Below are positions 1 to 64,000 of a DNA stretch of 64,000 bases, piece after piece (within the stretch, counting starts at the first letter, position 1; every line of letters begins with the position of its first letter). The position numbers and the translations under genes were made by a program. Source of the DNA: Candidatus Electrothrix scaldis (GTDB lineage Bacteria; Desulfobacterota; Desulfobulbia; Desulfobulbales; Desulfobulbaceae); assembly GCA_033584155.1 (NCBI GenBank), contig CP138355.1:620001-684000 (forward strand), given 5' to 3'. The notes under the pieces are model-generated. The model did no database searches. It worked only from the letters and a program-made list of their open reading frames with translations, and was not told where the DNA came from.

Positions 1-761
1 TCGTCTTGCAAATTGACAGGCGGCTCCATAGCAACCAAGGTTAGAATCTGCATCAGGTGGTTCTGCACCATGTCTCGCAACTGGCCAGATTTATCAAAAT
101 AGCCCCAGCGGCCCTCGATGCCCACCTGCTCTGCCACAGTAATCTGGACATGATCAATGGTGTTGTGATCCCAGTTGGTTGTGAAAATGGAGTTGGCAAA
201 ACGCAAGGCCAACAGGTTCATGACCGTTTCCTTACCCAGATAATGATCAATGCGGTAAATCTGGCGTTCATGAAAGAACTTGGCCACAAGATCGTTGATC
301 TGGCGAGAGGTTGCCAGATTACGGCCAATGGGTTTTTCCAGCACAACCCTGGTCTCCGGGGTGATCAGACCGGCATGGTCCAGGCCGTTACAGATATCAC
401 CAAACAAAGAAGGAGCAACAGAAAAATAATTCACCATCACCCGGCACTGCTGATTGGTCAGCTGGCAGAGGCGCGTATACTGCTCCGGTTGATCAAGATT
501 GATCAGCACATAATGCATCCGGGAAAGAAGCTGCTCTTCCGCCTCACGTTCCAAGGGCTCTTCAACAAATTTTTTCAGTTTTTTCCGCATCTCGGCCAGA
601 AAGGCCTGCTGATCAAGGTCATGGCGAGCCACCCCGACAATCCTGGTATCGTAGTTAAGCATACCTGCCTTTTCCAGCTGATAGAGCGAGGGCAAGAGCT
701 TACGCTGGGCCAGATCCCCCATAACACCAAAGATGATAAAATCACAGGATCGCTTCTCCAT
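1..761 (-). CDS. zwf: Glucose-6-phosphate 1-dehydrogenase, N-terminal part (cut by window edge)
   Basis: Oxidises glucose 6-phosphate to 6-phosphogluconolactone with NAD(P)+, the first step of the oxidative pentose phosphate pathway, in the cytoplasm. About 253 residues are readable from the ATG at 761 down to the window start; the C-terminal half lies outside. The Rossmann fingerprint is near residue 12 (GVMGDLAQRKLLPSL), EKPIGR is near residue 141, and the substrate-binding/catalytic RIDHYLGKE block is near residue 170, followed by NLLALRFAN. Residue 14 is Met where the family usually has Thr or Ala in GxTGDLA, a mild oddity in the coenzyme loop. Identity is secure from three family motifs in the right order. 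Confidence 0.95.
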   Translation of the reverse strand, partial: MEKRSCDFIIFGVMGDLAQRKLLPSLYQLEKAGMLNYDTRIVGVARHDLDQQAFLAEMRKKLKKFVEEPLEREAEEQLLSRMHYVLINLDQPEQYTRLCQLTNQQCRVMVNYFSVAPSLFGDICNGLDHAGLITPETRVVLEKPIGRNLATSRQINDLVAKFFHERQIYRIDHYLGKETVMNLLALRFANSIFTTNWDHNTIDHVQITVAEQVGIEGRWGYFDKSGQLRDMVQNHLMQILTLVAMEPPVNLQD

Positions 762-817
762 TATATAGGCTCCTATAGGCTACATTAGGGTTGAATTGGG
801 TCAGGGCAATAATTGCA

Positions 818-857
818 TAAAAAAACGGCAGGAGCTGGATCAATCCAACCTCCTGCC
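818..857 (-). terminator. Intrinsic terminator after the SH3b gene
   Basis: On the minus strand an 8-bp stem (GGCAGGAG/CTCCTGCC, 827-834 with 850-857) with extra pairing inside the loop is followed by a run of seven T. It lies downstream of the minus-strand gene at 956-1840 and upstream of zwf, so it probably separates the two transcripts. Confidence 0.75.
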
Positions 858-900
858 ATAGTTGCCGTAGTTACCATAATACAGATGATATTACAGCAGA

Positions 901-935
901 GAGGAAATGAGCAATGCGCTTTGCTCATTTCCCTC
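901..935. repeat. Hairpin in the 3' region of the SH3b gene
   Basis: An almost perfect 14-15 bp inverted repeat (arms 901-914 and 921-935) has a 6-nt loop. A T-rich stretch follows on the plus strand, but the only nearby transcript runs on the minus strand. It may protect or process the 3' end, with the terminator at 818-857 doing the termination. Confidence 0.5.
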
Positions 936-955
936 TTTTTTCTTCTTTTCTCTTC

Positions 956-1840
956 CTATCCGTCAGCACGTACTCCAACAGGGGCTGTGAACTGACTCAT
1001 AACCCAGCCCCAGGTATTATCGGGCAGCCGCACATAAGTCCAACCCGCTTCTCTTTGCAGGACCTGGAGAACATCTCCAGAATATACCCTCCCTGATATC
1101 GAGTACTGAATACCTGGACCAGAACGAACATTGAGCATATTTGAGGTAACAACGATCTGATTACTGAGAACAGGCTGCACGACCCTTCTTCTCGGATCCT
1201 GCACAATCTGATACCCATTAGAAACCTGAAGATAATAGTTTCCCTCATAGGTATAATAGCGAGTCCCGTTCACAACCAGGTAACTGTAGCCAAAAGGAAG
1301 TGAGGGAACCACGGCTCCAACAGGTGCATCAACAATCATATACCCCCCAGGAGCAGGGCGATAAAAGCTCCCCGAGTAATAGTAATACAAGTCATTAGCC
1401 AACATAATCGCTGCATATCCCAAAGGGAGCGTTGCATACACACTTCCTCTGGAAAAGCGACGTCGTGATCTGTTATAATGGCGGGGAGCAGAATAAGAAC
1501 GCCTTGAGGGATAGAAAGACCCACGACGCGACGGAGCAACATAATTTCCTGATCTATGGTTTCGTGACCGGTTTGATGAGGAGGGACGATTTCGATAGCC
1601 CCGATCAGGAGAACGCGACGGTCTTGTCGGCTGGCTCATACGGGGTACTACCGGAGCCCCTCTGTCTGGTGAGGCATACCCTGGTACTACCGGATTAAAA
1701 CCGCGAGCAAAGACCGGAGTAAGCGGGGTGAAAAGTAATCCTGTGGAGAGAAAGACTGCCCAACATATCCTTACGGTTCGCAACGTTTTTTTTCTCTCCT
1801 GCCCCCTTTTCTGTTCAAAAGACTGTCGACGCTGTAACAT
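956..1840 (-). CDS. Secreted DUF6515-like protein with C-terminal SH3b domain
   Basis: Predicted envelope protein of 294 residues. The N-terminus is basic, followed by a hydrophobic segment (about 25-45) ending in an A-x-A-like site (VFARG), consistent with a signal peptide. Residues 45-130 are rich in Pro, Arg, Ser and Tyr and of low complexity. Residues 130-225 (LPLGYAAIMLANDLYYYYSG, then repeated glycine-tyrosine patches) resemble DUF6515. Residues 230-288 form a bacterial SH3 domain with NMLNVRSGPG and WGWV, typical of peptidoglycan or envelope binding. The ATG at 1840 has GGAG eight bases upstream. A structural or cell-wall-associated role is inferred; the exact function is unknown. Confidence 0.8.
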   Translation of the reverse strand: MLQRRQSFEQKRGQERKKTLRTVRICWAVFLSTGLLFTPLTPVFARGFNPVVPGYASPDRGAPVVPRMSQPTRPSRSPDRGYRNRPSSSNRSRNHRSGNYVAPSRRGSFYPSRRSYSAPRHYNRSRRRFSRGSVYATLPLGYAAIMLANDLYYYYSGSFYRPAPGGYMIVDAPVGAVVPSLPFGYSYLVVNGTRYYTYEGNYYLQVSNGYQIVQDPRRRVVQPVLSNQIVVTSNMLNVRSGPGIQYSISGRVYSGDVLQVLQREAGWTYVRLPDNTWGWVMSQFTAPVGVRADG

Positions 1841-2164
1841 ATATTTTCTCCGCCAAAATTAATACCATGAGCGCTTGCTCGTACCTGATTCATTTTCCCC
1901 TTTCCTTTGAGAGACTAAAAGGGAGATCGTCCTGCCTGGTGAAGCCGATAAAACAGAAGGAAAAATGCCTTTGTTACCGGCCTAACGCTCTACAAACTAT
2001 TGTTCATTTATTAAAAAATAACAAGGAAATCTTAGGGATTTTTCGCAGAGCCCTCTCTACCCTGCCCTGGCGACTGACAGAAGAGATATCCCTTCAACTT
2101 ATCATGATTTTATCCACTTTCCAGAGCAAGAGATACCGAAGGGAAAATATCGAGAGCTGGCAAC
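1841..2164. other. Intergenic region between divergent genes
   Basis: This stretch separates the minus-strand SH3b gene from plus-strand dapL. A plus-strand open frame crosses it (1867-2247), but it has no convincing ribosome site and no recognisable domain. I see only the dapL promoter at its right end. Confidence 0.5.
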
Positions 2165-2192
2165 TTGACTTTTTATTGATATCAAGTACTAT
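2165..2192 (+). promoter_or_regulatory. Predicted sigma-70 promoter of dapL
   Basis: TTGACT at 2165-2170 is followed after 16 bases by TACTAT at 2187-2192, a good match to the housekeeping consensus. It lies about 80 bases before the dapL start codon. Confidence 0.6.
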
Positions 2193-2274
2193 CGCTAAAA
2201 ACTCTCGTCCAAAAAGATATCTCTTTTTCAACACGATATACAGATAACAGAAACCCATACAACAAGGCAGAAAC

Positions 2275-3498
2275 ATGCTGAAAATCAACGAACATTATCT
2301 GAAATTGCAGGCCTCGTACCTCTTTTCCGATATCGCGAAACGAGTGAGCGCCTTTCAGGAAGCCAACCCGGACAAGGAGATCATCCGGCTGGGAATTGGC
2401 GATGTGACCCACGGACTTCCCAAGGCCTGCATTGCAGCCTTTCACAGTGCTGTGGACGAAATGGCGGAAGACAACAGTTTTCGCGGCTACGGGCCTGAGC
2501 AAGGATACGCCTTCCTTCGTGAGACTATCGCAGAAAATGATTTCCAGGCCAGAGGCGCAGACATCAGTCCAGATGAAATCTTTGTCTCAGACGGAGCAAA
2601 ATGTGATACCGGAAATATTCAGGAGCTGTTCAGCATAGATGCCAAGATTGCCATTCCCGATCCGGTCTACCCGGTGTACCTGGATACCAATGTTATGGCC
2701 GGACGCACTGGTACCTTTAGCGAGGGACGTTATCAGGGGATGGTCTACCTTGATTCAACCCATGAAAATAACTATGTCCCGGACCTCCCCTCAGAGCCGG
2801 TTGACCTGATTTACCTCTGCTTTCCCAATAATCCCACCGGCTCCACAGCCACCAAGGAAGAGCTAAAGAAATGGGTGGACTACGCTAAGGAAAATAAGGC
2901 GCTCATCCTCTTTGATGCGGCCTATGAGGCCTTTATCCGCGATGAGTCCCTGCCCCACTCTATCTTTGAGATTGAGGGGGCCAAGGAAGTTGCTATAGAG
3001 TTCCGCTCATTATCCAAGAATGCTGGCTTCACCGGAACACGTTGCGCCTACACTGTTGTTCCCAAGGAGTGTATGGCCTTTGACAGCGCGGGCAATAAGC
3101 AGGCAATCCACCCGCTCTGGAACCGACGCCACTGCACCAAGTTCAACGGGGTTTCCTATCCTGTCCAACGGGCAGCCGAAGCGGTATATTCCGCTGAAGG
3201 CAAGGCCCAATGCAAAGCACTGGTAGACTCCTACCTTGAGAACGCAGACCTGATTGCCAAAGCAATTGGAGAGCTGGGTTTTGCATATGCTGGGGCAGCC
3301 AACTCCCCCTATGTCTGGATCCAGGGGCAGCGTAATTCCTGGGAATTCTTTGATATGTTGCTGAATGAAGCCGGAGTTGTTTGTACACCGGGCGAAGGAT
3401 TCGGAAAATGTGGTCAGGGCTATATTCGCCTTTCCGCCTTTAACTCCCGTGAAAACGTCATCACGGCGATGGAGAGAATCAAAAAGGCTCTCGCCTGA
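2275..3498 (+). CDS. dapL: LL-diaminopimelate aminotransferase
   Basis: PLP enzyme of 407 residues that converts tetrahydrodipicolinate directly to LL-diaminopimelate with glutamate as amino donor, bypassing the succinylase and acetylase steps of lysine and peptidoglycan precursor synthesis. Fold-type I aminotransferase features are clear: [10 protein letters not shown], then FDAAYEAF, then the PLP-lysine motif [12 protein letters not shown], and the C-terminal [15 protein letters not shown]. Length matches the DapL family (about 410). The ATG has an AAGG-type ribosome site. The nearby dapF, dapA and dapB complete the same pathway, and no dapC, dapD or dapE is visible, which fits the DapL route. 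Confidence 0.95.
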
Positions 3499-3526
3499 TC
3501 CTCCCCATCCTTTTCGTCGTAGACAA

Positions 3527-3612
3527 CCGGAGATATTTTCAGGAGCTTCCATCTCGGCCCTTCAGGCCGAGAAAACAAACCACGAAAGCAAAACACTGAG
3601 AAGTATCTCCGG
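3527..3612. repeat. Nested inverted repeat downstream of dapL
   Basis: An outer 9-bp inverted repeat (CCGGAGATA at 3527-3535 with TATCTCCGG at 3604-3612) encloses an inner 7-bp hairpin (CTCGGCC/GGCCGAG, about 3553-3571). It sits between the converging dapL and the 49-codon ORF. It could end either transcript or be a small mobile-element remnant. Confidence 0.5.
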
Positions 3613-3631
3613 CCCTCAACAACACCAGTTG

Positions 3632-3781
3632 TTACTTTCTCTCCGGCTGATCACGTGATTGCTGTCCAGCCGCTCTCCCCGGTACCGGTCGCAGGCATCC
3701 CCGCAAAGCAATTTGAAAGGAATCCCAATCCTTGAGTAGGAAAAGGGTGATCTTACAGTAAGCCTGTTCTCTTGCAGTCAT
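3632..3781 (-). CDS. 49-residue ORF under a cobalamin riboswitch
   Basis: A small ORF of 49 codons plus stop, starting at the ATG at 3781 with a strong AAGGAGG site seven bases upstream. It begins MTAREQAYCKITLFLLKDWD and becomes Arg/Pro/Gln-rich toward the end. It is the first and only ORF downstream of the riboswitch and terminator at 3826-4157. I do not recognise the family. It could be a small B12-regulated protein, a leader peptide, or the surviving 5' end of a lost B12-uptake or B12-synthesis gene. The ribosome site and position support translation; the function is open. Confidence 0.55.
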   Translation of the reverse strand: MTAREQAYCKITLFLLKDWDSFQIALRGCLRPVPGRAAGQQSRDQPERK

Positions 3782-3825
3782 AGCAAATCCTCCTTGCATT
3801 GTAGAAATGGCTCGGAGATGCAGGC

Positions 3826-3863
3826 AAAAAAAATCCCCGAACCTGATTAACAGATTCGAGGAT
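3826..3863 (-). terminator. Terminator in the expression platform of the orphan riboswitch
   Basis: On the minus strand a 13-bp stem with one G-T and one A-G type mismatch (3851-3863 with 3833-3845) and a 5-nt loop is followed by eight T. It lies between the cobalamin aptamer and the 49-codon ORF, as expected for a transcription-terminating riboswitch. Confidence 0.8.
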
Positions 3864-3991
3864 GCCCTGTTTTTCCACGAATAAATGATTTGTTCCGCCC
3901 TGTTTCTTCACAGACAGTTCTCCTGTGTTACAAAAAAAAGAAAGGACGGTTCACCTAGACGCACATACCTTCGATGCGGTAGGCAGTTCTT

Positions 3992-4157
3992 TTTTCAGAC
4001 AGGTCTTCTGACTCCCAGATCATCCTCCCGGCCGCGCCTTCCCGCATCCATACAGTATACAGTGGCTTCATGCAGCGTTCGTCCCCGGTCACAGCGGCGG
4101 GCCCGTCCCGGATTCACACCGGGTTCCCTATTAAGCTCGGTTAAGAGCATCTGAAAA
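3992..4157 (-). promoter_or_regulatory. Cobalamin riboswitch (orphan)
   Basis: Read on the minus strand, the conserved elements appear in order: GGGAAC, GGTGTGAATCC, GCCGCTGTGACC, GCCACTG, GGGAAGG, then the B12-box AGTCAGAAGACC. An eight-base P1 stem closes the aptamer (TCTGAAAA at 4150-4157 on the plus strand with TTTTCAGA at 3992-3999). Adenosyl- or methylcobalamin binding would be expected to favour the downstream terminator. The only downstream ORF is the 49-codon one, so the regulated target is unclear. It begins about 35 bases after the stop codon of the radical SAM gene on the same strand. Confidence 0.9.
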
Positions 4158-4192
4158 GATGGTTAAAATTTTACCTGAAGACATCACCGCTG

Positions 4193-5788
4193 TCAAGGCT
4201 TCCGCCCTTTTTCAACAAAGCTGTGAAAATGAGTGTACTGGGTAATCACGGTAAAAAACCTTCGCATCAACTTCGGGTTTATCTTCCACGTCTTTCGCAG
4301 CATTCTGAAGAACAACATCCGTACATCCCGGTCCGCGTTAAAGAGAAAATATTTAAAAATCCTGATCCCGAACACCATCTGCTTTGCGTCAGCCTTCCTA
4401 TTGACATAGACCGTACTGAAATAATCAACATTCTGTAACCATCGCAGGAACCTGTCCTCAAAAAAATCCGGCTTATAAAGCTTCTGAAAAAAATCCCAAT
4501 ATAACTCATTTAATCGTTCAGGAGTCATTTGTTTGGGAATAATATTAGACTGTAACTGCCATTCACCGGAGAAACTATTGTCGGTCAGGCGGTTTTCCTG
4601 CCGCAATCGTTTATAGAGAGGGGTATGGCGAGGCGCGTTTAATAAACTGACACCAGCAATGGGACTGTCGGTTGCGTTGAGAAAGTCCTCCAGATCCTTG
4701 AACACCCCCTCATCATCGTTATCAAATCCGACAATCAGGCCGATAAAAGGGACAATGCCATAACGGGATATTTTACGGATTCTTTCAAAAATATCTCTGT
4801 CCACATTTCGACTCTTATGCACCTCTGCAAGACTTTCCTTTCTCACTGTTTCAACGCCCAAAAAAAGAACAGAGAACTTGGCATCGGCAAACATCTTCAA
4901 CAGTTCGTCATCGTCGGCGACCTGTACCGTAATCTGGGTTGAAAAGGACAGGGGCCTTTCCTGTTGCACATTCCAGGCAATCACCCGGCTAAGCAGTTCT
5001 CGTGTGAATTGTTTATTACCGAGAAAATTATCATCTGAAAAGAAAACTGTTCTCGCACCGATATCCAGCGCGTTGTCCAGTTCCGCCAAGATCTGCTCAA
5101 TAGATTTTGTTCGATAGTTCCTGCCTACATACTGTATCACGTCGCAGAAATCACATTGATTGGGACACCCTCTGCTGGTCTGAATACTGAGATTGACATA
5201 ATCTCCAGCGGAAATTAAGGACCAATCAGGAGGCGGACTGTCCTTCATGTCAATATACTCCTCCTGAGTATAGACCTTCCTGGCGGTGCCGGTCGTCCAT
5301 TGCTTGAGAAAAAGCGGCCAAGTATATTCAGCTTCCCCGACAAAAAGATAATCCGCCAGTCCGTCACAGCGGTCATGTTCAATAGAGGCGTAGGTTCCTC
5401 CAAGGGCGATCTGTCTCCCTTTTTGTTTAAACCTGTCACAAAGATCATGGATTCGCCGGGCATGCAGCGTTCCTCCGGTTATCGCTACAAGATCGCAGGG
5501 ATAATCAAAGTCAATTGTACTGATATTTTCATCGGCCAGCGTATATCGTATGTCAATACCTGCTGGCGTCAATGCCATCAGGGTTGCCAAGGCTGCATTG
5601 GGCATCAGTGTTTTGGCACCCAGCACATCCGCCGTTCCCTGCATGGACCAAAAATTATCTGGATGTTTTGGCGCTACAAGATAAATTCTTTTGCAAAACT
5701 TTTCTGATCCATACTGCTTATACGTTGCACGATTCATGAGCCTGTCAGTTTGCCGGAGGTGCTGAGTGGATGGATGATTGCTTGACAT
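4193..5788 (-). CDS. B12-binding domain radical SAM protein (DUF4070-like)
   Basis: Predicted 531-residue radical SAM enzyme. An N-terminal cobalamin-binding Rossmann-like region (about 35-165, VAITGGTLHAR, IALGGTYAS) precedes the core with the cluster motif C208-x3-C212-x2-C215 in SRGCPNQCDFCD. FSDDNFLGNK and a C-terminal region like DUF4070 follow. The architecture resembles HpnP-type hopanoid methylases and related class B methyltransferases, but no hopanoid genes are nearby, so the substrate is unknown. The ATG at 5788 was chosen because upstream in-frame starts (TTG 5806, ATG 5800) lie in the end of the adjacent IS element. Insertion of that element may have replaced the native promoter or extreme N-terminus. 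Confidence 0.85.
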   Translation of the reverse strand: MSSNHPSTQHLRQTDRLMNRATYKQYGSEKFCKRIYLVAPKHPDNFWSMQGTADVLGAKTLMPNAALATLMALTPAGIDIRYTLADENISTIDFDYPCDLVAITGGTLHARRIHDLCDRFKQKGRQIALGGTYASIEHDRCDGLADYLFVGEAEYTWPLFLKQWTTGTARKVYTQEEYIDMKDSPPPDWSLISAGDYVNLSIQTSRGCPNQCDFCDVIQYVGRNYRTKSIEQILAELDNALDIGARTVFFSDDNFLGNKQFTRELLSRVIAWNVQQERPLSFSTQITVQVADDDELLKMFADAKFSVLFLGVETVRKESLAEVHKSRNVDRDIFERIRKISRYGIVPFIGLIVGFDNDDEGVFKDLEDFLNATDSPIAGVSLLNAPRHTPLYKRLRQENRLTDNSFSGEWQLQSNIIPKQMTPERLNELYWDFFQKLYKPDFFEDRFLRWLQNVDYFSTVYVNRKADAKQMVFGIRIFKYFLFNADRDVRMLFFRMLRKTWKINPKLMRRFFTVITQYTHFHSFVEKGRKP

Positions 5789-5802
5789 TATGTAGAGCAT
5801 CC

Positions 5803-6597
5803 TCAAAAAGCCAACCTCTCATACAGGCAATACTGCAGGACTTGCCTTGGCATTTGCTCAAAGAACGCAAAAAATCGAGCGCTAATATGATTCAGCTGGC
5901 TGCGTAAAAGTAAAAACCGTGAAAGATATAAATTTTCAAGCTGTTCCTGCAACTTCCTGAGCAGAACCATCAGATTCATGACCAGGAAGATACAGTTAAT
6001 CCATGCTTCAGAGGTCCTCTGAAGTTTTGCCCGGATGTAGTTGAGTCGGTAGCCGTTTTTTCCTTGGCCAAATTTCCCCTCAATGGGGATCCGTTCTCGA
6101 CTATCCCGAATTCGTTGTGCTTTCAGTTCCCGAAGACGTTCTTTGTTTTCTTCTGTCTCTTTCGGGGACCTGCCCATTCGTTTACCACCAAATCGAATGC
6201 CTTTCTCTTTGAGATATTTACGGTTTTCTCTTGTTCCGTAGATCTGATCAGCCAGTACGACTGCCGGATAGTAACCATTCCGGCGCTTGTAACTCTCCAC
6301 TTGCTCACGCAAATCCGTGCCTTCGTTGAAGGCATCCCAACCAATATGATCGACAAAAGCCAAACCATCGACCATGCTCACGCTGAGTTTGGCACCGAAC
6401 TCCACATTTTTACCTGCTTTCCCACGAACTATTGGTCGTACATGAGGTTGGGCAATGGAAACAATTCGGTCATCGCAACGTCGTTTTCGTTTTTTGTACA
6501 TCTCATCCTGCTGGCGATACACATGCTGAATGATCCAATACTGTCGTTGTTGCTGATGGGGAAGTGGAAAAGGTGCCGATCCAACATTATCAAGCAA
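5803..6597 (-). pseudogene. Transposase, C-terminal part (out of frame with 6602-7354)
   Basis: C-terminal half of an IS5/IS1182-type DDE transposase. It holds the second catalytic Asp (AVVLADQIYGT) and the catalytic Glu (IPIEGKFGQGKNGY). The reading frame continues upstream without a stop through residues RRNIRYIEELLDN up to the run of nine A on the minus strand (plus-strand T run 6662-6670), where it meets the N-terminal part. Loss of one A restores a single protein, so this is one gene broken by a frameshift, or one that depends on slippage. Confidence 0.8.
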
Positions 6598-6601
6598 CTC
6601 T

Positions 6602-7354
6602 TCAATATATCGTATATTTCTTCGGACGTACTGTAATTGCTGCCGAAGTCCGCGCCGCAGATTTTTTTTTGCCTGGTTTCTTTTTTTTAGCCAGGTTCAG
6701 GTAGTTTTTGCGAGCAACTCTCCGATATGTCCTGGGCTTTTTGGGGTAGTCACTCTGTTTGTACAGATCATCAATCAGCTGCTCGGAAATCTCACGGGCT
6801 TCGTTGAGTAAACTCAGATCAGTCGGGTAACGAATCGCTTGCTCAGCAACCGTTGCATCGACAAGCATTTTTCCCTTATTTTCAACGGGCTCTTCCTCAC
6901 CCTTATCCTCTTTTTCATCTTCATTTGTCGTACTTTTCTTTGAGAGAGCAAGTTTTTCCAAAATCACTTCTTCAAACGCAGAAAAGACATCCTTTCCCAT
7001 CCGTTTTCGAATCTCAACAAACAGGCTGGGAGCTAGAGGTTGCTTGTCTTGAAAAGAAGAAAACCCAACAAAATACTGAAGATAGGGGTTCTCCTGAATC
7101 TGGAGTACGGTTTCTTCGTCACTGAGCGTCAGCTTATGTTTAATGATTAACGCGCCGATCACCAATCTGGCATTTTTGGCAGGTCGCCCCTGACGCGGGT
7201 CCAATGTTCGGTAATATCTGATGGCGAACTCATCCCACGGAATAACTTTATGCCATTTGATCCATCTGTTTTCAGGGTTCAGTTTACCTCCAAACGGAAG
7301 GCTGAATCCTTCAAGTGTAAGCTGTCTGTCACTGGTGTACCTAATCATGTGCAT
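6602..7354 (-). pseudogene. Transposase, N-terminal part
   Basis: N-terminal half of the same transposase, beginning MHMIRYTSDRQLTLEGFSLP, with the DUF772-type region (ALIIKHKLTLSDEETVLQI) and the first catalytic Asp in MLVDATVAEQ. After an AT-rich lysine tract (AKKKKPGKKK) the frame shifts and ends in an unrelated tail (TSAAITVRPKKYTIY). Whether this is inactivation or programmed slippage at the A-run cannot be settled from one copy. Confidence 0.8.
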
Positions 7355-7386
7355 GCCTTATGAGGGGGTGAACGTCAAAAACATGC

Positions 7387-7699
7387 ATATTTTACAATAT
7401 TTTTACAGGTTTTTCATTTAAAATCAGCGCACTGAGAGTTTTTAAGGACAATCTATGTAAGGAGAATTGCCGGTTATCTTACCTGAAGATGGCTATTTCA
7501 TGTATAAAAATAAAGGCCAAACGCGAAGTTCCGGGTAAACGACCACTGGACAGTAAAATACCCAGTGGTTACCAAGGGTATAAATCGTTAAAATATGGGG
7601 CCAATATCTAATCGCCCCATTCCCTTCTTGCCTCCGACCCAAAAGGTGTTTATAATGTTCCGGCGTTGCGATAAGCACGCCACCAAAAAACAGATGATG
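7387..7699 (+). other. Leader region between the IS element and the bzaF riboswitch
   Basis: About 310 bases without a supported gene. Two short hairpins are visible: CCACTGG/CCAGTGG (7543-7568) and ATGGGGC/GCCCCAT (7595-7620). The promoter of bzaF should lie here, but I cannot assign it with confidence. Confidence 0.4.
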
Positions 7700-7840
7700 T
7701 TCAGTTAACGGAACACGGTGCGAATCCGTGGCATACCCAATGCTGTAACCCTGTAGTCATCCTGCACATTGATGGTCACTGTTTCTTTGTTGAAACGGGA
7801 AGGCCGCTGCAGGAGAGGGGAAGCCAGAAGACGAACTGAA
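7700..7840 (+). promoter_or_regulatory. Cobalamin riboswitch upstream of bzaF
   Basis: Conserved blocks appear in order: GGAACACGGTGCGAATCC, then AATGCTGTAACCC, GGTCACTG, ACGGGAAGGCCG and the B12 box GAAGCCAGAAGAC. A seven-base P1 stem closes it (TTCAGTT 7700-7706 with AACTGAA 7834-7840). It ties expression of the downstream ThiC-like gene to cobalamin rather than to thiamine, which is the main reason for calling that gene bzaF. Confidence 0.9.
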
Positions 7841-7870
7841 GATCTCACGAATATGGAACGCGATGGTAAA

Positions 7871-7911
7871 GGGTTCCGGAAGAGCAATTGCTCTGCCGGT
7901 GCCCTTTTTTT
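7871..7911 (+). terminator. Riboswitch-controlled terminator before bzaF
   Basis: A long stem (GGG..CCGG.AGAGC pairing with GCTCT.CCGG..CCC around an AATT loop) is followed by seven T. It lies between the aptamer and the bzaF ribosome site, giving an off-switch when cobalamin is abundant. Confidence 0.75.
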
Positions 7912-7946
7912 ATTCCGGCAGGGCGAGCAGATAATGAGGAAAAATC

Positions 7947-9263
7947 ATGCAAACCCGACTCACCCAATTGGAACTGGCCCGTGCCGGAGAACTAACCGAA
8001 CAGATCAACATCGTTGCTCAAAACGAAGGCCTTGCCCCGGAGCTCATCAGGAGCCGGGTTGCCAGGGGCGAGATCGTTATCGCCAACCACCCTCTGCGCC
8101 CGCAGCAAAAGATCGTCGGCATAGGCACAGGCTTACGCACCAAGGTCAATGCCTCCATTGGTACTTCTTCTGATATCTGTGATATCAACATGGAGGTACG
8201 CAAGGCTATCATCGCGGAGCAGGAAGGCGCCGATACCCTGATGGAGCTTTCAGCAGACGGTGATTTTGATGCCATCCGCCGAGCCGTTCTTGCCGCCACC
8301 AACCTCCCCGTGGGAACCGTTCCCCTCTATCAGGCCTTTAAAGAGACCACAGCAAAATACGCCAATCCCGGCAAGCTCGATCCGGAGTACCTCTTTGACC
8401 TGATTGAGAAGCAACTGGCTGACGGCATCAGCTTTATGGCTATCCACTGTGGGATTAATCAATACACGGTGGAGCGCCTGCGCAAGCAGGGTTATCGCTA
8501 CGGCGGCCTGGTCTCCAAGGGGGGAACCTTCATGGTGGCCTGGATGGACATCAACAACAAAGAAAATCCCCTCTACGAGCAGTTTGATCGGGTTTGTGCC
8601 CTGATGAAGAAGTACGATGCCATTCTCTCGCTGGGCAATGGTATCCGGGCCGGAGCCATCCATGACAGCCATGATCGGGCCCAGATGGCGGAGATGATCA
8701 TCAACTGTGAGTTGGCTGAGCTAGGTAGGGAAATGGGCTGCCAGATGATGGTGGAAGGACCGGGGCATGTGCCCCTGGATGAAATCGCGGGTAATATCAT
8801 GCTGGAAAAACGGATGAGCGGCAATGCCCCCTATTATGTGCTCGGCCCCCTGCCTCTGGACAGCGGCGCAGGCTATGATCATATCACAGCCGCCATCGGC
8901 GCGGCCAACTCTTCCCGGCACGGTGTAGATCTGGTTTGCTATATCACACCGGCTGAACACCTTGCCCTGCCCGATGAAAACGACGTGCGCGAAGGGGTTC
9001 GGGCCACCCGCCTTGCCGTTCGGATCGGAGATATCGCCAAGTATCCGGATCGGCGGGATAACGAGAAGGCGGCCTCAATGGCCCGACGGGATATGCGCTG
9101 GCATGATCTGGAGCAGTACCTGCTCTTCCCGGAAATCGCCAAAGAACTGCGCCAACAGAGAATGCCTGATAAAAGCGATACCTGCACCATGTGCGGTGAT
9201 TTCTGCGCCATGAAAAAGGGGGCGGAAGTCTTTAAGGATGATATGACAGGAGACAAGGCATGA
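7947..9263 (+). CDS. bzaF: 5-hydroxybenzimidazole synthase (ThiC paralogue, BzaF type)
   Basis: Radical SAM enzyme of the ThiC superfamily, 438 residues. BzaF converts the purine intermediate AIR to 5-hydroxybenzimidazole, the lower ligand of factor III-type cobamides made by anaerobes. ThiC-like blocks are evident (GTGLRTKVNASIGTSSD, MVEGPGHVPLDEI, LGPLPLDSGAGYDHITAAIG). The C-terminal cluster motif reads CTMCGDFCAMK, that is C-x2-C-x3-C, one residue shorter than the C-x2-C-x4-C usual in ThiC. The protein is also shorter than typical proteobacterial ThiC. The upstream cobalamin riboswitch and absence of a TPP riboswitch favour BzaF over thiamine synthesis. The start has GAGG eight bases upstream. 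Confidence 0.88.
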   Translation: MQTRLTQLELARAGELTEQINIVAQNEGLAPELIRSRVARGEIVIANHPLRPQQKIVGIGTGLRTKVNASIGTSSDICDINMEVRKAIIAEQEGADTLMELSADGDFDAIRRAVLAATNLPVGTVPLYQAFKETTAKYANPGKLDPEYLFDLIEKQLADGISFMAIHCGINQYTVERLRKQGYRYGGLVSKGGTFMVAWMDINNKENPLYEQFDRVCALMKKYDAILSLGNGIRAGAIHDSHDRAQMAEMIINCELAELGREMGCQMMVEGPGHVPLDEIAGNIMLEKRMSGNAPYYVLGPLPLDSGAGYDHITAAIGAANSSRHGVDLVCYITPAEHLALPDENDVREGVRATRLAVRIGDIAKYPDRRDNEKAASMARRDMRWHDLEQYLLFPEIAKELRQQRMPDKSDTCTMCGDFCAMKKGAEVFKDDMTGDKA

Positions 9264-9412
9264 GAGCAGCCCGCTCCGTCGGCCTGATGAAAGAATCCAA
9301 GGAATCTCAAGAATAAAAGAAGCATTCTCCTTCGTTCTACAGTAACGTGGATACGTGGAAAATGTGTTGCAGGCTCTCTGGCCGAAAAAATTCAAGTTAC
9401 AGGAGAACCGTT

Positions 9413-10039
9413 ATGAAATTCAAATTCATGCTGGCAGGCTTAACCCTCGTATGTTCGAGCTTACTTGCTGTTGACGGAGCATCTGCTCAACAATGTCGAT
9501 CCCAATTAATAAACGGTTCCGGCGTAATAGTCGAGAGCTTCAGCGGATCGGAATGCAGAACAGTCCGCGAGCATTGCAACAGGAAATTACGGAGGTTACA
9601 GGCTCAACACCCTCGTTTTTATCGGAATGCATATTGTGATGTGACAGCAATCCGGCGTCACGTTTCCCCTCGACCGGTTCCTCATTACCAGCCGCAGCCC
9701 TATGTTGCTCCTCATTCCCAGCCGCAACCCTATGTTACTCCTTATTCCCGGCCGCAGCCCTATGTTACTCCTTATTCCCAGCCGCAACCGTATGTTGCTC
9801 CTCGTTCCCGGATTCCTTCGCATGTTTCCCCCGGCTCTCGCCGGAATTTTCAACCCGTACCGCAGTCCCGTGTGACCCGATCCTATGATCGCTGCCAGGC
9901 CCCAGGTATTGTTCGTTGCACCCAAGAGTGGTCTGACGGAAGAGTAGTCACAGAAGACCACCGCTGTGCTGGCTGTCGAGGGTACAGTAACCCGTCCGGC
10001 GATCCCTGTGGCTGGAGGTGTTCCTTCCCGCAGAAATAA
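9413..10039 (+). CDS. Secreted protein with Pro-Gln-Pro-Tyr-Val repeats
   Basis: Predicted exported protein of 208 residues. The start at 9413 has an AGGAG site and is followed by a clear signal peptide (MKFKFMLAGLTLVCSSLLAV, cleavage near GASAQQ). The middle (about residues 90-135) holds four 10-residue repeats of the type PQPYVTPYSR/Q, which are also 30-bp repeats in the DNA. The C-terminal third is cysteine-rich (RCQAPGIVRC, HRCAGCRGY, DPCGWRC), suggesting disulfides. I do not recognise the family. The in-frame upstream codons from 9347 are not needed and lack a ribosome site. Confidence 0.7.
   Translation: MKFKFMLAGLTLVCSSLLAVDGASAQQCRSQLINGSGVIVESFSGSECRTVREHCNRKLRRLQAQHPRFYRNAYCDVTAIRRHVSPRPVPHYQPQPYVAPHSQPQPYVTPYSRPQPYVTPYSQPQPYVAPRSRIPSHVSPGSRRNFQPVPQSRVTRSYDRCQAPGIVRCTQEWSDGRVVTEDHRCAGCRGYSNPSGDPCGWRCSFPQK
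9686..9805 (+). repeat. Four 30-bp tandem repeats inside the secreted protein gene
   Basis: Four units of about 30 bp encode the PQPYVxPxS decapeptides. The units are nearly identical, which suggests recent expansion and possible copy-number variation between strains. Confidence 0.75.
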
Positions 10040-10113
10040 CGTAACCTCCAAGCAGTTCCACAACCTCTTCTTATCCCAAGCTCTCACTAATTAACGAGAA
10101 GAAAAGATCTTCC

Positions 10114-10149
10114 ATGCCGCTTCCTTCTCCGGGATGCGGCATTGTTTTA
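10114..10149 (+). terminator. Probable terminator of the secreted protein gene
   Basis: A 7-bp stem (ATGCCGC 10114-10120, GCGGCAT 10136-10142) is followed by TGTTTTA. The T tract is interrupted, so it is a moderate candidate. Confidence 0.5.
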
Positions 10150-10218
10150 TGCAGCCCCCGCATTTGCATTGAGGAAAGCTGGTAAAGGCTATAAAAAGAG
10201 ATTTCCACTTGATAGACC

Positions 10219-10234
10219 ATAGTGAACTCACTAT
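10219..10234. promoter_or_regulatory. Inverted repeat upstream of dapF
   Basis: ATAGTGA-AC-TCACTAT is a near-perfect 16-bp palindrome about 70 bases before dapF. It has the size of a dimeric repressor operator. No regulator can be assigned. Confidence 0.4.
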
Positions 10235-10302
10235 AGTGGCTTTCTAAGGAACACTCTTTCATAGAGATAGACTCCCCTCACCGAAAAAAACGGACAACAA
10301 CA

Positions 10303-11157
10303 ATGCAGACACCTGACTTTCCTGTCCCCTTTGTGAAGATGAGCGGCACAGGCAATGATTTCATCATTATTGATCACCGTAAACCAGTACTTGCCCCTGA
10401 GGCGATGGCAGACTTTGCGGCCAAGGTTTGCCGGAGAAAATTTTCCGCTGGTGCAGATGGTTTGATCCTTATTGAGGATTCCTCTGAGGCAGACTTCCAA
10501 TGGCAGTTCTTCAACGCAGACGGCTCAGTTGCGGAGATGTGCGGTAACGGTGCCCGTTGTGCGGCCCGCTTTGCCTTTTTGCAGGGTATTGCCCCGGCAG
10601 AGATGCGCTTTGCCACCTTGGCTGGCATTATTGAGGCCTCTGTCTCTGAAAAGGATGTTGCCGTGAAGATGACCGATCCCGTGGACCTGAAAATGGACCA
10701 GCGCATCACTGTGGACGGGAAAGAATACACGGTTCACAGCATTGATACCGGTGTCCCCCATGCCGTGGTCTTTGTCGATGATATCGAGCAGACTGATGTC
10801 CGCACCTTAGGGAGTTTCATCCGCCATCATCAGGCCTTTATGCCTGCTGGTACCAATGTGAACTTTGCCCAGAGGCAAGGAGATGCCATCAAGGTCCGGA
10901 CTTATGAGCGGGGCGTGGAAGATGAGACCCTGGCCTGCGGAACAGGGGCAGCAGCCTCAGCCATCATTGCCGCACTCCTGGGTCAGGCCGCCTCTCCGGT
11001 CAACATCATTACCTCCGGTGGTGATCGTCTGACTATCCTGTTCGATATCAAAGAGGGCATGGAGAAAGGTGCTGAAGGAGCTGTCCAGAATGTCTTTCTC
11101 AAGGGACCGGCGTATACCATTTATTCTGGAACATTCGACGCTGAGGCCTTGCTGTAA
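10303..11157 (+). CDS. dapF: Diaminopimelate epimerase
   Basis: Cofactor-independent epimerase that turns LL- into meso-diaminopimelate, used for lysine and peptidoglycan. The 284-residue protein carries both catalytic cysteines: C80 in EMCGNGARC and C212 in TLACGTGA. Early MSGTGNDF and GVPHAVVFV are also family signatures. Length is normal (about 275-285). The ribosome site before 10303 is weak (only ACAACA is visible). It lies upstream of dapA, separated by two copies of a structured intergenic repeat. Confidence 0.95.
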   Translation: MQTPDFPVPFVKMSGTGNDFIIIDHRKPVLAPEAMADFAAKVCRRKFSAGADGLILIEDSSEADFQWQFFNADGSVAEMCGNGARCAARFAFLQGIAPAEMRFATLAGIIEASVSEKDVAVKMTDPVDLKMDQRITVDGKEYTVHSIDTGVPHAVVFVDDIEQTDVRTLGSFIRHHQAFMPAGTNVNFAQRQGDAIKVRTYERGVEDETLACGTGAAASAIIAALLGQAASPVNIITSGGDRLTILFDIKEGMEKGAEGAVQNVFLKGPAYTIYSGTFDAEALL

Positions 11158-11160
11158 ACG

Positions 11161-11240
11161 TCCATCCACCCCTCCAGGGCAGGACAACAACGTATGAACG
11201 TGAAGCGATTATTCGAGGAATCACCGACTCGTTTTATATA
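11161..11240 (+). repeat. Two-hairpin intergenic element, copy 1
   Basis: Begins ATCCACCCCTCCAGGGCAGG, then ACAACAACGTATGAACGTG and a GATTATTCGAGGAATC hairpin, ending in TTTTATATAAC. Its layout (C-rich/G-rich hairpin, ACAACA, ATGAA, second hairpin, TTTATATAA) recurs at 11241-11328, 30685-30784 and, inverted, 33979-34063. Confidence 0.6.
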
Positions 11241-11328
11241 ACATCCATCCCGTCCCTTAGGGCGGGAGAGCAAAACATGAAAGGTGTGGTTGGGCACCCT
11301 ATTGACTCGCCCACACTTTCATATAAAG
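11241..11328 (+). repeat. Two-hairpin intergenic element, copy 2 (tandem)
   Basis: Starts CATCCATCCCGTCCC and pairs with GGGCGGGA; AGCAAAACATGAAAG follows, then a second hairpin with GTGTGG/CCACAC arms and TTTCATATAAAG. It lies directly after copy 1 and just before the dapA ribosome site, so it forms part of the dapF-dapA spacer. Confidence 0.65.
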
Positions 11329-11347
11329 ATTACTAAGGAGAAGAGTG

Positions 11348-12241
11348 ATGACGATACAAGGAAAAAATATCCAAGGTGCTTTTACCGCCATTGTCACCCC
11401 AATGCGGGATGGCAAGGTTGATCAACAAAGTCTGACTGATTTGATTAATTTCCAGATCGACAACGGCATCCACGGCCTGGTGCCCTGCGGAACCACAGGC
11501 GAATCTGCAACCCTGGGCTTTGACGAGCATAAACGAGTCATTGATATCACTGTTAAGGTGGTTGACGGACGTGTACCGGTCATTGCCGGAACCGGTGCTA
11601 ACAGCACAGCTGAAGCTATTGAGTTAACCGAATCAGCTAAGGCCAGTGGTGCAGATGCAGTTCTCTCTGTAGCGCCTTATTATAATAAGCCGAGCCAGGA
11701 AGGTCTGTACCAGCATTTTAAAGCCATTATCGATGCTGTGGATATTCCTATGGTGCTCTATAATGTACCGAGTCGTACTGTCGTCAACATGACTCCAGCA
11801 ACAACAGCTCGTCTGGCCGAACTGCCCAACGTTATTGCTATTAAAGAGGCCTGCGGCTGCCTCAATCAGATCTCTGAGGTTATTCGCCTTTGCCCGAAAG
11901 ACTTTATTGTTCTGTCTGGTGATGACTTCACCTCCATGCCCACCGTGCTTATCGGCGGAAAGGGTGTTATCTCGGTGACCTCCAACGTTGATCCGGCAGG
12001 TATGGCCGCCATGATGGAGGCAGCCCTACAGGGTGATCTGGCCAAGGCCAATGAGATCCATTACAAGCTCTTTGCCCTGATGGGGACCATGTTTTGCTAT
12101 CCCAACCCGGCCCCGGCCAAGAAGGGACTGCACCTGATGGGTAAGATCGCCACCCCTGAGGTGCGCCTGCCCATGACGGAAATGAATGAGGCTTCCTTGA
12201 ATAAGCTGACCGCAGAGATGAAAGCCGTTGGCTTGATCTGA
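11348..12241 (+). CDS. dapA: 4-hydroxy-tetrahydrodipicolinate synthase
   Basis: Class I aldolase that condenses pyruvate with aspartate semialdehyde, the entry step of the diaminopimelate pathway. The 297-residue protein shows GTTGESATL near residue 48, the proton-relay Tyr138 in YNVPSRT and the Schiff-base Lys166 in AIKEACG. The ATG at 11348 is preferred over an overlapping GTG at 11345 because TAAGGAG sits at a better distance. A terminator follows at 12251. The preceding spacer holds two structured repeats, so dapA may be co-transcribed with dapF or have its own leader. Confidence 0.96.
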   Translation: MTIQGKNIQGAFTAIVTPMRDGKVDQQSLTDLINFQIDNGIHGLVPCGTTGESATLGFDEHKRVIDITVKVVDGRVPVIAGTGANSTAEAIELTESAKASGADAVLSVAPYYNKPSQEGLYQHFKAIIDAVDIPMVLYNVPSRTVVNMTPATTARLAELPNVIAIKEACGCLNQISEVIRLCPKDFIVLSGDDFTSMPTVLIGGKGVISVTSNVDPAGMAAMMEAALQGDLAKANEIHYKLFALMGTMFCYPNPAPAKKGLHLMGKIATPEVRLPMTEMNEASLNKLTAEMKAVGLI

Positions 12242-12250
12242 GTTGCGCAG

Positions 12251-12275
12251 GGGCGATCCTTGTGGTCGCCCTTTT
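12251..12275 (+). terminator. Terminator after dapA
   Basis: A GGGCGA/TCGCCC stem with a 9-nt loop is followed by TTTT, ten bases after the dapA stop codon. Confidence 0.7.
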
Positions 12276-12321
12276 ACCCTATTTACCTTTTGGGCAGATT
12301 ATTTCGTGGAGGATATACCGA

Positions 12322-12386
12322 GTGCTACTTGATCTCTTCTCAAAAAGACGGAAGCGAGAACGGGGAGAGTTTCCTGATGTATATCA
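12322..12386 (+). pseudogene. STM4504/CBY_0614-family gene, 5' fragment (split by IS1380)
   Basis: Starts at GTG 12322 with GGAGGA eight bases upstream and reads MLLDLFSKRRKRERGEFPDVY before being cut by the IS at codon 22. The phase is kept exactly: joining this to base 14066 across one copy of the 5-bp duplication gives ...PDVYQYEDIPNPLRVQ..., a continuous protein of 304 residues. The N-terminus (DLFSKR..RGE.PDVYQY) matches the STM4504/CBY_0614 family, whose biochemical role is not established. Confidence 0.85.
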
Positions 12387-14060
12387 CCTAAATCCTGCAA
12401 TTAGTTGAAAGGGTATCGTAAAAATAGTATAATCCTCAATATGTTAAAGGTAAAATTACTACAGAAGAGGGTCACTATTTTTATGAAGTCTAAACAGAAT
12501 AAACGATCTGCCCGAGTCTCGCCCAAAAAAATACAAATTAATAAAGGAGCAAAAGGGGTTACAGCACAGGCAGGCTTGATTCCTGCCGTAAAGTTCCTGC
12601 AAAAACATAATGTTGGCCAGCTTATCCAGGAAACTTTAGAACATCAACGCGGAGCCACCGCCACTTATGATGCAGTTGATATAATATTTCTCCCTTTGAT
12701 AGCTATTATCGGCGGAGCTCGTTCTATCAGCAATATTGCAACAGTCTGGGCAGATAGCGTACTTTGCCGGATAGCAGGATGGCGGTTAATCCCGGACGAA
12801 ACAACCTTTGGCCGCCTTTTTCGAACATTCAGCTATCGTCATATCAATAACCTGGAAGTTCTTAATCATCGGTTGCGTGCTCGCATGTGGCGTAAGGGAT
12901 TGCGATCCGGGAAAAGTAAAGTCGGTGCAGCCCACTGTCTGGTTGTTGATGTGGATTCCACAGAAAAGACGGTATACGGTTCTCAGCAAGGAGCGGCCAA
13001 AGGGTTTAATCCACATAAACGCGGTGCAAAATCGTATCATCCTCTGCTTGCATTTTGCGCTGAAAGCAAAGAGATATTGCAAGGGTGGCTTCGATGCGGC
13101 AATGCCTATACAAGTAATGGTATTGTCGAGTTTACCAAGCAACTTCTGGCACACCTTCCCAATGGAACCCGGATTTTGTTCAGGGGCGACAGCGGTTTTT
13201 TTGTTGGTGCCCTGCTTGATCTTTTGGATCAGTATGGTCATAGTTACCTGATCAAGGTTAAGCTCAAGGGGCTGGTCACCCTTCTGTCCAAACAATCCTG
13301 GGAGCCGGTCCCCGGGCAGGCCGGTTGGGAACAATGTATCTTTTTTCATAAATGTACGACCTGGTCTTCGACCCGACTCTTTGTTGCGGTCCGCAGAGAG
13401 AAACCGGCTGACCCGGCAAAACCAGCGACCCTGTTTGAGATGAAGGAGTTCGATTACTTCTGTTATGTGGTCAGTGAGATTGCTGATCCATGGCAGGTCC
13501 ACAAACGATACGGCCAACGAGCAACTTGTGAAACCTGGATTGAGGAAGCAAAAAACCAGACTGCGTTGGTACATATCAAGACAGAAGATTTCTGGGCAAA
13601 TAGTGTGTTGTTTCAAACTGCTATTCTGGCATACAACACGATACGATGGATGGCTTTATTGAGCGGTAATGCTGTATTACGTCGCTGGGAGCCAGGTACA
13701 ATTCGTACATTTCTCGTTCGGGTGGCTGGGAAGTATACTACTGGTGGACGGCAGCAAAAGCTATTTGTTCCCGAACGAATGCTGTATTCCACTCAGTGGG
13801 ATGACTGGGTGGCGGTGGGGCTGTACTGACCAGCACTACTACCTCTTTTTTTGAAATATTTTTTTCCATCAACAGGATTAGTGCGTCTTGTGGGGCAAAA
13901 TATTCTACTTGATCAGCCTTAAAGAGGCATCTGCTTATCTGGAAACAGCACTTTTCGGTGTTTTTTACTATCAACTGATAACTATTTTCAGAATTTTTGG
14001 TTTTCTACAACACCAAATGGTTAGTCATTTGAGCCAAAAAGATCAATTGCAGGATTTAGG
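12387..14060 (+). mobile_element. IS1380-family insertion sequence with TATCA target duplication
   Basis: A 1674-bp element bounded by 16-bp identical terminal inverted repeats (CCTAAATCCTGCAATT at 12387-12402 and its complement at 14045-14060). It is flanked by the direct repeat TATCA (12382-12386 and 14061-14065). It carries one intact transposase. The intact ends, intact transposase and perfect duplication suggest a recent insertion. Confidence 0.92.
12483..13829 (+). CDS. IS1380-family transposase
   Basis: DDE transposase of about 448 residues from the ATG at 12483; in-frame non-ATG starts upstream to 12405 also exist. Typical IS1380 blocks are present: LVVDVDST with the first Asp, YGSQQGAAKGFNPHKRG, YHPLLAF, FRGDSGFF with the second Asp, and RATCETWIEEAKNQ with the catalytic Glu. 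No frameshift or stop is seen, so the element may be active. It interrupts the STM4504/CBY_0614-family gene between dapA and the membrane protein gene at 14998. Confidence 0.92.
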   Translation: MKSKQNKRSARVSPKKIQINKGAKGVTAQAGLIPAVKFLQKHNVGQLIQETLEHQRGATATYDAVDIIFLPLIAIIGGARSISNIATVWADSVLCRIAGWRLIPDETTFGRLFRTFSYRHINNLEVLNHRLRARMWRKGLRSGKSKVGAAHCLVVDVDSTEKTVYGSQQGAAKGFNPHKRGAKSYHPLLAFCAESKEILQGWLRCGNAYTSNGIVEFTKQLLAHLPNGTRILFRGDSGFFVGALLDLLDQYGHSYLIKVKLKGLVTLLSKQSWEPVPGQAGWEQCIFFHKCTTWSSTRLFVAVRREKPADPAKPATLFEMKEFDYFCYVVSEIADPWQVHKRYGQRATCETWIEEAKNQTALVHIKTEDFWANSVLFQTAILAYNTIRWMALLSGNAVLRRWEPGTIRTFLVRVAGKYTTGGRQQKLFVPERMLYSTQWDDWVAVGLY

Positions 14061-14915
14061 TATCAGTATGAGGACATACCAAATCCCTTGAGGGTACAGG
14101 TTGTGCATATGCTGAAAGAAGCCTTTATGATAGAAGGGAAATATTTCTCATCTGAAGCAGATGAGACAATAAAGGAGATCAACAAAGTGCTCTGTCGCGA
14201 ATACGGGGTATTCAGACTTTCCGATGAATACGATAAAGCATTTAGTGAGTTAGCTGATTTTCTGCTCCAGACAAAAGATTATGAGCAAGCCCTTGATGTT
14301 ATAGAACTGACGTTTCGAATTATTGACAAGTCAATCCGCAAGAACCTGTATCATTACAATCAACGCCTGAATGTTGATGCACTTATAAATGAACTGAATC
14401 AGAGATTCAGGGAAGCTGGCGTTGGTTATCAATACGAATCTGGTGAATTAATACGAGTTGATTCTCAATTTATACACTCGGAAGCCGTCAAGCCTGTTCT
14501 GAGCTTACTGAAAGCACAGCGTTACCACTCCGTAAATCAAGAGTTCCTTCAAGCGCATGAGCATTATCGGCACGGACGTTATGAGGAATCAACTACCGAA
14601 TGCCTGAAGGCGTTTGAAAGCCTGCTTAAGACTATTTGTTCCGGTCGGAATTGGGCTTATGACCAGAAAGATACGGCTAAGAAACTCATTGCCATAGTTT
14701 TAAATAATGGGCTGATTCCTTCCTTTATGCAGAATCAACTCAATGTCATGCAAAACCTCCTAGAATCTGGAGTACCTACGGTAAGGAATAAACTTGCAGG
14801 GCATGGACAAGGCCCTACACCGAGACAAATGCCGGATTATATAGCTTCCTATGTCTTGCATCTCACAGCAACAACCATTTTACTTTTTGCCCAGGCTGAT
14901 GCTGCACATCCATAA
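14061..14915 (+). pseudogene. STM4504/CBY_0614-family gene, 3' fragment
   Basis: The remaining 284 codons of the split gene, open from the insertion site to the stop at 14915. Visible landmarks are LRVQVVHMLKEAF, REYGVFRL, a helical middle region (YHSVNQEFLQAHEHYRHGRY) and a C-terminal KLAGHGQGPTPR block followed by a hydrophobic helix. The fragment could still be translated from TTG 14088 or ATG 14109, but it would lack the conserved N-terminus. The absence of further mutations agrees with a recent disruption. Confidence 0.8.
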
Positions 14916-14997
14916 GGGCAAGCAATTATCTTTCAAAATCATTTCTGTTTGTTATTTACAATGAATTAAATGGTAATTGCATGCCATCAGCGAATAA

Positions 14998-15396
14998 ATG
15001 AACCTCCTTCTTTCCTTTACAATAGGCGTCCTCACCGGATTGTTATTAACAGGAAGAAACGATAGCTTCATAGGTTCTCTGAGAAAGTGGATCAACGAAA
15101 CAAGCAAGGATAGTAGGAAAAAACGAGAGGAAATTGAGGATACTATTGAAAAGAACCTGCCGGACTTTCACACCTGGGTGAAACAGGGCGCAGAGAGAAG
15201 AAGAATACTCAAGAGAAAAATCCTCTTTTCCCTACTGTTCGTGCTCGCAGCAGTCCTCCTTATCCAGTACATCCGGGCCTGCTCCCATGAAAATGGGCAG
15301 TCACCGAAAACTTTTCAGTCTAACAAAACCCAAGAGTCAGCCTCAGCAACAGAAACAACAGCACCCGAATCAACAGAGGAAACAACTGAGCAGTAA
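14998..15396 (+). CDS. Small membrane protein of unknown function
   Basis: A 132-residue protein with an N-terminal hydrophobic segment (residues 1-19, LLLSFTIGVLTGLLLTG), a charged stretch of about 50 residues (KKREEIEDTIEKN), a second membrane segment (about 73-92) and a Thr/Glu/Ser-rich tail. It is predicted to span the inner membrane twice with a charged loop. I do not recognise the family. The ribosome site is weak. It follows the IS-split gene on the same strand and may have belonged to its operon. Confidence 0.6.
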   Translation: MNLLLSFTIGVLTGLLLTGRNDSFIGSLRKWINETSKDSRKKREEIEDTIEKNLPDFHTWVKQGAERRRILKRKILFSLLFVLAAVLLIQYIRACSHENGQSPKTFQSNKTQESASATETTAPESTEETTEQ

Positions 15397-15420
15397 CAGG
15401 ACGCTCTCTATTAAAAAGAG

Positions 15421-15735
15421 GCTGCCTCCCTTTGTTCACAGATGACGTCCTCTTTAAATAACAAGGCCTCCTCTTTTTCAGAGGATCATTCCTTTTAAAA
15501 AAAGCAGGAGCCCTTTCCTTACAAACAACGCCCCTTTTTTAAAACAAAGGTCTCCTCTTAAAGAAAGTACGAAGCCTCTCCTTAACCGAAGAGCTACTTT
15601 CTCTAAGAGCAGCTTTCCTGTTTTAAAATGGAGCAGTCCTTTTTTAAGATGAAGCGCTCCTGTCAAAGAAAGCACGAGACCTTTTTTTAAAAGAAGCTCT
15701 CCTTTCTTTGCTAGCACTCCACCTTTTTGAGAAAG
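15421..15735. repeat. Array of fifteen 21-nt imperfect repeats (class A)
   Basis: Fifteen units of exactly 21 bases run without an indel. The rough consensus is a purine-rich start, then TCCTTTTTAAA, then AG. Read on the minus strand they give heptads such as KKGELLL, KKGLVLS and KTGKLLL, because 21 is a multiple of three. No ribosome site or known domain supports a protein. The units are diverged, so the array is old. It lies directly before the Uma2 gene. Confidence 0.75.
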
Positions 15736-15795
15736 AAGATACCCTCAGCAACAAACAGGAGCATCGAACAAAGTGTTCCTTCAAGGAAAGACAGT

Positions 15796-16362
15796 ATGGG
15801 CAGCCCGGACCTGACAGCAAAACGACACTACACGGTTGATGATTATGCCTCATGGAACGACGGCCAACGCTATGAACTCCTGCACGGGGATGTCCATGCA
15901 ATGACGCCTGCGCCGAGCTGGCTGCATCAGGTGGTTTCAGCAAACCTGGGCTTTGAAATCCAGGCACGTTTGCGCTCCATGAAAAAATGCCATCTTGTTC
16001 ATGCGCCTATTGATGTTTACCTCTTAAATGATACAGTGGTGCAACCGGATATCATCGTTGTTTGTGACCCGAAAAAAATCGAAAAGAAAGGTTGCGTCGG
16101 CGCACCCGATCTTGTCGTGGAAATTCTTTCGCCCTCCACAGCAAAGACAGACTGGAAAGATAAGTATGCTCTCTATGAAGCAGCAGGTGTGCGGGAGTAC
16201 TGGATCGTCAACCCCGAAGACACCCTTGTACATGTCTTCCGCCTCACCGAAGGAAAATTCTACCTGGAGAACACCTATTCTCTTGAGAATACTGTACCGA
16301 TCGGTATTTTTGATGACGTGGTGATAGACCTGAAAAATGTCTTTGAAAACGACAGGGATTGA
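15796..16362 (+). CDS. Uma2-family (DUF820) predicted nuclease
   Basis: A 188-residue protein of the Uma2/DUF820 family, which has a PD-(D/E)XK nuclease fold. Core residues are visible in QPDIIVVCDPKK and GAPDLVVEILSPST, followed by KYALYEAAGVREYWIVNP. The ATG at 15796 has AAGGAAAG upstream. Earlier in-frame codons from TTG 15727 run into the repeat array and are unlikely to be coding. These proteins are frequent in repeat-rich genomes, often in many copies, and their biological role is unsettled. The fold assignment is confident; the function is not. Confidence 0.85.
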   Translation: MGSPDLTAKRHYTVDDYASWNDGQRYELLHGDVHAMTPAPSWLHQVVSANLGFEIQARLRSMKKCHLVHAPIDVYLLNDTVVQPDIIVVCDPKKIEKKGCVGAPDLVVEILSPSTAKTDWKDKYALYEAAGVREYWIVNPEDTLVHVFRLTEGKFYLENTYSLENTVPIGIFDDVVIDLKNVFENDRD

Positions 16363-16427
16363 GTATCTTCGGTACACCAAAAGACGAATGGCAGAAAATA
16401 AATATTTAACCAAAAGAATAGAACAAT

Positions 16428-17240
16428 ATGACCAAAGTAATTGTAGCCGGAGCCTCCGGTCGGATGGGACAACGCATCTGTTATATGGTAGATCAACACC
16501 CGGACCTTACCCTGGCTGGTGCCTTTGAACAGGCCAGCAATCCCAATGTAGGTAAGGATGCCGGTGAAATTGCCGGAATTGGCACTTCAGGAGTGATCAT
16601 CGCTGACAGCCTGGAAAAGGTAATTGATGACGGAGAGGTCATCATTGATTTTACCTTCCACAAAGCCACAATGGAATTTGTCAAGATAGCAGCCAAACAT
16701 GGCCGGGCTATGGTCATCGGCACCACCGGCCTCAGCGCTGATGACCTGACCATACTCCGCAATACCGCAGCCGAACACTTCCCCTGCGTTCAAGCCCCGA
16801 ATATGGCCGTGGGCGTGAATGTCCTGTTCAAGCTGGTGGAAAAGGCCGCTGCTGTGCTGGGTGATTCCTATGATGTGGAAATCGTTGAGGCCCATCACCG
16901 GATGAAAAAGGATGCACCCTCTGGAACAGCTCTGAAGATCGGAGAAATGGCAGCCAAGGGCTTAGGGCGTGATTTGGCCAAGGTTGGTGTTTTTGAACGC
17001 AACGGCATTATCGGTGAGCGTACAGATCAGGAAATCGGCATCCAGACTATTCGGGCCGGAGACATCGTTGGTGAGCACACGGCCTATTTTGCTGGCCCAG
17101 GCGAGCGAATTGAGATTACCCACCGAGCCCACAGCCGGGATAACTTTGCTGGTGGCGCAGCCAAGGCTGCCGCCTGGGTCGTGAGCCAACCCAAGGGACT
17201 CTACACCATGTTCGATGTTCTGGGACTCTCAGAGTTCTGA
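16428..17240 (+). CDS. dapB: 4-hydroxy-tetrahydrodipicolinate reductase
   Basis: Reduces the DapA product to tetrahydrodipicolinate with NAD(P)H. The 270-residue protein has the Rossmann motif VAGASGRMGQ at the N-terminus, VIGTTG in the middle and the catalytic/substrate motif EAHHRMKKDAPSGTALK (His156-His157, Lys160-161). The product is the substrate of DapL at 2275. folK follows after 39 bases on the same strand, so the two are probably co-transcribed. Confidence 0.96.
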   Translation: MTKVIVAGASGRMGQRICYMVDQHPDLTLAGAFEQASNPNVGKDAGEIAGIGTSGVIIADSLEKVIDDGEVIIDFTFHKATMEFVKIAAKHGRAMVIGTTGLSADDLTILRNTAAEHFPCVQAPNMAVGVNVLFKLVEKAAAVLGDSYDVEIVEAHHRMKKDAPSGTALKIGEMAAKGLGRDLAKVGVFERNGIIGERTDQEIGIQTIRAGDIVGEHTAYFAGPGERIEITHRAHSRDNFAGGAAKAAAWVVSQPKGLYTMFDVLGLSEF

Positions 17241-17279
17241 TTTATCCTATTACACGGCAGATACTTTTCTTCCCAGTCG

Positions 17280-17879
17280 ATGAGCACAGCCCGTCCTGGT
17301 CTCATCGACTGCGCCGATTGTTTCAAGACCGCCTTTATGGACACACCTTTTCCTGCTTCCGCCTACATCGGCCTCGGCTCTAATCTGGGGAATTCCCGCA
17401 GTCTCCTCCAGGAGGCCTGGCAGGCCCTTGACCAGCACCCGGAGGTCACGATTCAAACGCTTTCCTCCCCCTACCGTACCCAGCCCGTTGGAATGGAAAG
17501 TGAACATTGGTTCATCAATGCCGTTGGCTGCCTGCACACAAGACTCTCCCCGGAGAAACTGCTTGATCTTCTTTTAGCAACAGAGCATAAATTTGGCAGG
17601 ATTCGCCACCCGGAGCTTGAAGGATACCAGGACAGAACCCTTGATCTGGATCTACTCCTCTATGAGGACTTGGTCCTGGAGAATTCTCGGCTGATCCTAC
17701 CTCATCCGGCACTGCATGAGCGACTCTTTGTACTGGTTCCTTTGTCGGAAATCGGTGCGCGAGTGGAGCATCCTCGTTTGAAAAAGAGCATCGCCGAGCT
17801 CTTGGCAGAACAAGAGACCAGAAGTGGGCGAGAAGGAATTGAGCAGAGCAGCTGGCAGGAAGAATACGCAGGAAATTAG
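17280..17879 (+). CDS. folK: 2-amino-4-hydroxy-6-hydroxymethyldihydropteridine diphosphokinase
   Basis: Transfers pyrophosphate from ATP to hydroxymethyldihydropterin in folate biosynthesis. HPPK signatures are YIGLGSNLGNSR and DRTLDLDLLLYED, followed by LPHPALHERLFVLVPL. From ATG 17280 the protein has 199 residues, longer than usual; the ATG at 17337 would give 180 residues starting just before the conserved domain and may be the true start. Neither has a strong ribosome site. The stop codon overlaps the end of the convergent PilZ gene by four bases. Confidence 0.93.
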   Translation: MSTARPGLIDCADCFKTAFMDTPFPASAYIGLGSNLGNSRSLLQEAWQALDQHPEVTIQTLSSPYRTQPVGMESEHWFINAVGCLHTRLSPEKLLDLLLATEHKFGRIRHPELEGYQDRTLDLDLLLYEDLVLENSRLILPHPALHERLFVLVPLSEIGARVEHPRLKKSIAELLAEQETRSGREGIEQSSWQEEYAGN

Positions 17880-18664
17880 GCTATTCGCCGTTTTTTCTCT
17901 TTCTCACGGTAAAAACTAAAGGTCCTACACAGGATAAGGTCCCCTTCGAGTTCCAAGTTCACATTATTTACAAACTCTGTCCCTAAGATAAAAGGATCAT
18001 CAGCTCCGTACAGCAGAACGGTTTGCAAATGGCAAAAATCATCCAGCTTCATGGAAACAAATTCCAGGGCCACCCCCTGCTCTCCCCCCCTGATAACCGC
18101 GCAAGTAGCATGAACCTCAAAGGCCTCATCAAAATCCGAATGATTTATACTGACAGTACAAATATCCCCCAGGTGCTGACCAAAACTTCCATTCACATAA
18201 AGGCCACCAAGGCTGATATTTTCCACCGCATGCCGGTAATAGCGCTGTGAACCGAAATCAAGGTCAGCATCCAGCTGGATATGTAGTCTTGTGAACTGCC
18301 TTTTATTCTTGCTCCCTATATTGACCAGCAGTTGTTGAATATTCTTAACCAAGAGCTGTTGTACATTTTCCGGGTGTACAGCTTCCTGTTTCTGAATCTT
18401 CAAAGGAACGAGAACTTTTTTGCGTTTTGGCTTTGCTCGTAAATTATTCTGTTGGATACTGAGAGCACTCTCGAGAATTTTATTCTCTCTCTCAACGATC
18501 ACCTGCTGCTGGAGCTGAGCGAGTTCCTTTTTCAGTCTGCTATTTTCCTTTTCTGCATTTTCAATACGCACCTTCTGCCAGTCAATAAACTTCAATAACA
18601 CATCGACAAACGGAGTCCGTTCATCGTCAGGAATGGGGCAGAGTATACCGTTAGTTGCATCCAT
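17876..18664 (-). CDS. PilZ-domain protein with N-terminal coiled coil
   Basis: A 262-residue cytoplasmic protein. Residues 25-75 form a predicted coiled coil (KVRIENAEKENSRLKKELAQ). Residues 118-225 are a PilZ domain with both c-di-GMP contacts intact: RxxxR in KRQFTRLHI and NxSxxG in NISLGGLYV. This indicates a c-di-GMP receptor, perhaps acting on motility or surface structures. A diguanylate cyclase candidate in the window (55044-57296) could supply the signal, but no direct link is shown. Confidence 0.85.
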   Translation of the reverse strand: MDATNGILCPIPDDERTPFVDVLLKFIDWQKVRIENAEKENSRLKKELAQLQQQVIVERENKILESALSIQQNNLRAKPKRKKVLVPLKIQKQEAVHPENVQQLLVKNIQQLLVNIGSKNKRQFTRLHIQLDADLDFGSQRYYRHAVENISLGGLYVNGSFGQHLGDICTVSINHSDFDEAFEVHATCAVIRGGEQGVALEFVSMKLDDFCHLQTVLLYGADDPFILGTEFVNNVNLELEGDLILCRTFSFYREKEKKRRIA

Positions 18665-18823
18665 AGGCCCAAGAACGATCTATTTATAACAATGAAAGGA
18701 GAGAGATGAGCCTGCACAGAACAGACGTTTTGCCTGCGCACATATGACAGCTTATGATGGAAGCAGATAACTTATCCTGTTTATTAAGAGAAAAAAAGGG
18801 AAAAAAGAGGAAGGAAGGCGAGC

Positions 18824-19717
18824 TTAGACGAGAATAAGGACAGATTTCAGAGTGTATTCCGGGTCAAATATGGTGATTCGGGTGAATTCCTCATCATTTT
18901 TTTGGATATAAACCCGTTGATACCGGGGCACAGCATGCTCCTCAGTAGTTGTAAAAACATCAACGATACTGGCATGCTCTTTTTTATGCGGACAAAGCTT
19001 GAGATACAGGGCAGATGATTCTGTGGGACAGTAGGAAATTTCAGTTGTCTGCGAGATAGTTCCCTTTTTATAAGGATTTTCAAACCAGTAGCTAACCGAA
19101 CTTTGGCAATGGGACTCAAAATCTATGGTAATTGTGGCTGCGGGCAGGGGCTTCTTTCTCTCCCGCACTCTATGTGTTGTGCAAGATTTTGCTTCTTCTT
19201 TTTCTTCCAAATGAAGAGACGTAATAACTGACGGGGCTTCTCTATCTGGCAGCGAGGTAACACTGGTGAAAAATTTAACCTGAGGCTCGCAGAGGAAATT
19301 TTCATCAACAACAAATTCTCCGGCCTGATCGGTCTGGGTTATCACAGGAGCAATCTGCACATTATCGACGAAAGCAAGAGCTAGCTGATGTCCCTGAAAG
19401 GCCACCTGCACCCTGATCCCAGGATGAGGAGGATCGATTCTGCCGTAGACCAGGAGATGCATCAGTTGAGATTGACTATGTCGTCCGACGCTGACCATCG
19501 TCACGGGCGAGACAATAGTATAATAATCAGCCTTGGCACAGGCCTCCTGCGAACGTAAAGGAACAACCCGCGACAAGGAGGCGCGAAAAAATGTACCTAT
19601 CTTGGCTAAAAAACGTCTCGTTGTATCTAAAAGCATAAAAACGCCGTCATGCATCCTTCCTGATTCCACAACTGTTTTTGACTCATGATTCTGAGTTGTT
19701 TTTATGAAGGTATTCAT
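18824..19717 (-). CDS. Hypothetical protein
   Basis: About 297 residues from ATG 19717, which has GGAG close upstream; an in-frame TTG at 19738 is less likely. The sequence is mixed alpha/beta with no signal peptide or membrane segment. The middle is rich in beta-type residues (LLVYGRIDPPHPGIRVQVAF, LALAFVDNVQIAPVITQTD) and could be a carboxypeptidase-regulatory-like or immunoglobulin-like fold. I do not recognise the family. It precedes the PilZ gene on the same strand with a gap of 160 bases. Confidence 0.55.
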   Translation of the reverse strand: MNTFIKTTQNHESKTVVESGRMHDGVFMLLDTTRRFLAKIGTFFRASLSRVVPLRSQEACAKADYYTIVSPVTMVSVGRHSQSQLMHLLVYGRIDPPHPGIRVQVAFQGHQLALAFVDNVQIAPVITQTDQAGEFVVDENFLCEPQVKFFTSVTSLPDREAPSVITSLHLEEKEEAKSCTTHRVRERKKPLPAATITIDFESHCQSSVSYWFENPYKKGTISQTTEISYCPTESSALYLKLCPHKKEHASIVDVFTTTEEHAVPRYQRVYIQKNDEEFTRITIFDPEYTLKSVLILV

Positions 19718-20111
19718 CGCGCTCCATGCAAAAAACAAATAAACTCAAGCTATCTTGAATATTATATTAAAAAAATCCTATAGACACCTCTATACATTCC
19801 ATGAAAACGCTTCTCATCTGTCTGATTACCGTATCATAATATTTTTTCGCCCATTGGCTCTACATTACCCATAATGGGCTCAATATCTCTTGTATATCTT
19901 AACTCTTTATCAAGCAAAAACAATACCACATTTTGTAGGACTCTACCCAAAGAACAAAATCCAGATAAAAATATTTTTCATTCTCAAAAGATAAAAAAGA
20001 AAAAGAGGCGTTATTTTCTTATCCCCTCCCCCTCTCTTCCCGCGTTTTTTTCAAATACGTATACTCTTTACCCACCCAGGATTCAGCATATTATACTGTG
20101 CAAGAGCTGCT
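19718..20111. other. AT-rich intergenic region
   Basis: Nearly 400 bases between two minus-strand genes. A plus-strand open frame exists (19874-20227) but runs antisense into the KAS III gene and has no ribosome site. I see no clear RNA or repeat. Confidence 0.4.
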
Positions 20112-21251
20112 TTATACCACGGTCAGCAGCATCCAACCCACAGAAAACCTGCCACTCTCAGGGATCATCCCCAGGATACGGTCTCCTTGCCGTAATTTCC
20201 CTGACGAGAAAAGCTCTTCCAACATGATGTAGAATGAGGCAGATCCGGTATTCCCTTTTGTGTGGAGATTGGTAAACCATTTTTCCTTGGGCACAGAAAA
20301 CCCAGCTTCGATAAACTTCTCCATAAGCGGCTCATGGAAAAACTCAGAAGAGTAATGCGGCAGAAACCAGTCAATCTGCTCTGGTTTAAGGTCATGCCGT
20401 TCTCTGGCCAAAGAGAAGCTCTCCTCGACGATGACTCTGATTATCTCGTGGTTCAGCAGACGGGCATCCTGCTTAATAGTAAAAATCCCGTCTTTGCGAC
20501 CTGCTCGCAGATGCTCCCGCCATCCTACAAGGCTGCCACCCGCCTGTTTGAGCGCACCGGCATACATACAGGTCTCCAGCTGGTGCGCATGAGAGGTCAG
20601 CTCAATCCAATCAATCCGGAGGCTCAACTTTCCTTGCGCAGGTTCTGGCTCGATAAGAACAGCTCCGGCCCCGTCAGAGAGCATCCAGCGAAGAAATTCC
20701 GCCTCAAAAGAAAAGGCCGCATGACGCTGTTTGTCTGAATCACTTTTCTTCTTTCGTTGAGCTGTGACCTGAAAAAAATCCTGGTGCATATAGGTGGAGG
20801 CTAACTCCGATCCGGTCGCCACTGCATTCTCGGTTATTCCCGAGGCCACGGACAGGGCTGCGTACTTCATCGCCGTAATACCGCTCAGACAGATTCCACT
20901 GGTGGAGACTACCTCGCAAGGCCCTCCCCCTAAGGCTCCATGTACCATCGAGGCATGACCAGGCATGAGCTGATCCGGTGACGATGTGCCGCAACAGAGG
21001 CATGCCAAGGCTTCAGGCTCAATTCCTAAGCCGCGCACAGACTCTGCTGCTAACTCGGCATTACTATGCGTGGTTTCTCCTGTTGACGGATCCAGCGCAT
21101 AATATCTGGTTTGAATGCCGTTGCCAGCAAGAATCATCTGGCGAGTCCTGGCAGATACCCTCTCTACTTTTCCCAGATACGCATCCAGGGCATCATTCTC
21201 CACCGGCTCACCAGGCAGAAAGGCCGAAATCGCCGTTATAAACGCATTCAT
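20112..21251 (-). CDS. 3-oxoacyl-ACP synthase III-like ketosynthase
   Basis: A 379-residue KAS III/FabH-like enzyme with the complete catalytic triad: Cys121 in STSGICLSG, His299 in FLPHYSSEF and Asn334 in KGNTGSASF. It is longer than FabH (about 320), with an insert around residues 160-190. It would prime or condense acyl chains on the ACP encoded two genes upstream. As last gene of a five-gene minus-strand operon (from 24963) with a radical SAM enzyme and an ABC exporter, it more likely serves a specialised lipid or polyketide-like product than housekeeping fatty acid synthesis. The ribosome site is GAAGA about eight bases upstream. Confidence 0.85.
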   Translation of the reverse strand: MNAFITAISAFLPGEPVENDALDAYLGKVERVSARTRQMILAGNGIQTRYYALDPSTGETTHSNAELAAESVRGLGIEPEALACLCCGTSSPDQLMPGHASMVHGALGGGPCEVVSTSGICLSGITAMKYAALSVASGITENAVATGSELASTYMHQDFFQVTAQRKKKSDSDKQRHAAFSFEAEFLRWMLSDGAGAVLIEPEPAQGKLSLRIDWIELTSHAHQLETCMYAGALKQAGGSLVGWREHLRAGRKDGIFTIKQDARLLNHEIIRVIVEESFSLARERHDLKPEQIDWFLPHYSSEFFHEPLMEKFIEAGFSVPKEKWFTNLHTKGNTGSASFYIMLEELFSSGKLRQGDRILGMIPESGRFSVGWMLLTVV

Positions 21252-21254
21252 CCT

Positions 21255-22547
21255 TTATATCTTCGCATGTTCATGACTTTTGCGGATAAGCTCCGCATAA
21301 AGCGTATAAAATTCCTTTTCCTCAAGCCGGGTTTCGGTGACGGCATTGGTTAAGGTGTAATAATCAAGATCATGATTAACAATTCGGTCCTGCTGCTGCC
21401 GATACAGCTCAGTACCTGGCAGCGGCGTCATCACTGTAATCATGGGTAAATCAATCTGGGCCTTGTCAAGATAGGCATCAAGACGGAGAAAGTCTTGTTC
21501 CTTGTACTGGGGATCAATAATGAAATCGCCCACTACGGTGATACCCAGTTCCTTGAGCACAGCCACCGCCTCGGTATTGATATCCGCCCGATTGGCCTTG
21601 TTCATGGCTGTCAGGCGCTGATCGTCTATCTCCTCAAAACCGATGACCACTGCCCGTAGCCCTGCCTCTTTCCAGCTCCTCAGCAGCTCTGGATACTGGA
21701 CAACGGTATCAGAACGGATATCAGCAAGGTATTGTTTGCGCAGCCCTGAATTCTTCAAGGCCTCAGCCAATGCCTTGGCCCGCTCAATATCACCAAAGGT
21801 ATTAGCATCCACCAGGCGGATCACCGGGATATCGGGCAGGAGTTGGATCTCTCGCAACACCGCATCAATGGACTTGGTCAGGTACCTGCCATTGGTCTGC
21901 CCCTTAATAGAGCAAAAAGAACAACGATGGGGACAGCCATAGGCCGAGGCAACAAAGCCCATCGTCACCTTGAGTTTTTCCAAAATATAAGAGGAGCGGT
22001 ATTGCTGCACCTTGTCATAAGCTGGCGGCAGATCCTCCATAATATCAGCAACTGTGCAACGGTGGTCCGGCACCTGAATTTCCCCACCCGGATTGGTGGC
22101 AAGGACACCGGGGATGGCAACCTCTTCCTCACGGATCAGACAGGCAACAAGCTCGGCAAAGGTTCTCTTGCCCAAGCCGACGATAATATAATCAACCGCT
22201 GCCTGATTAAAAAAGGCAGGATCATTACTGGCGTGAATCCCGCCCACAACCACCAGCGGCTGCCCATGCTCCTTAACCTGCCCGGCAAGCCGAAGCATGG
22301 TGTTTGCCTCACAGGTCAGGCCGGTGATCCCGACAAGCTCAGGCCTGAATTCTGCCAGCATAGCCTCCAGGCCATCCGGTTCCGCCTTCAGATCCAGTAT
22401 CCGAACATCGTGCTCCAGCAAATTCCCGGCCAGCTCTTCTAGGGCAAGGGGCTCACCCCGAAAAATCTGCTTTATAGAGGTAATCCCGTAGCGCTCCTCT
22501 GGAATGCTGCGACCGCAATTAGGTGGGTTGATCAGCAGGATCTTCAT
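21255..22547 (-). CDS. B12-binding domain radical SAM protein
   Basis: A 430-residue class B-type radical SAM protein. Residues 1-130 resemble a cobalamin-binding domain (GEPLALEELAGNL, LVGITGLTCEAN, VVVGGIHAS), although the DxHxxG signature is absent, as in many such proteins. The 4Fe-4S motif is C205-x3-C209-x2-C212 in YGCPHRCSFC. The C-terminus is helical. Likely chemistry is methylation or C-C bond formation at an unactivated carbon of an ACP-bound or lipid substrate. It ends three bases before the KAS III start and begins six bases after the ACP stop, so tight co-transcription is expected. Confidence 0.88.
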   Translation of the reverse strand: MKILLINPPNCGRSIPEERYGITSIKQIFRGEPLALEELAGNLLEHDVRILDLKAEPDGLEAMLAEFRPELVGITGLTCEANTMLRLAGQVKEHGQPLVVVGGIHASNDPAFFNQAAVDYIIVGLGKRTFAELVACLIREEEVAIPGVLATNPGGEIQVPDHRCTVADIMEDLPPAYDKVQQYRSSYILEKLKVTMGFVASAYGCPHRCSFCSIKGQTNGRYLTKSIDAVLREIQLLPDIPVIRLVDANTFGDIERAKALAEALKNSGLRKQYLADIRSDTVVQYPELLRSWKEAGLRAVVIGFEEIDDQRLTAMNKANRADINTEAVAVLKELGITVVGDFIIDPQYKEQDFLRLDAYLDKAQIDLPMITVMTPLPGTELYRQQQDRIVNHDLDYYTLTNAVTETRLEEKEFYTLYAELIRKSHEHAKI

Positions 22548-22553
22548 GGATTC

Positions 22554-22823
22554 TCAGGCTCCATCGTTTTGTCGGATATACTCAGCCAGCGTGGCTAAGG
22601 ATTGCAGGACGGTCCTGCTGGTATTTTCCGAATCCATGCGTACGCCGTATTCCCGCTGCACTGTCACCGCGATCTCAAGGGCATCAATGGAATCAATCCC
22701 CAAAGGAGACTCCGGCCCGATCAGGGGATCGGTATTGGCAACCGTGTTCGGGTCAATATCATCCAGTTTACAGGTTGTACAGATCAGATCCAGCAGTTCT
22801 CTTTCAAAAGCATCAGTTATCAT
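22554..22823 (-). CDS. Acyl carrier protein
   Basis: An 89-residue acyl carrier protein. The phosphopantetheine attachment site is Ser45 in LGIDSIDALE, with the usual acidic helix after it (EIAVTVQREYGV). It differs from housekeeping AcpP in sequence and is placed between an ABC exporter permease and a radical SAM gene, so it is probably dedicated to this operon. It needs activation by a phosphopantetheinyl transferase, which is not visible in the window. Confidence 0.9.
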   Translation of the reverse strand: MITDAFERELLDLICTTCKLDDIDPNTVANTDPLIGPESPLGIDSIDALEIAVTVQREYGVRMDSENTSRTVLQSLATLAEYIRQNDGA

Positions 22824-22870
22824 TCTTCACATTATAGCGTTAATACCGTTGAGACGAAAGGAATAGCCTT

Positions 22871-24193
22871 TCATATTTTGCTGTTCCACCCCTGAAATTT
22901 CCAGGCCAGCAGGATAGTCACAAGAAAAAAGCCGCCCAGGCGCAACAGGTCGCCTTGCACCAGAGCCAGCGAATCTCCCCGCAATAAGATATCATGAAAG
23001 GCGGTCAGACCCCAGTTTAAAGGAGAAATAATACTGAGCCGCTGCATGATCTGGGGCATGGCATACACTGGCACCATCACCCCGCCAAGGGCCGCAGCCG
23101 CAACGATCGTGGTCGATCCCAGGGTAGAAGCCTGCTCATAGGTCCGGCAAACCGTCCCCAAAAAGATACCATAGCCGCAGGCAGCCAGGCCCGTCAACAA
23201 GACAACGACAAGCAGGAACAAAATATCCTGTCCCAGAGAAAAGGCCGGAAGATCCAGGACAGGGAAAAAATGCGCCCCAACCAGGGTAATCAGAGAAAAC
23301 TGGCAGCAGCAAACCGCCAGATAGGCCAGGACCTTGGCCGTGAGGAGCAGAACCGGAGAAACCGGCAGGGTACTGAGGCGAAGCTGAATGCCACTCCTTC
23401 GCTCCTGCAAAAGGCCACCGGCAATGGGGATAGCAGTAAAAAAGATACCAAAGAGGGCCCAGGCCGGGACATTTTGCTGGACCGGATTATATTCCGCGAC
23501 CTCCTCTCCCTGCTCTGAGGTTTGGCCAGATACTTGTGCAGAAGCGGGATCGCTGACTTCGAACAAGGATTGATCAAAGACGTTTGCGATACGCTTACCG
23601 GAAAATCCAGAGGGCACCGGCCAAGGGAGCATAATATTGCTCTGCTTTTCCAACTCCTTTTGCAGCTGCTCAGCCTTGGCCTGGAGAGCCAGCTTTTCCA
23701 GGATCATCCGCAGCTGGGCGCTTAGGCCGGTGCGAAAACCTGGCATTACCGCAGGATCGAAAAAGAGATAAATCGGAATCAGGCTGGATACGTCCCCAGA
23801 GGTCTTCTCATCTTTCTCGGTAAAGATGGCTTCCGCCTCCGCACGCAGCCGCTCCGAGGAACCAGCAGGTATCACCAGGCCAACCTGGAAATCACCGTTC
23901 TGCACCGCAGCTTGGATAGCCTCCAGGCTTACTTGCCCTGCCGCATGACGGATAATCTCAACATTGCCCTCTTCCAGGGAATCAGACAAGGCCTTGCCAA
24001 GGTTGCCCTTATCCAGGTCTGCCATGAGCAGCCGGGTCTTGCTCTGCCCGGTCAATTCCATGACGTTCTTTTGCACCAGGGTGATCGCAACAACCAGGAA
24101 AACCGGCATGAGAAAGAGGACAGCCAGACCAGCCCGATCCCGCCTGAGGAGCAGGAGTTCCTTAACCACAGCGGCAAAGAGCTTCCCCATCAT
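22871..24193 (-). CDS. ABC-2 type transporter permease
   Basis: A 440-residue integral membrane protein of the ABC-2 family. It has one N-terminal membrane helix (about 20-40, GLAVLFLMPVFLVVAITLV), a long extracytoplasmic region (about 45-240) and five to six C-terminal helices (245-435), including GGVMVPVYAMPQIMQ. This layout is typical of lipid, polysaccharide or natural-product exporters. Its start codon overlaps the stop of the ATPase gene (ATGA), which shows translational coupling. It is predicted to export or flip the product made by the downstream ACP, radical SAM and KAS III proteins. Confidence 0.9.
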   Translation of the reverse strand: MMGKLFAAVVKELLLLRRDRAGLAVLFLMPVFLVVAITLVQKNVMELTGQSKTRLLMADLDKGNLGKALSDSLEEGNVEIIRHAAGQVSLEAIQAAVQNGDFQVGLVIPAGSSERLRAEAEAIFTEKDEKTSGDVSSLIPIYLFFDPAVMPGFRTGLSAQLRMILEKLALQAKAEQLQKELEKQSNIMLPWPVPSGFSGKRIANVFDQSLFEVSDPASAQVSGQTSEQGEEVAEYNPVQQNVPAWALFGIFFTAIPIAGGLLQERRSGIQLRLSTLPVSPVLLLTAKVLAYLAVCCCQFSLITLVGAHFFPVLDLPAFSLGQDILFLLVVVLLTGLAACGYGIFLGTVCRTYEQASTLGSTTIVAAAALGGVMVPVYAMPQIMQRLSIISPLNWGLTAFHDILLRGDSLALVQGDLLRLGGFFLVTILLAWKFQGWNSKI

Positions 24194-24963
24194 GCGTCCC
24201 GAAGCTGCCTGCCTGTTAAATAGAGAAAGAGTTCTTCCAGGGTATTAAGGCCGCTCTCTGCAATCAGGCTGGACGGCACGCCCTGCTTAATAATGCTTCC
24301 CTGATCGATAATACCGATGCGGGTACAGAGTTTTTGCGCCTCGTCCATAGAATGACTGGTGTACAGGATCGTTGTGCCGCCTCGGTTGGCCTCTTGCAAT
24401 TGTTCGTGAATCATATTGCGTGATTGGGCGTCAACGCCAACGGTAGGTTCATCAAGAAAAAGGATCTCCGGTTCATGGAGCAGGGCCGCAGCAATATTCA
24501 GGCGCCGCTTCATGCCGCCGGAATAGGTCCCCACCAATCGGGAGGCCCGATCAAGCAGGCCAGCTACCTCCAGGCATGTCTTCACCTGCTTGCCCAGCCT
24601 CTCTTTGCCCAGTCCGTGCAGTTTGCCGAAAAAAACAAGGTGCTCCTGCGCGGTCAGGTTATCATACAGGGCGATTTCCTGCGGGACAAGACCGAAGATC
24701 TTTTTGATCGCCTTGGCCTGCCTGCTGAACTGTTTCCCGGCAATCTGGAGGGTACCGCTATCCGGCATCAAGAGACCACTGAAGATGGACAAAGCAGTTG
24801 TCTTCCCGGCCCCGTTGGGACCGAGTAGCCCGAAGAACTCTCCCTTTTCCACCTCCAGGTTGAGCTCCTGCAAGGCCGGGTATTCAGCGCCCTTGTACTG
24901 CTTGCACAGGGAGCGGGCCAGGAGGGCTGGAGTATCTTGTTGGTCTTCTGTTTTTGTCTTCAT
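24190..24963 (-). CDS. ABC transporter ATP-binding protein
   Basis: A 257-residue ATPase with Walker A (GPNGAGKTT), Q-loop ([12 protein letters not shown]), signature (YSGGMKRRL), Walker B ([12 protein letters not shown]) and switch His ([10 protein letters not shown]). It powers the permease encoded directly downstream. The ATG at 24963 is preferred over an in-frame TTG at 24978, though the ribosome site is poor. As first gene it marks the 5' end of the five-gene operon. Confidence 0.93.
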
Positions 24964-25325
24964 AGCTACACAACGCAACTGCCGAGATAGAGCTTCTGCT
25001 CTGAATGAAAAAGTTACCGTTTCCTAGCTGATATTCCGGTGGCTTTCAAGGAAAAACCGCGCGACCTCTTGTTTCCCGACGTTTTTGGGGAAGGCAGGGA
25101 AGGATAAGGTTCCTCGATATTAGAGTGATCAGTCCTGACCGGTAACCGCATAGCTGAAAGGTTTGAAAAAGACAGTAATACTAATGTGGATATCTTTTTA
25201 TGCCACAATGATTTTTAGTCATTATGTGTGATAAAAAACCTAGACAACAGCACGTTAACATAATATTTTTGTTTACTTTTCATCTTCAACAAAGTACTTA
25301 CATTTGAGCGCAAGATCTTTATAAC
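24964..25325. other. Divergent intergenic region
   Basis: About 360 bases between the ABC operon (minus) and the toxin-antitoxin operon (plus). It must hold promoters for both. Apart from the inverted repeat next to the toxin gene, no element is convincing. Confidence 0.4.
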
Positions 25326-25346
25326 GATTAACGTATCGTGTTAATC
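25326..25346 (+). promoter_or_regulatory. Inverted repeat, probable toxin-antitoxin operator
   Basis: GATTAAC-N7-GTTAATC is a perfect 7-bp-arm palindrome, 23 bases before the toxin start. HigA-type antitoxins with an N-terminal helix-turn-helix usually bind such sites to repress their own operon. Confidence 0.55.
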
Positions 25347-25368
25347 TTTTTATTGACTACAAGGGCAC

Positions 25369-25704
25369 ATGCATATATATTTTAAGAAAAGGAAAATTGA
25401 AAAAATATGTAACGAAAGCAAGATAGCCATAAAAGAATTAGGAGAAAAACGCGGCAAGAAATTAATGCAACGTATGATGGAGCTTGCTGCAGCTGCGTTT
25501 TTGTCCGATATTTCGATATACCCACCTGCCCGATGTCATGAGTTAAGCGGAGATCGTAAAGGTCAATTGTCTGTTGATCTTGGGCATCCATATCGGCTTA
25601 TTTTTATCCCTGCTGACGATCCAGTACCGTTGAAGAAAGACGGAGGACTGGATAGAACGGCTATCAGCAGCATTGAAATTATAGAGATAGCTGACACTCA
25701 TTAA
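25369..25704 (+). CDS. HigB/RelE-like toxin
   Basis: A 111-residue basic protein resembling HigB of the RelE/ParE fold, a ribosome-dependent mRNA endonuclease. Supporting features are the N-terminal KKRKIEKICNE helix, the middle PPARCHELSGDRKGQLSVDL strand pair and HPYRLIFIPA, which matches the killer-protein pattern PYRLIF. It is followed after 13 bases by a gene with an antitoxin-type helix-turn-helix, the toxin-first order of higBA systems. Confidence 0.8.
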   Translation: MHIYFKKRKIEKICNESKIAIKELGEKRGKKLMQRMMELAAAAFLSDISIYPPARCHELSGDRKGQLSVDLGHPYRLIFIPADDPVPLKKDGGLDRTAISSIEIIEIADTH

Positions 25705-25717
25705 AGGGGAGAATAAT

Positions 25718-26809
25718 ATGATTAAGGCAACGAAAAAATATACGTTTAACCCAGACTATGCTGTGCCGCCCGGAGAAACTCTGAAAGAGACCATCGAGTT
25801 TCTTGGTATGACACAAAAAGAGCTCTCAGCACGTACAGGCCTTTCAGTTCAGTCTCTGAATAGAATTCTAAAAGGAGAACAGTCTATTACCTATGAAACA
25901 GCGAATATTCTTGAGTTGGTCCTCAATGTTCCAGCTTCAATGTGGAATAATTTAGAAGCGCAATATAGGGAACAGCTTGCCAAAATTCATGAGCGTAAAA
26001 GACTAGAAGAAAAACTTGAATGGTTAAAAACGATCCCTGTTGCTGAGTTAGTCAAGAGACAAGTTCTACCACATTGTAAAAACCAAGTAGATCAGTTACG
26101 AGCCGTCCTCTCTTTCTTTGGCGTAGGCAGTGTGAACTCTTGGCATCAGATATGGGATAACCCTGCAGTAGCGGCGAGGCGGTCTGAATGCTTTAAGAGC
26201 TGTCCAGGAACTGCTTCTGCATGGATAAGACAAGGTGAAATCAAGGCTAATTCAATCAATTGTGCTGATTTTTCTAAAGAGAAGTTTAGTAAAGCAGTAT
26301 CGAAAATTAGAGCGTTTACAGTCCTTACCCCTGAAAAATTCATAAATCAAATGGTTTCTCTATGTGCGGAAGCTGGTGTGGCTTTAGTTTTCGTTCCCGA
26401 AATGAAAAAAGCACCTTGGTATGGCGCTACAAAGTGGCTCTCATCAAAAAAAGCCATGATTATCCTTAACCTGCGAGGGAAAAAAGAAGACTTATTTTGG
26501 TTTGCATTTTTCCATGAAGCAGGCCATGTGCTCCATGATTCTAAAAAAGACCTTCTTATTAACACTGGAAAGAAAAAACAAGATGATGAACGAGAGATAC
26601 GTGCTGATAATTATGCTGCAGAACTTTTGATTCCAGAAAAATATAATGAGCGCATAAAAAGGCTACGTTCCAAAATCGAGCTTATCAAGCTAGCAAACGA
26701 ATTAAAAATTTCCCCCGCTATAGTTGTAGGCCGGTATCATCATCTCACTAAAAAATTTAATTTCTTTAATGATCTAAGAAGGACATTTGAATGGTCTCTA
26801 AACGACTAA
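25718..26809 (+). CDS. HigA-like antitoxin fused to an M78 (ImmA/IrrE) metallopeptidase
   Basis: A 363-residue protein. Residues 12-75 form an XRE/HigA helix-turn-helix (GETLKETIEFLGMTQKELSARTGLS, read as two parts). Residues 200-330 are an ImmA/IrrE peptidase with the zinc motif H266-EAGH270 and the downstream EIRADNYAAELLIP. The antitoxin half should neutralise and autoregulate the upstream toxin; the peptidase half may cleave a regulator or the antitoxin itself under stress. This fusion is common in HigA-like antitoxins of environmental bacteria, though the peptidase substrate is unknown. Confidence 0.88.
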   Translation: MIKATKKYTFNPDYAVPPGETLKETIEFLGMTQKELSARTGLSVQSLNRILKGEQSITYETANILELVLNVPASMWNNLEAQYREQLAKIHERKRLEEKLEWLKTIPVAELVKRQVLPHCKNQVDQLRAVLSFFGVGSVNSWHQIWDNPAVAARRSECFKSCPGTASAWIRQGEIKANSINCADFSKEKFSKAVSKIRAFTVLTPEKFINQMVSLCAEAGVALVFVPEMKKAPWYGATKWLSSKKAMIILNLRGKKEDLFWFAFFHEAGHVLHDSKKDLLINTGKKKQDDEREIRADNYAAELLIPEKYNERIKRLRSKIELIKLANELKISPAIVVGRYHHLTKKFNFFNDLRRTFEWSLND

Positions 26810-26913
26810 TGGAAACCCCTCAACACGATATCCTCGGCTTGATCTGACAGTTGCCAATTTCAGAAGGTGTCTATCAGATCAAATTCACACCATCAGCCTT
26901 TTCCCTCCATAAT

Positions 26914-26960
26914 CAAGATTTCCTATTTACTTTTCAGGTTCAGCATCTTAGTCTTTAAAG
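26914..26960 (+). repeat. 47-nt leader repeat, copy 1
   Basis: About 78% identical to 27914-27960, exactly 1000 bases downstream. Shared blocks are CAAGATT, TATTTACTTTT and TTAGTCTTT. A small GC hairpin (CCGC-AAG-GCGG) follows here, and ACGCGC-TTG-GCGCGT after the second copy. It lies upstream of the receiver-TIR gene. Confidence 0.6.
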
Positions 26961-27052
26961 AGAAGAATAGCCGCAAGGCGGTAAACTTCTTTTAAAATAT
27001 GCCCGAAACATCAGAGATTCATACTCACGATAATTTTACCAGTGAGGCGCCG

Positions 27053-27913
27053 ATGAAATATGTAGTCGTTGTCGTTGATGACAGTAAATTCGTCCACAAA
27101 CTGATCGAAAAACTTTTTGATCCCAACTTGTTTGACGCCCACTTTTTTACTTCTGCGGAAGAAACAAAAAAAGCCTTGGATACCTTTGCTACTCAAGGCC
27201 GGAATGTTGACCTAGTCTTACTCGATATCTACTTACAAGAAGGCACCAAGGACGAAAGCCTTGCCTTGCTGGAGTTTTTAACAAAAACACGAAAGCGGAC
27301 CCAGGTTATCGTCATGTCTGGTCGCTTAGCATCAGAGGAATTCGCGGAATTTTATTATAAGGGTGCGGACAGCTACCTGATTAAACCTTTTCCCGAGGAC
27401 AAGTTCACAGCTTCCATCAAAAAGCATATAAATATCGCTCGTCATATCCCCAAGTTTAATAATGCCCCGTTGGCAAAGATTAAGATCGATAAAAGGGATA
27501 TATTTATAGGTCATCTCACTACAGACACAAAACTGGCCTCATTTTTCAGAGATGAATTGATGAAAAACAATATCGGTTCATGGTGTGAAAGTGCAGAGTT
27601 ACTGGAAGACCCGATCTGGAAGCCTGTCCTGACTGATGCTATCAATTCCTGCAAAATATTCCTTTTACTCCTCTCCCATGACACCCTGCGGTCCCCGTAT
27701 ATGAAGCAGGAAATTATCCAGGCCTTTAACAGAAAAAAACGCGACGGAAACAAATTCCTCCTCATTCCTGTCCTGTATAATATCAAAGCAAATGAGGTAC
27801 CTCGCCAAATCACCTCCATGCATTGTGTGGATCTTACAGTGGCCAATAAGAGAACCGAGCACATTCGTTCTCTCATGGCTTCCCTCAGGAAGATTCTGAA
27901 ACCGGCGAATTAG
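27053..27913 (+). CDS. Response regulator receiver domain fused to a TIR domain
   Basis: A 286-residue two-domain protein. Residues 1-125 are a receiver domain with the acidic pair DD (residues 9-10), the phosphoacceptor Asp58 in LVLLDIYL, and the conserved Lys in LIKPFP. Residues 145-285 are a TIR domain (RDIFIGHLTTD, then LLEDPIWKPVLTDAI, FLLLLSHDTLRSPYMKQEI, FLLIPVLY). The start at 27053 has GAGG at good spacing; ATG 26999 would add 18 residues without a ribosome site. A phosphorylation-controlled TIR effector or adaptor is the natural reading. Whether the TIR part cleaves NAD is not known; no partner kinase is adjacent. Confidence 0.85.
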   Translation: MKYVVVVVDDSKFVHKLIEKLFDPNLFDAHFFTSAEETKKALDTFATQGRNVDLVLLDIYLQEGTKDESLALLEFLTKTRKRTQVIVMSGRLASEEFAEFYYKGADSYLIKPFPEDKFTASIKKHINIARHIPKFNNAPLAKIKIDKRDIFIGHLTTDTKLASFFRDELMKNNIGSWCESAELLEDPIWKPVLTDAINSCKIFLLLLSHDTLRSPYMKQEIIQAFNRKKRDGNKFLLIPVLYNIKANEVPRQITSMHCVDLTVANKRTEHIRSLMASLRKILKPAN

Positions 27914-27960
27914 CAAGATTTTTTATTTACTTTTTTGGTCTGACATTTTAGTCTTTGAAG
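27914..27960 (+). repeat. 47-nt leader repeat, copy 2
   Basis: Second copy of the element at 26914-26960, directly after the receiver-TIR stop codon. It is followed by the 6-bp hairpin ACGCGC-TTG-GCGCGT (27968-27982), which lies inside a GGTTA/TAACC outer pair. Confidence 0.6.
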
Positions 27961-28118
27961 ATTGGTTACGCGCTTGGCGCGTCAAATAACCTCAAGAGCA
28001 TATCCTGAGTCATTTTTCATGAAAAAATAACCCTTGTGCCCAATGCACCAAAGCAGCATATGCCCTTACCCCACCGACTCTCGCTCAACGCGAGTCAATT
28101 TTAACGGAAAAACGTTCA

Positions 28119-28349
28119 ATGGAAAACCAACCTACAAGCCCGAAAATCGATTTTGCGATAGATGAAGATCTCAATACAGCACTTGTCATCACCTGCGGCA
28201 ATTGCGCAGCAGTAACCAAAATTCCATCAGATGAATTAACCACGGAAGGGAACATTCTCTGCTCCGGATGTCATTATGAATTCCAAATAACTGCTGATGA
28301 TATTACAATGATCAAAAAATATCTGGACGACGCAAAGAAACTCCAATGA
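28119..28349 (+). CDS. Small zinc-ribbon protein
   Basis: A 76-residue protein with two CxxC knuckles (ITCGNCAAV and ILCSGCHYEF) about 25 residues apart, a typical zinc ribbon. The N-terminus is acidic and the C-terminus helical. It may bind nucleic acid or protein. The function is not recognised. A GACTC/GAGTC hairpin lies just upstream in the leader. Confidence 0.65.
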   Translation: MENQPTSPKIDFAIDEDLNTALVITCGNCAAVTKIPSDELTTEGNILCSGCHYEFQITADDITMIKKYLDDAKKLQ

Positions 28350-28411
28350 TTCTCCCTGCCTGATGTGGCAGCAAGAGAGTCTTTTTTATTCCTCCAACCT
28401 ACGGAAAAAAT

Positions 28412-29095
28412 ATGAAACAAATTAAAAACAAAGCACCAATGCAGAAGTTGTTTATTAGCGCAATGATGTTCACCGTTTTTTGGGGAATATCTGCATCTCG
28501 CGCAGAGGCCATATCAATGGGTCCCTATATCGACCTTTCCACCGGAACGGGGAGTCTGGAATGGCAGTATACTGGCGATGAATTTGATATTGATATGAAT
28601 ACCATCGCCGTTGGTTTTGTGCTGGACACGGCGGCACTCAGCCCCTCCTTCTTTAATTATCGTCTCAACATCGGTTTTGAGGGAAGAGAGCTTGAGGCAG
28701 ACGATAATTCCACCCTTGATCTCAGCGGTATCGTGGTGGAAAATATCTTTGGTTTTTCCTTAACCCAAACCCCCTATTACCGTTGGTGGGTTGGACCTCT
28801 TCTCCATTTCAGTGCCCACAGCGGTGACAGCGATACGGTGTACGATGAATATGGTTACCCCTATGAATATGAGTACGACTTTGTTCAATATGGCGTTGGT
28901 GTCGTCACAGGTGTAAATTTCATGGTCAATCCATATATGACCTTCTCCGGCTCTATTGGTTTCCGCGTCCTCGAAACAGAAGGCACGGCGAGTATCAACG
29001 ACTACTATTCATATGGTCACTACACCACCTATTATGAAGAAGATCTTGATGGGTCTACAGAGAGCTTTTTTCTCAACCTTGCCCTTTTGTTTTAA
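28412..29095 (+). CDS. Predicted outer-membrane beta-barrel protein
   Basis: A 227-residue protein with a signal peptide (hydrophobic residues about 12-30, cleavage near SRAEA). Amphipathic strands follow (SLEWQYTGDEFDIDM, YRLNIGFEGRELEAD), ending in an aromatic C-terminal strand (FFLNLALLF), the usual outer-membrane insertion signal. It is tyrosine-rich and acidic. It is probably an eight-to-ten-strand barrel of unknown function. Confidence 0.65.
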   Translation: MKQIKNKAPMQKLFISAMMFTVFWGISASRAEAISMGPYIDLSTGTGSLEWQYTGDEFDIDMNTIAVGFVLDTAALSPSFFNYRLNIGFEGRELEADDNSTLDLSGIVVENIFGFSLTQTPYYRWWVGPLLHFSAHSGDSDTVYDEYGYPYEYEYDFVQYGVGVVTGVNFMVNPYMTFSGSIGFRVLETEGTASINDYYSYGHYTTYYEEDLDGSTESFFLNLALLF

Positions 29096-29497
29096 TTTCT
29101 CTTGTGTTAATCGCCCCAAAGCCCAGTTTTAGGGGAGCCAGCTGAGCACCGGGAGACGCGTATGCGTCTCCTGTCTCCCCCTTTCCGCTCCCATCTCCGC
29201 ATCCCCTTCTCCTCGCCGCAAACGCGGCAGCATTCTCAGCGATTTATCCTCCCCATCTGCAATGCTCTCTCTTTTCCAGCGAAAAGACCTTTGCTCTTCA
29301 CCATGAGACCTTTCACAAATGCATTATGCATTTTTTTCTTCCTTTCACCTTGACGCGCTCGATCATCGTACTTACCTATTCAATCAGAAAGGAAAGCGAT
29401 CCTTATCATGTTACAAAAAATAAATATAGAACAGAAGAATGATATCAAAATATTGAGAGATTAATATTTATTAAGAAAAAAAATAATACAATATCTC
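29096..29497. other. Intergenic region upstream of the Hsp20 operon
   Basis: About 400 bases. A hairpin GGGAGACGC-GTAT-GCGTCTCC at 29151-29171 may end the barrel-protein transcript, though no T run follows. The right half is very AT-rich and leads into the Hsp20 promoter. Confidence 0.45.
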
Positions 29498-29526
29498 TTG
29501 ACATAAAAAAGACTCGAACTTACTAT
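29498..29526 (+). promoter_or_regulatory. Sigma-70-type promoter of the first Hsp20 gene
   Basis: A perfect TTGACA (29498-29503), a 17-base spacer and TACTAT (29521-29526). The CTTGA- and CCCCAT-type boxes of a sigma-32 promoter are not both present, so housekeeping transcription is suggested despite the heat-shock genes downstream. Confidence 0.65.
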
Positions 29527-29617
29527 TTTAACAACAAAGAGAATACATCATCATAACGATGATTCATAAAGCAAAAGATAGTATTTTATTTACAAAGAGA
29601 TAAACAAGGAGGGTGTT

Positions 29618-30055
29618 ATGAACGTAAGTATTTGGGATCCTTTCCGTGAGATGGAAGCATTGTTTAATAATTACACAATGCCGACAAGAAAAAAATCAAC
29701 AGCAGATGAAAGCGGAACTGTTGAAACAAGAGAATGGGCACCTGTTGTTGATATCCTTGAAACAGAGAATGACTTTGTTTTAAAAGTCGAGCTCCCTGGT
29801 GTGGAAAAAGATGATGTAGAGGTCTCTATCGACAATCGCATTCTGACCATCAAGGGAGAAAAGAAGAGCGACAGTGCAGACAAGAAGGTCCACAGAACCG
29901 AATGCAGATACGGCACCTTTATCAGAAACTTCACCCTGCCTCAGGATGTGGATGTGGATAAGGTAGAGGCAGCCTGCAAAAACGGTGTGCTCAACCTGAC
30001 GTTGACCAAGATGGAGCAAGCTAAACCCAAGCAGATTGAGGTACAAGTCCACTAA
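29618..30055 (+). CDS. Hsp20/alpha-crystallin small heat shock protein (1)
   Basis: A 145-residue ATP-independent holdase that binds unfolding proteins and forms oligomers. The alpha-crystallin domain covers residues 40-135, with VELPGVEKDDVEVSI, LTIKGEKK and the closing motif ACKNGVLNLTL. The start follows AAGGAGGGTGTT, a strong ribosome site. It is the first of three Hsp20 genes in a row, probably one operon ending at the terminator at 31783. Confidence 0.94.
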   Translation: MNVSIWDPFREMEALFNNYTMPTRKKSTADESGTVETREWAPVVDILETENDFVLKVELPGVEKDDVEVSIDNRILTIKGEKKSDSADKKVHRTECRYGTFIRNFTLPQDVDVDKVEAACKNGVLNLTLTKMEQAKPKQIEVQVH

Positions 30056-30120
30056 TCTGCGCGCAGACGAACTGAGGGTGAATGCTTTTTTCGTTAACCA
30101 AGGACATGACGAGGTGTGTT

Positions 30121-30678
30121 ATGGATATGGATATCAAAAAATGGGTTCCCTGGAATTGGTTCAAAAAAGAAGAAGAGAACACCGGTGCTACGGTGCCGGT
30201 GCAGCATAAGAACGCACAGGAGGGAATCGGGGCTTTTCCCCAACTGTTCAGCCAGTTGCATAATGAGATGGATCGCCGCTTTGAACAGATATTCCGAGAA
30301 TTCGGGAGTGGGAGGCCTCTCCTGTCAAACATGGCAAACGGTATGCTCAAGCCGACCTTGGACCTGAGCGCCAGCGAAAACGAGTATACCATTGCCGTGG
30401 AAGTACCCGGCGTGAATGAAAGTGACCTCAAGATTGAGATTGATAAAAACACCATGATCATTCGCGGCGAGAAGAAGCAGGAAAAGGAAGAGAAGAAGAA
30501 AAACTATTATCGCCAGGAACGTTTTTACGGTTCGTTCCAGCGCATACTTTCTCTGCCAGAGGACGCAGATCAGGATGACATCCAGGCGACCTTTCAACAC
30601 GGGGTGCTCAATATCACCCTGCCAAGAAAGGCCTTGCCGAAACCAGATGTCCGGCAGATAGCTATCAAAACCGTTTAA
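30121..30678 (+). CDS. Hsp20/alpha-crystallin small heat shock protein (2)
   Basis: About 185 residues from ATG 30121 (GAGG site); an in-frame ATG at 30082 also has GAGG nearby and would add 13 residues without homology. The N-terminal segment WVPWNWFKKEEE is shared with the third Hsp20. The alpha-crystallin domain shows VEVPGVNESDLKIEI, IIRGEKKQ and FQHGVLNITLP. Cytoplasmic holdase by analogy. Its close similarity to the third gene indicates a local duplication. Confidence 0.92.
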   Translation: MDMDIKKWVPWNWFKKEEENTGATVPVQHKNAQEGIGAFPQLFSQLHNEMDRRFEQIFREFGSGRPLLSNMANGMLKPTLDLSASENEYTIAVEVPGVNESDLKIEIDKNTMIIRGEKKQEKEEKKKNYYRQERFYGSFQRILSLPEDADQDDIQATFQHGVLNITLPRKALPKPDVRQIAIKTV

Positions 30679-30684
30679 GATATA

Positions 30685-30784
30685 GCTCCCGTCCCACCCC
30701 TTGCGGGTGGGACAACAAAACGGGAAAGAAGCCATGAACATTGGTCGGACGATTCCAAAGAATCATCCGTTCCTTTCATATAAA
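30685..30784 (+). repeat. Two-hairpin intergenic element, copy 3
   Basis: First hairpin GTCCCACCCC-TTGC-GGGTGGGAC, then AACAAAAC, GCCATGAAC, a second hairpin GGACGATTCC-AAA-GAATCATCC and TTTCATATAAA. Same plan as the tandem pair between dapF and dapA. It lies between Hsp20 genes 2 and 3 and could act as an attenuator or mRNA stabiliser. Confidence 0.65.
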
Positions 30785-30876
30785 CCGTGCTCGCGCACAG
30801 GAGGTATGAGTAAGGGGTTCTGCGGAATCCCTTACATCTTTTATTTTCTCATTTTTCTTATTCTGGAGGTTCAGCA

Positions 30877-31596
30877 ATGAATGGCCAAATGCAGACAAAG
30901 GTATTGGTACTTACAGGAATTATGGCACTTAACCTCTTCTTACCAATTACGCCGCTGAGTTATGCCACCGGTTCGGCAAATTCTCCAGACGTGATCAGCA
31001 AAGAACTGAAAAGCAACAAGTCGGACCAGAAGACAGAGGAGAAGAATTGGTCTCCCTGGAACTGGTTCAGGAAAGAAGAGGAGAAAAGCGGCAGCAAGGT
31101 GCCTATTCAACGGAAAGACGACAAAGAGGATCGGGATGATCTTGCGGGTCCATTGCAGGATTTTCATCGCGATATTAACCGGCTCTTTGACCAGACCTTC
31201 CGCGATTTCGGATTTTCCGCGTTTGATTTCGATCAGCCCTTTATGCATACGTCCAACGGCGTTCTCAGGCCTGTGACAGATCTCGCGGCAAATGATAAGG
31301 AATACACTATCACCGTGGAAGTACCCGGCGCGGACAAAGACGATATCAAGATCGAGGTCGCGAATAATGTTATGACCATTCGCGGCGAGAAAAAGCAAAA
31401 AAAGGAGGAGGAGCAGAAGGACTTCTATCGACAGGAGCGCTTTTATGGATCGTTCCAGCGCGTGCTCTCACTCCCGGAAGATGCTGATCAAAATGATATC
31501 AAAGCGAATTTTCATCAAGGCGTGTTAACAGTGACCATGCCGAGAAAGGATATGCCGAAACCCAATGTGAAAGAGATTGAGATACACTCCAGCTAA
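30877..31596 (+). CDS. Exported Hsp20-family protein (3)
   Basis: A 239-residue Hsp20 with an N-terminal export signal: a short basic start, the hydrophobic stretch VLVLTGIMALNLFLPI and a possible cleavage site after SYA. A linker with WSPWNWFRKEEE, as in Hsp20 (2), and an alpha-crystallin domain (about 135-232, VEVPGADKDDIKIEV, MTIRGEKKQ, FHQGVLTVTMP) follow. A periplasmic or membrane-anchored holdase is inferred. Most Hsp20 proteins are cytoplasmic, so the signal is unusual. GGAGG precedes the ATG at good spacing. Confidence 0.88.
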   Translation: MNGQMQTKVLVLTGIMALNLFLPITPLSYATGSANSPDVISKELKSNKSDQKTEEKNWSPWNWFRKEEEKSGSKVPIQRKDDKEDRDDLAGPLQDFHRDINRLFDQTFRDFGFSAFDFDQPFMHTSNGVLRPVTDLAANDKEYTITVEVPGADKDDIKIEVANNVMTIRGEKKQKKEEEQKDFYRQERFYGSFQRVLSLPEDADQNDIKANFHQGVLTVTMPRKDMPKPNVKEIEIHSS

Positions 31597-31782
31597 TCAG
31601 ACAGGAAAAGCAGAGCATCATGTTCTGCTCTCCATGTTTCATATATCTCGTCGCTCGTTCATGGCGGAAGGCTAATTATAGGAGGTGAAAGCTGCTGAGG
31701 ACTAATCCCATCGCAAAAAAGTCCTCTCCTGAAAGTCCTGCCTCTGTACGAGCGACTATCTCTCAACCTCTCAAACCAACTT

Positions 31783-31814
31783 CCCGCCTCATGACGAGGC
31801 GGGCTTTTCTTTTT
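31783..31814 (+). terminator. Strong terminator of the Hsp20 operon
   Basis: A perfect 8-bp GC-rich stem (CCCGCCTC/GAGGCGGG) with a 5-nt loop is followed by CTTTTCTTTTT. It is 187 bases after the third Hsp20 gene and directly before the convergent DUF1302-like gene. Confidence 0.85.
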
Positions 31815-31835
31815 GAGCGCAGTGTCTTGCGCAAC

Positions 31836-33344
31836 TTAAAAGGAATAACGAATTTCAGCAAAGATCCGATCATTATCCCCCACATCCTGTAAGGCCAGAA
31901 GATCACCGGACTGATAAAGCACAGCCCCACCACGCAGGGTGATGGTATCGGTCACATCATAATCAAAAGAGAGCCTCTCATAGGCACCATCAGCTGAAGA
32001 AGGTCCGTAGAGCATTGCCAATAGGGTGACGCTCAGGGTGTCGTTGAGGAAATCCCGGGTGCAACGGAAGGCAAGCTGATACATATCCTGGTACACCCCA
32101 TCCGGGGCATCCTCCAGGTAGGGACGATGATTATTGATATGGTGATTAGCAAGTTCCAGAGAAAGAGAGGTCTCGTTAAACCCGGAATACTCTACCCCGA
32201 CCAATGCATCAATACGGGTATAACCAACACCTGGTCGATTGGTGTAATGCACTCTGTTCAGCAGAGCCCCCTCTGTCTTCACCAGCCAGTTCCCTAAGGC
32301 CTTATTATAGGCAAAGCCGAACATATGCATCCGCTCATGCTTGCGCTGGATCTCGGTGCTCTCGTTCTCCTCATCTATCACGACATATTCCAGATGGGGA
32401 GTATCGTTAAATATCCTGGCATAATAGAGATCAAGATCCCAGCCCGTGAAAATACCGCTGAGCGAGATAGCCCATTCGGTGTTCTCCAGGGTGTTCGCAG
32501 GCTCGTCTTCTGGGGGCAGGGGCTCATCATAGGAATAGAAGTCATAGCCGTACACTGGTAATTTATTAAAACGGATCTCATGAACCGCTATACCGGACAG
32601 CTCCCAGTTACCGAAATAATAATCCAGCTTGGTCATGGCCAAAGGCAGACGGAGATCCTCGATATCTGTCAGGCCGGGCTCGCGCATATCCAGGGGATTG
32701 AGCACGTCCGTGATCCGGATATTATCTGATTTTCCCCAGACCACGATCTGACGACCAATCTTGAGATCCAGCTTGTCTGTGAGCTTGCCCTGAAGATAGG
32801 CCTCGCGCAATTCCACCTCATCCTCATATTCATCCAGAACGTAGCTGGTGTATTCATCCCGGCCTCGAAGAGAGTAGATGCCATCATAAAAGGCCTTACC
32901 GCCCACCTTGGCTGACCAGGCATCGGAGAAACGGGCCTCAAGATCGATCTGGAGGTCGGTGCGGGTCTTGGAAAAACCACGCCAATCAGTCTCTCCCTCT
33001 GCCGGGGCATCGTGGGCAATGGTGTAGGTGGTGCCAAACTGGAGCCAACCGTCTATACTCAGCCAGCCCGGTAACCAAGCAGAGTCGCCTTCAGCCTCCG
33101 TTTGCAGATCGGAAGACAGCCCTTCCTCTTCAAAACCTCCCAGCACGGCATCAAGTCCTTGATCCGAAGCGGGTTCTTCAGGTGGCTGTTCTATATCAAA
33201 GCCTTCGAGAACCGCATCCAGGTCACTGGGGGTGCTGTCGGTTTGGGCGGTTGCGGGTAATGGGGAGAGAAAGAGAGGGGCAGCGAGCAGGGCTGCAAGG
33301 ATTGTTGCTTTTCTCGATAAGAGGTCTTTTTTGATATCTTGCAT
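31836..33344 (-). CDS. DUF1302-like outer-membrane protein
   Basis: A 502-residue protein with a signal peptide (about 12-34, cleavage after ATAQ). A degenerate repeat follows (LDAVLEGFDIE, LDAVLGGFEEE), then a long beta-barrel region with LQIDLEARFSDAWSAKVGG and LKIGRQIVVWGKSDNIR, matching DUF1302/porin-like proteins, and a C-terminal Phe (AEIRYSF) for barrel assembly. DUF1302 proteins often go with MMPL/RND transporters and LolA-like proteins, such as the operon at 43867-50051, though this gene is 10 kb away. The transported substance is unknown. Confidence 0.75.
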   Translation of the reverse strand: MQDIKKDLLSRKATILAALLAAPLFLSPLPATAQTDSTPSDLDAVLEGFDIEQPPEEPASDQGLDAVLGGFEEEGLSSDLQTEAEGDSAWLPGWLSIDGWLQFGTTYTIAHDAPAEGETDWRGFSKTRTDLQIDLEARFSDAWSAKVGGKAFYDGIYSLRGRDEYTSYVLDEYEDEVELREAYLQGKLTDKLDLKIGRQIVVWGKSDNIRITDVLNPLDMREPGLTDIEDLRLPLAMTKLDYYFGNWELSGIAVHEIRFNKLPVYGYDFYSYDEPLPPEDEPANTLENTEWAISLSGIFTGWDLDLYYARIFNDTPHLEYVVIDEENESTEIQRKHERMHMFGFAYNKALGNWLVKTEGALLNRVHYTNRPGVGYTRIDALVGVEYSGFNETSLSLELANHHINNHRPYLEDAPDGVYQDMYQLAFRCTRDFLNDTLSVTLLAMLYGPSSADGAYERLSFDYDVTDTITLRGGAVLYQSGDLLALQDVGDNDRIFAEIRYSF

Positions 33345-33559
33345 TATTCAATCATGCTCTATGGTTATGGAAAATTAACAGAAGTAAGTTACCTAGGGTC
33401 GAATGAGAGGAAAGTGGGTATTCCCCTGATGTTCTTGTCAATCGTAATGAACAGGTTCTCTTTTTTCAATTACTATCATCTCAGAATTAATAACGTTCCA
33501 TAGCCCATTTGCCCCTAATTTGAGAAATTTTTCCATAAAATCCTGCCTGAAAGATAGAG
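33345..33559. other. Intergenic region upstream of the DUF1302-like gene
   Basis: About 215 bases that should hold the promoter of the minus-strand outer-membrane gene. No element stands out. Confidence 0.35.
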
Positions 33560-33874
33560 TTACCCTGGGACTCCTTCGTTATTCTCTTTAATCAATTTTT
33601 CATAACACTCTAAACACAACCAAATTCGGTTGCCATTAGTCCAGCCAGTGTTTTCTTCTTCTTGCTCGCTATCAAACAAAGTATGCTGGCAAATCTCACA
33701 GTGGTCGTGCGACCACCCCTCCTCAACTCAATCAATCTTTTTAGAATCGAACTTCTGACCAACGTATTGGCTGATGCATCCCCCTTTCTTGTGGATGAGC
33801 GCAGGTACTGCTTTCCACCGTTTTTTCGTCCAGGATTGCTGGCGGCACCAATCCACATGTTCTTGAATGTCAAC
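33560..33874 (-). pseudogene. Broken small zinc-binding protein with in-frame TGA
   Basis: One minus-strand frame reads VDIQEHVDWCRQQSW, then PALIHKKGGCISQYVGQKF, then a TGA, then VEEGWSHDHCEICQHTLFD and WLCLECYEKLIK to a TAA at 33560. The two CxxC pairs and the WSHDHC block look like a real zinc-binding family seen in many bacteria as a hypothetical protein. The frame lacks a normal start: the likely original ATG is displaced by two bases (CATGTTGAC where CATGGAC would fit). A lost start and an internal TGA point to a pseudogene rather than selenocysteine, since no Sec-type hairpin is obvious. Confidence 0.6.
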
Positions 33875-33978
33875 ATGGTTATCTCTTGTTAAATGAGCCT
33901 GAAGTCGTTAAGGTAGCTTAATTCCAGCTTTCAAAAAAACAAGTTAAAATTGGTTAATTATCTTTTTTGTCTCCCTTT

Positions 33979-34063
33979 TCACATGAAAGGACTGGGGGGC
34001 TCCTTGGAGTCACCCGAACAACTTTTCATGTTGTGTTGTCCCCCCTCAGGGGGATGAGATGGG
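33979..34063 (-). repeat. Two-hairpin intergenic element, copy 4 (inverted)
   Basis: On the minus strand: CATCCCCCTGAGGGGGGAC, AACACAACATGAAAAG, GGGTGACTCC-AAG-GAGCCCCCC and TTTCATGTGAAA. Same order of parts as copies 1-3, in the opposite orientation. It lies just before the Old Yellow Enzyme gene. Confidence 0.6.
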
Positions 34064-34105
34064 TGTTACACAGTTAAGGTACCCCGCTAATTATTGGAGG
34101 TGAGT

Positions 34106-35230
34106 ATGAAAACCCTGTTTGAGGAAACCATCATCAACGGAATGCGATTACGTAATCGCATGGTGCGGTCCGCCACCTGGGAAGGAATGTGTGAACAGAA
34201 CGGTTGTCCTACGGAAAAACTAACGGAGTTTTATCGTCAACTTGCTCTGGGCGGCGTTGGGCTTATTGTGACCGGTTACACCTTTGTCGATCCATCGGGC
34301 AAGCAGTTGCCGGGAAAAATGGGCATTCATACTGATGAGTTTGCAGGTGCATATACAAAAATGATTCATGCTGTTCACGACGCCGGTGGTAAAATTGTCG
34401 TCCAGCTGGTTCATGCCGGTGGGCAGACTGACTCCGCTAACGCCGGTTGTCAGCCGTTGGCACCATCAGCCGTCAAGGTTGATCAGTTTCCGGAAATTCC
34501 TGCGGAATTAACTACTGAAGAAATTAGCATGCTTATTGATGCGTTTGGCAAGGGTGCGCAACGGGCAAAGGATTGGGGGTTTGACGGGGTACAGCTGCAT
34601 GGTGCCCATGGCTATTTGATTAACCAGTTTCTTTCGCCGTTGACAAACAGGCGTACTGATGAATACGGCGGTACCATTGAAAATCGGTGTCGTTTTGCCC
34701 TGGATGTTTTTCGAAAAGTGCGGGAAACCGTGGGCAATGACTTTCCCGTTCTCATCAAACTGAATGGATCCGATAATCTGGAGGGTGGGCTTTCAGAAGA
34801 TGATGCAATCTATGTAGCTCAACAGTTGTCTGAACTCGGTATTGACGCCATAGAGGTTTCAGCCGGAACACCTGCATCAGGCGATGAGTCAGCAGTCAGA
34901 ACAAAAATAAACAAACCGGAGAAAGAGGCGTATAATCTCAAACCAGCAGTTCGGATAAAAAACAGTGTGTCCTGCCCGGTCATGGTTGTCGGCGGCATTC
35001 GTTCCTATGAAGTTGCCGAGAAAACAGTGACTGAACAGGGAATGGACTATATCTCCATGGCCAGACCGTTGATCCGGGAACCTGATTTGGCAAACAGGTG
35101 GCAGGGAGGGGATAGAAGCCCGGCACAATGTATTTCCTGCAATGGTTGCTTTATGCCGGGAATAAAGGAAGGTGGAATATACTGTGTCGCCGATAAAAAA
35201 AAGAAAGGGCATGAGATGCGTGATGAATGA
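34106..35230 (+). CDS. NADH:flavin oxidoreductase (Old Yellow Enzyme family)
   Basis: A 374-residue FMN-dependent ene-reductase-type enzyme with a TIM-barrel fold. Landmarks are RNRMVRSATWEG near the start, VQLVHAGGQ, the substrate/FMN block QLHGAHGYLINQFLSPLTN with RTDEYGG, and VVGGIRSYE for phosphate binding. The C-terminus has CISCNGCF, a cysteine cluster that resembles the Fe-S ligands of larger 2,4-dienoyl-CoA reductase-like members, but the second flavin domain is absent. The ATG at 34106 has GGAGG five bases upstream. The physiological substrate is unknown. Confidence 0.9.
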   Translation: MKTLFEETIINGMRLRNRMVRSATWEGMCEQNGCPTEKLTEFYRQLALGGVGLIVTGYTFVDPSGKQLPGKMGIHTDEFAGAYTKMIHAVHDAGGKIVVQLVHAGGQTDSANAGCQPLAPSAVKVDQFPEIPAELTTEEISMLIDAFGKGAQRAKDWGFDGVQLHGAHGYLINQFLSPLTNRRTDEYGGTIENRCRFALDVFRKVRETVGNDFPVLIKLNGSDNLEGGLSEDDAIYVAQQLSELGIDAIEVSAGTPASGDESAVRTKINKPEKEAYNLKPAVRIKNSVSCPVMVVGGIRSYEVAEKTVTEQGMDYISMARPLIREPDLANRWQGGDRSPAQCISCNGCFMPGIKEGGIYCVADKKKKGHEMRDE

Positions 35231-35304
35231 AACATTGTTCATAGTGGCGTAGATCGGATTGAGTGAAACGAAATCAGACAAGTATGAAGTGCGTTGTCCT
35301 CACT

Positions 35305-35517
35305 CCCGGAAGATAAGCGGGTGCAGGGGGAGAAAATGGCGTTGCAGTGCTACAGAACCGTTTTCTCCCACTACAGAACGATTTTTTCCTGGTGCAGGAT
35401 GAGTTCTGCCTGCTCCAGTACCTCTTTCTCCTGCTTCAGGGTGATTTCCGCCGCTTCGGGAAGGGTTTCTCCCGGTGCAGCGAGGGATTTTCCTCTCGCA
35501 GAGCGGGTTCTTCCTGA
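35305..35517 (+). repeat. 21-nt repeat array (class B), copy 1
   Basis: A conserved 45-bp flank (TCCCGGAAGATAAGCGGGTG, GGGGGAGAAAATGGCGTTGC) is followed from 35350 by eight units of exactly 21 bases of the type CTACAGAACGATTTTTTCCTG. The same flank and nine matching units occur inverted at 62508-62748. Units in the same rank match each other better across the two loci than neighbours match within one locus, so the whole array was duplicated as a block. Confidence 0.8.
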
Positions 35518-35784
35518 TGCGGTGCAAAATCAACCGAATATCAAACTGTTTCGACAAAAAAACCGTATGGTCAGCGTTTACAGATTCACATTAAAGCGCA
35601 CCAACATCTGTGTCCCTGTATTCTGTTTTACTTTCAAACAGAGTGAGTTGTTCCGTTCGTGGCCGAGACAATTCCTCATACGTTGCATGAAAATTTTTTC
35701 CATACATTCCCGTGAAGCATAATGGTTTCAGCCAGATCTCCTCTCTCAAAACAGTTTATACTCTACCGATCATCAAATTTTTCA
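35518..35784. other. Intergenic region after the array
   Basis: About 270 bases with no supported gene. The plus-strand frame that spans the array stays open to 35722, but it has no ribosome site and no recognisable domain beyond the repeats. Confidence 0.4.
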
Positions 35785-36366
35785 TTACAACATTTCTTCG
35801 AACGAACGACCAATAGCCTGAAAGGCAGGGATTTTTTTAACATGCTCCTCCAACACGTTAAGATGTTTTTCATGGTTTGAATAGAACTCCCAAAACATAC
35901 CGTCAATGTTAAAAAAACAAAGCTCAACTGTTTCAGCAAGCCACAGGTTACGCTCTTTTTCCTCTTTGAAATCCCAATATGATTTCAGAAAACCTTTCAA
36001 GTCGCTGAATGAAGGAGGTACCGCATAGATATCTAGCCAATCATCATGGAGGTATTGTAAGTAGCGAGTAACATAGCCAGGCTCTGCTAAAAACGAACTG
36101 CCTACAGTATCAATTATAGAGGAGTAGTATTCATCTAATTCAGGACTTCTATCTACATCCTGCTCCTCGTCATACCATGCGTCAACAAACCATTCTTCGG
36201 GAAAATCGAGAATAGGTGTATCAGATATAATCCACCGATAGCTACCAAGCTCTGAATACAACACACGAAAGATTGTGTCGAAGTCGCTTCTATTCACAAC
36301 TCTTGGTACCAGCGCTGATTTATCCTCATAAATAGGAGTTTGTGGATCAAATCTTAAACCATTCAT
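35785..36366 (-). CDS. Hypothetical acidic protein
   Basis: A 193-residue acidic, aromatic-rich cytoplasmic protein (WIISDTPILDFPEEWFVDAWYDEEQ, read as two parts; DFKEEKERNLWLAETVELCFF). No signal peptide or membrane segment. It resembles small immunity-type proteins in composition, but I do not recognise a family. It lies 80 bases downstream of another acidic unknown protein on the same strand, suggesting a two-gene unit. Confidence 0.6.
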   Translation of the reverse strand: MNGLRFDPQTPIYEDKSALVPRVVNRSDFDTIFRVLYSELGSYRWIISDTPILDFPEEWFVDAWYDEEQDVDRSPELDEYYSSIIDTVGSSFLAEPGYVTRYLQYLHDDWLDIYAVPPSFSDLKGFLKSYWDFKEEKERNLWLAETVELCFFNIDGMFWEFYSNHEKHLNVLEEHVKKIPAFQAIGRSFEEML

Positions 36367-36447
36367 GCGAGTTGCCTTAATTTAAGCTCTAATGGGGATA
36401 GCACCTAATTTGTCCGCCTTTATTTCACTCAGCCTAACCACACTATT

Positions 36448-36861
36448 TTATACGCGAGGCCAAATACCTTTTGGCTGCTCTGAGAAGAACTTCTCCAAAA
36501 ATTCTGCGGGTGGTTGATCAATATCAATAACATGCTCAGCCTTAAACGGAACCTCAACACCCAGCTGAAGATAAAAATCTTCATGTTCATCAACGGTAGC
36601 AGGTTTGTTCGCAAGGCGACCTATATAATAGGGAGAATCAATTTCTGACACGACTACCCACATACGTTCAACATTTCTTTCCACTTCCCCTTCTTCATTT
36701 TCCGATTCTATTTCAAACAGTAGTTTTGCTGTCTGCCCAATCTTCAACGACTCCCGTTCAGAGCGAGTTGGAATCCAAAATGAATCAGGAGATTCAGCAT
36801 GCCTTTCCTCAGCTGAAACCAATTCCCAGTAATCATCATGATCAAAAGAAGGTATGCGCAT
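36448..36861 (-). CDS. Hypothetical protein, DUF2314-like
   Basis: A 137-residue acidic protein from ATG 36861. The core VERMWVVVSEIDSPYYIGRLANKPATVDE resembles the DUF2314-type pattern (W-V-x-V, then G-x-L-x-N-x-P), seen in immunity-like proteins (read as parts VERMWVVVSEI and YYIGRLANKP). The longer in-frame start at 36918 falls in a 30-bp repeat shared with 39983-40012 and is unlikely. Together with the gene at 35785-36366 it may form an immunity or stress pair; no toxin is adjacent. Confidence 0.6.
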   Translation of the reverse strand: MRIPSFDHDDYWELVSAEERHAESPDSFWIPTRSERESLKIGQTAKLLFEIESENEEGEVERNVERMWVVVSEIDSPYYIGRLANKPATVDEHEDFYLQLGVEVPFKAEHVIDIDQPPAEFLEKFFSEQPKGIWPRV

Positions 36862-36901
36862 AGTTGTGACGCTCAGCGTTATTAATATTTTTTCCACACC
36901 C

Positions 36902-36931
36902 CTTACCATCGCATCCACGAAAAAGGCAACT
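36902..36931. repeat. 30-bp direct repeat flanking the P-type ATPase gene, left copy
   Basis: CTTACCATCGCATCCACGAA and the next ten bases match 39983-40012 with one mismatch. Same orientation on both sides of the ATPase gene. Confidence 0.7.
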
Positions 36932-36956
36932 ACAACTCCACATATTCTCGCCAGAT

Positions 36957-39698
36957 TTAAGCCGCCCGCAACTTCTTCTCCCCCTCAACAATCAAAAAAC
37001 CGATAGCCCCGGCCAGCATAATCCGGGCCCAGGAACCAATACCGATGGACGTGCTGTGGAAGAGCTGCTGCATAATCGGGACATAGGTGTACACCATCTG
37101 AATGAGCAGCATAGCCGAGACCCCGGCAAAAACCCAGAGATTCGTGAATAATCCGAGCTGGAAGATGCTCTTGGTCAGAGACCGGCAGTTGAAGAGATAG
37201 AACAGCTCCATCATAATAAAGACATTGACCGCAACTGTTCGTGCCGTATCAAGGGAAGCCCCTTGTGCCAACTCCCATTGAAACAGGCCAAAGGCACCGA
37301 TCAATAACAAGGTGCCCACAAGAAAAATTCTGATGATCAGCTCGCTGGTCAGGATCGGGGTATCAGGATCACGGGGCTTGCGCAGCATAATGCCCGGTTC
37401 CTTGGGTTCAAAGGCCAGCATCAGGCCGAGAAAACCGGCAGTGGTCATATTGATCCAGAGAATCTGCACTGGCAAGATGGGCAGAGTCAGACCGAAAAAG
37501 ATGGCCGCCAGGATGACCAGTCCTTCTCCCAGATTGGTGGGCAGGGTCCAGACAATGAACTTGGTCAGGTTATCGAACACGGCCCGCCCCTCTTCCACTG
37601 CCGCTTCAATGGAACTGAAATTATCATCGGTCAGGACCATGTCCGCAGCCTCCTTGGACACATCCGTGCCGGTGATGCCCATTGCCACCCCGATATCAGC
37701 CTGCTTCAGGGCCGGGGCATCATTGACCCCATCACCGGTCATGGCGACCACATTACCCGTAGCCTGGAGGGCCCGCACCAGGCGGATCTTCTGTTCCGGG
37801 GTGGCCCGGGCAAAGACATCCGTGTTGGCAGCAGCGGCAATCAGATCCTGATCCGCAATCTTTTCCAGCTCAGAACCGGTCAGCACCGCAGGCTGTTCTC
37901 CGTTCTTGTGCTCGTCTGTCAACCCGATCTGACCGGCAATAGCAGCTGCGGTGGCCGGATGATCGCCCGTAATCATCTTGATGCGAATTCCTGCCTGACG
38001 ACAGGTCTTGACCGCTGCCACGGCCTCAGCCCTGGGCGGATCAATCATCCCCATCAAACCAAGGAAGGTGAAGCCATCTTGTACATCGTCCGACTCCACG
38101 CTTGTTGTCGCCTCTACGCTCTTTTCTGCAAAAGCCAGCACCCGCAACCCTCGCGCCGCCAGTTGGGTAACCTCTTCATGGATCTGATCTTTTTCCAGCG
38201 GAGCTGTCCCGCCTTCAGCTGTCAGAACATTTTCACATTTGGCCAGAATTTGTTCCACAGCCCCCTTGATACAGACCAGAGAACCTGTGGAAACGCCTGC
38301 TTCATCCGCTTGCTCCTCATGCAGGGTTGCCATGAACTGGTGTTCTGATTCAAAGGGGATGCTGTCCAGACGGGGATAACGAGCCTCAAGCTCCTCCGGC
38401 CCGCAGCCCGCCTTTTCAGCAACCGTGAGCAGGGCACCTTCGGTGGGATCGCCCTGAATCTGCCAGCCCTCCTCCTTTTCCTGAAGGACACCGTCATTGC
38501 ACAGAGCCGCGACCCGGAGACAGCTATACAGAGCCGGGGACTCCTGCTCGGAAGGGGTGGCGTTTCCCTGCTGCTTCCTGGTCTGACCAGGTCGGCGGAT
38601 AATTTTCCCCTGAGGCGTATATCCTGAGCCGCTGACCTCGTAGTGCTCCTGACCGGCAATAATCGCCTGTACGGTCATCTGGTTCTCGGTCAGGGTGCCG
38701 GTCTTGTCTGAACAGATGACTGTGGTGCTACCCAGGGTTTCTACGGCGGGCAATTTACGGATAATAGCCCGTCGCTTGGCCATTCGGGAAACACCGATAG
38801 CCAGGGTGATGGTGACCGCTGCTGGTAGACCTTCAGGGATAGCCCCCACTGCCAGGGCAACCGCAGCCATAAACAGATCAAACAATGGCTGACCGCGCAA
38901 CAGGCCCACTGCTACGGTCAAGGCGGCCAGTCCAAGGATGGCGTACAGGAGCACCTGACTAAACTGGTCAATTTTGCGGGTAAGAGGAGTAGCTAAATCC
39001 TGGGCCGTGGAGATCAGCTGGGAAATACGTCCCACTTCTGTCTGATCACCGGTTGCCGTAACAATCCCGCTTGCCTGTCCATAGGTCACCATTGTAGAGG
39101 CATAGGCCATATTGGTTCGCTCTGCCAGATCGGTCTCTTCAGGCAGCGGGGAAACATTCTTGGTCACGGGTACGGACTCACCGGTCAGGGCCGATTCTGC
39201 CACCTGGAGATCCCGGCAATGAAAAAGACGCATATCCGCCGGAACCCGATCTCCTGCTGTAAGCAGGACCACGTCTCCTGGCACCAGCTCGGTGGAAGGA
39301 ATCTGCTGTTTCCCGCCTGAACGCAACACCGTAGCCTCGGCAACCATAGTTTGAGCAAGGGCAGCAAGACTGCTCTCTGCCTTGGACTCCTGGATAAAGC
39401 CGATAATACCGTTAGCTAACACTACTCCGAAGATAACCCCGGAATCCACCCATTCCTGAAGCAGGGCGGTGATAATACCAGATGCAATCAGGATATATAT
39501 CAGGGGTTGATGAAACTGGAGCAGGAAACGCATGAGTCTGCTCTTTCCCGCCTTGGTGGTCAGGACGTTGGGGCCAAAGCGTTGCAACCGCTGTTCTGCC
39601 TCCTGCTGCTTAAGTCCTTGCTCCTGATTGCTTTCCAGCAGGGAAAGGATGTTTTCTCTTTTTAACAGGTGCCATTGCTCTTCAGGTATTTCTTTCAT
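36957..39698 (-). CDS. P-type cation-transporting ATPase (P2-type, Ca2+-like)
   Basis: A 913-residue membrane pump. It has the cation ATPase N-terminal domain (residues 10-75), the actuator motif [10 protein letters not shown], the ion-binding segment [11 protein letters not shown], the phosphorylated Asp331 in [12 protein letters not shown], the hinge [16 protein letters not shown], and about ten membrane helices. PEGL and the overall size fit calcium- or sodium-type P2 pumps; the exact ion cannot be read off. ATG 39698 has AGGGGA upstream; a GTG at 39746 would add 16 residues. The gene is flanked by 30-bp direct repeats and a pirin fragment, signs of local duplication or insertion. Confidence 0.93.
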
Positions 39699-39755
39699 GT
39701 TTCCCCTGTTTTTCGTATTATTGAATGTTATCTTCTCCTGCTCCACGTGTTCACG

Positions 39756-39905
39756 TTAGTCAGAATGAGCTGGAACATCAAGCAGGATAAAATCAGCCAG
39801 CTCGTCTCCTTTGATAACAAGGTGTTCAGGATTCTGGACCCGAACTTGATTTTTTGCCGAAATGGCCTGCTCATTCGCCAAGAGAAGCCCTTCAGTCAGG
39901 TAAAT
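39756..39905 (-). pseudogene. Pirin gene fragment (C-terminal)
   Basis: About 50 codons on the minus strand read DIYLTEGLLLANEQAISAKN, then QVRVQNPEHLVIKGDELADF and ILLDVPAHSD, ending at a TAA. This is the C-terminal end of the pirin encoded intact at 43018-43719, with roughly 80% identity in DNA over 130 bases. No N-terminal part exists next to it. It is a remnant of a duplicated pirin gene, just upstream of the P-type ATPase on the same strand. Confidence 0.85.
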
Positions 39906-40349
39906 ATCAAGCCCCGACTGCTTGTATATCATTCTTTTCGATCATTCGGAAAAAACATATTTTTCCCTCACAACCCCAAAAACTTACCATCGCATCCACG
40001 AAAAAAGCAACTGAAAATCCAAAACTTCCTGCCTCACTCTGCCCCGTAGAGCTAGCCATCAAAAAAAGATGAGACTCGCCCTCTTTCTTTCCCCTTGGCA
40101 ATGACCAAACCCAAAGCAGCTCAAGATGTCCCCTCTCCAGGTGTTAATAAAAAAAGAAAGCAAATTTAATAAGGAAGAAATATTAATAAATAAAATTATC
40201 TAAACAAAACCAAAGTACCACAACGAAACACTCTTCTTTTATATCGATAAGTTATCGATTGAATAATAATTAAAAATTTATTAAAAGTTATCTTTCTCAT
40301 AGTAACTTTATGATATAATTTTTTATTTGAAATAAAAGAAGGGATAAAA
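39906..40349. other. Intergenic region with right 30-bp repeat
   Basis: Holds the right copy of the 30-bp repeat (39983-40012) and a very AT-rich leader before the PhnD-like gene, with a TATAAT at 40314-40319 as a possible -10 box. No clear -35 or gene. Confidence 0.45.
39983..40012. repeat. 30-bp direct repeat, right copy
   Basis: Matches 36902-36931 with one mismatch in 30 bases. The two copies bracket the P-type ATPase gene and the pirin fragment. Confidence 0.7.
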
Positions 40350-41240
40350 ATGCGCATTACTCGACAGGGACGTTTGCTGCTTATTCTGCTCTGCTTGCTG
40401 CTCACCGCAACACAGGCCCAATCCGCCTATAAAATCGGTGTACTAGCAAAACGTGGTGGAGTTAAGGCATTGGAGAAATGGGGAAGGCACGGCGTTTACC
40501 TAAGCGAAAGCCTGGGAACACGGTTTATAATCATGCCGGTGAAATTTGCCAGTATCCCTCATATGGTTCAAAGTCAAAAGATCGATTTTCTGCTCGCCAA
40601 CCCGGCAATTTTTGCTGAGATGCAGGAAGAATACGGTCTCCAAGCCGTGGCGACTATGGTCAACCGGAGCAGCGGTAAAGGTGTGCATCAGTTTGGCGGG
40701 GTGATCTTTGTCAAACAGGACAGCCCGGTCAAGACCTTGGCGGAGATCAAGGGAAAAACATTCGGTTTTGTCAAGCATTCCTCTTTTGGCGGGCTGCATG
40801 CTGCGTTACATCTCTTGCAGCAAAATGGCATTGATCCAAGAAAGGACTACGACCATTATCTGGAGCTCAAAACCCATGATAATGTAGTCAAGGCTGTGGC
40901 AAAGGGAGAGGTAGAGGTAGGCACCGTCCGCACAGACACCTTAGAGCGGATGGCGGGTGAAGGAAAAATCAAGATGGAGGATTTCCGGGTCCTGAACCAG
41001 GTGGAAGATGACTTCCCCTTTGTCCATTCGACAGAATTGTACCCAGAATGGCCAATGGCCGTCTTGGCACACACAGATAAAAAGATAGCAGAAGAAGTAG
41101 GAAAGGCGCTCCGGCAAATGAAGCCTGATTCGTTAGAAGCCCAGAGAGCTCATATCATGGGGTGGGAAAAAGAGGCAGATTACATACCGGTTCTCAACTG
41201 TCTCCAGGCAATCCACTATAATATCTTTAAGAAAAAATAA
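40350..41240 (+). CDS. PhnD-like periplasmic substrate-binding protein
   Basis: A 296-residue exported protein of the phosphate/phosphonate-binding type (PhnD family). The signal peptide covers residues 1-26 (LLLILLCLLLTATQAQS). The fold is seen in YKIGVLAKRGG, KIDFLLANPAIFAEM, FGFVKHSSFGGLHAAL and VGTVRTDTLERMAGEG. No permease or ATPase gene is adjacent, so it may not be part of an ABC importer. Stand-alone members often resemble the periplasmic sensor modules of two-component systems. The ligand is unknown. Confidence 0.85.
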   Translation: MRITRQGRLLLILLCLLLTATQAQSAYKIGVLAKRGGVKALEKWGRHGVYLSESLGTRFIIMPVKFASIPHMVQSQKIDFLLANPAIFAEMQEEYGLQAVATMVNRSSGKGVHQFGGVIFVKQDSPVKTLAEIKGKTFGFVKHSSFGGLHAALHLLQQNGIDPRKDYDHYLELKTHDNVVKAVAKGEVEVGTVRTDTLERMAGEGKIKMEDFRVLNQVEDDFPFVHSTELYPEWPMAVLAHTDKKIAEEVGKALRQMKPDSLEAQRAHIMGWEKEADYIPVLNCLQAIHYNIFKKK

Positions 41241-41287
41241 TAGCAACGGAGCACACAGATAAGCTCGCCTGCCCCTTCCTCTGTAAC

Positions 41288-41317
41288 GGATAGCCCCGAA
41301 TTATTCCGGGGCTATCC
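41288..41317. terminator. Bidirectional hairpin between convergent genes
   Basis: A perfect 11-bp stem (GGATAGCCCCG/CGGGGCTATCC) with an 8-nt loop, placed between the PhnD-like gene (plus) and the porin gene (minus). No strong T tract follows, so termination strength is uncertain. Confidence 0.6.
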
Positions 41318-41404
41318 GCCTCTTCATCAACTTCATCAACTGAACCTCGGAAAAGCTCTCGTCCAAGATTCTTTCTCTGGTGCTCACCAAATACGAATCC
41401 GCAA

Positions 41405-42778
41405 TTATAGAAAAGAACGCATGGAATAGGTGACCTGAAAGAAACCTGTATAGGCGGTATCGTCGGTCAAATCCTCCTGATCATGGGCAACGGCTTCTTC
41501 AATGGCATTACCCGGCATAAAAACAGAGGCTCCCGCAGCAAAGCTCCAGGTGGGATTCATCTTGAACTTAGCAACCAAATCAATTTCATTGCCGTATTCA
41601 TCATCAGAGGCGTCTAGACCTGTCTTATAGGAAAGCCATTTATCATTAATTTGGTCGGCATAGAATTGGTGAACCTCTCCACGGATATTAAGCCCTTTGA
41701 AAGGACGATAATTGGCTGTCAGGCCATAATCCATCATATTGGACCAACGAATCAGATTGATTCTGCCATAATACTTATCTGCGGCCCCATAGCTCGCGTC
41801 AAAGCGCTCGATGTCATCAGTGGTCTTATCATCACCACTGGCAAAGCTGAAGGTCGTACCAAGGGACCATTGTGGATTCAGGCGATAGCTCATATCCAGA
41901 TTGATGCCCTGGGCATCTGAATCAACCTCTCCTCGGTCCAAAGTCGTCACCGTACCGCCCTGCTGAACATAGGTGGCATCGACAGAAAATCCGCTCAACT
42001 CGAAAAATACCCTGGCACCACAATAGAGAAAATTCTTTTCTTCGTATTCCAAGCTATTATCGTTGTACTTACTTATCAGCATAGGCTCAAGCGCCAGAGC
42101 ATCGCTAACCTGCACATGGCCGTACATGCCTGCCCCCACATAACCGTGCCGATGATTAATGCTGAAGACATCTGGATCATGCACCATTGATTCTCCGTAA
42201 AAGCCATCAATCCAGTGAGCCCCGTGCTTATACCCTGCCCTGACTGCATCCCAGACCCATGAGCCGGAATTCTTCCAATTACTTGCAGCTACAACCCGCT
42301 CGTTACCGTACCCGATCAGCTGACGACCGATCCGGGCATTGAAACCATTCGCCTCATATTGCAGCCAGGTTGCTCCTAACTCCAGCGGATCATCCTGGGG
42401 GTTATGCTCTATGCCAGCAAATTCTTTTCTCGCCCAGACTTCCTCTTCATTAAGGGCCCAACCAAGAGCACGACTGTCCTGCATGCTGACTTGTGCTGCA
42501 AACTGCTCGTTGAATTGATGCTTCACGCCGAGGCGTATCCTGCTGACCAGGAAGGCATCCGAGGAATCACCAACTTGGGGCTGAGCCCCGTAGGATTTAT
42601 CATTGAAATTATCCTGGTATTCAGCACGTTCCCGTACTTGGAGAAAGATCTCTGTCTGTTTCGAGGGATCAATTTTCTCCCCTGCCAAGACGGTATTGGA
42701 ACCTGCGAGAAGTGCAGCAGCAAAACAACAAGATATTGGCAAGGCTTTTTTGCCTTTTGCACGAAATGAATTATACAT
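41405..42778 (-). CDS. Alginate-export-like outer-membrane porin
   Basis: A 457-residue outer-membrane barrel of the alginate export (AlgE-like) family. The signal peptide ends near residue 33 (NTVLAGE). Family blocks include FLQVRERAEYQDNF, LVSRIRLGVKHQF, LGATWLQYEANGFNARIGRQLIGYGNER (read as parts) and IDGFYGES. The last strand ends TYSMRSFL. In sulfate reducers such porins need not carry alginate; general solute or metal uptake is equally possible. GAAGGA precedes the ATG, and a palindrome lies at 42806-42822. Confidence 0.82.
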   Translation of the reverse strand: MYNSFRAKGKKALPISCCFAAALLAGSNTVLAGEKIDPSKQTEIFLQVRERAEYQDNFNDKSYGAQPQVGDSSDAFLVSRIRLGVKHQFNEQFAAQVSMQDSRALGWALNEEEVWARKEFAGIEHNPQDDPLELGATWLQYEANGFNARIGRQLIGYGNERVVAASNWKNSGSWVWDAVRAGYKHGAHWIDGFYGESMVHDPDVFSINHRHGYVGAGMYGHVQVSDALALEPMLISKYNDNSLEYEEKNFLYCGARVFFELSGFSVDATYVQQGGTVTTLDRGEVDSDAQGINLDMSYRLNPQWSLGTTFSFASGDDKTTDDIERFDASYGAADKYYGRINLIRWSNMMDYGLTANYRPFKGLNIRGEVHQFYADQINDKWLSYKTGLDASDDEYGNEIDLVAKFKMNPTWSFAAGASVFMPGNAIEEAVAHDQEDLTDDTAYTGFFQVTYSMRSFL

Positions 42779-42805
42779 AAACTTCTGTCCTTCAGGAAGA
42801 TAGCC

Positions 42806-42822
42806 TGTGATGAATTATCACA
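42806..42822. promoter_or_regulatory. CRP/FNR-like palindrome upstream of the porin
   Basis: TGTGAT-GAATT-ATCACA has 6-bp arms and lies 28-44 bases before the porin start. The half-sites match CRP (TGTGA/TCACA), but the spacer is one base longer than the usual six. It may be a variant Crp-family site or a simple hairpin. Confidence 0.4.
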
Positions 42823-43017
42823 AGGCTTTTAACAATATAAGGAATGATGTAAAAAAAATGAGTACCACAAAAACGCCTCGGTCGCAACGCAAAATCGGGC
42901 AGAGGTCAGAAGATGGGAGGAAGAAAAGAAAATTGGCAAGAGGGAGTTTCGGAAGCCCTTCAAGCGATTACTCGAAGAGCTTCATAGAGGTGAGGAAAGA
43001 TGGAGAGTAGAGGGAAA

Positions 43018-43719
43018 TCAAGAACGGTCAGGAACATCAATCAGGATAAAATCAGCCAGCTCGTCTCCTTTGATAACAAGCTGTTCAGGATTTTTGACCC
43101 GAACTTGATCCCTTGCTGAAATGACCTGTCCATTCACCAAGAGTCTCCCTTCAGTCAAATAGAGGAACACACAACGTCCCTCAGCGCAGTCATGCATTAC
43201 TTCTTTCCCAGGAGCCAGCTGACAACGATAGATGGTCGCATCAGTGTGAAAGGTGATTGCTCCGGGAAGCCCCTGCCCTGAGGCCACCGGCAACAGGGTA
43301 TTCTGCCACAGACTGGCGTCATAACTTTTCTGGGCATAGCTTGGTTCCAGCCCTGCGGTATCCGGTAAGATCCATATCTGGTAAAAAGAGACGCCGTCCT
43401 CGGCAAGATTATGCTCTGAATGGGTCAGGCCTGTTCCGGCGGACATCCGCTGCACATCACCTGCCTTGATAACGCTTTTATTGCCCATGCTGTCTGCATG
43501 GGTTATCTCGCCCTGCAAAACAATGGTGATGATCTCCATCTCTTCATGGGGATGGGTTCCAAATCCTGTTCCCGGCTCGACAATATCATCATTAAAAACC
43601 CGCAACGCACCAAGTTGCAGGTTCTCGGGATCATAATAATTGGAAAAGGAAAAGAGCCAATAGGTCTTTAACCACCCGAAATCGGAAAAATGCCGATCTG
43701 CTGCTCTAATACGTTCCAT
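43018..43719 (-). CDS. Pirin family protein
   Basis: A 233-residue bicupin. The N-terminal cupin has the metal-binding set FGTHPHEEMEI (two His, Glu) and THSEHN, with FSFSNYYDPENL near the start typical of YhhW-like pirins. These proteins can act as quercetin 2,3-dioxygenases or redox-dependent co-regulators. AGGAGAAAG precedes the ATG. Its C-terminal part is duplicated at 39756-39905. No partner gene suggests a substrate. Confidence 0.93.
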   Translation of the reverse strand: MERIRAADRHFSDFGWLKTYWLFSFSNYYDPENLQLGALRVFNDDIVEPGTGFGTHPHEEMEIITIVLQGEITHADSMGNKSVIKAGDVQRMSAGTGLTHSEHNLAEDGVSFYQIWILPDTAGLEPSYAQKSYDASLWQNTLLPVASGQGLPGAITFHTDATIYRCQLAPGKEVMHDCAEGRCVFLYLTEGRLLVNGQVISARDQVRVKNPEQLVIKGDELADFILIDVPDRS

Positions 43720-43866
43720 CGTATCTTTCTCCTCTTTGTAATGTCTGATAGCGGACTGATAAGGTTGAGAGTAAAGAAAACTTGCTCTACTTGGATTAAA
43801 ATGGCTGCGTTTGTGCGCAGTTCAGGAGGAAATGGATTCAAATATGTTGCACGTGAAGCGAGTACC

Positions 43867-44673
43867 TTACAACCCTTTTTCCAACCGTCGTACTGTAAAG
43901 ATACCCTCATCCATTTTGTCCTTAAACACAACATTATCCAGCTTCAAAACAGTCTTATGCTCTGTTACCTTGCCTTTTTTCTTGGTCACGTGGGTTTCAG
44001 TAGCAATCCAGATGCCGTCAATTTGCTCCAGTTTCTTTACATCAAAATACTTCAAGTATCCTCCGTCACGTACCCAGTGGACTGCCTTGACAACGTAATA
44101 ATTGTCCTGCCGAACAAAGACGATGGATTTTTCATACCCGGTCTCGTCAATCACTTCCGGGCGTCGCGGCATGGCCTGAATCAACCAAACCTTATGGCCG
44201 TTATCTTTATCCTCCTTGAGCAAGGTGAAATCGTAATCTTCCAGGTCCCGAGAGGTCATATCAGCGTAATTCAAGTCTGACCCCATAAAGCTGGAGCTCT
44301 TATCATCCGTGGCAATACGCTTTGTCTTGCGCAGAGCTGGCAGGTAGAGCCATTGCTCGTCATCCTTGGACTCGTCATCATAATCATAGGTGAGAAAACC
44401 TGTGTCTTTGACATCTGGTGGATGGAGGAAAAACATAATCCGGTGAGTATCTTCGCCAAAGTCCTTGCTGAAAGAGTGAATTTTTCTCACCCGCTCACTG
44501 CCGTTTTTATCAATAAGGATCATGGTCATATCATTTTCCTGATTATCACCATCCTCCCGGTCTTCAACCTTCTGCATGATTTCCCTGGCCTTGGGGTCAT
44601 CTTTGGCAAGGGCGGGGTTGACTGCCGTGAAGAAGGAACAGGACAGCAGGATGGAAAGAACAAGGTGTTTCAT
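43867..44673 (-). CDS. LolA-like outer-membrane lipoprotein-sorting protein
   Basis: A 268-residue exported protein with a signal peptide (cleavage after PALA). The body (ARKIMQK-like start, EDTHRIMFFLHPPDVKDTGF, QWLYLPALRKTKRI, FMGSDLNYADM) matches the LolA-like family (PF17131) that accompanies MMPL/RND transporters. It may hand hydrophobic cargo between the pump and the outer membrane. Its start overlaps the stop of the RND gene (ATGA), showing translational coupling. It is the last gene of the MarR-controlled operon. Confidence 0.88.
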   Translation of the reverse strand: MKHLVLSILLSCSFFTAVNPALAKDDPKAREIMQKVEDREDGDNQENDMTMILIDKNGSERVRKIHSFSKDFGEDTHRIMFFLHPPDVKDTGFLTYDYDDESKDDEQWLYLPALRKTKRIATDDKSSSFMGSDLNYADMTSRDLEDYDFTLLKEDKDNGHKVWLIQAMPRRPEVIDETGYEKSIVFVRQDNYYVVKAVHWVRDGGYLKYFDVKKLEQIDGIWIATETHVTKKKGKVTEHKTVLKLDNVVFKDKMDEGIFTVRRLEKGL

Positions 44674-47108
44674 GAAAGTTCTCCTGAAAAAGAAAGGTTA
44701 GAGGATTGCTGCGATGGATGCACAAGCATCATAAGGGCCGGGGCAATAAGATAATCTGCCAACAGGGCTATAATAAGGGTAAATCCTGTCAACCAGCCAA
44801 AGTTGAACAGATTATTCATGGATGAACACATAAGAACAAAAAAGCCGATCGAAAGGACACAGGTGGTGATGAGCATGGCCCGCCCTGTACTGCACAGGGT
44901 GTCCATAACAGCCTGTTTAGCATCACCACATTGTTTATAATATCGCTGGAAGTTATGCATGAAATGGATGGTATCGTCCACGGCCAGACCAATGGATATA
45001 CTCCCCACCAACATGGTGAACAGATCCATAGTGACATGAAACCAGCCCATGATACCCAAGGTCAGACAGATGGGAAACAGGTTGGGAATCATGCTGAGAA
45101 GTCCGATCTGGAGCTTACCAATCAAGCTAATCATCAGCACGGTGATTACAACAAAAGCAATCATGTAACTTTCGGCCATTGTGTCAACAACTTGAGCCAT
45201 AGTTTGAGATATAATAGAACTCAAACCGGTGATGGTTATCTGGAGTTCTGGAAATGTTTGCTGAAAATGCTTGTTAACAGCCTGCAAAAAATCAGTATAC
45301 GCCACTGCATCGCGGTAGGGTACTTTGACCGTGAACCGTGCTTTGGAAAATTGACTATCTGTCACATCTTCCAAGTCGTCTGAGCCACTGTTTTCAAAAA
45401 GAAGAAACTCCTGAGGAATAAGCGCGGGATCATCCGGCACCTTATAGAACTCCGGTCTGTTCTCGTTCAGGGCCTGATGAATTTCCTTGAGGATAGTGGT
45501 GATGCTCCAGGCCTTGCCTGCAAATATCTCTCCCTTCTTCAACTGTTCCATATATTGCACAGAGCTGTCGATCCGCCGGAGGAGATCCGGATCATAGAGC
45601 CCATTGACCTTGCCCGTATCCAGGATAATCTCCAAAGAAATCGAGCCCCGCATCTCCTCATCAATGGTTTCCGAAGCAATACGAATCGGCGAGTCTTTTG
45701 GGTACCAGCCAACGATATAATGAGAGAATGTAATCCTGGTCATGCCGATGATGGAGACAAGAAAGATCAACACCGTAGCTGCCAGAATACTCTTAGGATA
45801 CTGTGTCGCAAAATGGCCGAAGGCCGATAAAACCTTGTCAAGTCGCGTTCCCTTGCGCTCTTTCTTCTTTTCCAGACCTTGTTTCAAGGAAATCAGGGCA
45901 AGTAGACTTGGTAAAAGGACGATGGTGTACAATAGTGCCAGCATGACTCCGCTGGCAGCATAGATACCTAAATCCGCAATAGGGGCGATATCAGCAGAGG
46001 CAAAGGAAAGGAGGCCACCCGCTGTCGTCACGGAGGTCATGAGCACAGCAAGCCCGGAATGGCCGATGGCATAGACCACAGCTTCTTCCTTATCCCAGCC
46101 ATTATGGCGGAGCCGGTGAAAAAAAATCGCAAGTATATGGACCGAGTCTCCGACGCCGACAGCCAGCAAAAATGATGGCATAATCTGGGTGGGCATTTTT
46201 AACGGTGTGCCACAAGCCGCCATCAGGCCCATAGTGGAAAGGAGTGAGATAAGGACAATAAGCAGGGGCAGGAAGACAGCTGAAGCACGGCGAAACATCA
46301 AAAAAAGGAAAGTCGCGATAACCATGCCAACCAAGACCATGAATTTCAGCATACTTTCTGTCATGGCTTTTTTAAGAAAGTCGGTTACCACAGGTCCGCC
46401 AGCAACATAGATCTCAAAATCCGGGGAACGATAAGTATCAGCGATGCGAGTCACAGCCTCAACCGCCTCCCCTTTTTCCTCATCAGTAAGGAAGAGTCGC
46501 GCCTCCTGCGGGTTGCCATCAGTTTCTTCTGTAAAACCAGCCAGCACATCCTCAGGTTCTTCTCCCTGGGAAGTATAGGCCTGCATTTGCAGGACGATAC
46601 CGGTAAAATCCCCTTTTTCAGAGATGATTAAATTTTTATAGAGAGGATTGGCCAAGGCCCGCTCTTTGATGGTGGCCAGTTCTTCCGGGCTTTCCGGCCA
46701 GTGTTTCAACAGGTCCTCAACAATCAGCCGGTCTCCCTCTCCCCTGGTGCTTCGGGCATTAATCAGACTGCTGATATCATCCACGTAGGGAACAGTATCC
46801 CGTAACTCCACATGCAGTTTTTGTAACTTTTGCAAGAATTCAGGAGCAAAGACATCCTTACCTTTGATGGCAATAATGACCATCTCGGTATTACCGAACT
46901 GCGCACGGAAATCATTATAGGCCAGCAAGGCAGGGTCTTGTTCGTGGAGAAAGCCCTCTGTGGAGGTGTCCAAGGTAAGCTTGGGGAGTTGAGAGAGCAA
47001 GCCTCCGGTAAAAAGAGCTAAAATCAGCAGAGTGATGAGGTTATGTCGATAAAACAGACGTGCTGCAGCAGCAAATTGTTCTTCAATACGGTCTTTGACA
47101 TGATGCAT
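44670..47108 (-). CDS. RND/MMPL family transporter (second tandem copy)
   Basis: An 812-residue inner-membrane protein with two repeats of one plus five membrane helices and two large periplasmic loops. Signatures are LTLDTSTEGFLHEQDPALL near the start, LLAVGVGDSVHILAIFFHRL and the paired motif GSISIGLAVDDTIHFMHNF. MMPL-type RND proteins move lipids, hopanoids or hydrophobic compounds outward. It is about 80% identical over the first 150 residues to the gene at 47169-49598, separated by 60 bases: a tandem duplication. Substrate unknown. Confidence 0.92.
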   Translation of the reverse strand: MHHVKDRIEEQFAAAARLFYRHNLITLLILALFTGGLLSQLPKLTLDTSTEGFLHEQDPALLAYNDFRAQFGNTEMVIIAIKGKDVFAPEFLQKLQKLHVELRDTVPYVDDISSLINARSTRGEGDRLIVEDLLKHWPESPEELATIKERALANPLYKNLIISEKGDFTGIVLQMQAYTSQGEEPEDVLAGFTEETDGNPQEARLFLTDEEKGEAVEAVTRIADTYRSPDFEIYVAGGPVVTDFLKKAMTESMLKFMVLVGMVIATFLFLMFRRASAVFLPLLIVLISLLSTMGLMAACGTPLKMPTQIMPSFLLAVGVGDSVHILAIFFHRLRHNGWDKEEAVVYAIGHSGLAVLMTSVTTAGGLLSFASADIAPIADLGIYAASGVMLALLYTIVLLPSLLALISLKQGLEKKKERKGTRLDKVLSAFGHFATQYPKSILAATVLIFLVSIIGMTRITFSHYIVGWYPKDSPIRIASETIDEEMRGSISLEIILDTGKVNGLYDPDLLRRIDSSVQYMEQLKKGEIFAGKAWSITTILKEIHQALNENRPEFYKVPDDPALIPQEFLLFENSGSDDLEDVTDSQFSKARFTVKVPYRDAVAYTDFLQAVNKHFQQTFPELQITITGLSSIISQTMAQVVDTMAESYMIAFVVITVLMISLIGKLQIGLLSMIPNLFPICLTLGIMGWFHVTMDLFTMLVGSISIGLAVDDTIHFMHNFQRYYKQCGDAKQAVMDTLCSTGRAMLITTCVLSIGFFVLMCSSMNNLFNFGWLTGFTLIIALLADYLIAPALMMLVHPSQQSSNLSFSGELS

Positions 47109-47168
47109 ATAGAGATTACCTCAAATGACAGGACACGTTGCTGTGGACAAAGGGGTACTTCTGTTTAC

Positions 47169-49598
47169 CTACGCATTGACAGCGGCTGGCTTCGCTTGAT
47201 TCACCAGCACCATCAGGGCCGGGGCAATGAAATAATCGGCCAACAGGGCCATGATAATGGTAAAACCGGTCAACCAACCAAAATTAAAGAGGTTGTTCAT
47301 GTTGGCAAACATGAAAATAAAAAATCCCACAGACAAAACACAGCTGGTAATCAACATGGCCCGGCCAGTACTGTGCAGGGTTTCCATGACCGCCAACTTG
47401 GCATCACCGCTTTGCTCAAAATAACGGCGGAAATTATGCATAAAGTGGATCGTGTCATCGACGGCCAGACCAATGGAGATACTTCCCACCAACATGGTGA
47501 ACAGGTCCAGGGGCACCTGAAACCAGCCCATCACGCCCAGCGTCAGCATAATAGGGAAGAGGTTGGGAACCATGCTCAGGATGCCGGTGCGCAACTTACC
47601 GATGAGCAAAATCATCAAGACAGTAATGACAATGAGCGCAATGGTGTAACTCTTGGCCATACTGCGAATTACCCGGGCCATGGTCTGAAAAAGGATAGAC
47701 GTCATACCGGTGGTGGTGATCTTCAGCTCAGGAAAGGTTTGGGCGAAATGTTCATTAATGGTCTGAATAAAATCAGTATAGGCTATCGCATCCTGGAACG
47801 GCACCTTAATGGTGAAGCGAACCTTGGAAAATTGGCTGTCCGTCACATCTTCCAGATCATCGGAACCGCTATTTTCAAACAAGAGAAATTCTTGGGGAAT
47901 CAGCTGGGGATTATCTGGAATCTTGTAGAATTCTGCTTTGTTTTCATTCAAGGCCTGGTGGATTTCTTTGAGAATAGTGGTGATACTCCAGGCTTTACCA
48001 GCAAAGATTTCCCCTTCCTGTACCTGCTCCACATACGTGACCGAACTATCTATGCGTTGCAGAAGGTCCCGGTCATACAATCCATTGACCTTGCCTGTAT
48101 CCAGGACAATTTCCAGGGCGATGGAACCCCTCATCTCCTCATCAATAGTTTCTGAAGCAATACGAATAGACGAGTCCTTTTTATACCAGCGGACAATATC
48201 ATGGGAGAATTTGATTCGGGTAATGCCTATGATGGATACTATAAAAATCAGGGCGGTGATTGCCAGGATTGCCTTGGGATTGCCGGTAGCAAAATGGCCG
48301 ATTGAGGACAAAATACCATCAAGCCGGGAGGTACCCTTCATTTTATGCGTTTCTTTTTTCTTTTTCTCTTTCAGCGGAATAAGAGCAAGGAGTGAGGGCA
48401 AGAGAATAAGGGTGTAGAGTAAGGCCAACATGACTCCGGCAGCAGCATAGATCCCCAAATCAGCAATAGGTGCGACGTCAGCGGTGGAAAAGGAGAGCAG
48501 ACCACCTGCTGTGGTTAATGAAGTCATGAATACAGCAAGCCCGGAATGACCGATGGCGTATTCCACGGCCTCTGCCTTATCCCAGGAATTATGGCGGAGG
48601 CGGTGAAAAAATATCGCCAGGATATGGACAGAATCACCCACACCGACCGCCAGAAGAAAAGAGGGAAGGATTTGGGTGGGCAACTTGATCGGTGTCCCGC
48701 AGGCAGCCATCAGCCCCAAGGTGGAGAGAAGAGAAAGAATAACCACAAAAAGCGGCAGAAAAACCGCTGAAGCCCGGCGGAACATAAGAAAGAGAAAGAT
48801 GCCAATGGCCAGGATGGCCAGTATCATGAACTTCCGCATATTCTTCATCATGGCCTTCTTCAGGAAATCTGTCACCACTGGACCACCGGCAACATAGATT
48901 TCAAAATCCGGGCCACGATAGTTTTCCACAATGCGGGTTACCGCCTGAACCACCTCACCGTTTTCCGCATCCGTGAGATAAACCCTTTCTTTCTGCTCAG
49001 TGCTGTCGCTCTCCTCAGTAAAACCAGCCAGAACATCATCAACACCTCCTTCTTCCTGCGAAGAATAGGCCTGCATCTGCAAGACGATGGCTGTGAAATC
49101 GCCCTGTTCTGAAATCAGGAGATTTTTATAGAGCGGATTGGTCACGGCCCGTTCCTTTACCGCAGCCAGTTCCTCTGGAGTTTCCGGCCAGTGTTCCAGT
49201 AGGTCCTCAACAATGAGTTGATCCCCCTCTCCCCGGGTGTTCCGGGCATTGATCAGGCTGTTAATATCATCCAGATAAGGGACATTATCGCGTAGCTCCA
49301 CATGCATCTTCTTCAGCTTTTGCAAAAACTCCGGCGCAAAGATGTCCTTTCCTTTGACAGCGACAATGACCATCTCCGTATTGCCGAACTGATCGCGAAA
49401 ATCATTATAGGCAAGTAAGGCGGGATCTTGCTCGTGGAGAAAACCTTCGGTGGAGGTGTCCAAGGTGAGCTTGGGGAGCTGCGAAAGGAGCCCACCAACA
49501 AACACAGCCAACAGGAGCAAGGTTATAATATTATGCCGATACAACAGACGTCCTGCTGCGGCAAACCTCTTTTCTATACGGTCTCTGATACGATTCAT
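47169..49598 (-). CDS. RND/MMPL family transporter (first tandem copy)
   Basis: An 809-residue paralogue of the adjacent transporter with the same topology and motifs (LLSQLPKLTLDTSTEGFL, VGVGDSVHILAIFFHRL, GLAVDDTIHFMHNFRRYF). Both may work as a heteromer or transport different cargo. It follows the MarR gene by 24 bases on the same strand, so it is the first structural gene under that regulator. No periplasmic adaptor or TolC is present, consistent with the HpnN/MMPL branch rather than tripartite efflux pumps. Confidence 0.92.
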   Translation of the reverse strand: MNRIRDRIEKRFAAAGRLLYRHNIITLLLLAVFVGGLLSQLPKLTLDTSTEGFLHEQDPALLAYNDFRDQFGNTEMVIVAVKGKDIFAPEFLQKLKKMHVELRDNVPYLDDINSLINARNTRGEGDQLIVEDLLEHWPETPEELAAVKERAVTNPLYKNLLISEQGDFTAIVLQMQAYSSQEEGGVDDVLAGFTEESDSTEQKERVYLTDAENGEVVQAVTRIVENYRGPDFEIYVAGGPVVTDFLKKAMMKNMRKFMILAILAIGIFLFLMFRRASAVFLPLFVVILSLLSTLGLMAACGTPIKLPTQILPSFLLAVGVGDSVHILAIFFHRLRHNSWDKAEAVEYAIGHSGLAVFMTSLTTAGGLLSFSTADVAPIADLGIYAAAGVMLALLYTLILLPSLLALIPLKEKKKKETHKMKGTSRLDGILSSIGHFATGNPKAILAITALIFIVSIIGITRIKFSHDIVRWYKKDSSIRIASETIDEEMRGSIALEIVLDTGKVNGLYDRDLLQRIDSSVTYVEQVQEGEIFAGKAWSITTILKEIHQALNENKAEFYKIPDNPQLIPQEFLLFENSGSDDLEDVTDSQFSKVRFTIKVPFQDAIAYTDFIQTINEHFAQTFPELKITTTGMTSILFQTMARVIRSMAKSYTIALIVITVLMILLIGKLRTGILSMVPNLFPIMLTLGVMGWFQVPLDLFTMLVGSISIGLAVDDTIHFMHNFRRYFEQSGDAKLAVMETLHSTGRAMLITSCVLSVGFFIFMFANMNNLFNFGWLTGFTIIMALLADYFIAPALMVLVNQAKPAAVNA

Positions 49599-49622
49599 CG
49601 GGAACTCCTCCAGAACAGGTAA

Positions 49623-50051
49623 TTATCTTTCTAAGTTAGTGCGAATTTTTTGCAGGACCTTCTTAACGGTCTCCAGCTCTTCTTTGCTGATCCCTTGGTA
49701 TGCCTGGTCAAGAACTTCCCGACCAGCGGCAGATATCTCCTGCCAGGTTCCAGCAGCTTTTTCAGTGGGAATGATCATCTTGACGCGCTGATCTTCCGGG
49801 GCGCGCTGCCGCCGCACCCACTCATCCCGTTCCATCCGATCAATGAGACGGGCAGTGGTTGCGCCGGTAATGGCAAGGCGGTCAGCCAGTTCAGACTGGG
49901 ACAACGGACCAAAGGCAGTGAGATTAGCCAGCGCGAGGAATTGACTCGGGCTGATATCTGTGCCTTTGAGTTTCTCGGCCAGGACTGCAAGAAAGGCCTT
50001 CACCGTGATATTACAGTGAAAGCCCATGCTTTCATAGGGATCAAGTTGCAA
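49623..50051 (-). CDS. MarR-family transcriptional regulator
   Basis: A 142-residue winged-helix repressor. LSQSELADRLAITGATTARLIDRMERDEWV (read as LSQSELADRLAI and TTARLIDRMERD) is the recognition region and RRQRAPEDQRVKMI the wing. It would sense a ligand, probably a hydrophobic compound exported by the RND pumps that follow. The TTG at 50051 keeps the conserved LDPYESMGF segment; the ATG at 50027 would drop it. A SlyA-type palindrome 40 bases upstream suggests autoregulation of the whole operon. Confidence 0.9.
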   Translation of the reverse strand: MQLDPYESMGFHCNITVKAFLAVLAEKLKGTDISPSQFLALANLTAFGPLSQSELADRLAITGATTARLIDRMERDEWVRRQRAPEDQRVKMIIPTEKAAGTWQEISAAGREVLDQAYQGISKEELETVKKVLQKIRTNLER

Positions 50052-50090
50052 GGGACTCTTGTTGTTTGAAGAAATGAGATACAGGATTAC

Positions 50091-50102
50091 TTAGCAAGCT
50101 AA
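50091..50102. promoter_or_regulatory. MarR/SlyA-type operator
   Basis: TTAGCAAGCTAA, a 12-bp palindrome identical to the optimal site known for SlyA of the MarR family. It lies 40-51 bases upstream of the MarR gene start and is the likely binding site of its product. Confidence 0.7.
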
Positions 50103-50257
50103 CTATTTTTCTTAAGTGATGTCAAGAGGTGATTTTTCTTCTCCACGCTTTCCTCAATTCCCAGCAAAAAAGGACATCTTCTGAACCTCGATTATTGCCG
50201 GATGCTCTTGATTCTGTTCTAATCAGGACAAAACAATCTATCCTGAGGAAAGAAGAC

Positions 50258-51067
50258 ATGATCATAAAAAATCCCCTGGAACTCTATAAACACCTGGACC
50301 AATCCAACTGCCGCCGCTGCATGCTCCCCTCCTGCATGGCCTTTTCCGTTGCCGTTATTCAGGGCCAGAAAAAACTCAGCGACTGCCCCTTATTGAGTGA
50401 GGAGAAAATCAACGAGCTCTCCGGCGGGATCGTGCAAAAGAAATCTATGAGCGAGGAGCAGGAGGTTCATCTCGACCGCTTACGGCAGGAACTGAACCAG
50501 CAAGAGCTCCGGGAAATCGCCCGGCGGCTGGACCTTCCCTTAAAAAATGGGAGCGTGGGCGTGAAATGTCTGGGCAAGCACTTCTGGATTAATGGGCAAG
50601 GAGAGATGGTGTCTGAATGTCACCGGAATAACTGGGTCCATATCCCTGTGCTCCATTACCTTCTCCAAAGCAAGGGACGGCAGCCCATCGGAAAATGGAT
50701 CACCTTTAGTGATATTGAAAATTCAGGAGGGAAAGAGGCCTTTTTCGCCCACCGCTGTGAGCAGGAAATGGGCCGTCTGGCCGAGGAACACACCGAGGTT
50801 TTTTATGAAATCCTCGACCTCTTTGAAGTCGAGGAAATTGAGGATCTCCAGGGAAAAATCGATGCGGATAAATCCTTTCTCCTCCTCCCTCTTCCCGGCG
50901 TTCCCTTTCTGATTAATTACTGGGAACCTGAGGATGCCTTTCCGGCCAAGCTGAATATCCTCTTTGATATGACGGTCTCGGAGAACTGCAATGTGGAGTC
51001 CATTTATACCCTGGGACGGGGTATGGTGGAGATGTTTGAACAATTGATTCTGCGACACAGCCTGTAG
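50258..51067 (+). CDS. Fe-S cluster/DUF3786 protein
   Basis: A 269-residue cytoplasmic protein. Residues 15-50 carry a four-cysteine 4Fe-4S motif (NCRRCMLPSC, then C about 16 residues later in LSDCPLL), as in the Fe-S domain of corrinoid/CODH proteins and RnfB. Residues 90-265 match DUF3786, found mainly in anaerobes (IARRLDLPLKNGSVGVKCLG, LLPLPGVPFLINYW). ATG 50258 has a GAGG/AGAAGA site. The function of the family is unknown; an electron-transfer or corrinoid-linked role is a guess. Confidence 0.82.
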   Translation: MIIKNPLELYKHLDQSNCRRCMLPSCMAFSVAVIQGQKKLSDCPLLSEEKINELSGGIVQKKSMSEEQEVHLDRLRQELNQQELREIARRLDLPLKNGSVGVKCLGKHFWINGQGEMVSECHRNNWVHIPVLHYLLQSKGRQPIGKWITFSDIENSGGKEAFFAHRCEQEMGRLAEEHTEVFYEILDLFEVEEIEDLQGKIDADKSFLLLPLPGVPFLINYWEPEDAFPAKLNILFDMTVSENCNVESIYTLGRGMVEMFEQLILRHSL

Positions 51068-51079
51068 GCCGTGCCGAAC

Positions 51080-51147
51080 AAAAAGGGGACAGATTTATCA
51101 TATTTTTACCCTTCACGCAGGATACCTCTAAAATCTGTCCCCTTTTT
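51080..51147. terminator. Long inverted repeat, REP-like bidirectional terminator
   Basis: AAAAAGGGGACAGATTT at 51080-51096 pairs perfectly with its complement at 51131-51147, with a 34-nt loop. Each strand ends in a T run. The GGGGACAGATTT core is a repeat found across many proteobacterial genomes. It lies between the DUF3786 gene and the convergent acetolactate synthase gene and can end both. Confidence 0.75.
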
Positions 51148-51153
51148 TAAAGA

Positions 51154-52800
51154 TCAACCCAGCAAACAGGTCTTGCGCTTCAGCTCCTCAATCAGCACAG
51201 ACTCATTTTCCGCGTAATCTATAGGTAAATCGATGAGATGTACGCCAGGAGTATTCATACAATGTTCCAGCACCTCAGCCAGATGCTCCTGGTCTTTCAC
51301 TCGGTAGCCCTTGGCTCCGTAGCTCTCCGCATATTTGACAAAATCCGGATTGCCGAAATCAAGACCAAAGTTAGGCAGCCCCATCCCTCCCTGTTTCCAC
51401 TTGATCATACCGAAACCGTCGTCGCGGAGCAGCAGGATGGTCAGGTCCAGCTTTAACCGGATAGCGGTCTCCAGCTCCTGGGAATTCATCATAAATCCGC
51501 CATCACCACAGACAGCCACCACCTTCTTTTCCGGCAAGATTATCTTAGCGGCAATAGCCACCGGCAAACCAGCGCCCATCGTGGCTAAGGCATTATCCAG
51601 CAAAACGGAATGCGAATTTATGGAACGATAATTACGGGCGAACCATATCTTGTACATCCCATTATCCAAGGAAAGGACAGAATCCTTCACCATAAGCCGC
51701 CGCAGCGCCCTTGTCAGTTGTTGTGGAGTATAGGGAAAAGTCGGAGGCACAGCACGCTCATAGACATTCTTATCAACCTCATTCTTCAGAAGATTAAAAT
51801 ATCCATCTCCGGCCAGAGAATTGGGGACAACAAGCGTGGCGAGGCGCTGCATGGAATCAGCAATATCACCGATTACCTCGTGCTGAGGAAAATAGACCTC
51901 ATCGAAAACAGCATGAAAATAGCTGAGATGAATAACCACAGGCCCTTCTCGACGCATAAAGAAAGGCGGTTTCTCAACCACATCATGCCCGACATTAAGA
52001 ATAACATCTGCCTTGCTAATGGCGCAGTGGAGATAATCATGGTCAGACAGGGCTGCGGTGCCCAGGCAACGGGGATGGAACTCATTGGCTGCCCCTTTCC
52101 CCATCTGGGTAGAGAAAAAGTGAATCCCGGTCTGCTCAATAAAATATTCAAGCGCCGGGCTCACCTCTTGGTGACGATTACTGGCTGCTGCAATCAATAG
52201 GAGAGGATTTTTCGCCCGTTTGATAATCTCCGCCGCCTCTTTCAGAGAATCATGAGAGGCCTGCTTTTTCTGCAACGGAGTAACAGGAAAGGGAATGACT
52301 TTGGTCTCCTCATCAGCGATGTCTTCTGGAAGCTCCAAATGAACCGGCCCGGATTTTTCCTGCATCGCCACCCGAAAGGACTCGCGCACCAGCGTAGCAA
52401 TGGAATCTGCGCCAACGATCTGGCGGGTCATCTTGGTGATCGGGGCCATCATGGAGACCACGTTAATGATCTGAAAACGCCCCTGCTTGGAGCTCTTGAT
52501 CGGCTTCTGCCCGGTGATGAACAGACAGGGCATGCCGCCCAGAAAGGCATAGGAAACGCTGGTAACAAAGTTGGTCGCTCCCGGCCCAAGAGTGGCAAGG
52601 CAAACACCAGGTTTTCCGGTGAGCCGACCATAGGTGGCGGCCATAAAACCGGCAGCCTGTTCATGCCTGGTGAGAATAAGCTTAATAGAGGAGGTTCGTA
52701 AGGCCTCCAGAAAAGCAAGATTTTCTTCGCCTGGAATACCGAAGATGTATTCAACTCCTTCATTCTCAAGGCATTTGACCATGAGTTCTGCGCCGTTCAT
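51154..52800 (-). CDS. Acetolactate synthase-like ThDP enzyme
   Basis: A 548-residue thiamine diphosphate enzyme. The catalytic Glu is in FGIPGEENLAF, the GDGGFMMNSQEL block binds Mg-ThDP, and FGMIKWKQGG is typical of acetolactate synthases that act without a regulatory subunit. It condenses two pyruvates to acetolactate, for branched-chain amino acids or overflow metabolism. No ilvN, ilvC or alsD is adjacent, so biosynthetic versus catabolic use is open. A related 2-oxoacid decarboxylase role is possible but less likely. Confidence 0.85.
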   Translation of the reverse strand: MNGAELMVKCLENEGVEYIFGIPGEENLAFLEALRTSSIKLILTRHEQAAGFMAATYGRLTGKPGVCLATLGPGATNFVTSVSYAFLGGMPCLFITGQKPIKSSKQGRFQIINVVSMMAPITKMTRQIVGADSIATLVRESFRVAMQEKSGPVHLELPEDIADEETKVIPFPVTPLQKKQASHDSLKEAAEIIKRAKNPLLLIAAASNRHQEVSPALEYFIEQTGIHFFSTQMGKGAANEFHPRCLGTAALSDHDYLHCAISKADVILNVGHDVVEKPPFFMRREGPVVIHLSYFHAVFDEVYFPQHEVIGDIADSMQRLATLVVPNSLAGDGYFNLLKNEVDKNVYERAVPPTFPYTPQQLTRALRRLMVKDSVLSLDNGMYKIWFARNYRSINSHSVLLDNALATMGAGLPVAIAAKIILPEKKVVAVCGDGGFMMNSQELETAIRLKLDLTILLLRDDGFGMIKWKQGGMGLPNFGLDFGNPDFVKYAESYGAKGYRVKDQEHLAEVLEHCMNTPGVHLIDLPIDYAENESVLIEELKRKTCLLG

Positions 52801-53454
52801 TCTACATCTTCTCCATGATAATAGTGTAAGATAAAAGAAAAAAGGGGAGAGCTACCGAGAGAGCCACGGAAACGAATTTGTCAGAGAAAAATACGCGCTA
52901 CGAGCGAAGAGAACTAGCTGACCTTCTCGACCCTGCGTATTTAATGATTTACAAAAGCGTTAGGACTATTCATTGCCTGACAGTACTCCTTAACTAATTT
53001 GAGACGGTCAGGAAGTGGTACTCGGAAGTACATAGGGCTTTGCATAAGAATATGTACAGCATAACGAAAATTCATTGTAGCACCTCTACCTTGTCTAACG
53101 TCCTTTTCTGCAAGATAAAGACCAAATCCCAAAGCATTTTTTCCTACGATGCTTTTGTTCTTTGCCACAACCAAAGCTCTATCGGAACAACAGGTCTTTT
53201 CACGCCATTTACCTCTGAGGCGGCATGAAGTTCCCCTCAAATAACGATACATTTTTACGCTCTTCTCGCGACACTGCATCATGCCAGCAGAGAAACATAG
53301 TACACAGCCCATTATCCCTTGTCAAGATTCAGCCGGTTTTCCCGATACGCCACAAAGGCAAGAAGCGACTTTACGAACAATAAGGCAATCTATTATACTA
53401 TAAAAAAACAATCTCGGCATTTTTGCATAATTTTTTTTATAAGGGATCAATACC
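52801..53454. other. Intergenic region with one possible small gene
   Basis: About 650 bases. Apart from the 44-codon candidate at 52941-53075 I see no gene. The minus-strand frame continues open upstream to 53312, but that part looks non-coding. Confidence 0.4.
52941..53075 (-). CDS. Possible small protein
   Basis: A 44-codon ORF starting MNFRYAVHILMQSPMYFRVP with an AGAGG ribosome site eight bases before the ATG. The N-terminus is amphipathic and basic, and the C-terminus has KLVKEYCQAM. No family is recognised. The ribosome site is the main support. It could also be the end of a decayed longer gene, since the frame stays open upstream. Confidence 0.35.
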   Translation of the reverse strand: MNFRYAVHILMQSPMYFRVPLPDRLKLVKEYCQAMNSPNAFVNH

Positions 53455-54555
53455 TTGAAGCAGCAACCGCTTATCCTGCATACAGACTGGTCACGCTCTT
53501 GGGGCGGCCAGGAAATACGTACACTTACTGAGTTACGAGAGCTAAAAAAAATAGGATTCCGAGTCGGAATGGTTGTTCGCGAGGGGGCTGAACTTGCCTG
53601 TCGCGGAGAGGCGGAGGGTATTCCAGTCCATTATATAGACTTTTCGTCCAAGTTTAACCTTGCTGCCTGGTGGGATATTTATAAGCTGATTCGCCGCCTG
53701 CAACCGGCAGTCATTAATACCCATTCCTCAGAAGACTCCTGGATGGCCGGTTGTCTGGCGAGACTCTGTCGCGTCCCACTGGTAATAAAAACCCGGCATG
53801 TGCTGGCCCCTATCTCTTCCTCCTTCAGCTATAACGCCTTTGCCAATATTATCTTTGCCTGTAGCGAATCAATTGCCAAACAACTGGAGGAGCAAAAGGT
53901 AGAAAAAGAAAAAATCGTTGTGCAGTCTACAGGTGTTGCTGAAGAACGCTTCCGATTTTCCGCGCAAAACCGGAAGGAGATCCGTGCGCAATACGGCCTG
54001 AGTGATGAAGACATTCTGGTAGGGAACATTTCTTTTTTACGAGAATATAAGGGGCATAAATTTATTATCCAAACGGCAGCAAGTATGCCGAAACAATATA
54101 AATTCATGTTTGTTGGAGGGGGCGATGATCGTCCCCTCCTGGAAAAAGAGATTGCCGAGGCAGGCGTTGCCGACCGCTTCATCCTTACCGGTCATCGGGA
54201 GGACCCAGAACGCTACTTCTCTGCCCTGGATATTATCTTTTTTTCCTCCTACGGAACCGAGGGGGTCTCTCAATCCTTTATCCAGGGACTTCTTTATGGT
54301 ATTCCCCTGCTGGTCTGCCGTACCCCCTCCCTTCTTGAACCCCTGGAATTTGTCCAGCATTACAGAACGGTTGATTATAACGATCTGGAAACAGCCAAGA
54401 CAGGTCTCCTGGAACTCGCAGAGCATCTCCAGAGAGATGAAGCAATGATTGAGCGGCAACGACAAAATATCGCAGGAAAATATGGCCTCAAGGCCATGAT
54501 AAAAAATATCCTGCGAGTGTATGCGGATTATGGTATTACGATGAAGGAAGAGTAA
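53455..54555 (+). CDS. Glycosyltransferase family 4
   Basis: A 366-residue retaining glycosyltransferase with the GT-B fold. The N-terminal acceptor domain has WGGQEIRTLTELREL. The C-terminal sugar-nucleotide domain shows VGNISFLREYKGHKFII, FVGGGDDRPLLE, and the E-x7-E-like block TEGVSQSFIQGLLYGIPLL. It probably adds a sugar to lipopolysaccharide or another envelope glycan. The start is a TTG with AAGGG nine bases upstream; there is no better in-frame ATG. No other glycan genes are adjacent. Confidence 0.88.
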   Translation: MKQQPLILHTDWSRSWGGQEIRTLTELRELKKIGFRVGMVVREGAELACRGEAEGIPVHYIDFSSKFNLAAWWDIYKLIRRLQPAVINTHSSEDSWMAGCLARLCRVPLVIKTRHVLAPISSSFSYNAFANIIFACSESIAKQLEEQKVEKEKIVVQSTGVAEERFRFSAQNRKEIRAQYGLSDEDILVGNISFLREYKGHKFIIQTAASMPKQYKFMFVGGGDDRPLLEKEIAEAGVADRFILTGHREDPERYFSALDIIFFSSYGTEGVSQSFIQGLLYGIPLLVCRTPSLLEPLEFVQHYRTVDYNDLETAKTGLLELAEHLQRDEAMIERQRQNIAGKYGLKAMIKNILRVYADYGITMKEE

Positions 54556-54648
54556 GCATTTTTAGCTCTCTTCCCGCCCCGAGCCCGACGTATTATAAAA
54601 CCACCAAGCCATCGAAAAGGCGGGAGAGAAAGAACCTCAAGTAGAACA

Positions 54649-54888
54649 TCAATTCCCTGCCTCTTGCAACACATCGTCCAGCTTCTGATTTTGTGCATTC
54701 TGCGCAGCCTGGGATTTTTTGGCCGCATCTAAGGGTTTATTGAGGTACTCAGCAGCCTTGCCTGCAACCTTATCCGAGGCCTGCTCAACCACTCCAGCCT
54801 CCTCTTTTTCTCCTGAACAACCAGCCAAGATCATAAAGGCAACAAGCAAGAATACCCCGGTCATTCCGGTCAAAAGGCTTTTCTTCAT
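54649..54888 (-). CDS. Small lipoprotein
   Basis: A 79-residue lipoprotein. The start at ATG 54888 (GGGGA site) gives a classic signal: MKKSLL, a hydrophobic core and the lipobox LAGC at about residue 21-24. The mature part is charged and helical (KVAGKAAEYLNKPLDAAKKS) and alanine/glutamine-rich. Probably anchored in the envelope. An imperfect 11-bp inverted repeat downstream (about 54565-54627) separates it from the convergent glycosyltransferase gene. Confidence 0.75.
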   Translation of the reverse strand: MKKSLLTGMTGVFLLVAFMILAGCSGEKEEAGVVEQASDKVAGKAAEYLNKPLDAAKKSQAAQNAQNQKLDDVLQEAGN

Positions 54889-55043
54889 TCCATTTCCCCT
54901 GTTAAATTTCATTGATTCTCTTCCTATCTTATTATAATTTTAAAATTATACTATAAGCCATTTCGTCTGTTCTCTTCAAGAGGAACCTGCCTATTTGCAG
55001 CAGACTCTTATGGAACAAAGTATATTTGCTTCAATCAACTCAC

Positions 55044-57296
55044 ATGCATAAACGACTGATTCCGGCATTGCTCCCTCTTCCTCTTTCCACTGTGTTCCTC
55101 CTGCTGTGTAGCCTGTTTGCTTGTATTCCTCCTTGCTCTGCTCAAAAAACGACCCTGCAATCTGCCAGCGAACTGGATTATCCCCCCTTTGCCTTGGTTC
55201 GTCCAGACGGAACAGCTGACGGCTTTTCCGTTGAACTGCTCAGGGCCGTTGCAGAGGCGGCGGACTTCAATATTACCATTCCTGTTGGCCCTTGGCATGT
55301 TCTGAAACAACAGCTTGCAGAAGGACGGCTGGATGTCCTGCCCCTGGTGGCATATTCCCTGGAACGAGACGAATATTTCGATTTTACAGTTCCATACCTC
55401 CAAATGAGCGGAACAGTCTTTGTCCGCAAAGGTGAGACGTCTATTCGCAGCGAGCAAGACCTACGTGATAAAGAAGTCCTGGTTATGCAGGATGATGCAG
55501 CACATGAATATGCTATCCAGAACAATATTTCCCAGAAACTAATCTTGACCTCCTCGTTTGAGGAGGCTATGCGCATGCTCTCTGCGGGCAAGCATGACGC
55601 CGTCCTATGCCAGTATCTGATGGGCCTGCAGCTGCTCAAGCAACTCAACATAAAAAACATAGTCAGCGTTTCCACAGAAAAGCAGATGAGCCTGAAACCG
55701 GGCAAGGGAAAAGTCTCCGGTTTCACCCAACGATTCTGCATTGCCGTGCCGGAGGGAAGAAAAAAATTACTCGCCCAACTGAATGAGGGGTTGGCCATAG
55801 TTTTTGCAAACGGAACATACGACCGCCTCTATAAGAAATGGTTCGGCCCCATCCTTCCAGAGATGCCAATTCCGGCAGCAGAAGTCATCAAGTCCGCCCT
55901 GCTGATTCTTATTCCAGTCTCGCTTCTTTTGGCTCTCCTGGGATTATGGTACCTCAAACGGGAAGTGCAGAAAAAAACGCACAGCCTGCAAACGGAAATC
56001 CGGGAAAGAAAACAGGCAGAAAAGGCCTTGCAAGCCAATGAGCTCATGTTGCGAACAATCCTCGACACCCTCCCTGTAGGCATATGGCTCACAGACCAGA
56101 AAGGAAAAATCCAATACGGCAATCCAGCCGGTCATAGTATTTGGCAGGGAGCGCATTGTGTCGAATTCGAGGAATATCAAACATGCCGCAGCGAGGCCGA
56201 TAAATCAGACTCGCCTGCTGATTGGGTTATTCCGTTGATCGTTCAGAACAGACAAAAATCGCATAAAGAAGAAGTGAAAATTCTCTGTACCGATGGCACC
56301 CGGAAAATCATCTCCAACTGGGCTGTTCCGGTTAGAGATGCTGATGCAAAAATTGCAGGCGCAGTCGCCGTTAACCAGGATATTACGGAACGAATACGAA
56401 TTGAACAGGAATTGATTGCGGAACGTGACTTCACCAAAAATCTCATAGAAACAGCCCAGACCGTGATTCTGGTGCTGAACCCGGACGGAGCGATTAACAC
56501 CTTTAATCCTTATATGGAAAAAATAAGTGGGTATCGCCTTGAGGAGGTACAGGGGAAAGATTGGTTTGCGACTTTTCTCCCCGATCAAAACTGGCAGGCA
56601 ATGCGTAAGATTTTCACAACATCCCTTGTTGATATCCAAACACGCGGTAATGTCGCCCCGATTATCACAAAAGATGGCAGGCAGCGATATATTGAATGGT
56701 ATGAGAAGACCCTCAAAGACAGAAACGGTACAGTATTGGGTTTACTTTCGATTGGTCAGGATATTACGGAAAAGAGAAGTATGCAGAAAAAGCTTGAGGA
56801 AATGGCTCTGCACGATGCCCTAACAGGTCTCTATAACCGAAAGGTATTGGAGGAAAAATTAATGGGCGACATTGAATCGGCCCAAAGCAACAAAAAGGAG
56901 CTTTCCCTCCTTCAGCTTGATATTGATCATTTTAAACGGATAAATGATAGCCACGGTCATTTGGAAGGCGATAATGTGCTCCGTTGGATAGCTGACATCT
57001 TAAAACGTTCCATACGCAAAAAAGATTATGCAGCCCGTTACGGGGGCGAAGAGTTTACCATAGTATTACCGGAAACCTCTGAGCAGCAAGCAGAGGCCTT
57101 GGCTGAAAGCCTGCGGGAAAGCATCAATGAGCATGAGGTGGTTACCAAAAAAGGCGAGCGAGTCGAACTCACTGTCAGTATTGGCGTGGCCAGCCTGTCA
57201 GGACATGTCAAATCGCACCAGGTCCTTCTTCTCCATGCTGAGACAGCTCTGTATGCCGCCAAGAGAGGTGGTCGTAATCAAGTGGGGGTGACCTGA
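55044..57296 (+). CDS. Periplasmic-binding/PAS/GGDEF sensor diguanylate cyclase
   Basis: A 750-residue membrane sensor. Signal peptide (1-32), SBP_bac_3-type periplasmic ligand-binding domain (about 40-265, starting ELDYPPFALVRPDG), membrane helix (about 282-304), two PAS domains (about 320-430 and 445-560, each ending in QDITE), and a GGDEF domain (about 575-745) with HDALTGLYNRK and the active-site GGEEF near residue 666. It should make c-di-GMP in response to an amino-acid-like or other small ligand. The PilZ protein at 17876 could be a receptor. ATG 55044 has no strong ribosome site; TTG 55026 is the alternative. Confidence 0.9.
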   Translation: MHKRLIPALLPLPLSTVFLLLCSLFACIPPCSAQKTTLQSASELDYPPFALVRPDGTADGFSVELLRAVAEAADFNITIPVGPWHVLKQQLAEGRLDVLPLVAYSLERDEYFDFTVPYLQMSGTVFVRKGETSIRSEQDLRDKEVLVMQDDAAHEYAIQNNISQKLILTSSFEEAMRMLSAGKHDAVLCQYLMGLQLLKQLNIKNIVSVSTEKQMSLKPGKGKVSGFTQRFCIAVPEGRKKLLAQLNEGLAIVFANGTYDRLYKKWFGPILPEMPIPAAEVIKSALLILIPVSLLLALLGLWYLKREVQKKTHSLQTEIRERKQAEKALQANELMLRTILDTLPVGIWLTDQKGKIQYGNPAGHSIWQGAHCVEFEEYQTCRSEADKSDSPADWVIPLIVQNRQKSHKEEVKILCTDGTRKIISNWAVPVRDADAKIAGAVAVNQDITERIRIEQELIAERDFTKNLIETAQTVILVLNPDGAINTFNPYMEKISGYRLEEVQGKDWFATFLPDQNWQAMRKIFTTSLVDIQTRGNVAPIITKDGRQRYIEWYEKTLKDRNGTVLGLLSIGQDITEKRSMQKKLEEMALHDALTGLYNRKVLEEKLMGDIESAQSNKKELSLLQLDIDHFKRINDSHGHLEGDNVLRWIADILKRSIRKKDYAARYGGEEFTIVLPETSEQQAEALAESLRESINEHEVVTKKGERVELTVSIGVASLSGHVKSHQVLLLHAETALYAAKRGGRNQVGVT

Positions 57297-57324
57297 CCAC
57301 AACCACTCTTTTCCTCTTCTTCTC

Positions 57325-59253
57325 TTACCCTCTCTCTGCCAGCTTCTTGCTGACTGTGGGGAAAAGACTCATATCCGTATGAGGGAGAAAGAGGGCAGCC
57401 ATGTAATGCTGCATAAATTCCGGGTTCTCAGATAATTCCATATTGGTCATGAGCTGACGCACTGTCAGGCGTTCCTGAAAACGATTAACATCGGAAAGAC
57501 TGATCTGGCAGCCCAGCATAGAGGCATTGCCGATATAATAGAAAGTATTTCGATCCACATCCGGCAGCAGGCCGATGCAGATGGCTCGCTCCAGGTCAAT
57601 ATAGGCCCCGAAGTTACCCGCCATGATCACCCGCTCCAGATCCGCAAAGGTCAAACCAACGGATTCCAGCAGGGTCTGATACCCTGCATACATGGCCCCC
57701 TTGGCCCGCATCAGGTTATCCAGATCCACCTCAGTGATTACGATGTCCTCGCCGATCAGGGAATCACGGGCCCAGGCCAGGACATACTCCCAGCCATCCG
57801 TTCCCTGCCGCACCCTGGAGGTGTCCAGATTATGGCGAAATTTCCCTTGCTGATCAATCACCCCGCTTTCCAGCAGCTCTGCCACAATGGCAATCAGGCC
57901 GGACCCGCAGATCCCAGAGGGCTTGATACGATCAATGGTCACGATCATGGGATCAAAGGTCTCTGGATGAATCTGAAAATTCTCAATAGCCCCACTGGAG
58001 GCCCGCATTCCGTAGCGGATGCCACCGCCCTCAAAGGCAGGCCCGGCTGAGCAGGCCGCGCAGACCATCCAGTCCTGATTCCCCACCACGATCTCGCCAT
58101 TAGTGCCGATGTCGATGAACAGACTCACCTTCTCGGACTTGGCCATCTGACAGGCATGGACCCCGGCCACGATATCGCCACCCACATAAGAGGCAATACA
58201 GGGGTAAAGAAAGAGGCGCATGGAGGGATGGGCATGGATGCCCAGGTCTGCCGCCTTGGTCAGAGGAAAACGGCTGATACTGGGGACGTACGGGGCCTCT
58301 CGGAGATATTTCGGGTCCAAGCCCAGCAGGAGATGGGACATGACTGTGTTGCCTGCTGCCATCATATAGGCAATATCTGCCGGAGAAATAACCAGCTCAC
58401 GACAGATATCCTCAATGATTGTATTGATGGTCCCGACCACCTTATCCTGGAGGGCCCTCTGGCCGCTGGGTCGTTTGGCATAGACTATGCGCGAGATGAC
58501 ATCCTCACCGCAGCTGATCTGACCATTATAGCCAGAAGACTCGGCCAGAATCTCTCCGTTGGTCAGATCTACCAGAACCCCGGAACAGGTGGTGGTGCCG
58601 ATATCCACGGCCAGCCCGTAGAGTTTGGCCGTGGTATTACCTGCCTCCACATCAATGATGCGGAAACCGCCCTGGTTGCGCCGAAGCAGGAGCAGGGTGA
58701 TCTTCCAGTCTGACTCACGCAGCACAGCAGGGAGATATTTAATCAGCTCCGGGTGATCATAGGAGGGATCTCCCTCATGATCGGGATAGGCCTGCTTAAT
58801 TCCCCGCATCACCCGGTCCATATCAGAGATATTATCTTCCAGGGTAGGCGGAGCAAGCTCCAGATAGAGTTTACTCACCGGCGGCTCAACCTCCCAGCTC
58901 CCGATCAGACTGTCCAAGGCCTTGGCCGAGATGGTGCGGGTGGTCTTGGGTTTCCGCTTCAGGGCCTTGCCGCTCTTGCTGGTCATCTCGGGAATCGTGA
59001 CTTCCAGGTCCGATTCCACTGAGGACAGACAGGCCAGACGATATCCCTGGTCCCAGTCCTCCTGCTTCAGGTTCGCCTTATCCGAACGCACCTCCCCCTT
59101 ATTCACAATCACCTTACATTTGCCGCAGATGCCGTCCCCACCGCAATAGGCATGGATATAAACGCCTGCCTGGGCAGCAGCATTGAGGAGGTTTTCTCCC
59201 TTATCAACAGTCGCGGTGATGTTATCCGGCAGGAAGGTAATGGTGTGCTTCAT
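57325..59253 (-). CDS. RACo-type corrinoid activator (2Fe-2S ferredoxin plus ASKHA domain)
   Basis: A 642-residue protein that reactivates Co(II) corrinoid proteins to Co(I) using ATP hydrolysis. The N-terminal plant-type 2Fe-2S domain has Cys37, 43, 46 and 75 (YCGGDGICGKCKV, RLACLSS). The ASKHA/DUF4445 domain shows AVDIGTTTCSGVLVDL, LFIDIGTNGEIVVG and VIMAGNFGAYID. ATG 59253 with GGAG six bases upstream is preferred over longer in-frame starts. No corrinoid methyltransferase is adjacent, so its client is elsewhere. It adds to the corrinoid theme of the window. Confidence 0.92.
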   Translation of the reverse strand: MKHTITFLPDNITATVDKGENLLNAAAQAGVYIHAYCGGDGICGKCKVIVNKGEVRSDKANLKQEDWDQGYRLACLSSVESDLEVTIPEMTSKSGKALKRKPKTTRTISAKALDSLIGSWEVEPPVSKLYLELAPPTLEDNISDMDRVMRGIKQAYPDHEGDPSYDHPELIKYLPAVLRESDWKITLLLLRRNQGGFRIIDVEAGNTTAKLYGLAVDIGTTTCSGVLVDLTNGEILAESSGYNGQISCGEDVISRIVYAKRPSGQRALQDKVVGTINTIIEDICRELVISPADIAYMMAAGNTVMSHLLLGLDPKYLREAPYVPSISRFPLTKAADLGIHAHPSMRLFLYPCIASYVGGDIVAGVHACQMAKSEKVSLFIDIGTNGEIVVGNQDWMVCAACSAGPAFEGGGIRYGMRASSGAIENFQIHPETFDPMIVTIDRIKPSGICGSGLIAIVAELLESGVIDQQGKFRHNLDTSRVRQGTDGWEYVLAWARDSLIGEDIVITEVDLDNLMRAKGAMYAGYQTLLESVGLTFADLERVIMAGNFGAYIDLERAICIGLLPDVDRNTFYYIGNASMLGCQISLSDVNRFQERLTVRQLMTNMELSENPEFMQHYMAALFLPHTDMSLFPTVSKKLAERG

Positions 59254-59502
59254 AAAAGGCTCCGTTCGGGGCAGAAAGATTGATGAGGTTATGATGTACG
59301 CCAAAATTGTACATATAGCATACCACAAGAGGTTAAGCAACAAGACGAAGCGGGCAGCTCACCGCAGAATGAACAGGAAATCCTTTCTCCTGCTAATTGC
59401 AGGAGGTATAAAAATACTGTATTCTTCTGAGGCACAACGGTCTGTTACACTGTACCGTTTCCTTTATGAACTTTTCCTATTAATTCAAGCGGGAGTTTCA
59501 TC

Positions 59503-61841
<2,339 letters not shown>

Positions 61842-61962
61842 AAATTATCATTAGTCTCCGGCTAATATCAGGGGTAAGAAGGATTTACAGAATCTATTTA
61901 CAGTGCAATATAGTACGGAGAGTTTCCAAACAAATAAGTCACAAAATTGGTTATGATATATT

Positions 61963-62457
61963 ATGGACCTAAATAAAAACCATTCAACAAGAACTGTATT
62001 GAAATTTTGGGGACGGCGAAATGTTACCGCTCTAAATGCTCATTATGCGGCTTCAAAATTATATGCTAAAAAACATTACCTTGTAGGTATTCCAGCTGTT
62101 GTTTTAGCATCATTTGTAGGCACAAGCGTTTTTGCCTCTCTTAGTCAAGAAATTAGTCCATTTATAAAAATAGTTGTATCATGCTGTAGTGCTTTGGCTG
62201 CGATACTCGCTGGTGTTCAAACCTTTCTTAACTATAGTCAGAAGTCTGAGAAACATCGTCTAATTGCATCAAAATACTCTTCAATGGGAAGAGAAATTGA
62301 ACAATTGCTTACTAATACTGATGAACAACTAGCTAAAAAGCAGGAAGAGATAGACATTCTAAGAAAAAAAATTGATTTAATCGCTCAGGAAGCACCTATA
62401 CTTCCAAAAGGTCTCTATGAGAACGCTTACAACAAAAATCATGAAAATAAATTTTAA
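61963..62457 (+). CDS. SLATT-like two-helix membrane protein
   Basis: A 164-residue protein with two membrane helices (about 41-60, LVGIPAVVLASFVGTSVFA, and 70-92, VVSCCSALAAILAGVQTFL). A basic/aromatic lead-in (FWGRRNVTALNAHYAASKLY) and a cytoplasmic coiled coil (105-145, LAKKQEEIDILRKKID) flank them. This is the layout of SLATT domains, proposed pore-forming effectors in nucleotide-signalled defence. No nucleotide cyclase, SLOG or nuclease partner is seen nearby, and base composition is AT-richer than ligA, suggesting acquisition. Confidence 0.7.
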   Translation: MDLNKNHSTRTVLKFWGRRNVTALNAHYAASKLYAKKHYLVGIPAVVLASFVGTSVFASLSQEISPFIKIVVSCCSALAAILAGVQTFLNYSQKSEKHRLIASKYSSMGREIEQLLTNTDEQLAKKQEEIDILRKKIDLIAQEAPILPKGLYENAYNKNHENKF

Positions 62458-62507
62458 CCAGATGTTCAATCGGGCTTGATGAAGCTCGCTAGTAACTCCC
62501 GCACTGC

Positions 62508-62748
62508 ATAGCAAAAACACCCTCTGCAAGAGGAAAACCCCTCGCTGCAACGGGAGAAACCCTTCCAGAAGCGGCAGAAATCACCCTGAAACAGGAGACA
62601 GAGATTCTGGAGCAGGCAGAACTCGTTCTGCAACGGGAAAAAGTCGTTCTGTAGTAGGAGAAAGTCATTCTGCAGCAGGAGAAAACGGTTCTGCAGCACT
62701 GCAACGCCATTTTCTCCCCCTGCACCCGCTCATCATCCGGGAAATCCT
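62508..62748 (-). repeat. 21-nt repeat array (class B), copy 2 (inverted)
   Basis: On the minus strand the flank (CCCGGATGATGAGCGGGTG, GGGGGAGAAAATGGCG) is followed by nine units of 21 bases such as CTGCAGAACGACTTTTTCCCG (62508-62696). In one frame this gives heptads LLQNDFL, PLQNEFC, LLQNLCL. It is the counterpart of 35305-35517, with one extra unit near the flank end. Confidence 0.8.
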
Positions 62749-62775
62749 TCCCACAACCCAATTCAGGAGGACACC

Positions 62776-62883
62776 ATGCCAGCACCGTATCATTCCATCG
62801 AAGATCGCCTGAACCGCTACCAAACCGGCCTCACCAATGCCCGCGATGTCCCGGAACTGCTAGAGATGCTTGATCGCGGATAG
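62776..62883 (+). CDS. Small ORF, possibly a truncated gene
   Basis: A 35-codon ORF with a strong AGGAGG site six bases before the ATG; begins MPAPYHSIEDRLNRYQTGLT and ends NARDVPELLEMLDRG. The amphipathic helical sequence looks like the N-terminus of a longer protein. It stops just before a REP-like stretch, so it may have been truncated there. Family not recognised. Confidence 0.45.
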   Translation: MPAPYHSIEDRLNRYQTGLTNARDVPELLEMLDRG

Positions 62884-62892
62884 CTTTTTGCC

Positions 62893-63001
62893 TGATTCCA
62901 AAGCTCCGGTTTGGGAACTGCTTTTTCGGGAAGCTCTGCTTCATTCTCCGAAGCTGGAGCTTCTGTATTCAAGATGCCCAGGCAGAGCCTGGGTACCAGT
63001 A
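62893..63001. repeat. REP-like hairpin cluster
   Basis: Two perfect hairpins: GAAGCT-GG-AGCTTC (62950-62963) and CCCAGGC-AGA-GCCTGGG (62977-62993), preceded by related purine-rich segments. The CCCAGGC...GCCTGGG motif is a common intergenic repeat in repeat-rich genomes. It lies between the truncated ORF and the RhuM gene. Confidence 0.6.
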
Positions 63002-63040
63002 AAAAGAAAGTGGATAATTCACCGCACAGGTCAATTTTTT

Positions 63041-64000
63041 ATGGATGCAAAAAAAGGACAGCAGCTGATTCGCAACAGCACGGCAGAGTTTTTGATCTTT
63101 ACCACCCAAGCAGGCGAGCAAAGCATTGAGGCCCGGTATGAAGATGAAACAATCTGGCTCTCACAAAAATTGATGGCTCAACTTTTTGATGTGGATGTGC
63201 GAACCATAAACGAACATCTTGTAAACATATATAATCAAAAAGAATTGATCCGCCAGGCAACTATCCGGAAATTCCGGATAGTTCAAACGGAAGGCAAGCG
63301 AGAAGTAACCAGGCAAATTGATTATTACAACCTGGATGCCATTATTTCAGTGGGTTACCGTGTAAACTCAGTTCGTGCAACACAATTCCGGCAATGGGCC
63401 ACCCAGGTGCTGAAAGAATTTGCCGTCAAAGGCTATGTGTTGGATAAAAAGCGGATGGAAAACGGAGCGTTCCTCGGAGAAGATTACTTTGAGCACCTGC
63501 TTGAAGAAATCCGGGAAATCCGACTCAGCGAACGTCGTTTCTATCAGAAAATCACCGATATTTACACCACCAGCATAGATTACAATAAAAACGCTCCGAC
63601 CACCAAAACGTTCTTTGCTAAAGTCCAGAATAAACTGCATTATGCTATTCACGGCAACACAGCAGCTGAACTGATCATGCGGCGAGCTGATAGCAGCAAG
63701 GCCAATATGGGATTAACCACATGGGAAAAAGCTCCGAACGGCAAAATTGTACAAACAGATGTCTCAGTGGCCAAAAACTATTTGTCAGTTGAAGAACTGC
63801 AATCATTGGGGCGCATCGTCAATGCCTATTTGGACTTGGCCGAAGAGCGGGCACGGCGAAAAATCCCCATGACTATGGAAGACTGGGCTAAACGATTGGA
63901 TATGTTTCTGGAGTTTGACGACCGTAAAATTCTACAGAATGCTGGTAAGGTGACAGCAAAACTGGCTCGAAAACATGCCGTGTGTGAATTTGAAAAATAT
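63041..64000 (+). CDS. RhuM-family (virulence_RhuM) protein, C-terminus cut by window end
   Basis: 320 residues are readable from ATG 63041. The pattern IEARYEDETIWLSQKLMAQLFDVDVRTINEHL (read as TIWLSQKLMAQLF and VRTINEHLVNIY), QIDYYNLDAIISVGYRVNS and FRQWATQVLKEFAVKGYVLD are typical of the RhuM family, which has a helix-turn-helix-like N-terminal part. Members occur near mobile elements and restriction-modification or toxin-antitoxin loci. A Fic/DOC domain sometimes follows in relatives, but the window ends. Only a CAGG-type ribosome site 11 bases upstream is seen. Function is unproven. Confidence 0.85.
   Translation, partial: MDAKKGQQLIRNSTAEFLIFTTQAGEQSIEARYEDETIWLSQKLMAQLFDVDVRTINEHLVNIYNQKELIRQATIRKFRIVQTEGKREVTRQIDYYNLDAIISVGYRVNSVRATQFRQWATQVLKEFAVKGYVLDKKRMENGAFLGEDYFEHLLEEIREIRLSERRFYQKITDIYTTSIDYNKNAPTTKTFFAKVQNKLHYAIHGNTAAELIMRRADSSKANMGLTTWEKAPNGKIVQTDVSVAKNYLSVEELQSLGRIVNAYLDLAEERARRKIPMTMEDWAKRLDMFLEFDDRKILQNAGKVTAKLARKHAVCEFEKY

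Follow-up and report, generated by a model that had tools for sequence, protein, structure and literature searches.

Resorcinol-polyene pigments have been reported from Bacteroidetes and from Proteobacteria such as Azoarcus, and in Azoarcus sp. BH72 the dar and arc clusters lead to arcuflavin, a hybrid of xanthomonadin and a dialkylresorcinol (DAR), according to the available sections of PMC3949708. DarB homologues are described, in the available literature excerpts, as joining two fatty-acid-derived thioesters to give 4-carboxy-2,5-dialkylcyclohexane-1,3-dione; cyclohexanediones figure as intermediates on the way to resorcinols in the accessible part of PMC4414361, and darA mutants of Pseudomonas chlororaphis make no resorcinol according to that of PMC6403133. 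The window analysed here, a 64,000-nucleotide stretch of the genome of the cable bacterium Candidatus Electrothrix scaldis, carries on its minus strand an intact five-gene operon under purifying selection (20112-24978) with the following features:

24190..24963, minus strand: ABC transporter ATPase, DarF-like, 257 aa from ATG (PF00005, 8e-33)
22871..24193, minus strand: ABC-2 permease, DarI-like, 440 aa (PF12698, 1.2e-32)
22554..22823, minus strand: acyl carrier protein (ACP), DarC-like, 89 aa (PF00550, 4.3e-7)
22689..22691, minus strand: codon of ACP Ser45, predicted phosphopantetheine attachment site in a GIDSID motif (from the sequence)
21255..22547, minus strand: B12-binding-domain radical SAM enzyme (rSAM), 430 aa (PF02310, 3.3e-16; PF04055, 1.7e-15)
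21912..21935, minus strand: radical SAM C-x3-C-x2-C motif, Cys205/209/212 (from aligned sequences)
20112..21251, minus strand: StlD/DarB-family ketosynthase/cyclase, 379 aa (NF005293; StlD 5gk0)
20889..20891, minus strand: codon of the ketosynthase active-site Cys121 (from the sequence and the StlD alignment)

All five minus-strand ORFs of the original prediction are present, with overlaps or gaps of at most 47 bp as it had claimed: the ATPase and permease genes overlap by 4 bp, and the gaps are 47 bp (permease-ACP), 6 bp (ACP-rSAM) and 3 bp (rSAM-ketosynthase). We also confirmed its view that the key motifs are intact for the ketosynthase Cys-His-Asn, the ACP Ser45 and the rSAM cysteines. An upstream TTG (24978) offers an alternative start for the ATPase, which misses the cut-off of the DrrA-like model TIGR01188 (252 bits against 312) and shares 85-98% identity with its counterparts in three same-genus genomes, and the ACP falls slightly below the cut-off of NF006617 (63.6 against 70 bits). 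The order of all five genes is kept in G005, G007 and G003, the other DarB-bearing genomes of the genus, and dN/dS lies between 0.04 and 0.22 in 15/15 gene comparisons of the operon with these three. Scanning the operon region for promoters and terminators gave 12 and 13 consensus matches where 5.0 and 6.1 were expected, many of them intragenic and none decisive.

For four of the five genes the Azoarcus set has counterparts, namely darF, darI, darC and darB, as far as the available part of PMC3949708 (Table 1) describes it, and the label 'uncharacterised' that the operon had been given is not supported. The BtrH-like darE and darD of that set are likewise matched in the source genome, and the arc polysaccharide deacetylase, methyltransferase, exporter, dehydratase and ketosynthase have counterparts by annotation in other loci. 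Relative to the same published description, however, the source genome has a B12-type radical SAM protein instead of DarA, its genes are spread over four loci, and several extra radical SAM proteins occur in one of these (locus D). The identity of the operon as a DAR-type gene set is strongly supported.

The ketosynthase passes the cut-off of the StlD/DarB family model NF005293 (526.5 bits against 450) and aligns over residues 2-379 (E 3.2e-114) with StlD of Photorhabdus (PDB 5gk0), a solved ketosynthase of the same family. Its triad of Cys121, His299 and Asn334 is intact and matches that of the solved StlD; against the exception-level DarB model NF053539 it scores 438.8 bits, below the cut-off of 550. 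FabH, and with it primary fatty acid synthesis, is out, the fabH model giving 70 bits of 292 as against 526 of 450 for StlD/DarB. Of the earlier description as a KAS III-like synthase, then, the ketosynthase with an intact triad stands, whereas the family is specifically StlD/DarB.

Three further loci of the source genome, one of them about 2.4 kb beyond the window end, carry pathway genes, and the argument that the set falls short of a known polyketide or aryl polyene cluster in size is not supported. In a relative (L034), one cluster holds 21 ORFs of which 20 are matched by the operon and these loci, one of the 20 being antisense to a PagL-like gene. Loci C and D, at 49-85% identity to that cluster, hold the polyene half of the pathway, with ketosynthases, an ACP, a dehydratase-like protein, a thioesterase, an acyltransferase and an exporter; in locus D, FabF-like ketosynthases and ACPs stand with four further radical SAM-type proteins, one slightly below its Pfam cut-off. 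Some relatives have a phytoene-desaturase-like gene in addition. A DarH related to BtrH (G000:C1:47700-48677, G000 being the source genome) passes NF053550 (469.7 bits against 300), and a DarG-family protein (G000:C1:48801-49160) passes NF053536 (98.8 against 70) and misses the narrower flexirubin_DarG model of NCBIfam, named after flexirubin (94.5 of 170 bits). We found darH in 39/39 rSAM genomes and 17/20 DarA genomes, and DarG similarly occurs with both types; that DarH is kept with both is an argument for an unchanged kind of product.

The rSAM gene lies directly upstream of darB, the usual place of DarA, and across genomes the two exclude each other. Among 60 same-phylum genomes with DarB, drawn from two overlapping samples, 39 have rSAM, 20 have DarA, none has both and one has neither: the phylum sample (395 genomes) contributes 33 with DarB (19 rSAM, 13 DarA, one neither), a count that includes G384 with a partial match below the family cut-off, and the sample of relatives (96 genomes) contributes 36 (27 rSAM, 9 DarA). 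With scoring limited to the top 4 or 5 candidates in each genome, neither rSAM nor DarA was found without DarB in either sample at the chosen cut-offs, which we placed at score gaps: 600 bits for rSAM (lowest counted 624.6, next 323.8) and 250 bits for DarA (lowest counted 250.3, next 98.1). The co-occurrence of the radical SAM and ketosynthase genes, which the original prediction had named as its check, is thus strong, rSAM being present in 39/60 DarB genomes and never without DarB. In 100 distinct DarB rows, after exclusion of identical rows and of those shorter than 330 residues, the adjacent upstream gene is rSAM in 59, DarA in 33, both in none and neither in eight; L062 is assigned to rSAM and L093 and L094 to DarA, all three having stood in an earlier ten-row 'neither' tally, and three of the eight (L053, L066, L072) start close to a contig end. 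DarB loci with neither gene nearby come from Providencia, two Mycobacterium, Capnocytophaga and a second Syntrophus copy. Where 7.5 kb were available on both sides of darB (19 rSAM, 15 DarA and 5 'neither' loci), relatives of the ATPase and permease lie inside the locus in 14/19 rSAM-type, 10/15 DarA-type and 2/5 'neither' cases, one or other of the two not being near darB in 5/19 and 5/15 of the first two types; DarH is found in 2/5 of the 'neither' loci.

On the DarB tree the rSAM and DarA labels switch a single time (split SH-aLRT 98, in a quick tree without bootstrap); with about one exchange in all, the 60 genomes cannot be counted as that many independent cases. DarB and rSAM distances correlate (r 0.895, n 58), as expected of linked genes. 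By record title, rSAM-type loci are nearly all from anaerobic deltaproteobacterial lineages, the others being from a purple sulfur bacterium and from one Neptunomonas MAG. DarA is nevertheless kept by 20/60 same-phylum DarB genomes, so absence of oxygen is not enough by itself to account for the swap, and a strict rule of 'no oxygen, therefore rSAM' is weakened. In the DarA model a flavodoxin fold (residues 1-207) leads into helices that include a hydrophobic segment, and on this basis the electron acceptor of DarA need not be oxygen. In the source genome DarA was not found, the best match being a short flavodoxin-like paralogue (77 bits over profile residues 5-214, where true DarA reaches at least 250).

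Both rSAM domains score above their Pfam cut-offs (B12-binding, 59.7 over 32.1 bits; radical SAM, 58 over 29.5), and the CxxxCxxC motif (C205-x3-C209-x2-C212) is invariant in 22 aligned sequences including that of the window. The best-scoring named family is the hopanoid C-3 methylase HpnR (TIGR04367), yet at 168.5 of 650 bits identity with it is out, as it is for BchE (TIGR02026, 104.3 of 481), AprD4 (40.1 of 500) and the ladderane-type family (TIGR04072, just 40.1 of 360). HpnR, BchE and AprD4 share with rSAM the combination of a B12-binding-like domain and a radical SAM fold, although AprD4 is not known to use cobalamin. For the predicted structure (pLDDT 84.6), Foldseek ranks the methylase TsrM first, and the full-length matches by VIA-align are AprD4 (Z 32.9), MgmA (Z 29.2) and TsrM (Z 27.3); VIA-align re-aligns structures ranked by Foldseek, and the structural comparison covers the families in that ranking. 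In an invariant column, Cys79 of rSAM aligns with TokK Trp76, whose loop presumably faces cobalamin, but with TsrM Thr71. Judged by sequence, rSAM is a distinct and highly conserved family, confined to DarB genomes in both samples.

We consider it probable that the source genome encodes a DAR/polyene pathway of an anaerobic type, in which rSAM would perform DarA's oxidation of the cyclohexanedione to the resorcinol. In such a pathway the ACP would carry a precursor and DarB would condense the chains to 4-carboxy-2,5-dialkylcyclohexane-1,3-dione, after which rSAM might cleave SAM at its [4Fe-4S] cluster and abstract a hydrogen at the ring position beta to the carboxylate. Loss of CO2, together with transfer of one electron to an acceptor (cobalamin or another), would leave a ring double bond, and tautomerisation of this product would give the resorcinol. 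Its coupling to an acid, either acyl or polyene, would then probably fall to DarH together with the thioesterase and polyene-type ketosynthases encoded at the other loci; an MMPL exporter and the ABC pair might take the product to the outer envelope. On balance we lean towards rSAM as a cobalamin-type radical SAM aromatase with a reaction new to the superfamily, converting the carboxy-cyclohexanedione to a resorcinol with neither oxygen nor DarA, probably with loss of CO2, and as the enzyme that would define an anaerobic branch within the flexirubin/arcuflavin pigment family, in cable bacteria and many other deltaproteobacterial lineages.

The main rival, to which we give a minor though appreciable chance, is that rSAM is a cobalamin-dependent C-methyltransferase: in these lineages the cyclohexanedione would be methylated rather than aromatised, and this different product would account for the lack of DarA. 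The HpnR and TsrM matches point this way, as do the methylases MgmA, TsrM, CysS and TokK among the structural neighbours, and exclusion with DarA would also be expected if methylation blocks aromatisation; the HpnR score, however, is far under its cut-off, the top VIA-align match AprD4 is a diol dehydratase, and the retention of DarH and DarG with both types suggests that the downstream substrate is unchanged. It seems rather improbable that rSAM combines aromatisation with methylation, or that it methylates a resorcinol formed otherwise, with the short flavodoxin-like paralogue as one possible source. This protein is encoded in the source genome and in many relatives, but whether or not DarB is present, and the search found none in several rSAM genomes (e.g. 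G008, G036, G058); its distribution thus does not follow that of the pathway. Slimmer still is the chance that rSAM acts on the acyl chain before DarB, for example by desaturation or branching, with aromatisation spontaneous or due to another enzyme: the radical SAM-type proteins beside the ketosynthases of locus D make radical chemistry on chains plausible in the pathway, yet an exclusive replacement of DarA at the identical position would be left unexplained. That the locus encodes a lipid pathway of an entirely uncharacterised kind, without ties to known clusters, as first proposed, is very improbable, since the StlD/DarB, DarH and DarG cut-offs are passed and the genes agree as a set with those of Azoarcus dar, even though flexirubin and radical SAM are not joined in the searched literature; its broader picture of a coherent operon for export and for radical chemistry and acyl chemistry on an ACP is supported by what the parts point to.

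The aromatase reading gives an unnamed, highly conserved radical SAM family a testable function and, if true, would add aromatisation to cobalamin-type radical SAM chemistry; for resorcinol-polyene pigments it suggests a branch with different ring chemistry. Such lipids could be made by 4/8 searched genomes of this cable-bacterium genus, and the rSAM and darB pair is common to Desulfobulbus rhabdoformis DSM 8777 and Desulfofustis glycolicus DSM 9705, strains obtainable from the DSMZ for chemistry. In the searched literature, as far as its text was available, dialkylresorcinol and radical SAM meet solely in bartolosides and cylindrocyclophanes, and cable bacteria and resorcinol solely in a coastal-sediment nutrient study. 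Words for resorcinol, polyene or secondary metabolism are absent from the cable-bacterium papers PMC10926707 and PMC13047784, and a search joining StlC with StlD, stilbene or aromatisation found nothing.

Among known systems, the FASII clusters of Desulfotalea psychrophila and Kuenenia, candidates for polyunsaturated hydrocarbons and ladderanes in the available text of PMC2649909, resemble locus D by gene kinds in their mix of ketosynthase, ACP and radical SAM genes, although the ladderane-type model rejected above barely recognises the window rSAM. The flexirubin clusters of Chitinophaga pinensis and Flavobacterium johnsoniae combine DarB with a polyene half pathway, as here, but pair darA with darB (Cpin_6851/6850), and the accessible part of PMC3992019 mentions no radical SAM protein. 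The P. chlororaphis cluster for 2-hexyl-5-propylresorcinol likewise shares the DarB ketosynthase family and darC with our operon but, in the available part of PMC6403133, consists of darA, darB, darC and two regulators, so that DarA is present; DarA also precedes darB in two Pseudomonas loci that we surveyed (L085 and L090). The novel part of the present locus is the rSAM in DarA's place, a narrower and sharper proposal than the original prediction. Radical SAM enzymes are known to replace unrelated oxidising enzymes in the HemN/HemF and BchE/AcsF pairs, and the exchange of rSAM for DarA would parallel both.

Among genomes that bear DarB, the StlD/DarB-family ketosynthase, the distributional case for replacement of DarA, the usual aromatase of the dialkylresorcinol (dar) pathway, by the B12-type radical SAM protein of the operon (rSAM) is strong, and the operon represents a new dar-pathway variant. 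Its five genes lie where the original prediction placed them, all intact and tightly packed on one strand:

24190-24963, minus: ABC ATPase
22871-24193, minus: permease, 4-bp overlap with the ATPase gene
22554-22823, minus: acyl carrier protein (ACP), 47-bp gap to the permease gene
21255-22547, minus: rSAM, 6-bp gap to the ACP gene
20112-21251, minus: ketosynthase, 3-bp gap to the rSAM gene

This arrangement is not due to chance: its order recurs in the other DarB-bearing genomes of the genus (G005, G007 and G003), where the proteins are 76-98% identical and dN/dS lies at 0.04-0.22 for 15 of 15 gene comparisons. DarB and rSAM occur in four of the eight genus genomes searched, these three and the window's own genome (G000, one contig of 5,089,909 bases), and neither was found in G001, G002, G004 and G006, drafts of 140 to 470 contigs each; DarH shows the same pattern, and none of the four genomes without DarB has it. 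Downstream of darB, a 304-aa protein (18824-19738, minus) that has no match in Pfam or NCBIfam keeps its position in the four DarB-bearing genomes.

The ketosynthase had been described as a KAS III-like synthase with a Cys-His-Asn triad; the triad is in place (Cys121, His299 and Asn334, with residues 2-379 aligning with solved StlD), and the family is StlD/DarB (NF005293, 526.5 bits vs a cut-off of 450). The narrower DarB model NF053539 is not reached (438.8 bits vs 550), and a fabH identity fails at 70 bits of the 292 needed. DarB products are described as 4-carboxy-2,5-dialkylcyclohexane-1,3-diones (PMC5515871), dialkylresorcinols as forming via cyclohexanedione intermediates (PMC4414361), and by analogy with homologues the condensation step would belong to DarB. 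The Azoarcus dar set is reported to contain darK, darJ (ketosynthase), darC (ACP), darI (permease), darF (ATPase), darE (BtrH-like), darD, darB (cyclase) and darA (aromatase), along with two genes, there named darH and darG, encoding domains of the PilT and prevent-host-death types (PMC3949708). Our DarH and DarG are NCBIfam names and differ from these, DarH being the BtrH-related protein (Azoarcus darE) and DarG a small protein family. Because the Azoarcus set has darF, darI, darC and darB, it matches four of the five operon genes, and the initial view of an uncharacterised exporter-ACP-radical SAM-KAS III operon was right in part, 'uncharacterised' not being supported.

The position directly upstream of darB belongs to darA in DarA-type loci and to rSAM in window-type loci. 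Next to darB among 100 distinct DarB rows we found rSAM in 59, DarA in 33, both in none and neither in 8, three of which start close to contig ends. A sample of 395 genomes from the window genome's own phylum held DarB in 33, rSAM in 19 (at least 624 bits; next match 324) and DarA in 13 (at least 250 bits; next 95), and a sample of 96 relatives held DarB in 36, rSAM in 27 and DarA in 9 (next DarA match 98 bits). With nine DarB genomes common to both, the union of 60 has rSAM in 39, DarA in 20, both in none and neither in one, G140, whose DarB frame holds an internal TAG. At those cut-offs neither rSAM nor true DarA was found without DarB in either sample, and the co-occurrence of radical SAM and KAS III genes, proposed originally as a check, thus holds for every rSAM-bearing genome in them. 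Both types occur inside single genera (g9, DarA in G025 and G050 and rSAM in G033, G039 and G056; g33, DarA in G079 and rSAM in G088), which suggests that whole gene sets were transferred. A Syntrophus MAG (L075:8686-14610) has two DarB copies, with rSAM preceding only the first. In a quick tree of the 100 DarB rows the label changes once over 92 labelled rows (split SH-aLRT 98); the exchange is therefore essentially one old event, and the 60 genomes do not count as independent cases. DarB and rSAM distances correlate (58 pairs, r 0.895, a value that none of 999 permutations reached), as expected of linked genes.

DarH is kept in 39/39 rSAM genomes, 17/20 DarA genomes and also G140. Considering only loci with 7.5 kb either side of darB, DarH and DarG are near it in 15/19 rSAM and 15/15 DarA loci, and an ABC ATPase with permease in 14/19 and 10/15. 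Since the accompanying genes are largely common to both types, gene content suggests that the two pathways share a kind of product. A darA mutant of P. chlororaphis is reported to make no resorcinol (PMC6403133), so another agent must perform the DarA step where DarA is absent, if resorcinol is made. The DarA model (pLDDT 89.9) has a flavodoxin fold in residues 1-207 (Z about 12 vs FMN flavoproteins) and, after it, helices that include a hydrophobic stretch in 14/14 sequences checked. Over its full length the rSAM model (pLDDT 84.6) matches AprD4 (Z 32.9, 399 aligned, 3.2 Å), MgmA (Z 29.2), TsrM (27.3), OxsB (26.0) and CysS (26.0); because the modelled folds differ, rSAM for DarA would be a non-homologous replacement. 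That rSAM is instead a methyltransferase we consider unlikely, and we retain this reading because methylases make up the named family nearest to it, the top-ranked Foldseek match and several of its structural neighbours.

Further genes of the pathway are dispersed in the window's genome. A single cluster in a deltaproteobacterial groundwater MAG (L034) maps to four G000 loci, and 20 of its 21 ORFs, an antisense ORF among them, are matched there:

Locus A: the window operon
Locus B, G000:C1 about 47.7-50.7 kb: DarH, DarG, PagL-like protein, polysaccharide deacetylase
Locus C, about 133.5-137.4 kb: glycosyltransferase-like protein, MMPL exporter
Locus D, about 686.4-697.9 kb, beginning 2.4 kb beyond the window end: KS/ACP/radical SAM cluster

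The locus C exporter is 58% identical over 1017 aa to an L034 protein that bears a methyltransferase domain. Locus D is a large cluster that lies directly beyond position 64000, where the window ends (L136, G000:C1:682000-701500). It encodes three ketosynthases with two ACPs, an acyltransferase, a thioesterase, a dehydratase-like protein and three proteins of radical SAM type, one of which scores 27.5 bits, below the Pfam cut-off of 29.5. A second B12-type radical SAM protein, besides that of the operon, is also encoded there; its best family is BchE (170 of 481 bits), and a B12-dependent ribonucleotide reductase gene lies nearby. DarH is at least 500 kb from DarB, or on a separate contig, in the genus's other three positive genomes. 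Elsewhere (L039:8564-15181, L043:6750-18142) the rSAM-DarB pair adjoins a phytoene-desaturase-like protein, a BchE-like B12 radical SAM protein, a SPASM radical SAM protein, a ketosynthase and an ACP; L051 is similar and lacks the desaturase-like gene. These neighbourhoods bring to mind the D. psychrophila/ladderane FASII clusters described in PMC2649909.

The window also holds, all on the plus strand, a transposase-like ORF (12405-13829) with dapA-like and dapB-like genes on either side (translations judged by eye); at 25369-26809, a HigB-like toxin candidate that scores below the Pfam cut-off and, after it, a fusion of a HigA-like protein with an M78 peptidase domain, the fusion matching PADLOC PD-Lambda-2_B at 102.7 bits; an unusual fusion of response-regulator receiver and TIR domains (26999-27913; PF00072, PF13676); and three Hsp20-like small heat-shock genes in a row (29618-31596, by eye), the third of which has a signal-like extension at its N-terminus. 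On the minus strand, 44670-49598 carries a tandem pair of RND/MMPL-like transporter genes that closely resemble each other and encode about 810 aa each (by eye; weak matches).

In the literature searched, which most subscription journals lie outside, we found no report of rSAM replacing DarA and no joint match for flexirubin and radical SAM; dialkylresorcinol and radical SAM meet there only in work on bartolosides and cylindrocyclophanes. The radical step of rSAM, the part played by cobalamin and the end product are all putative, and the HemN/HemF and BchE/AcsF pairs are the comparison cases for the mechanism we propose.
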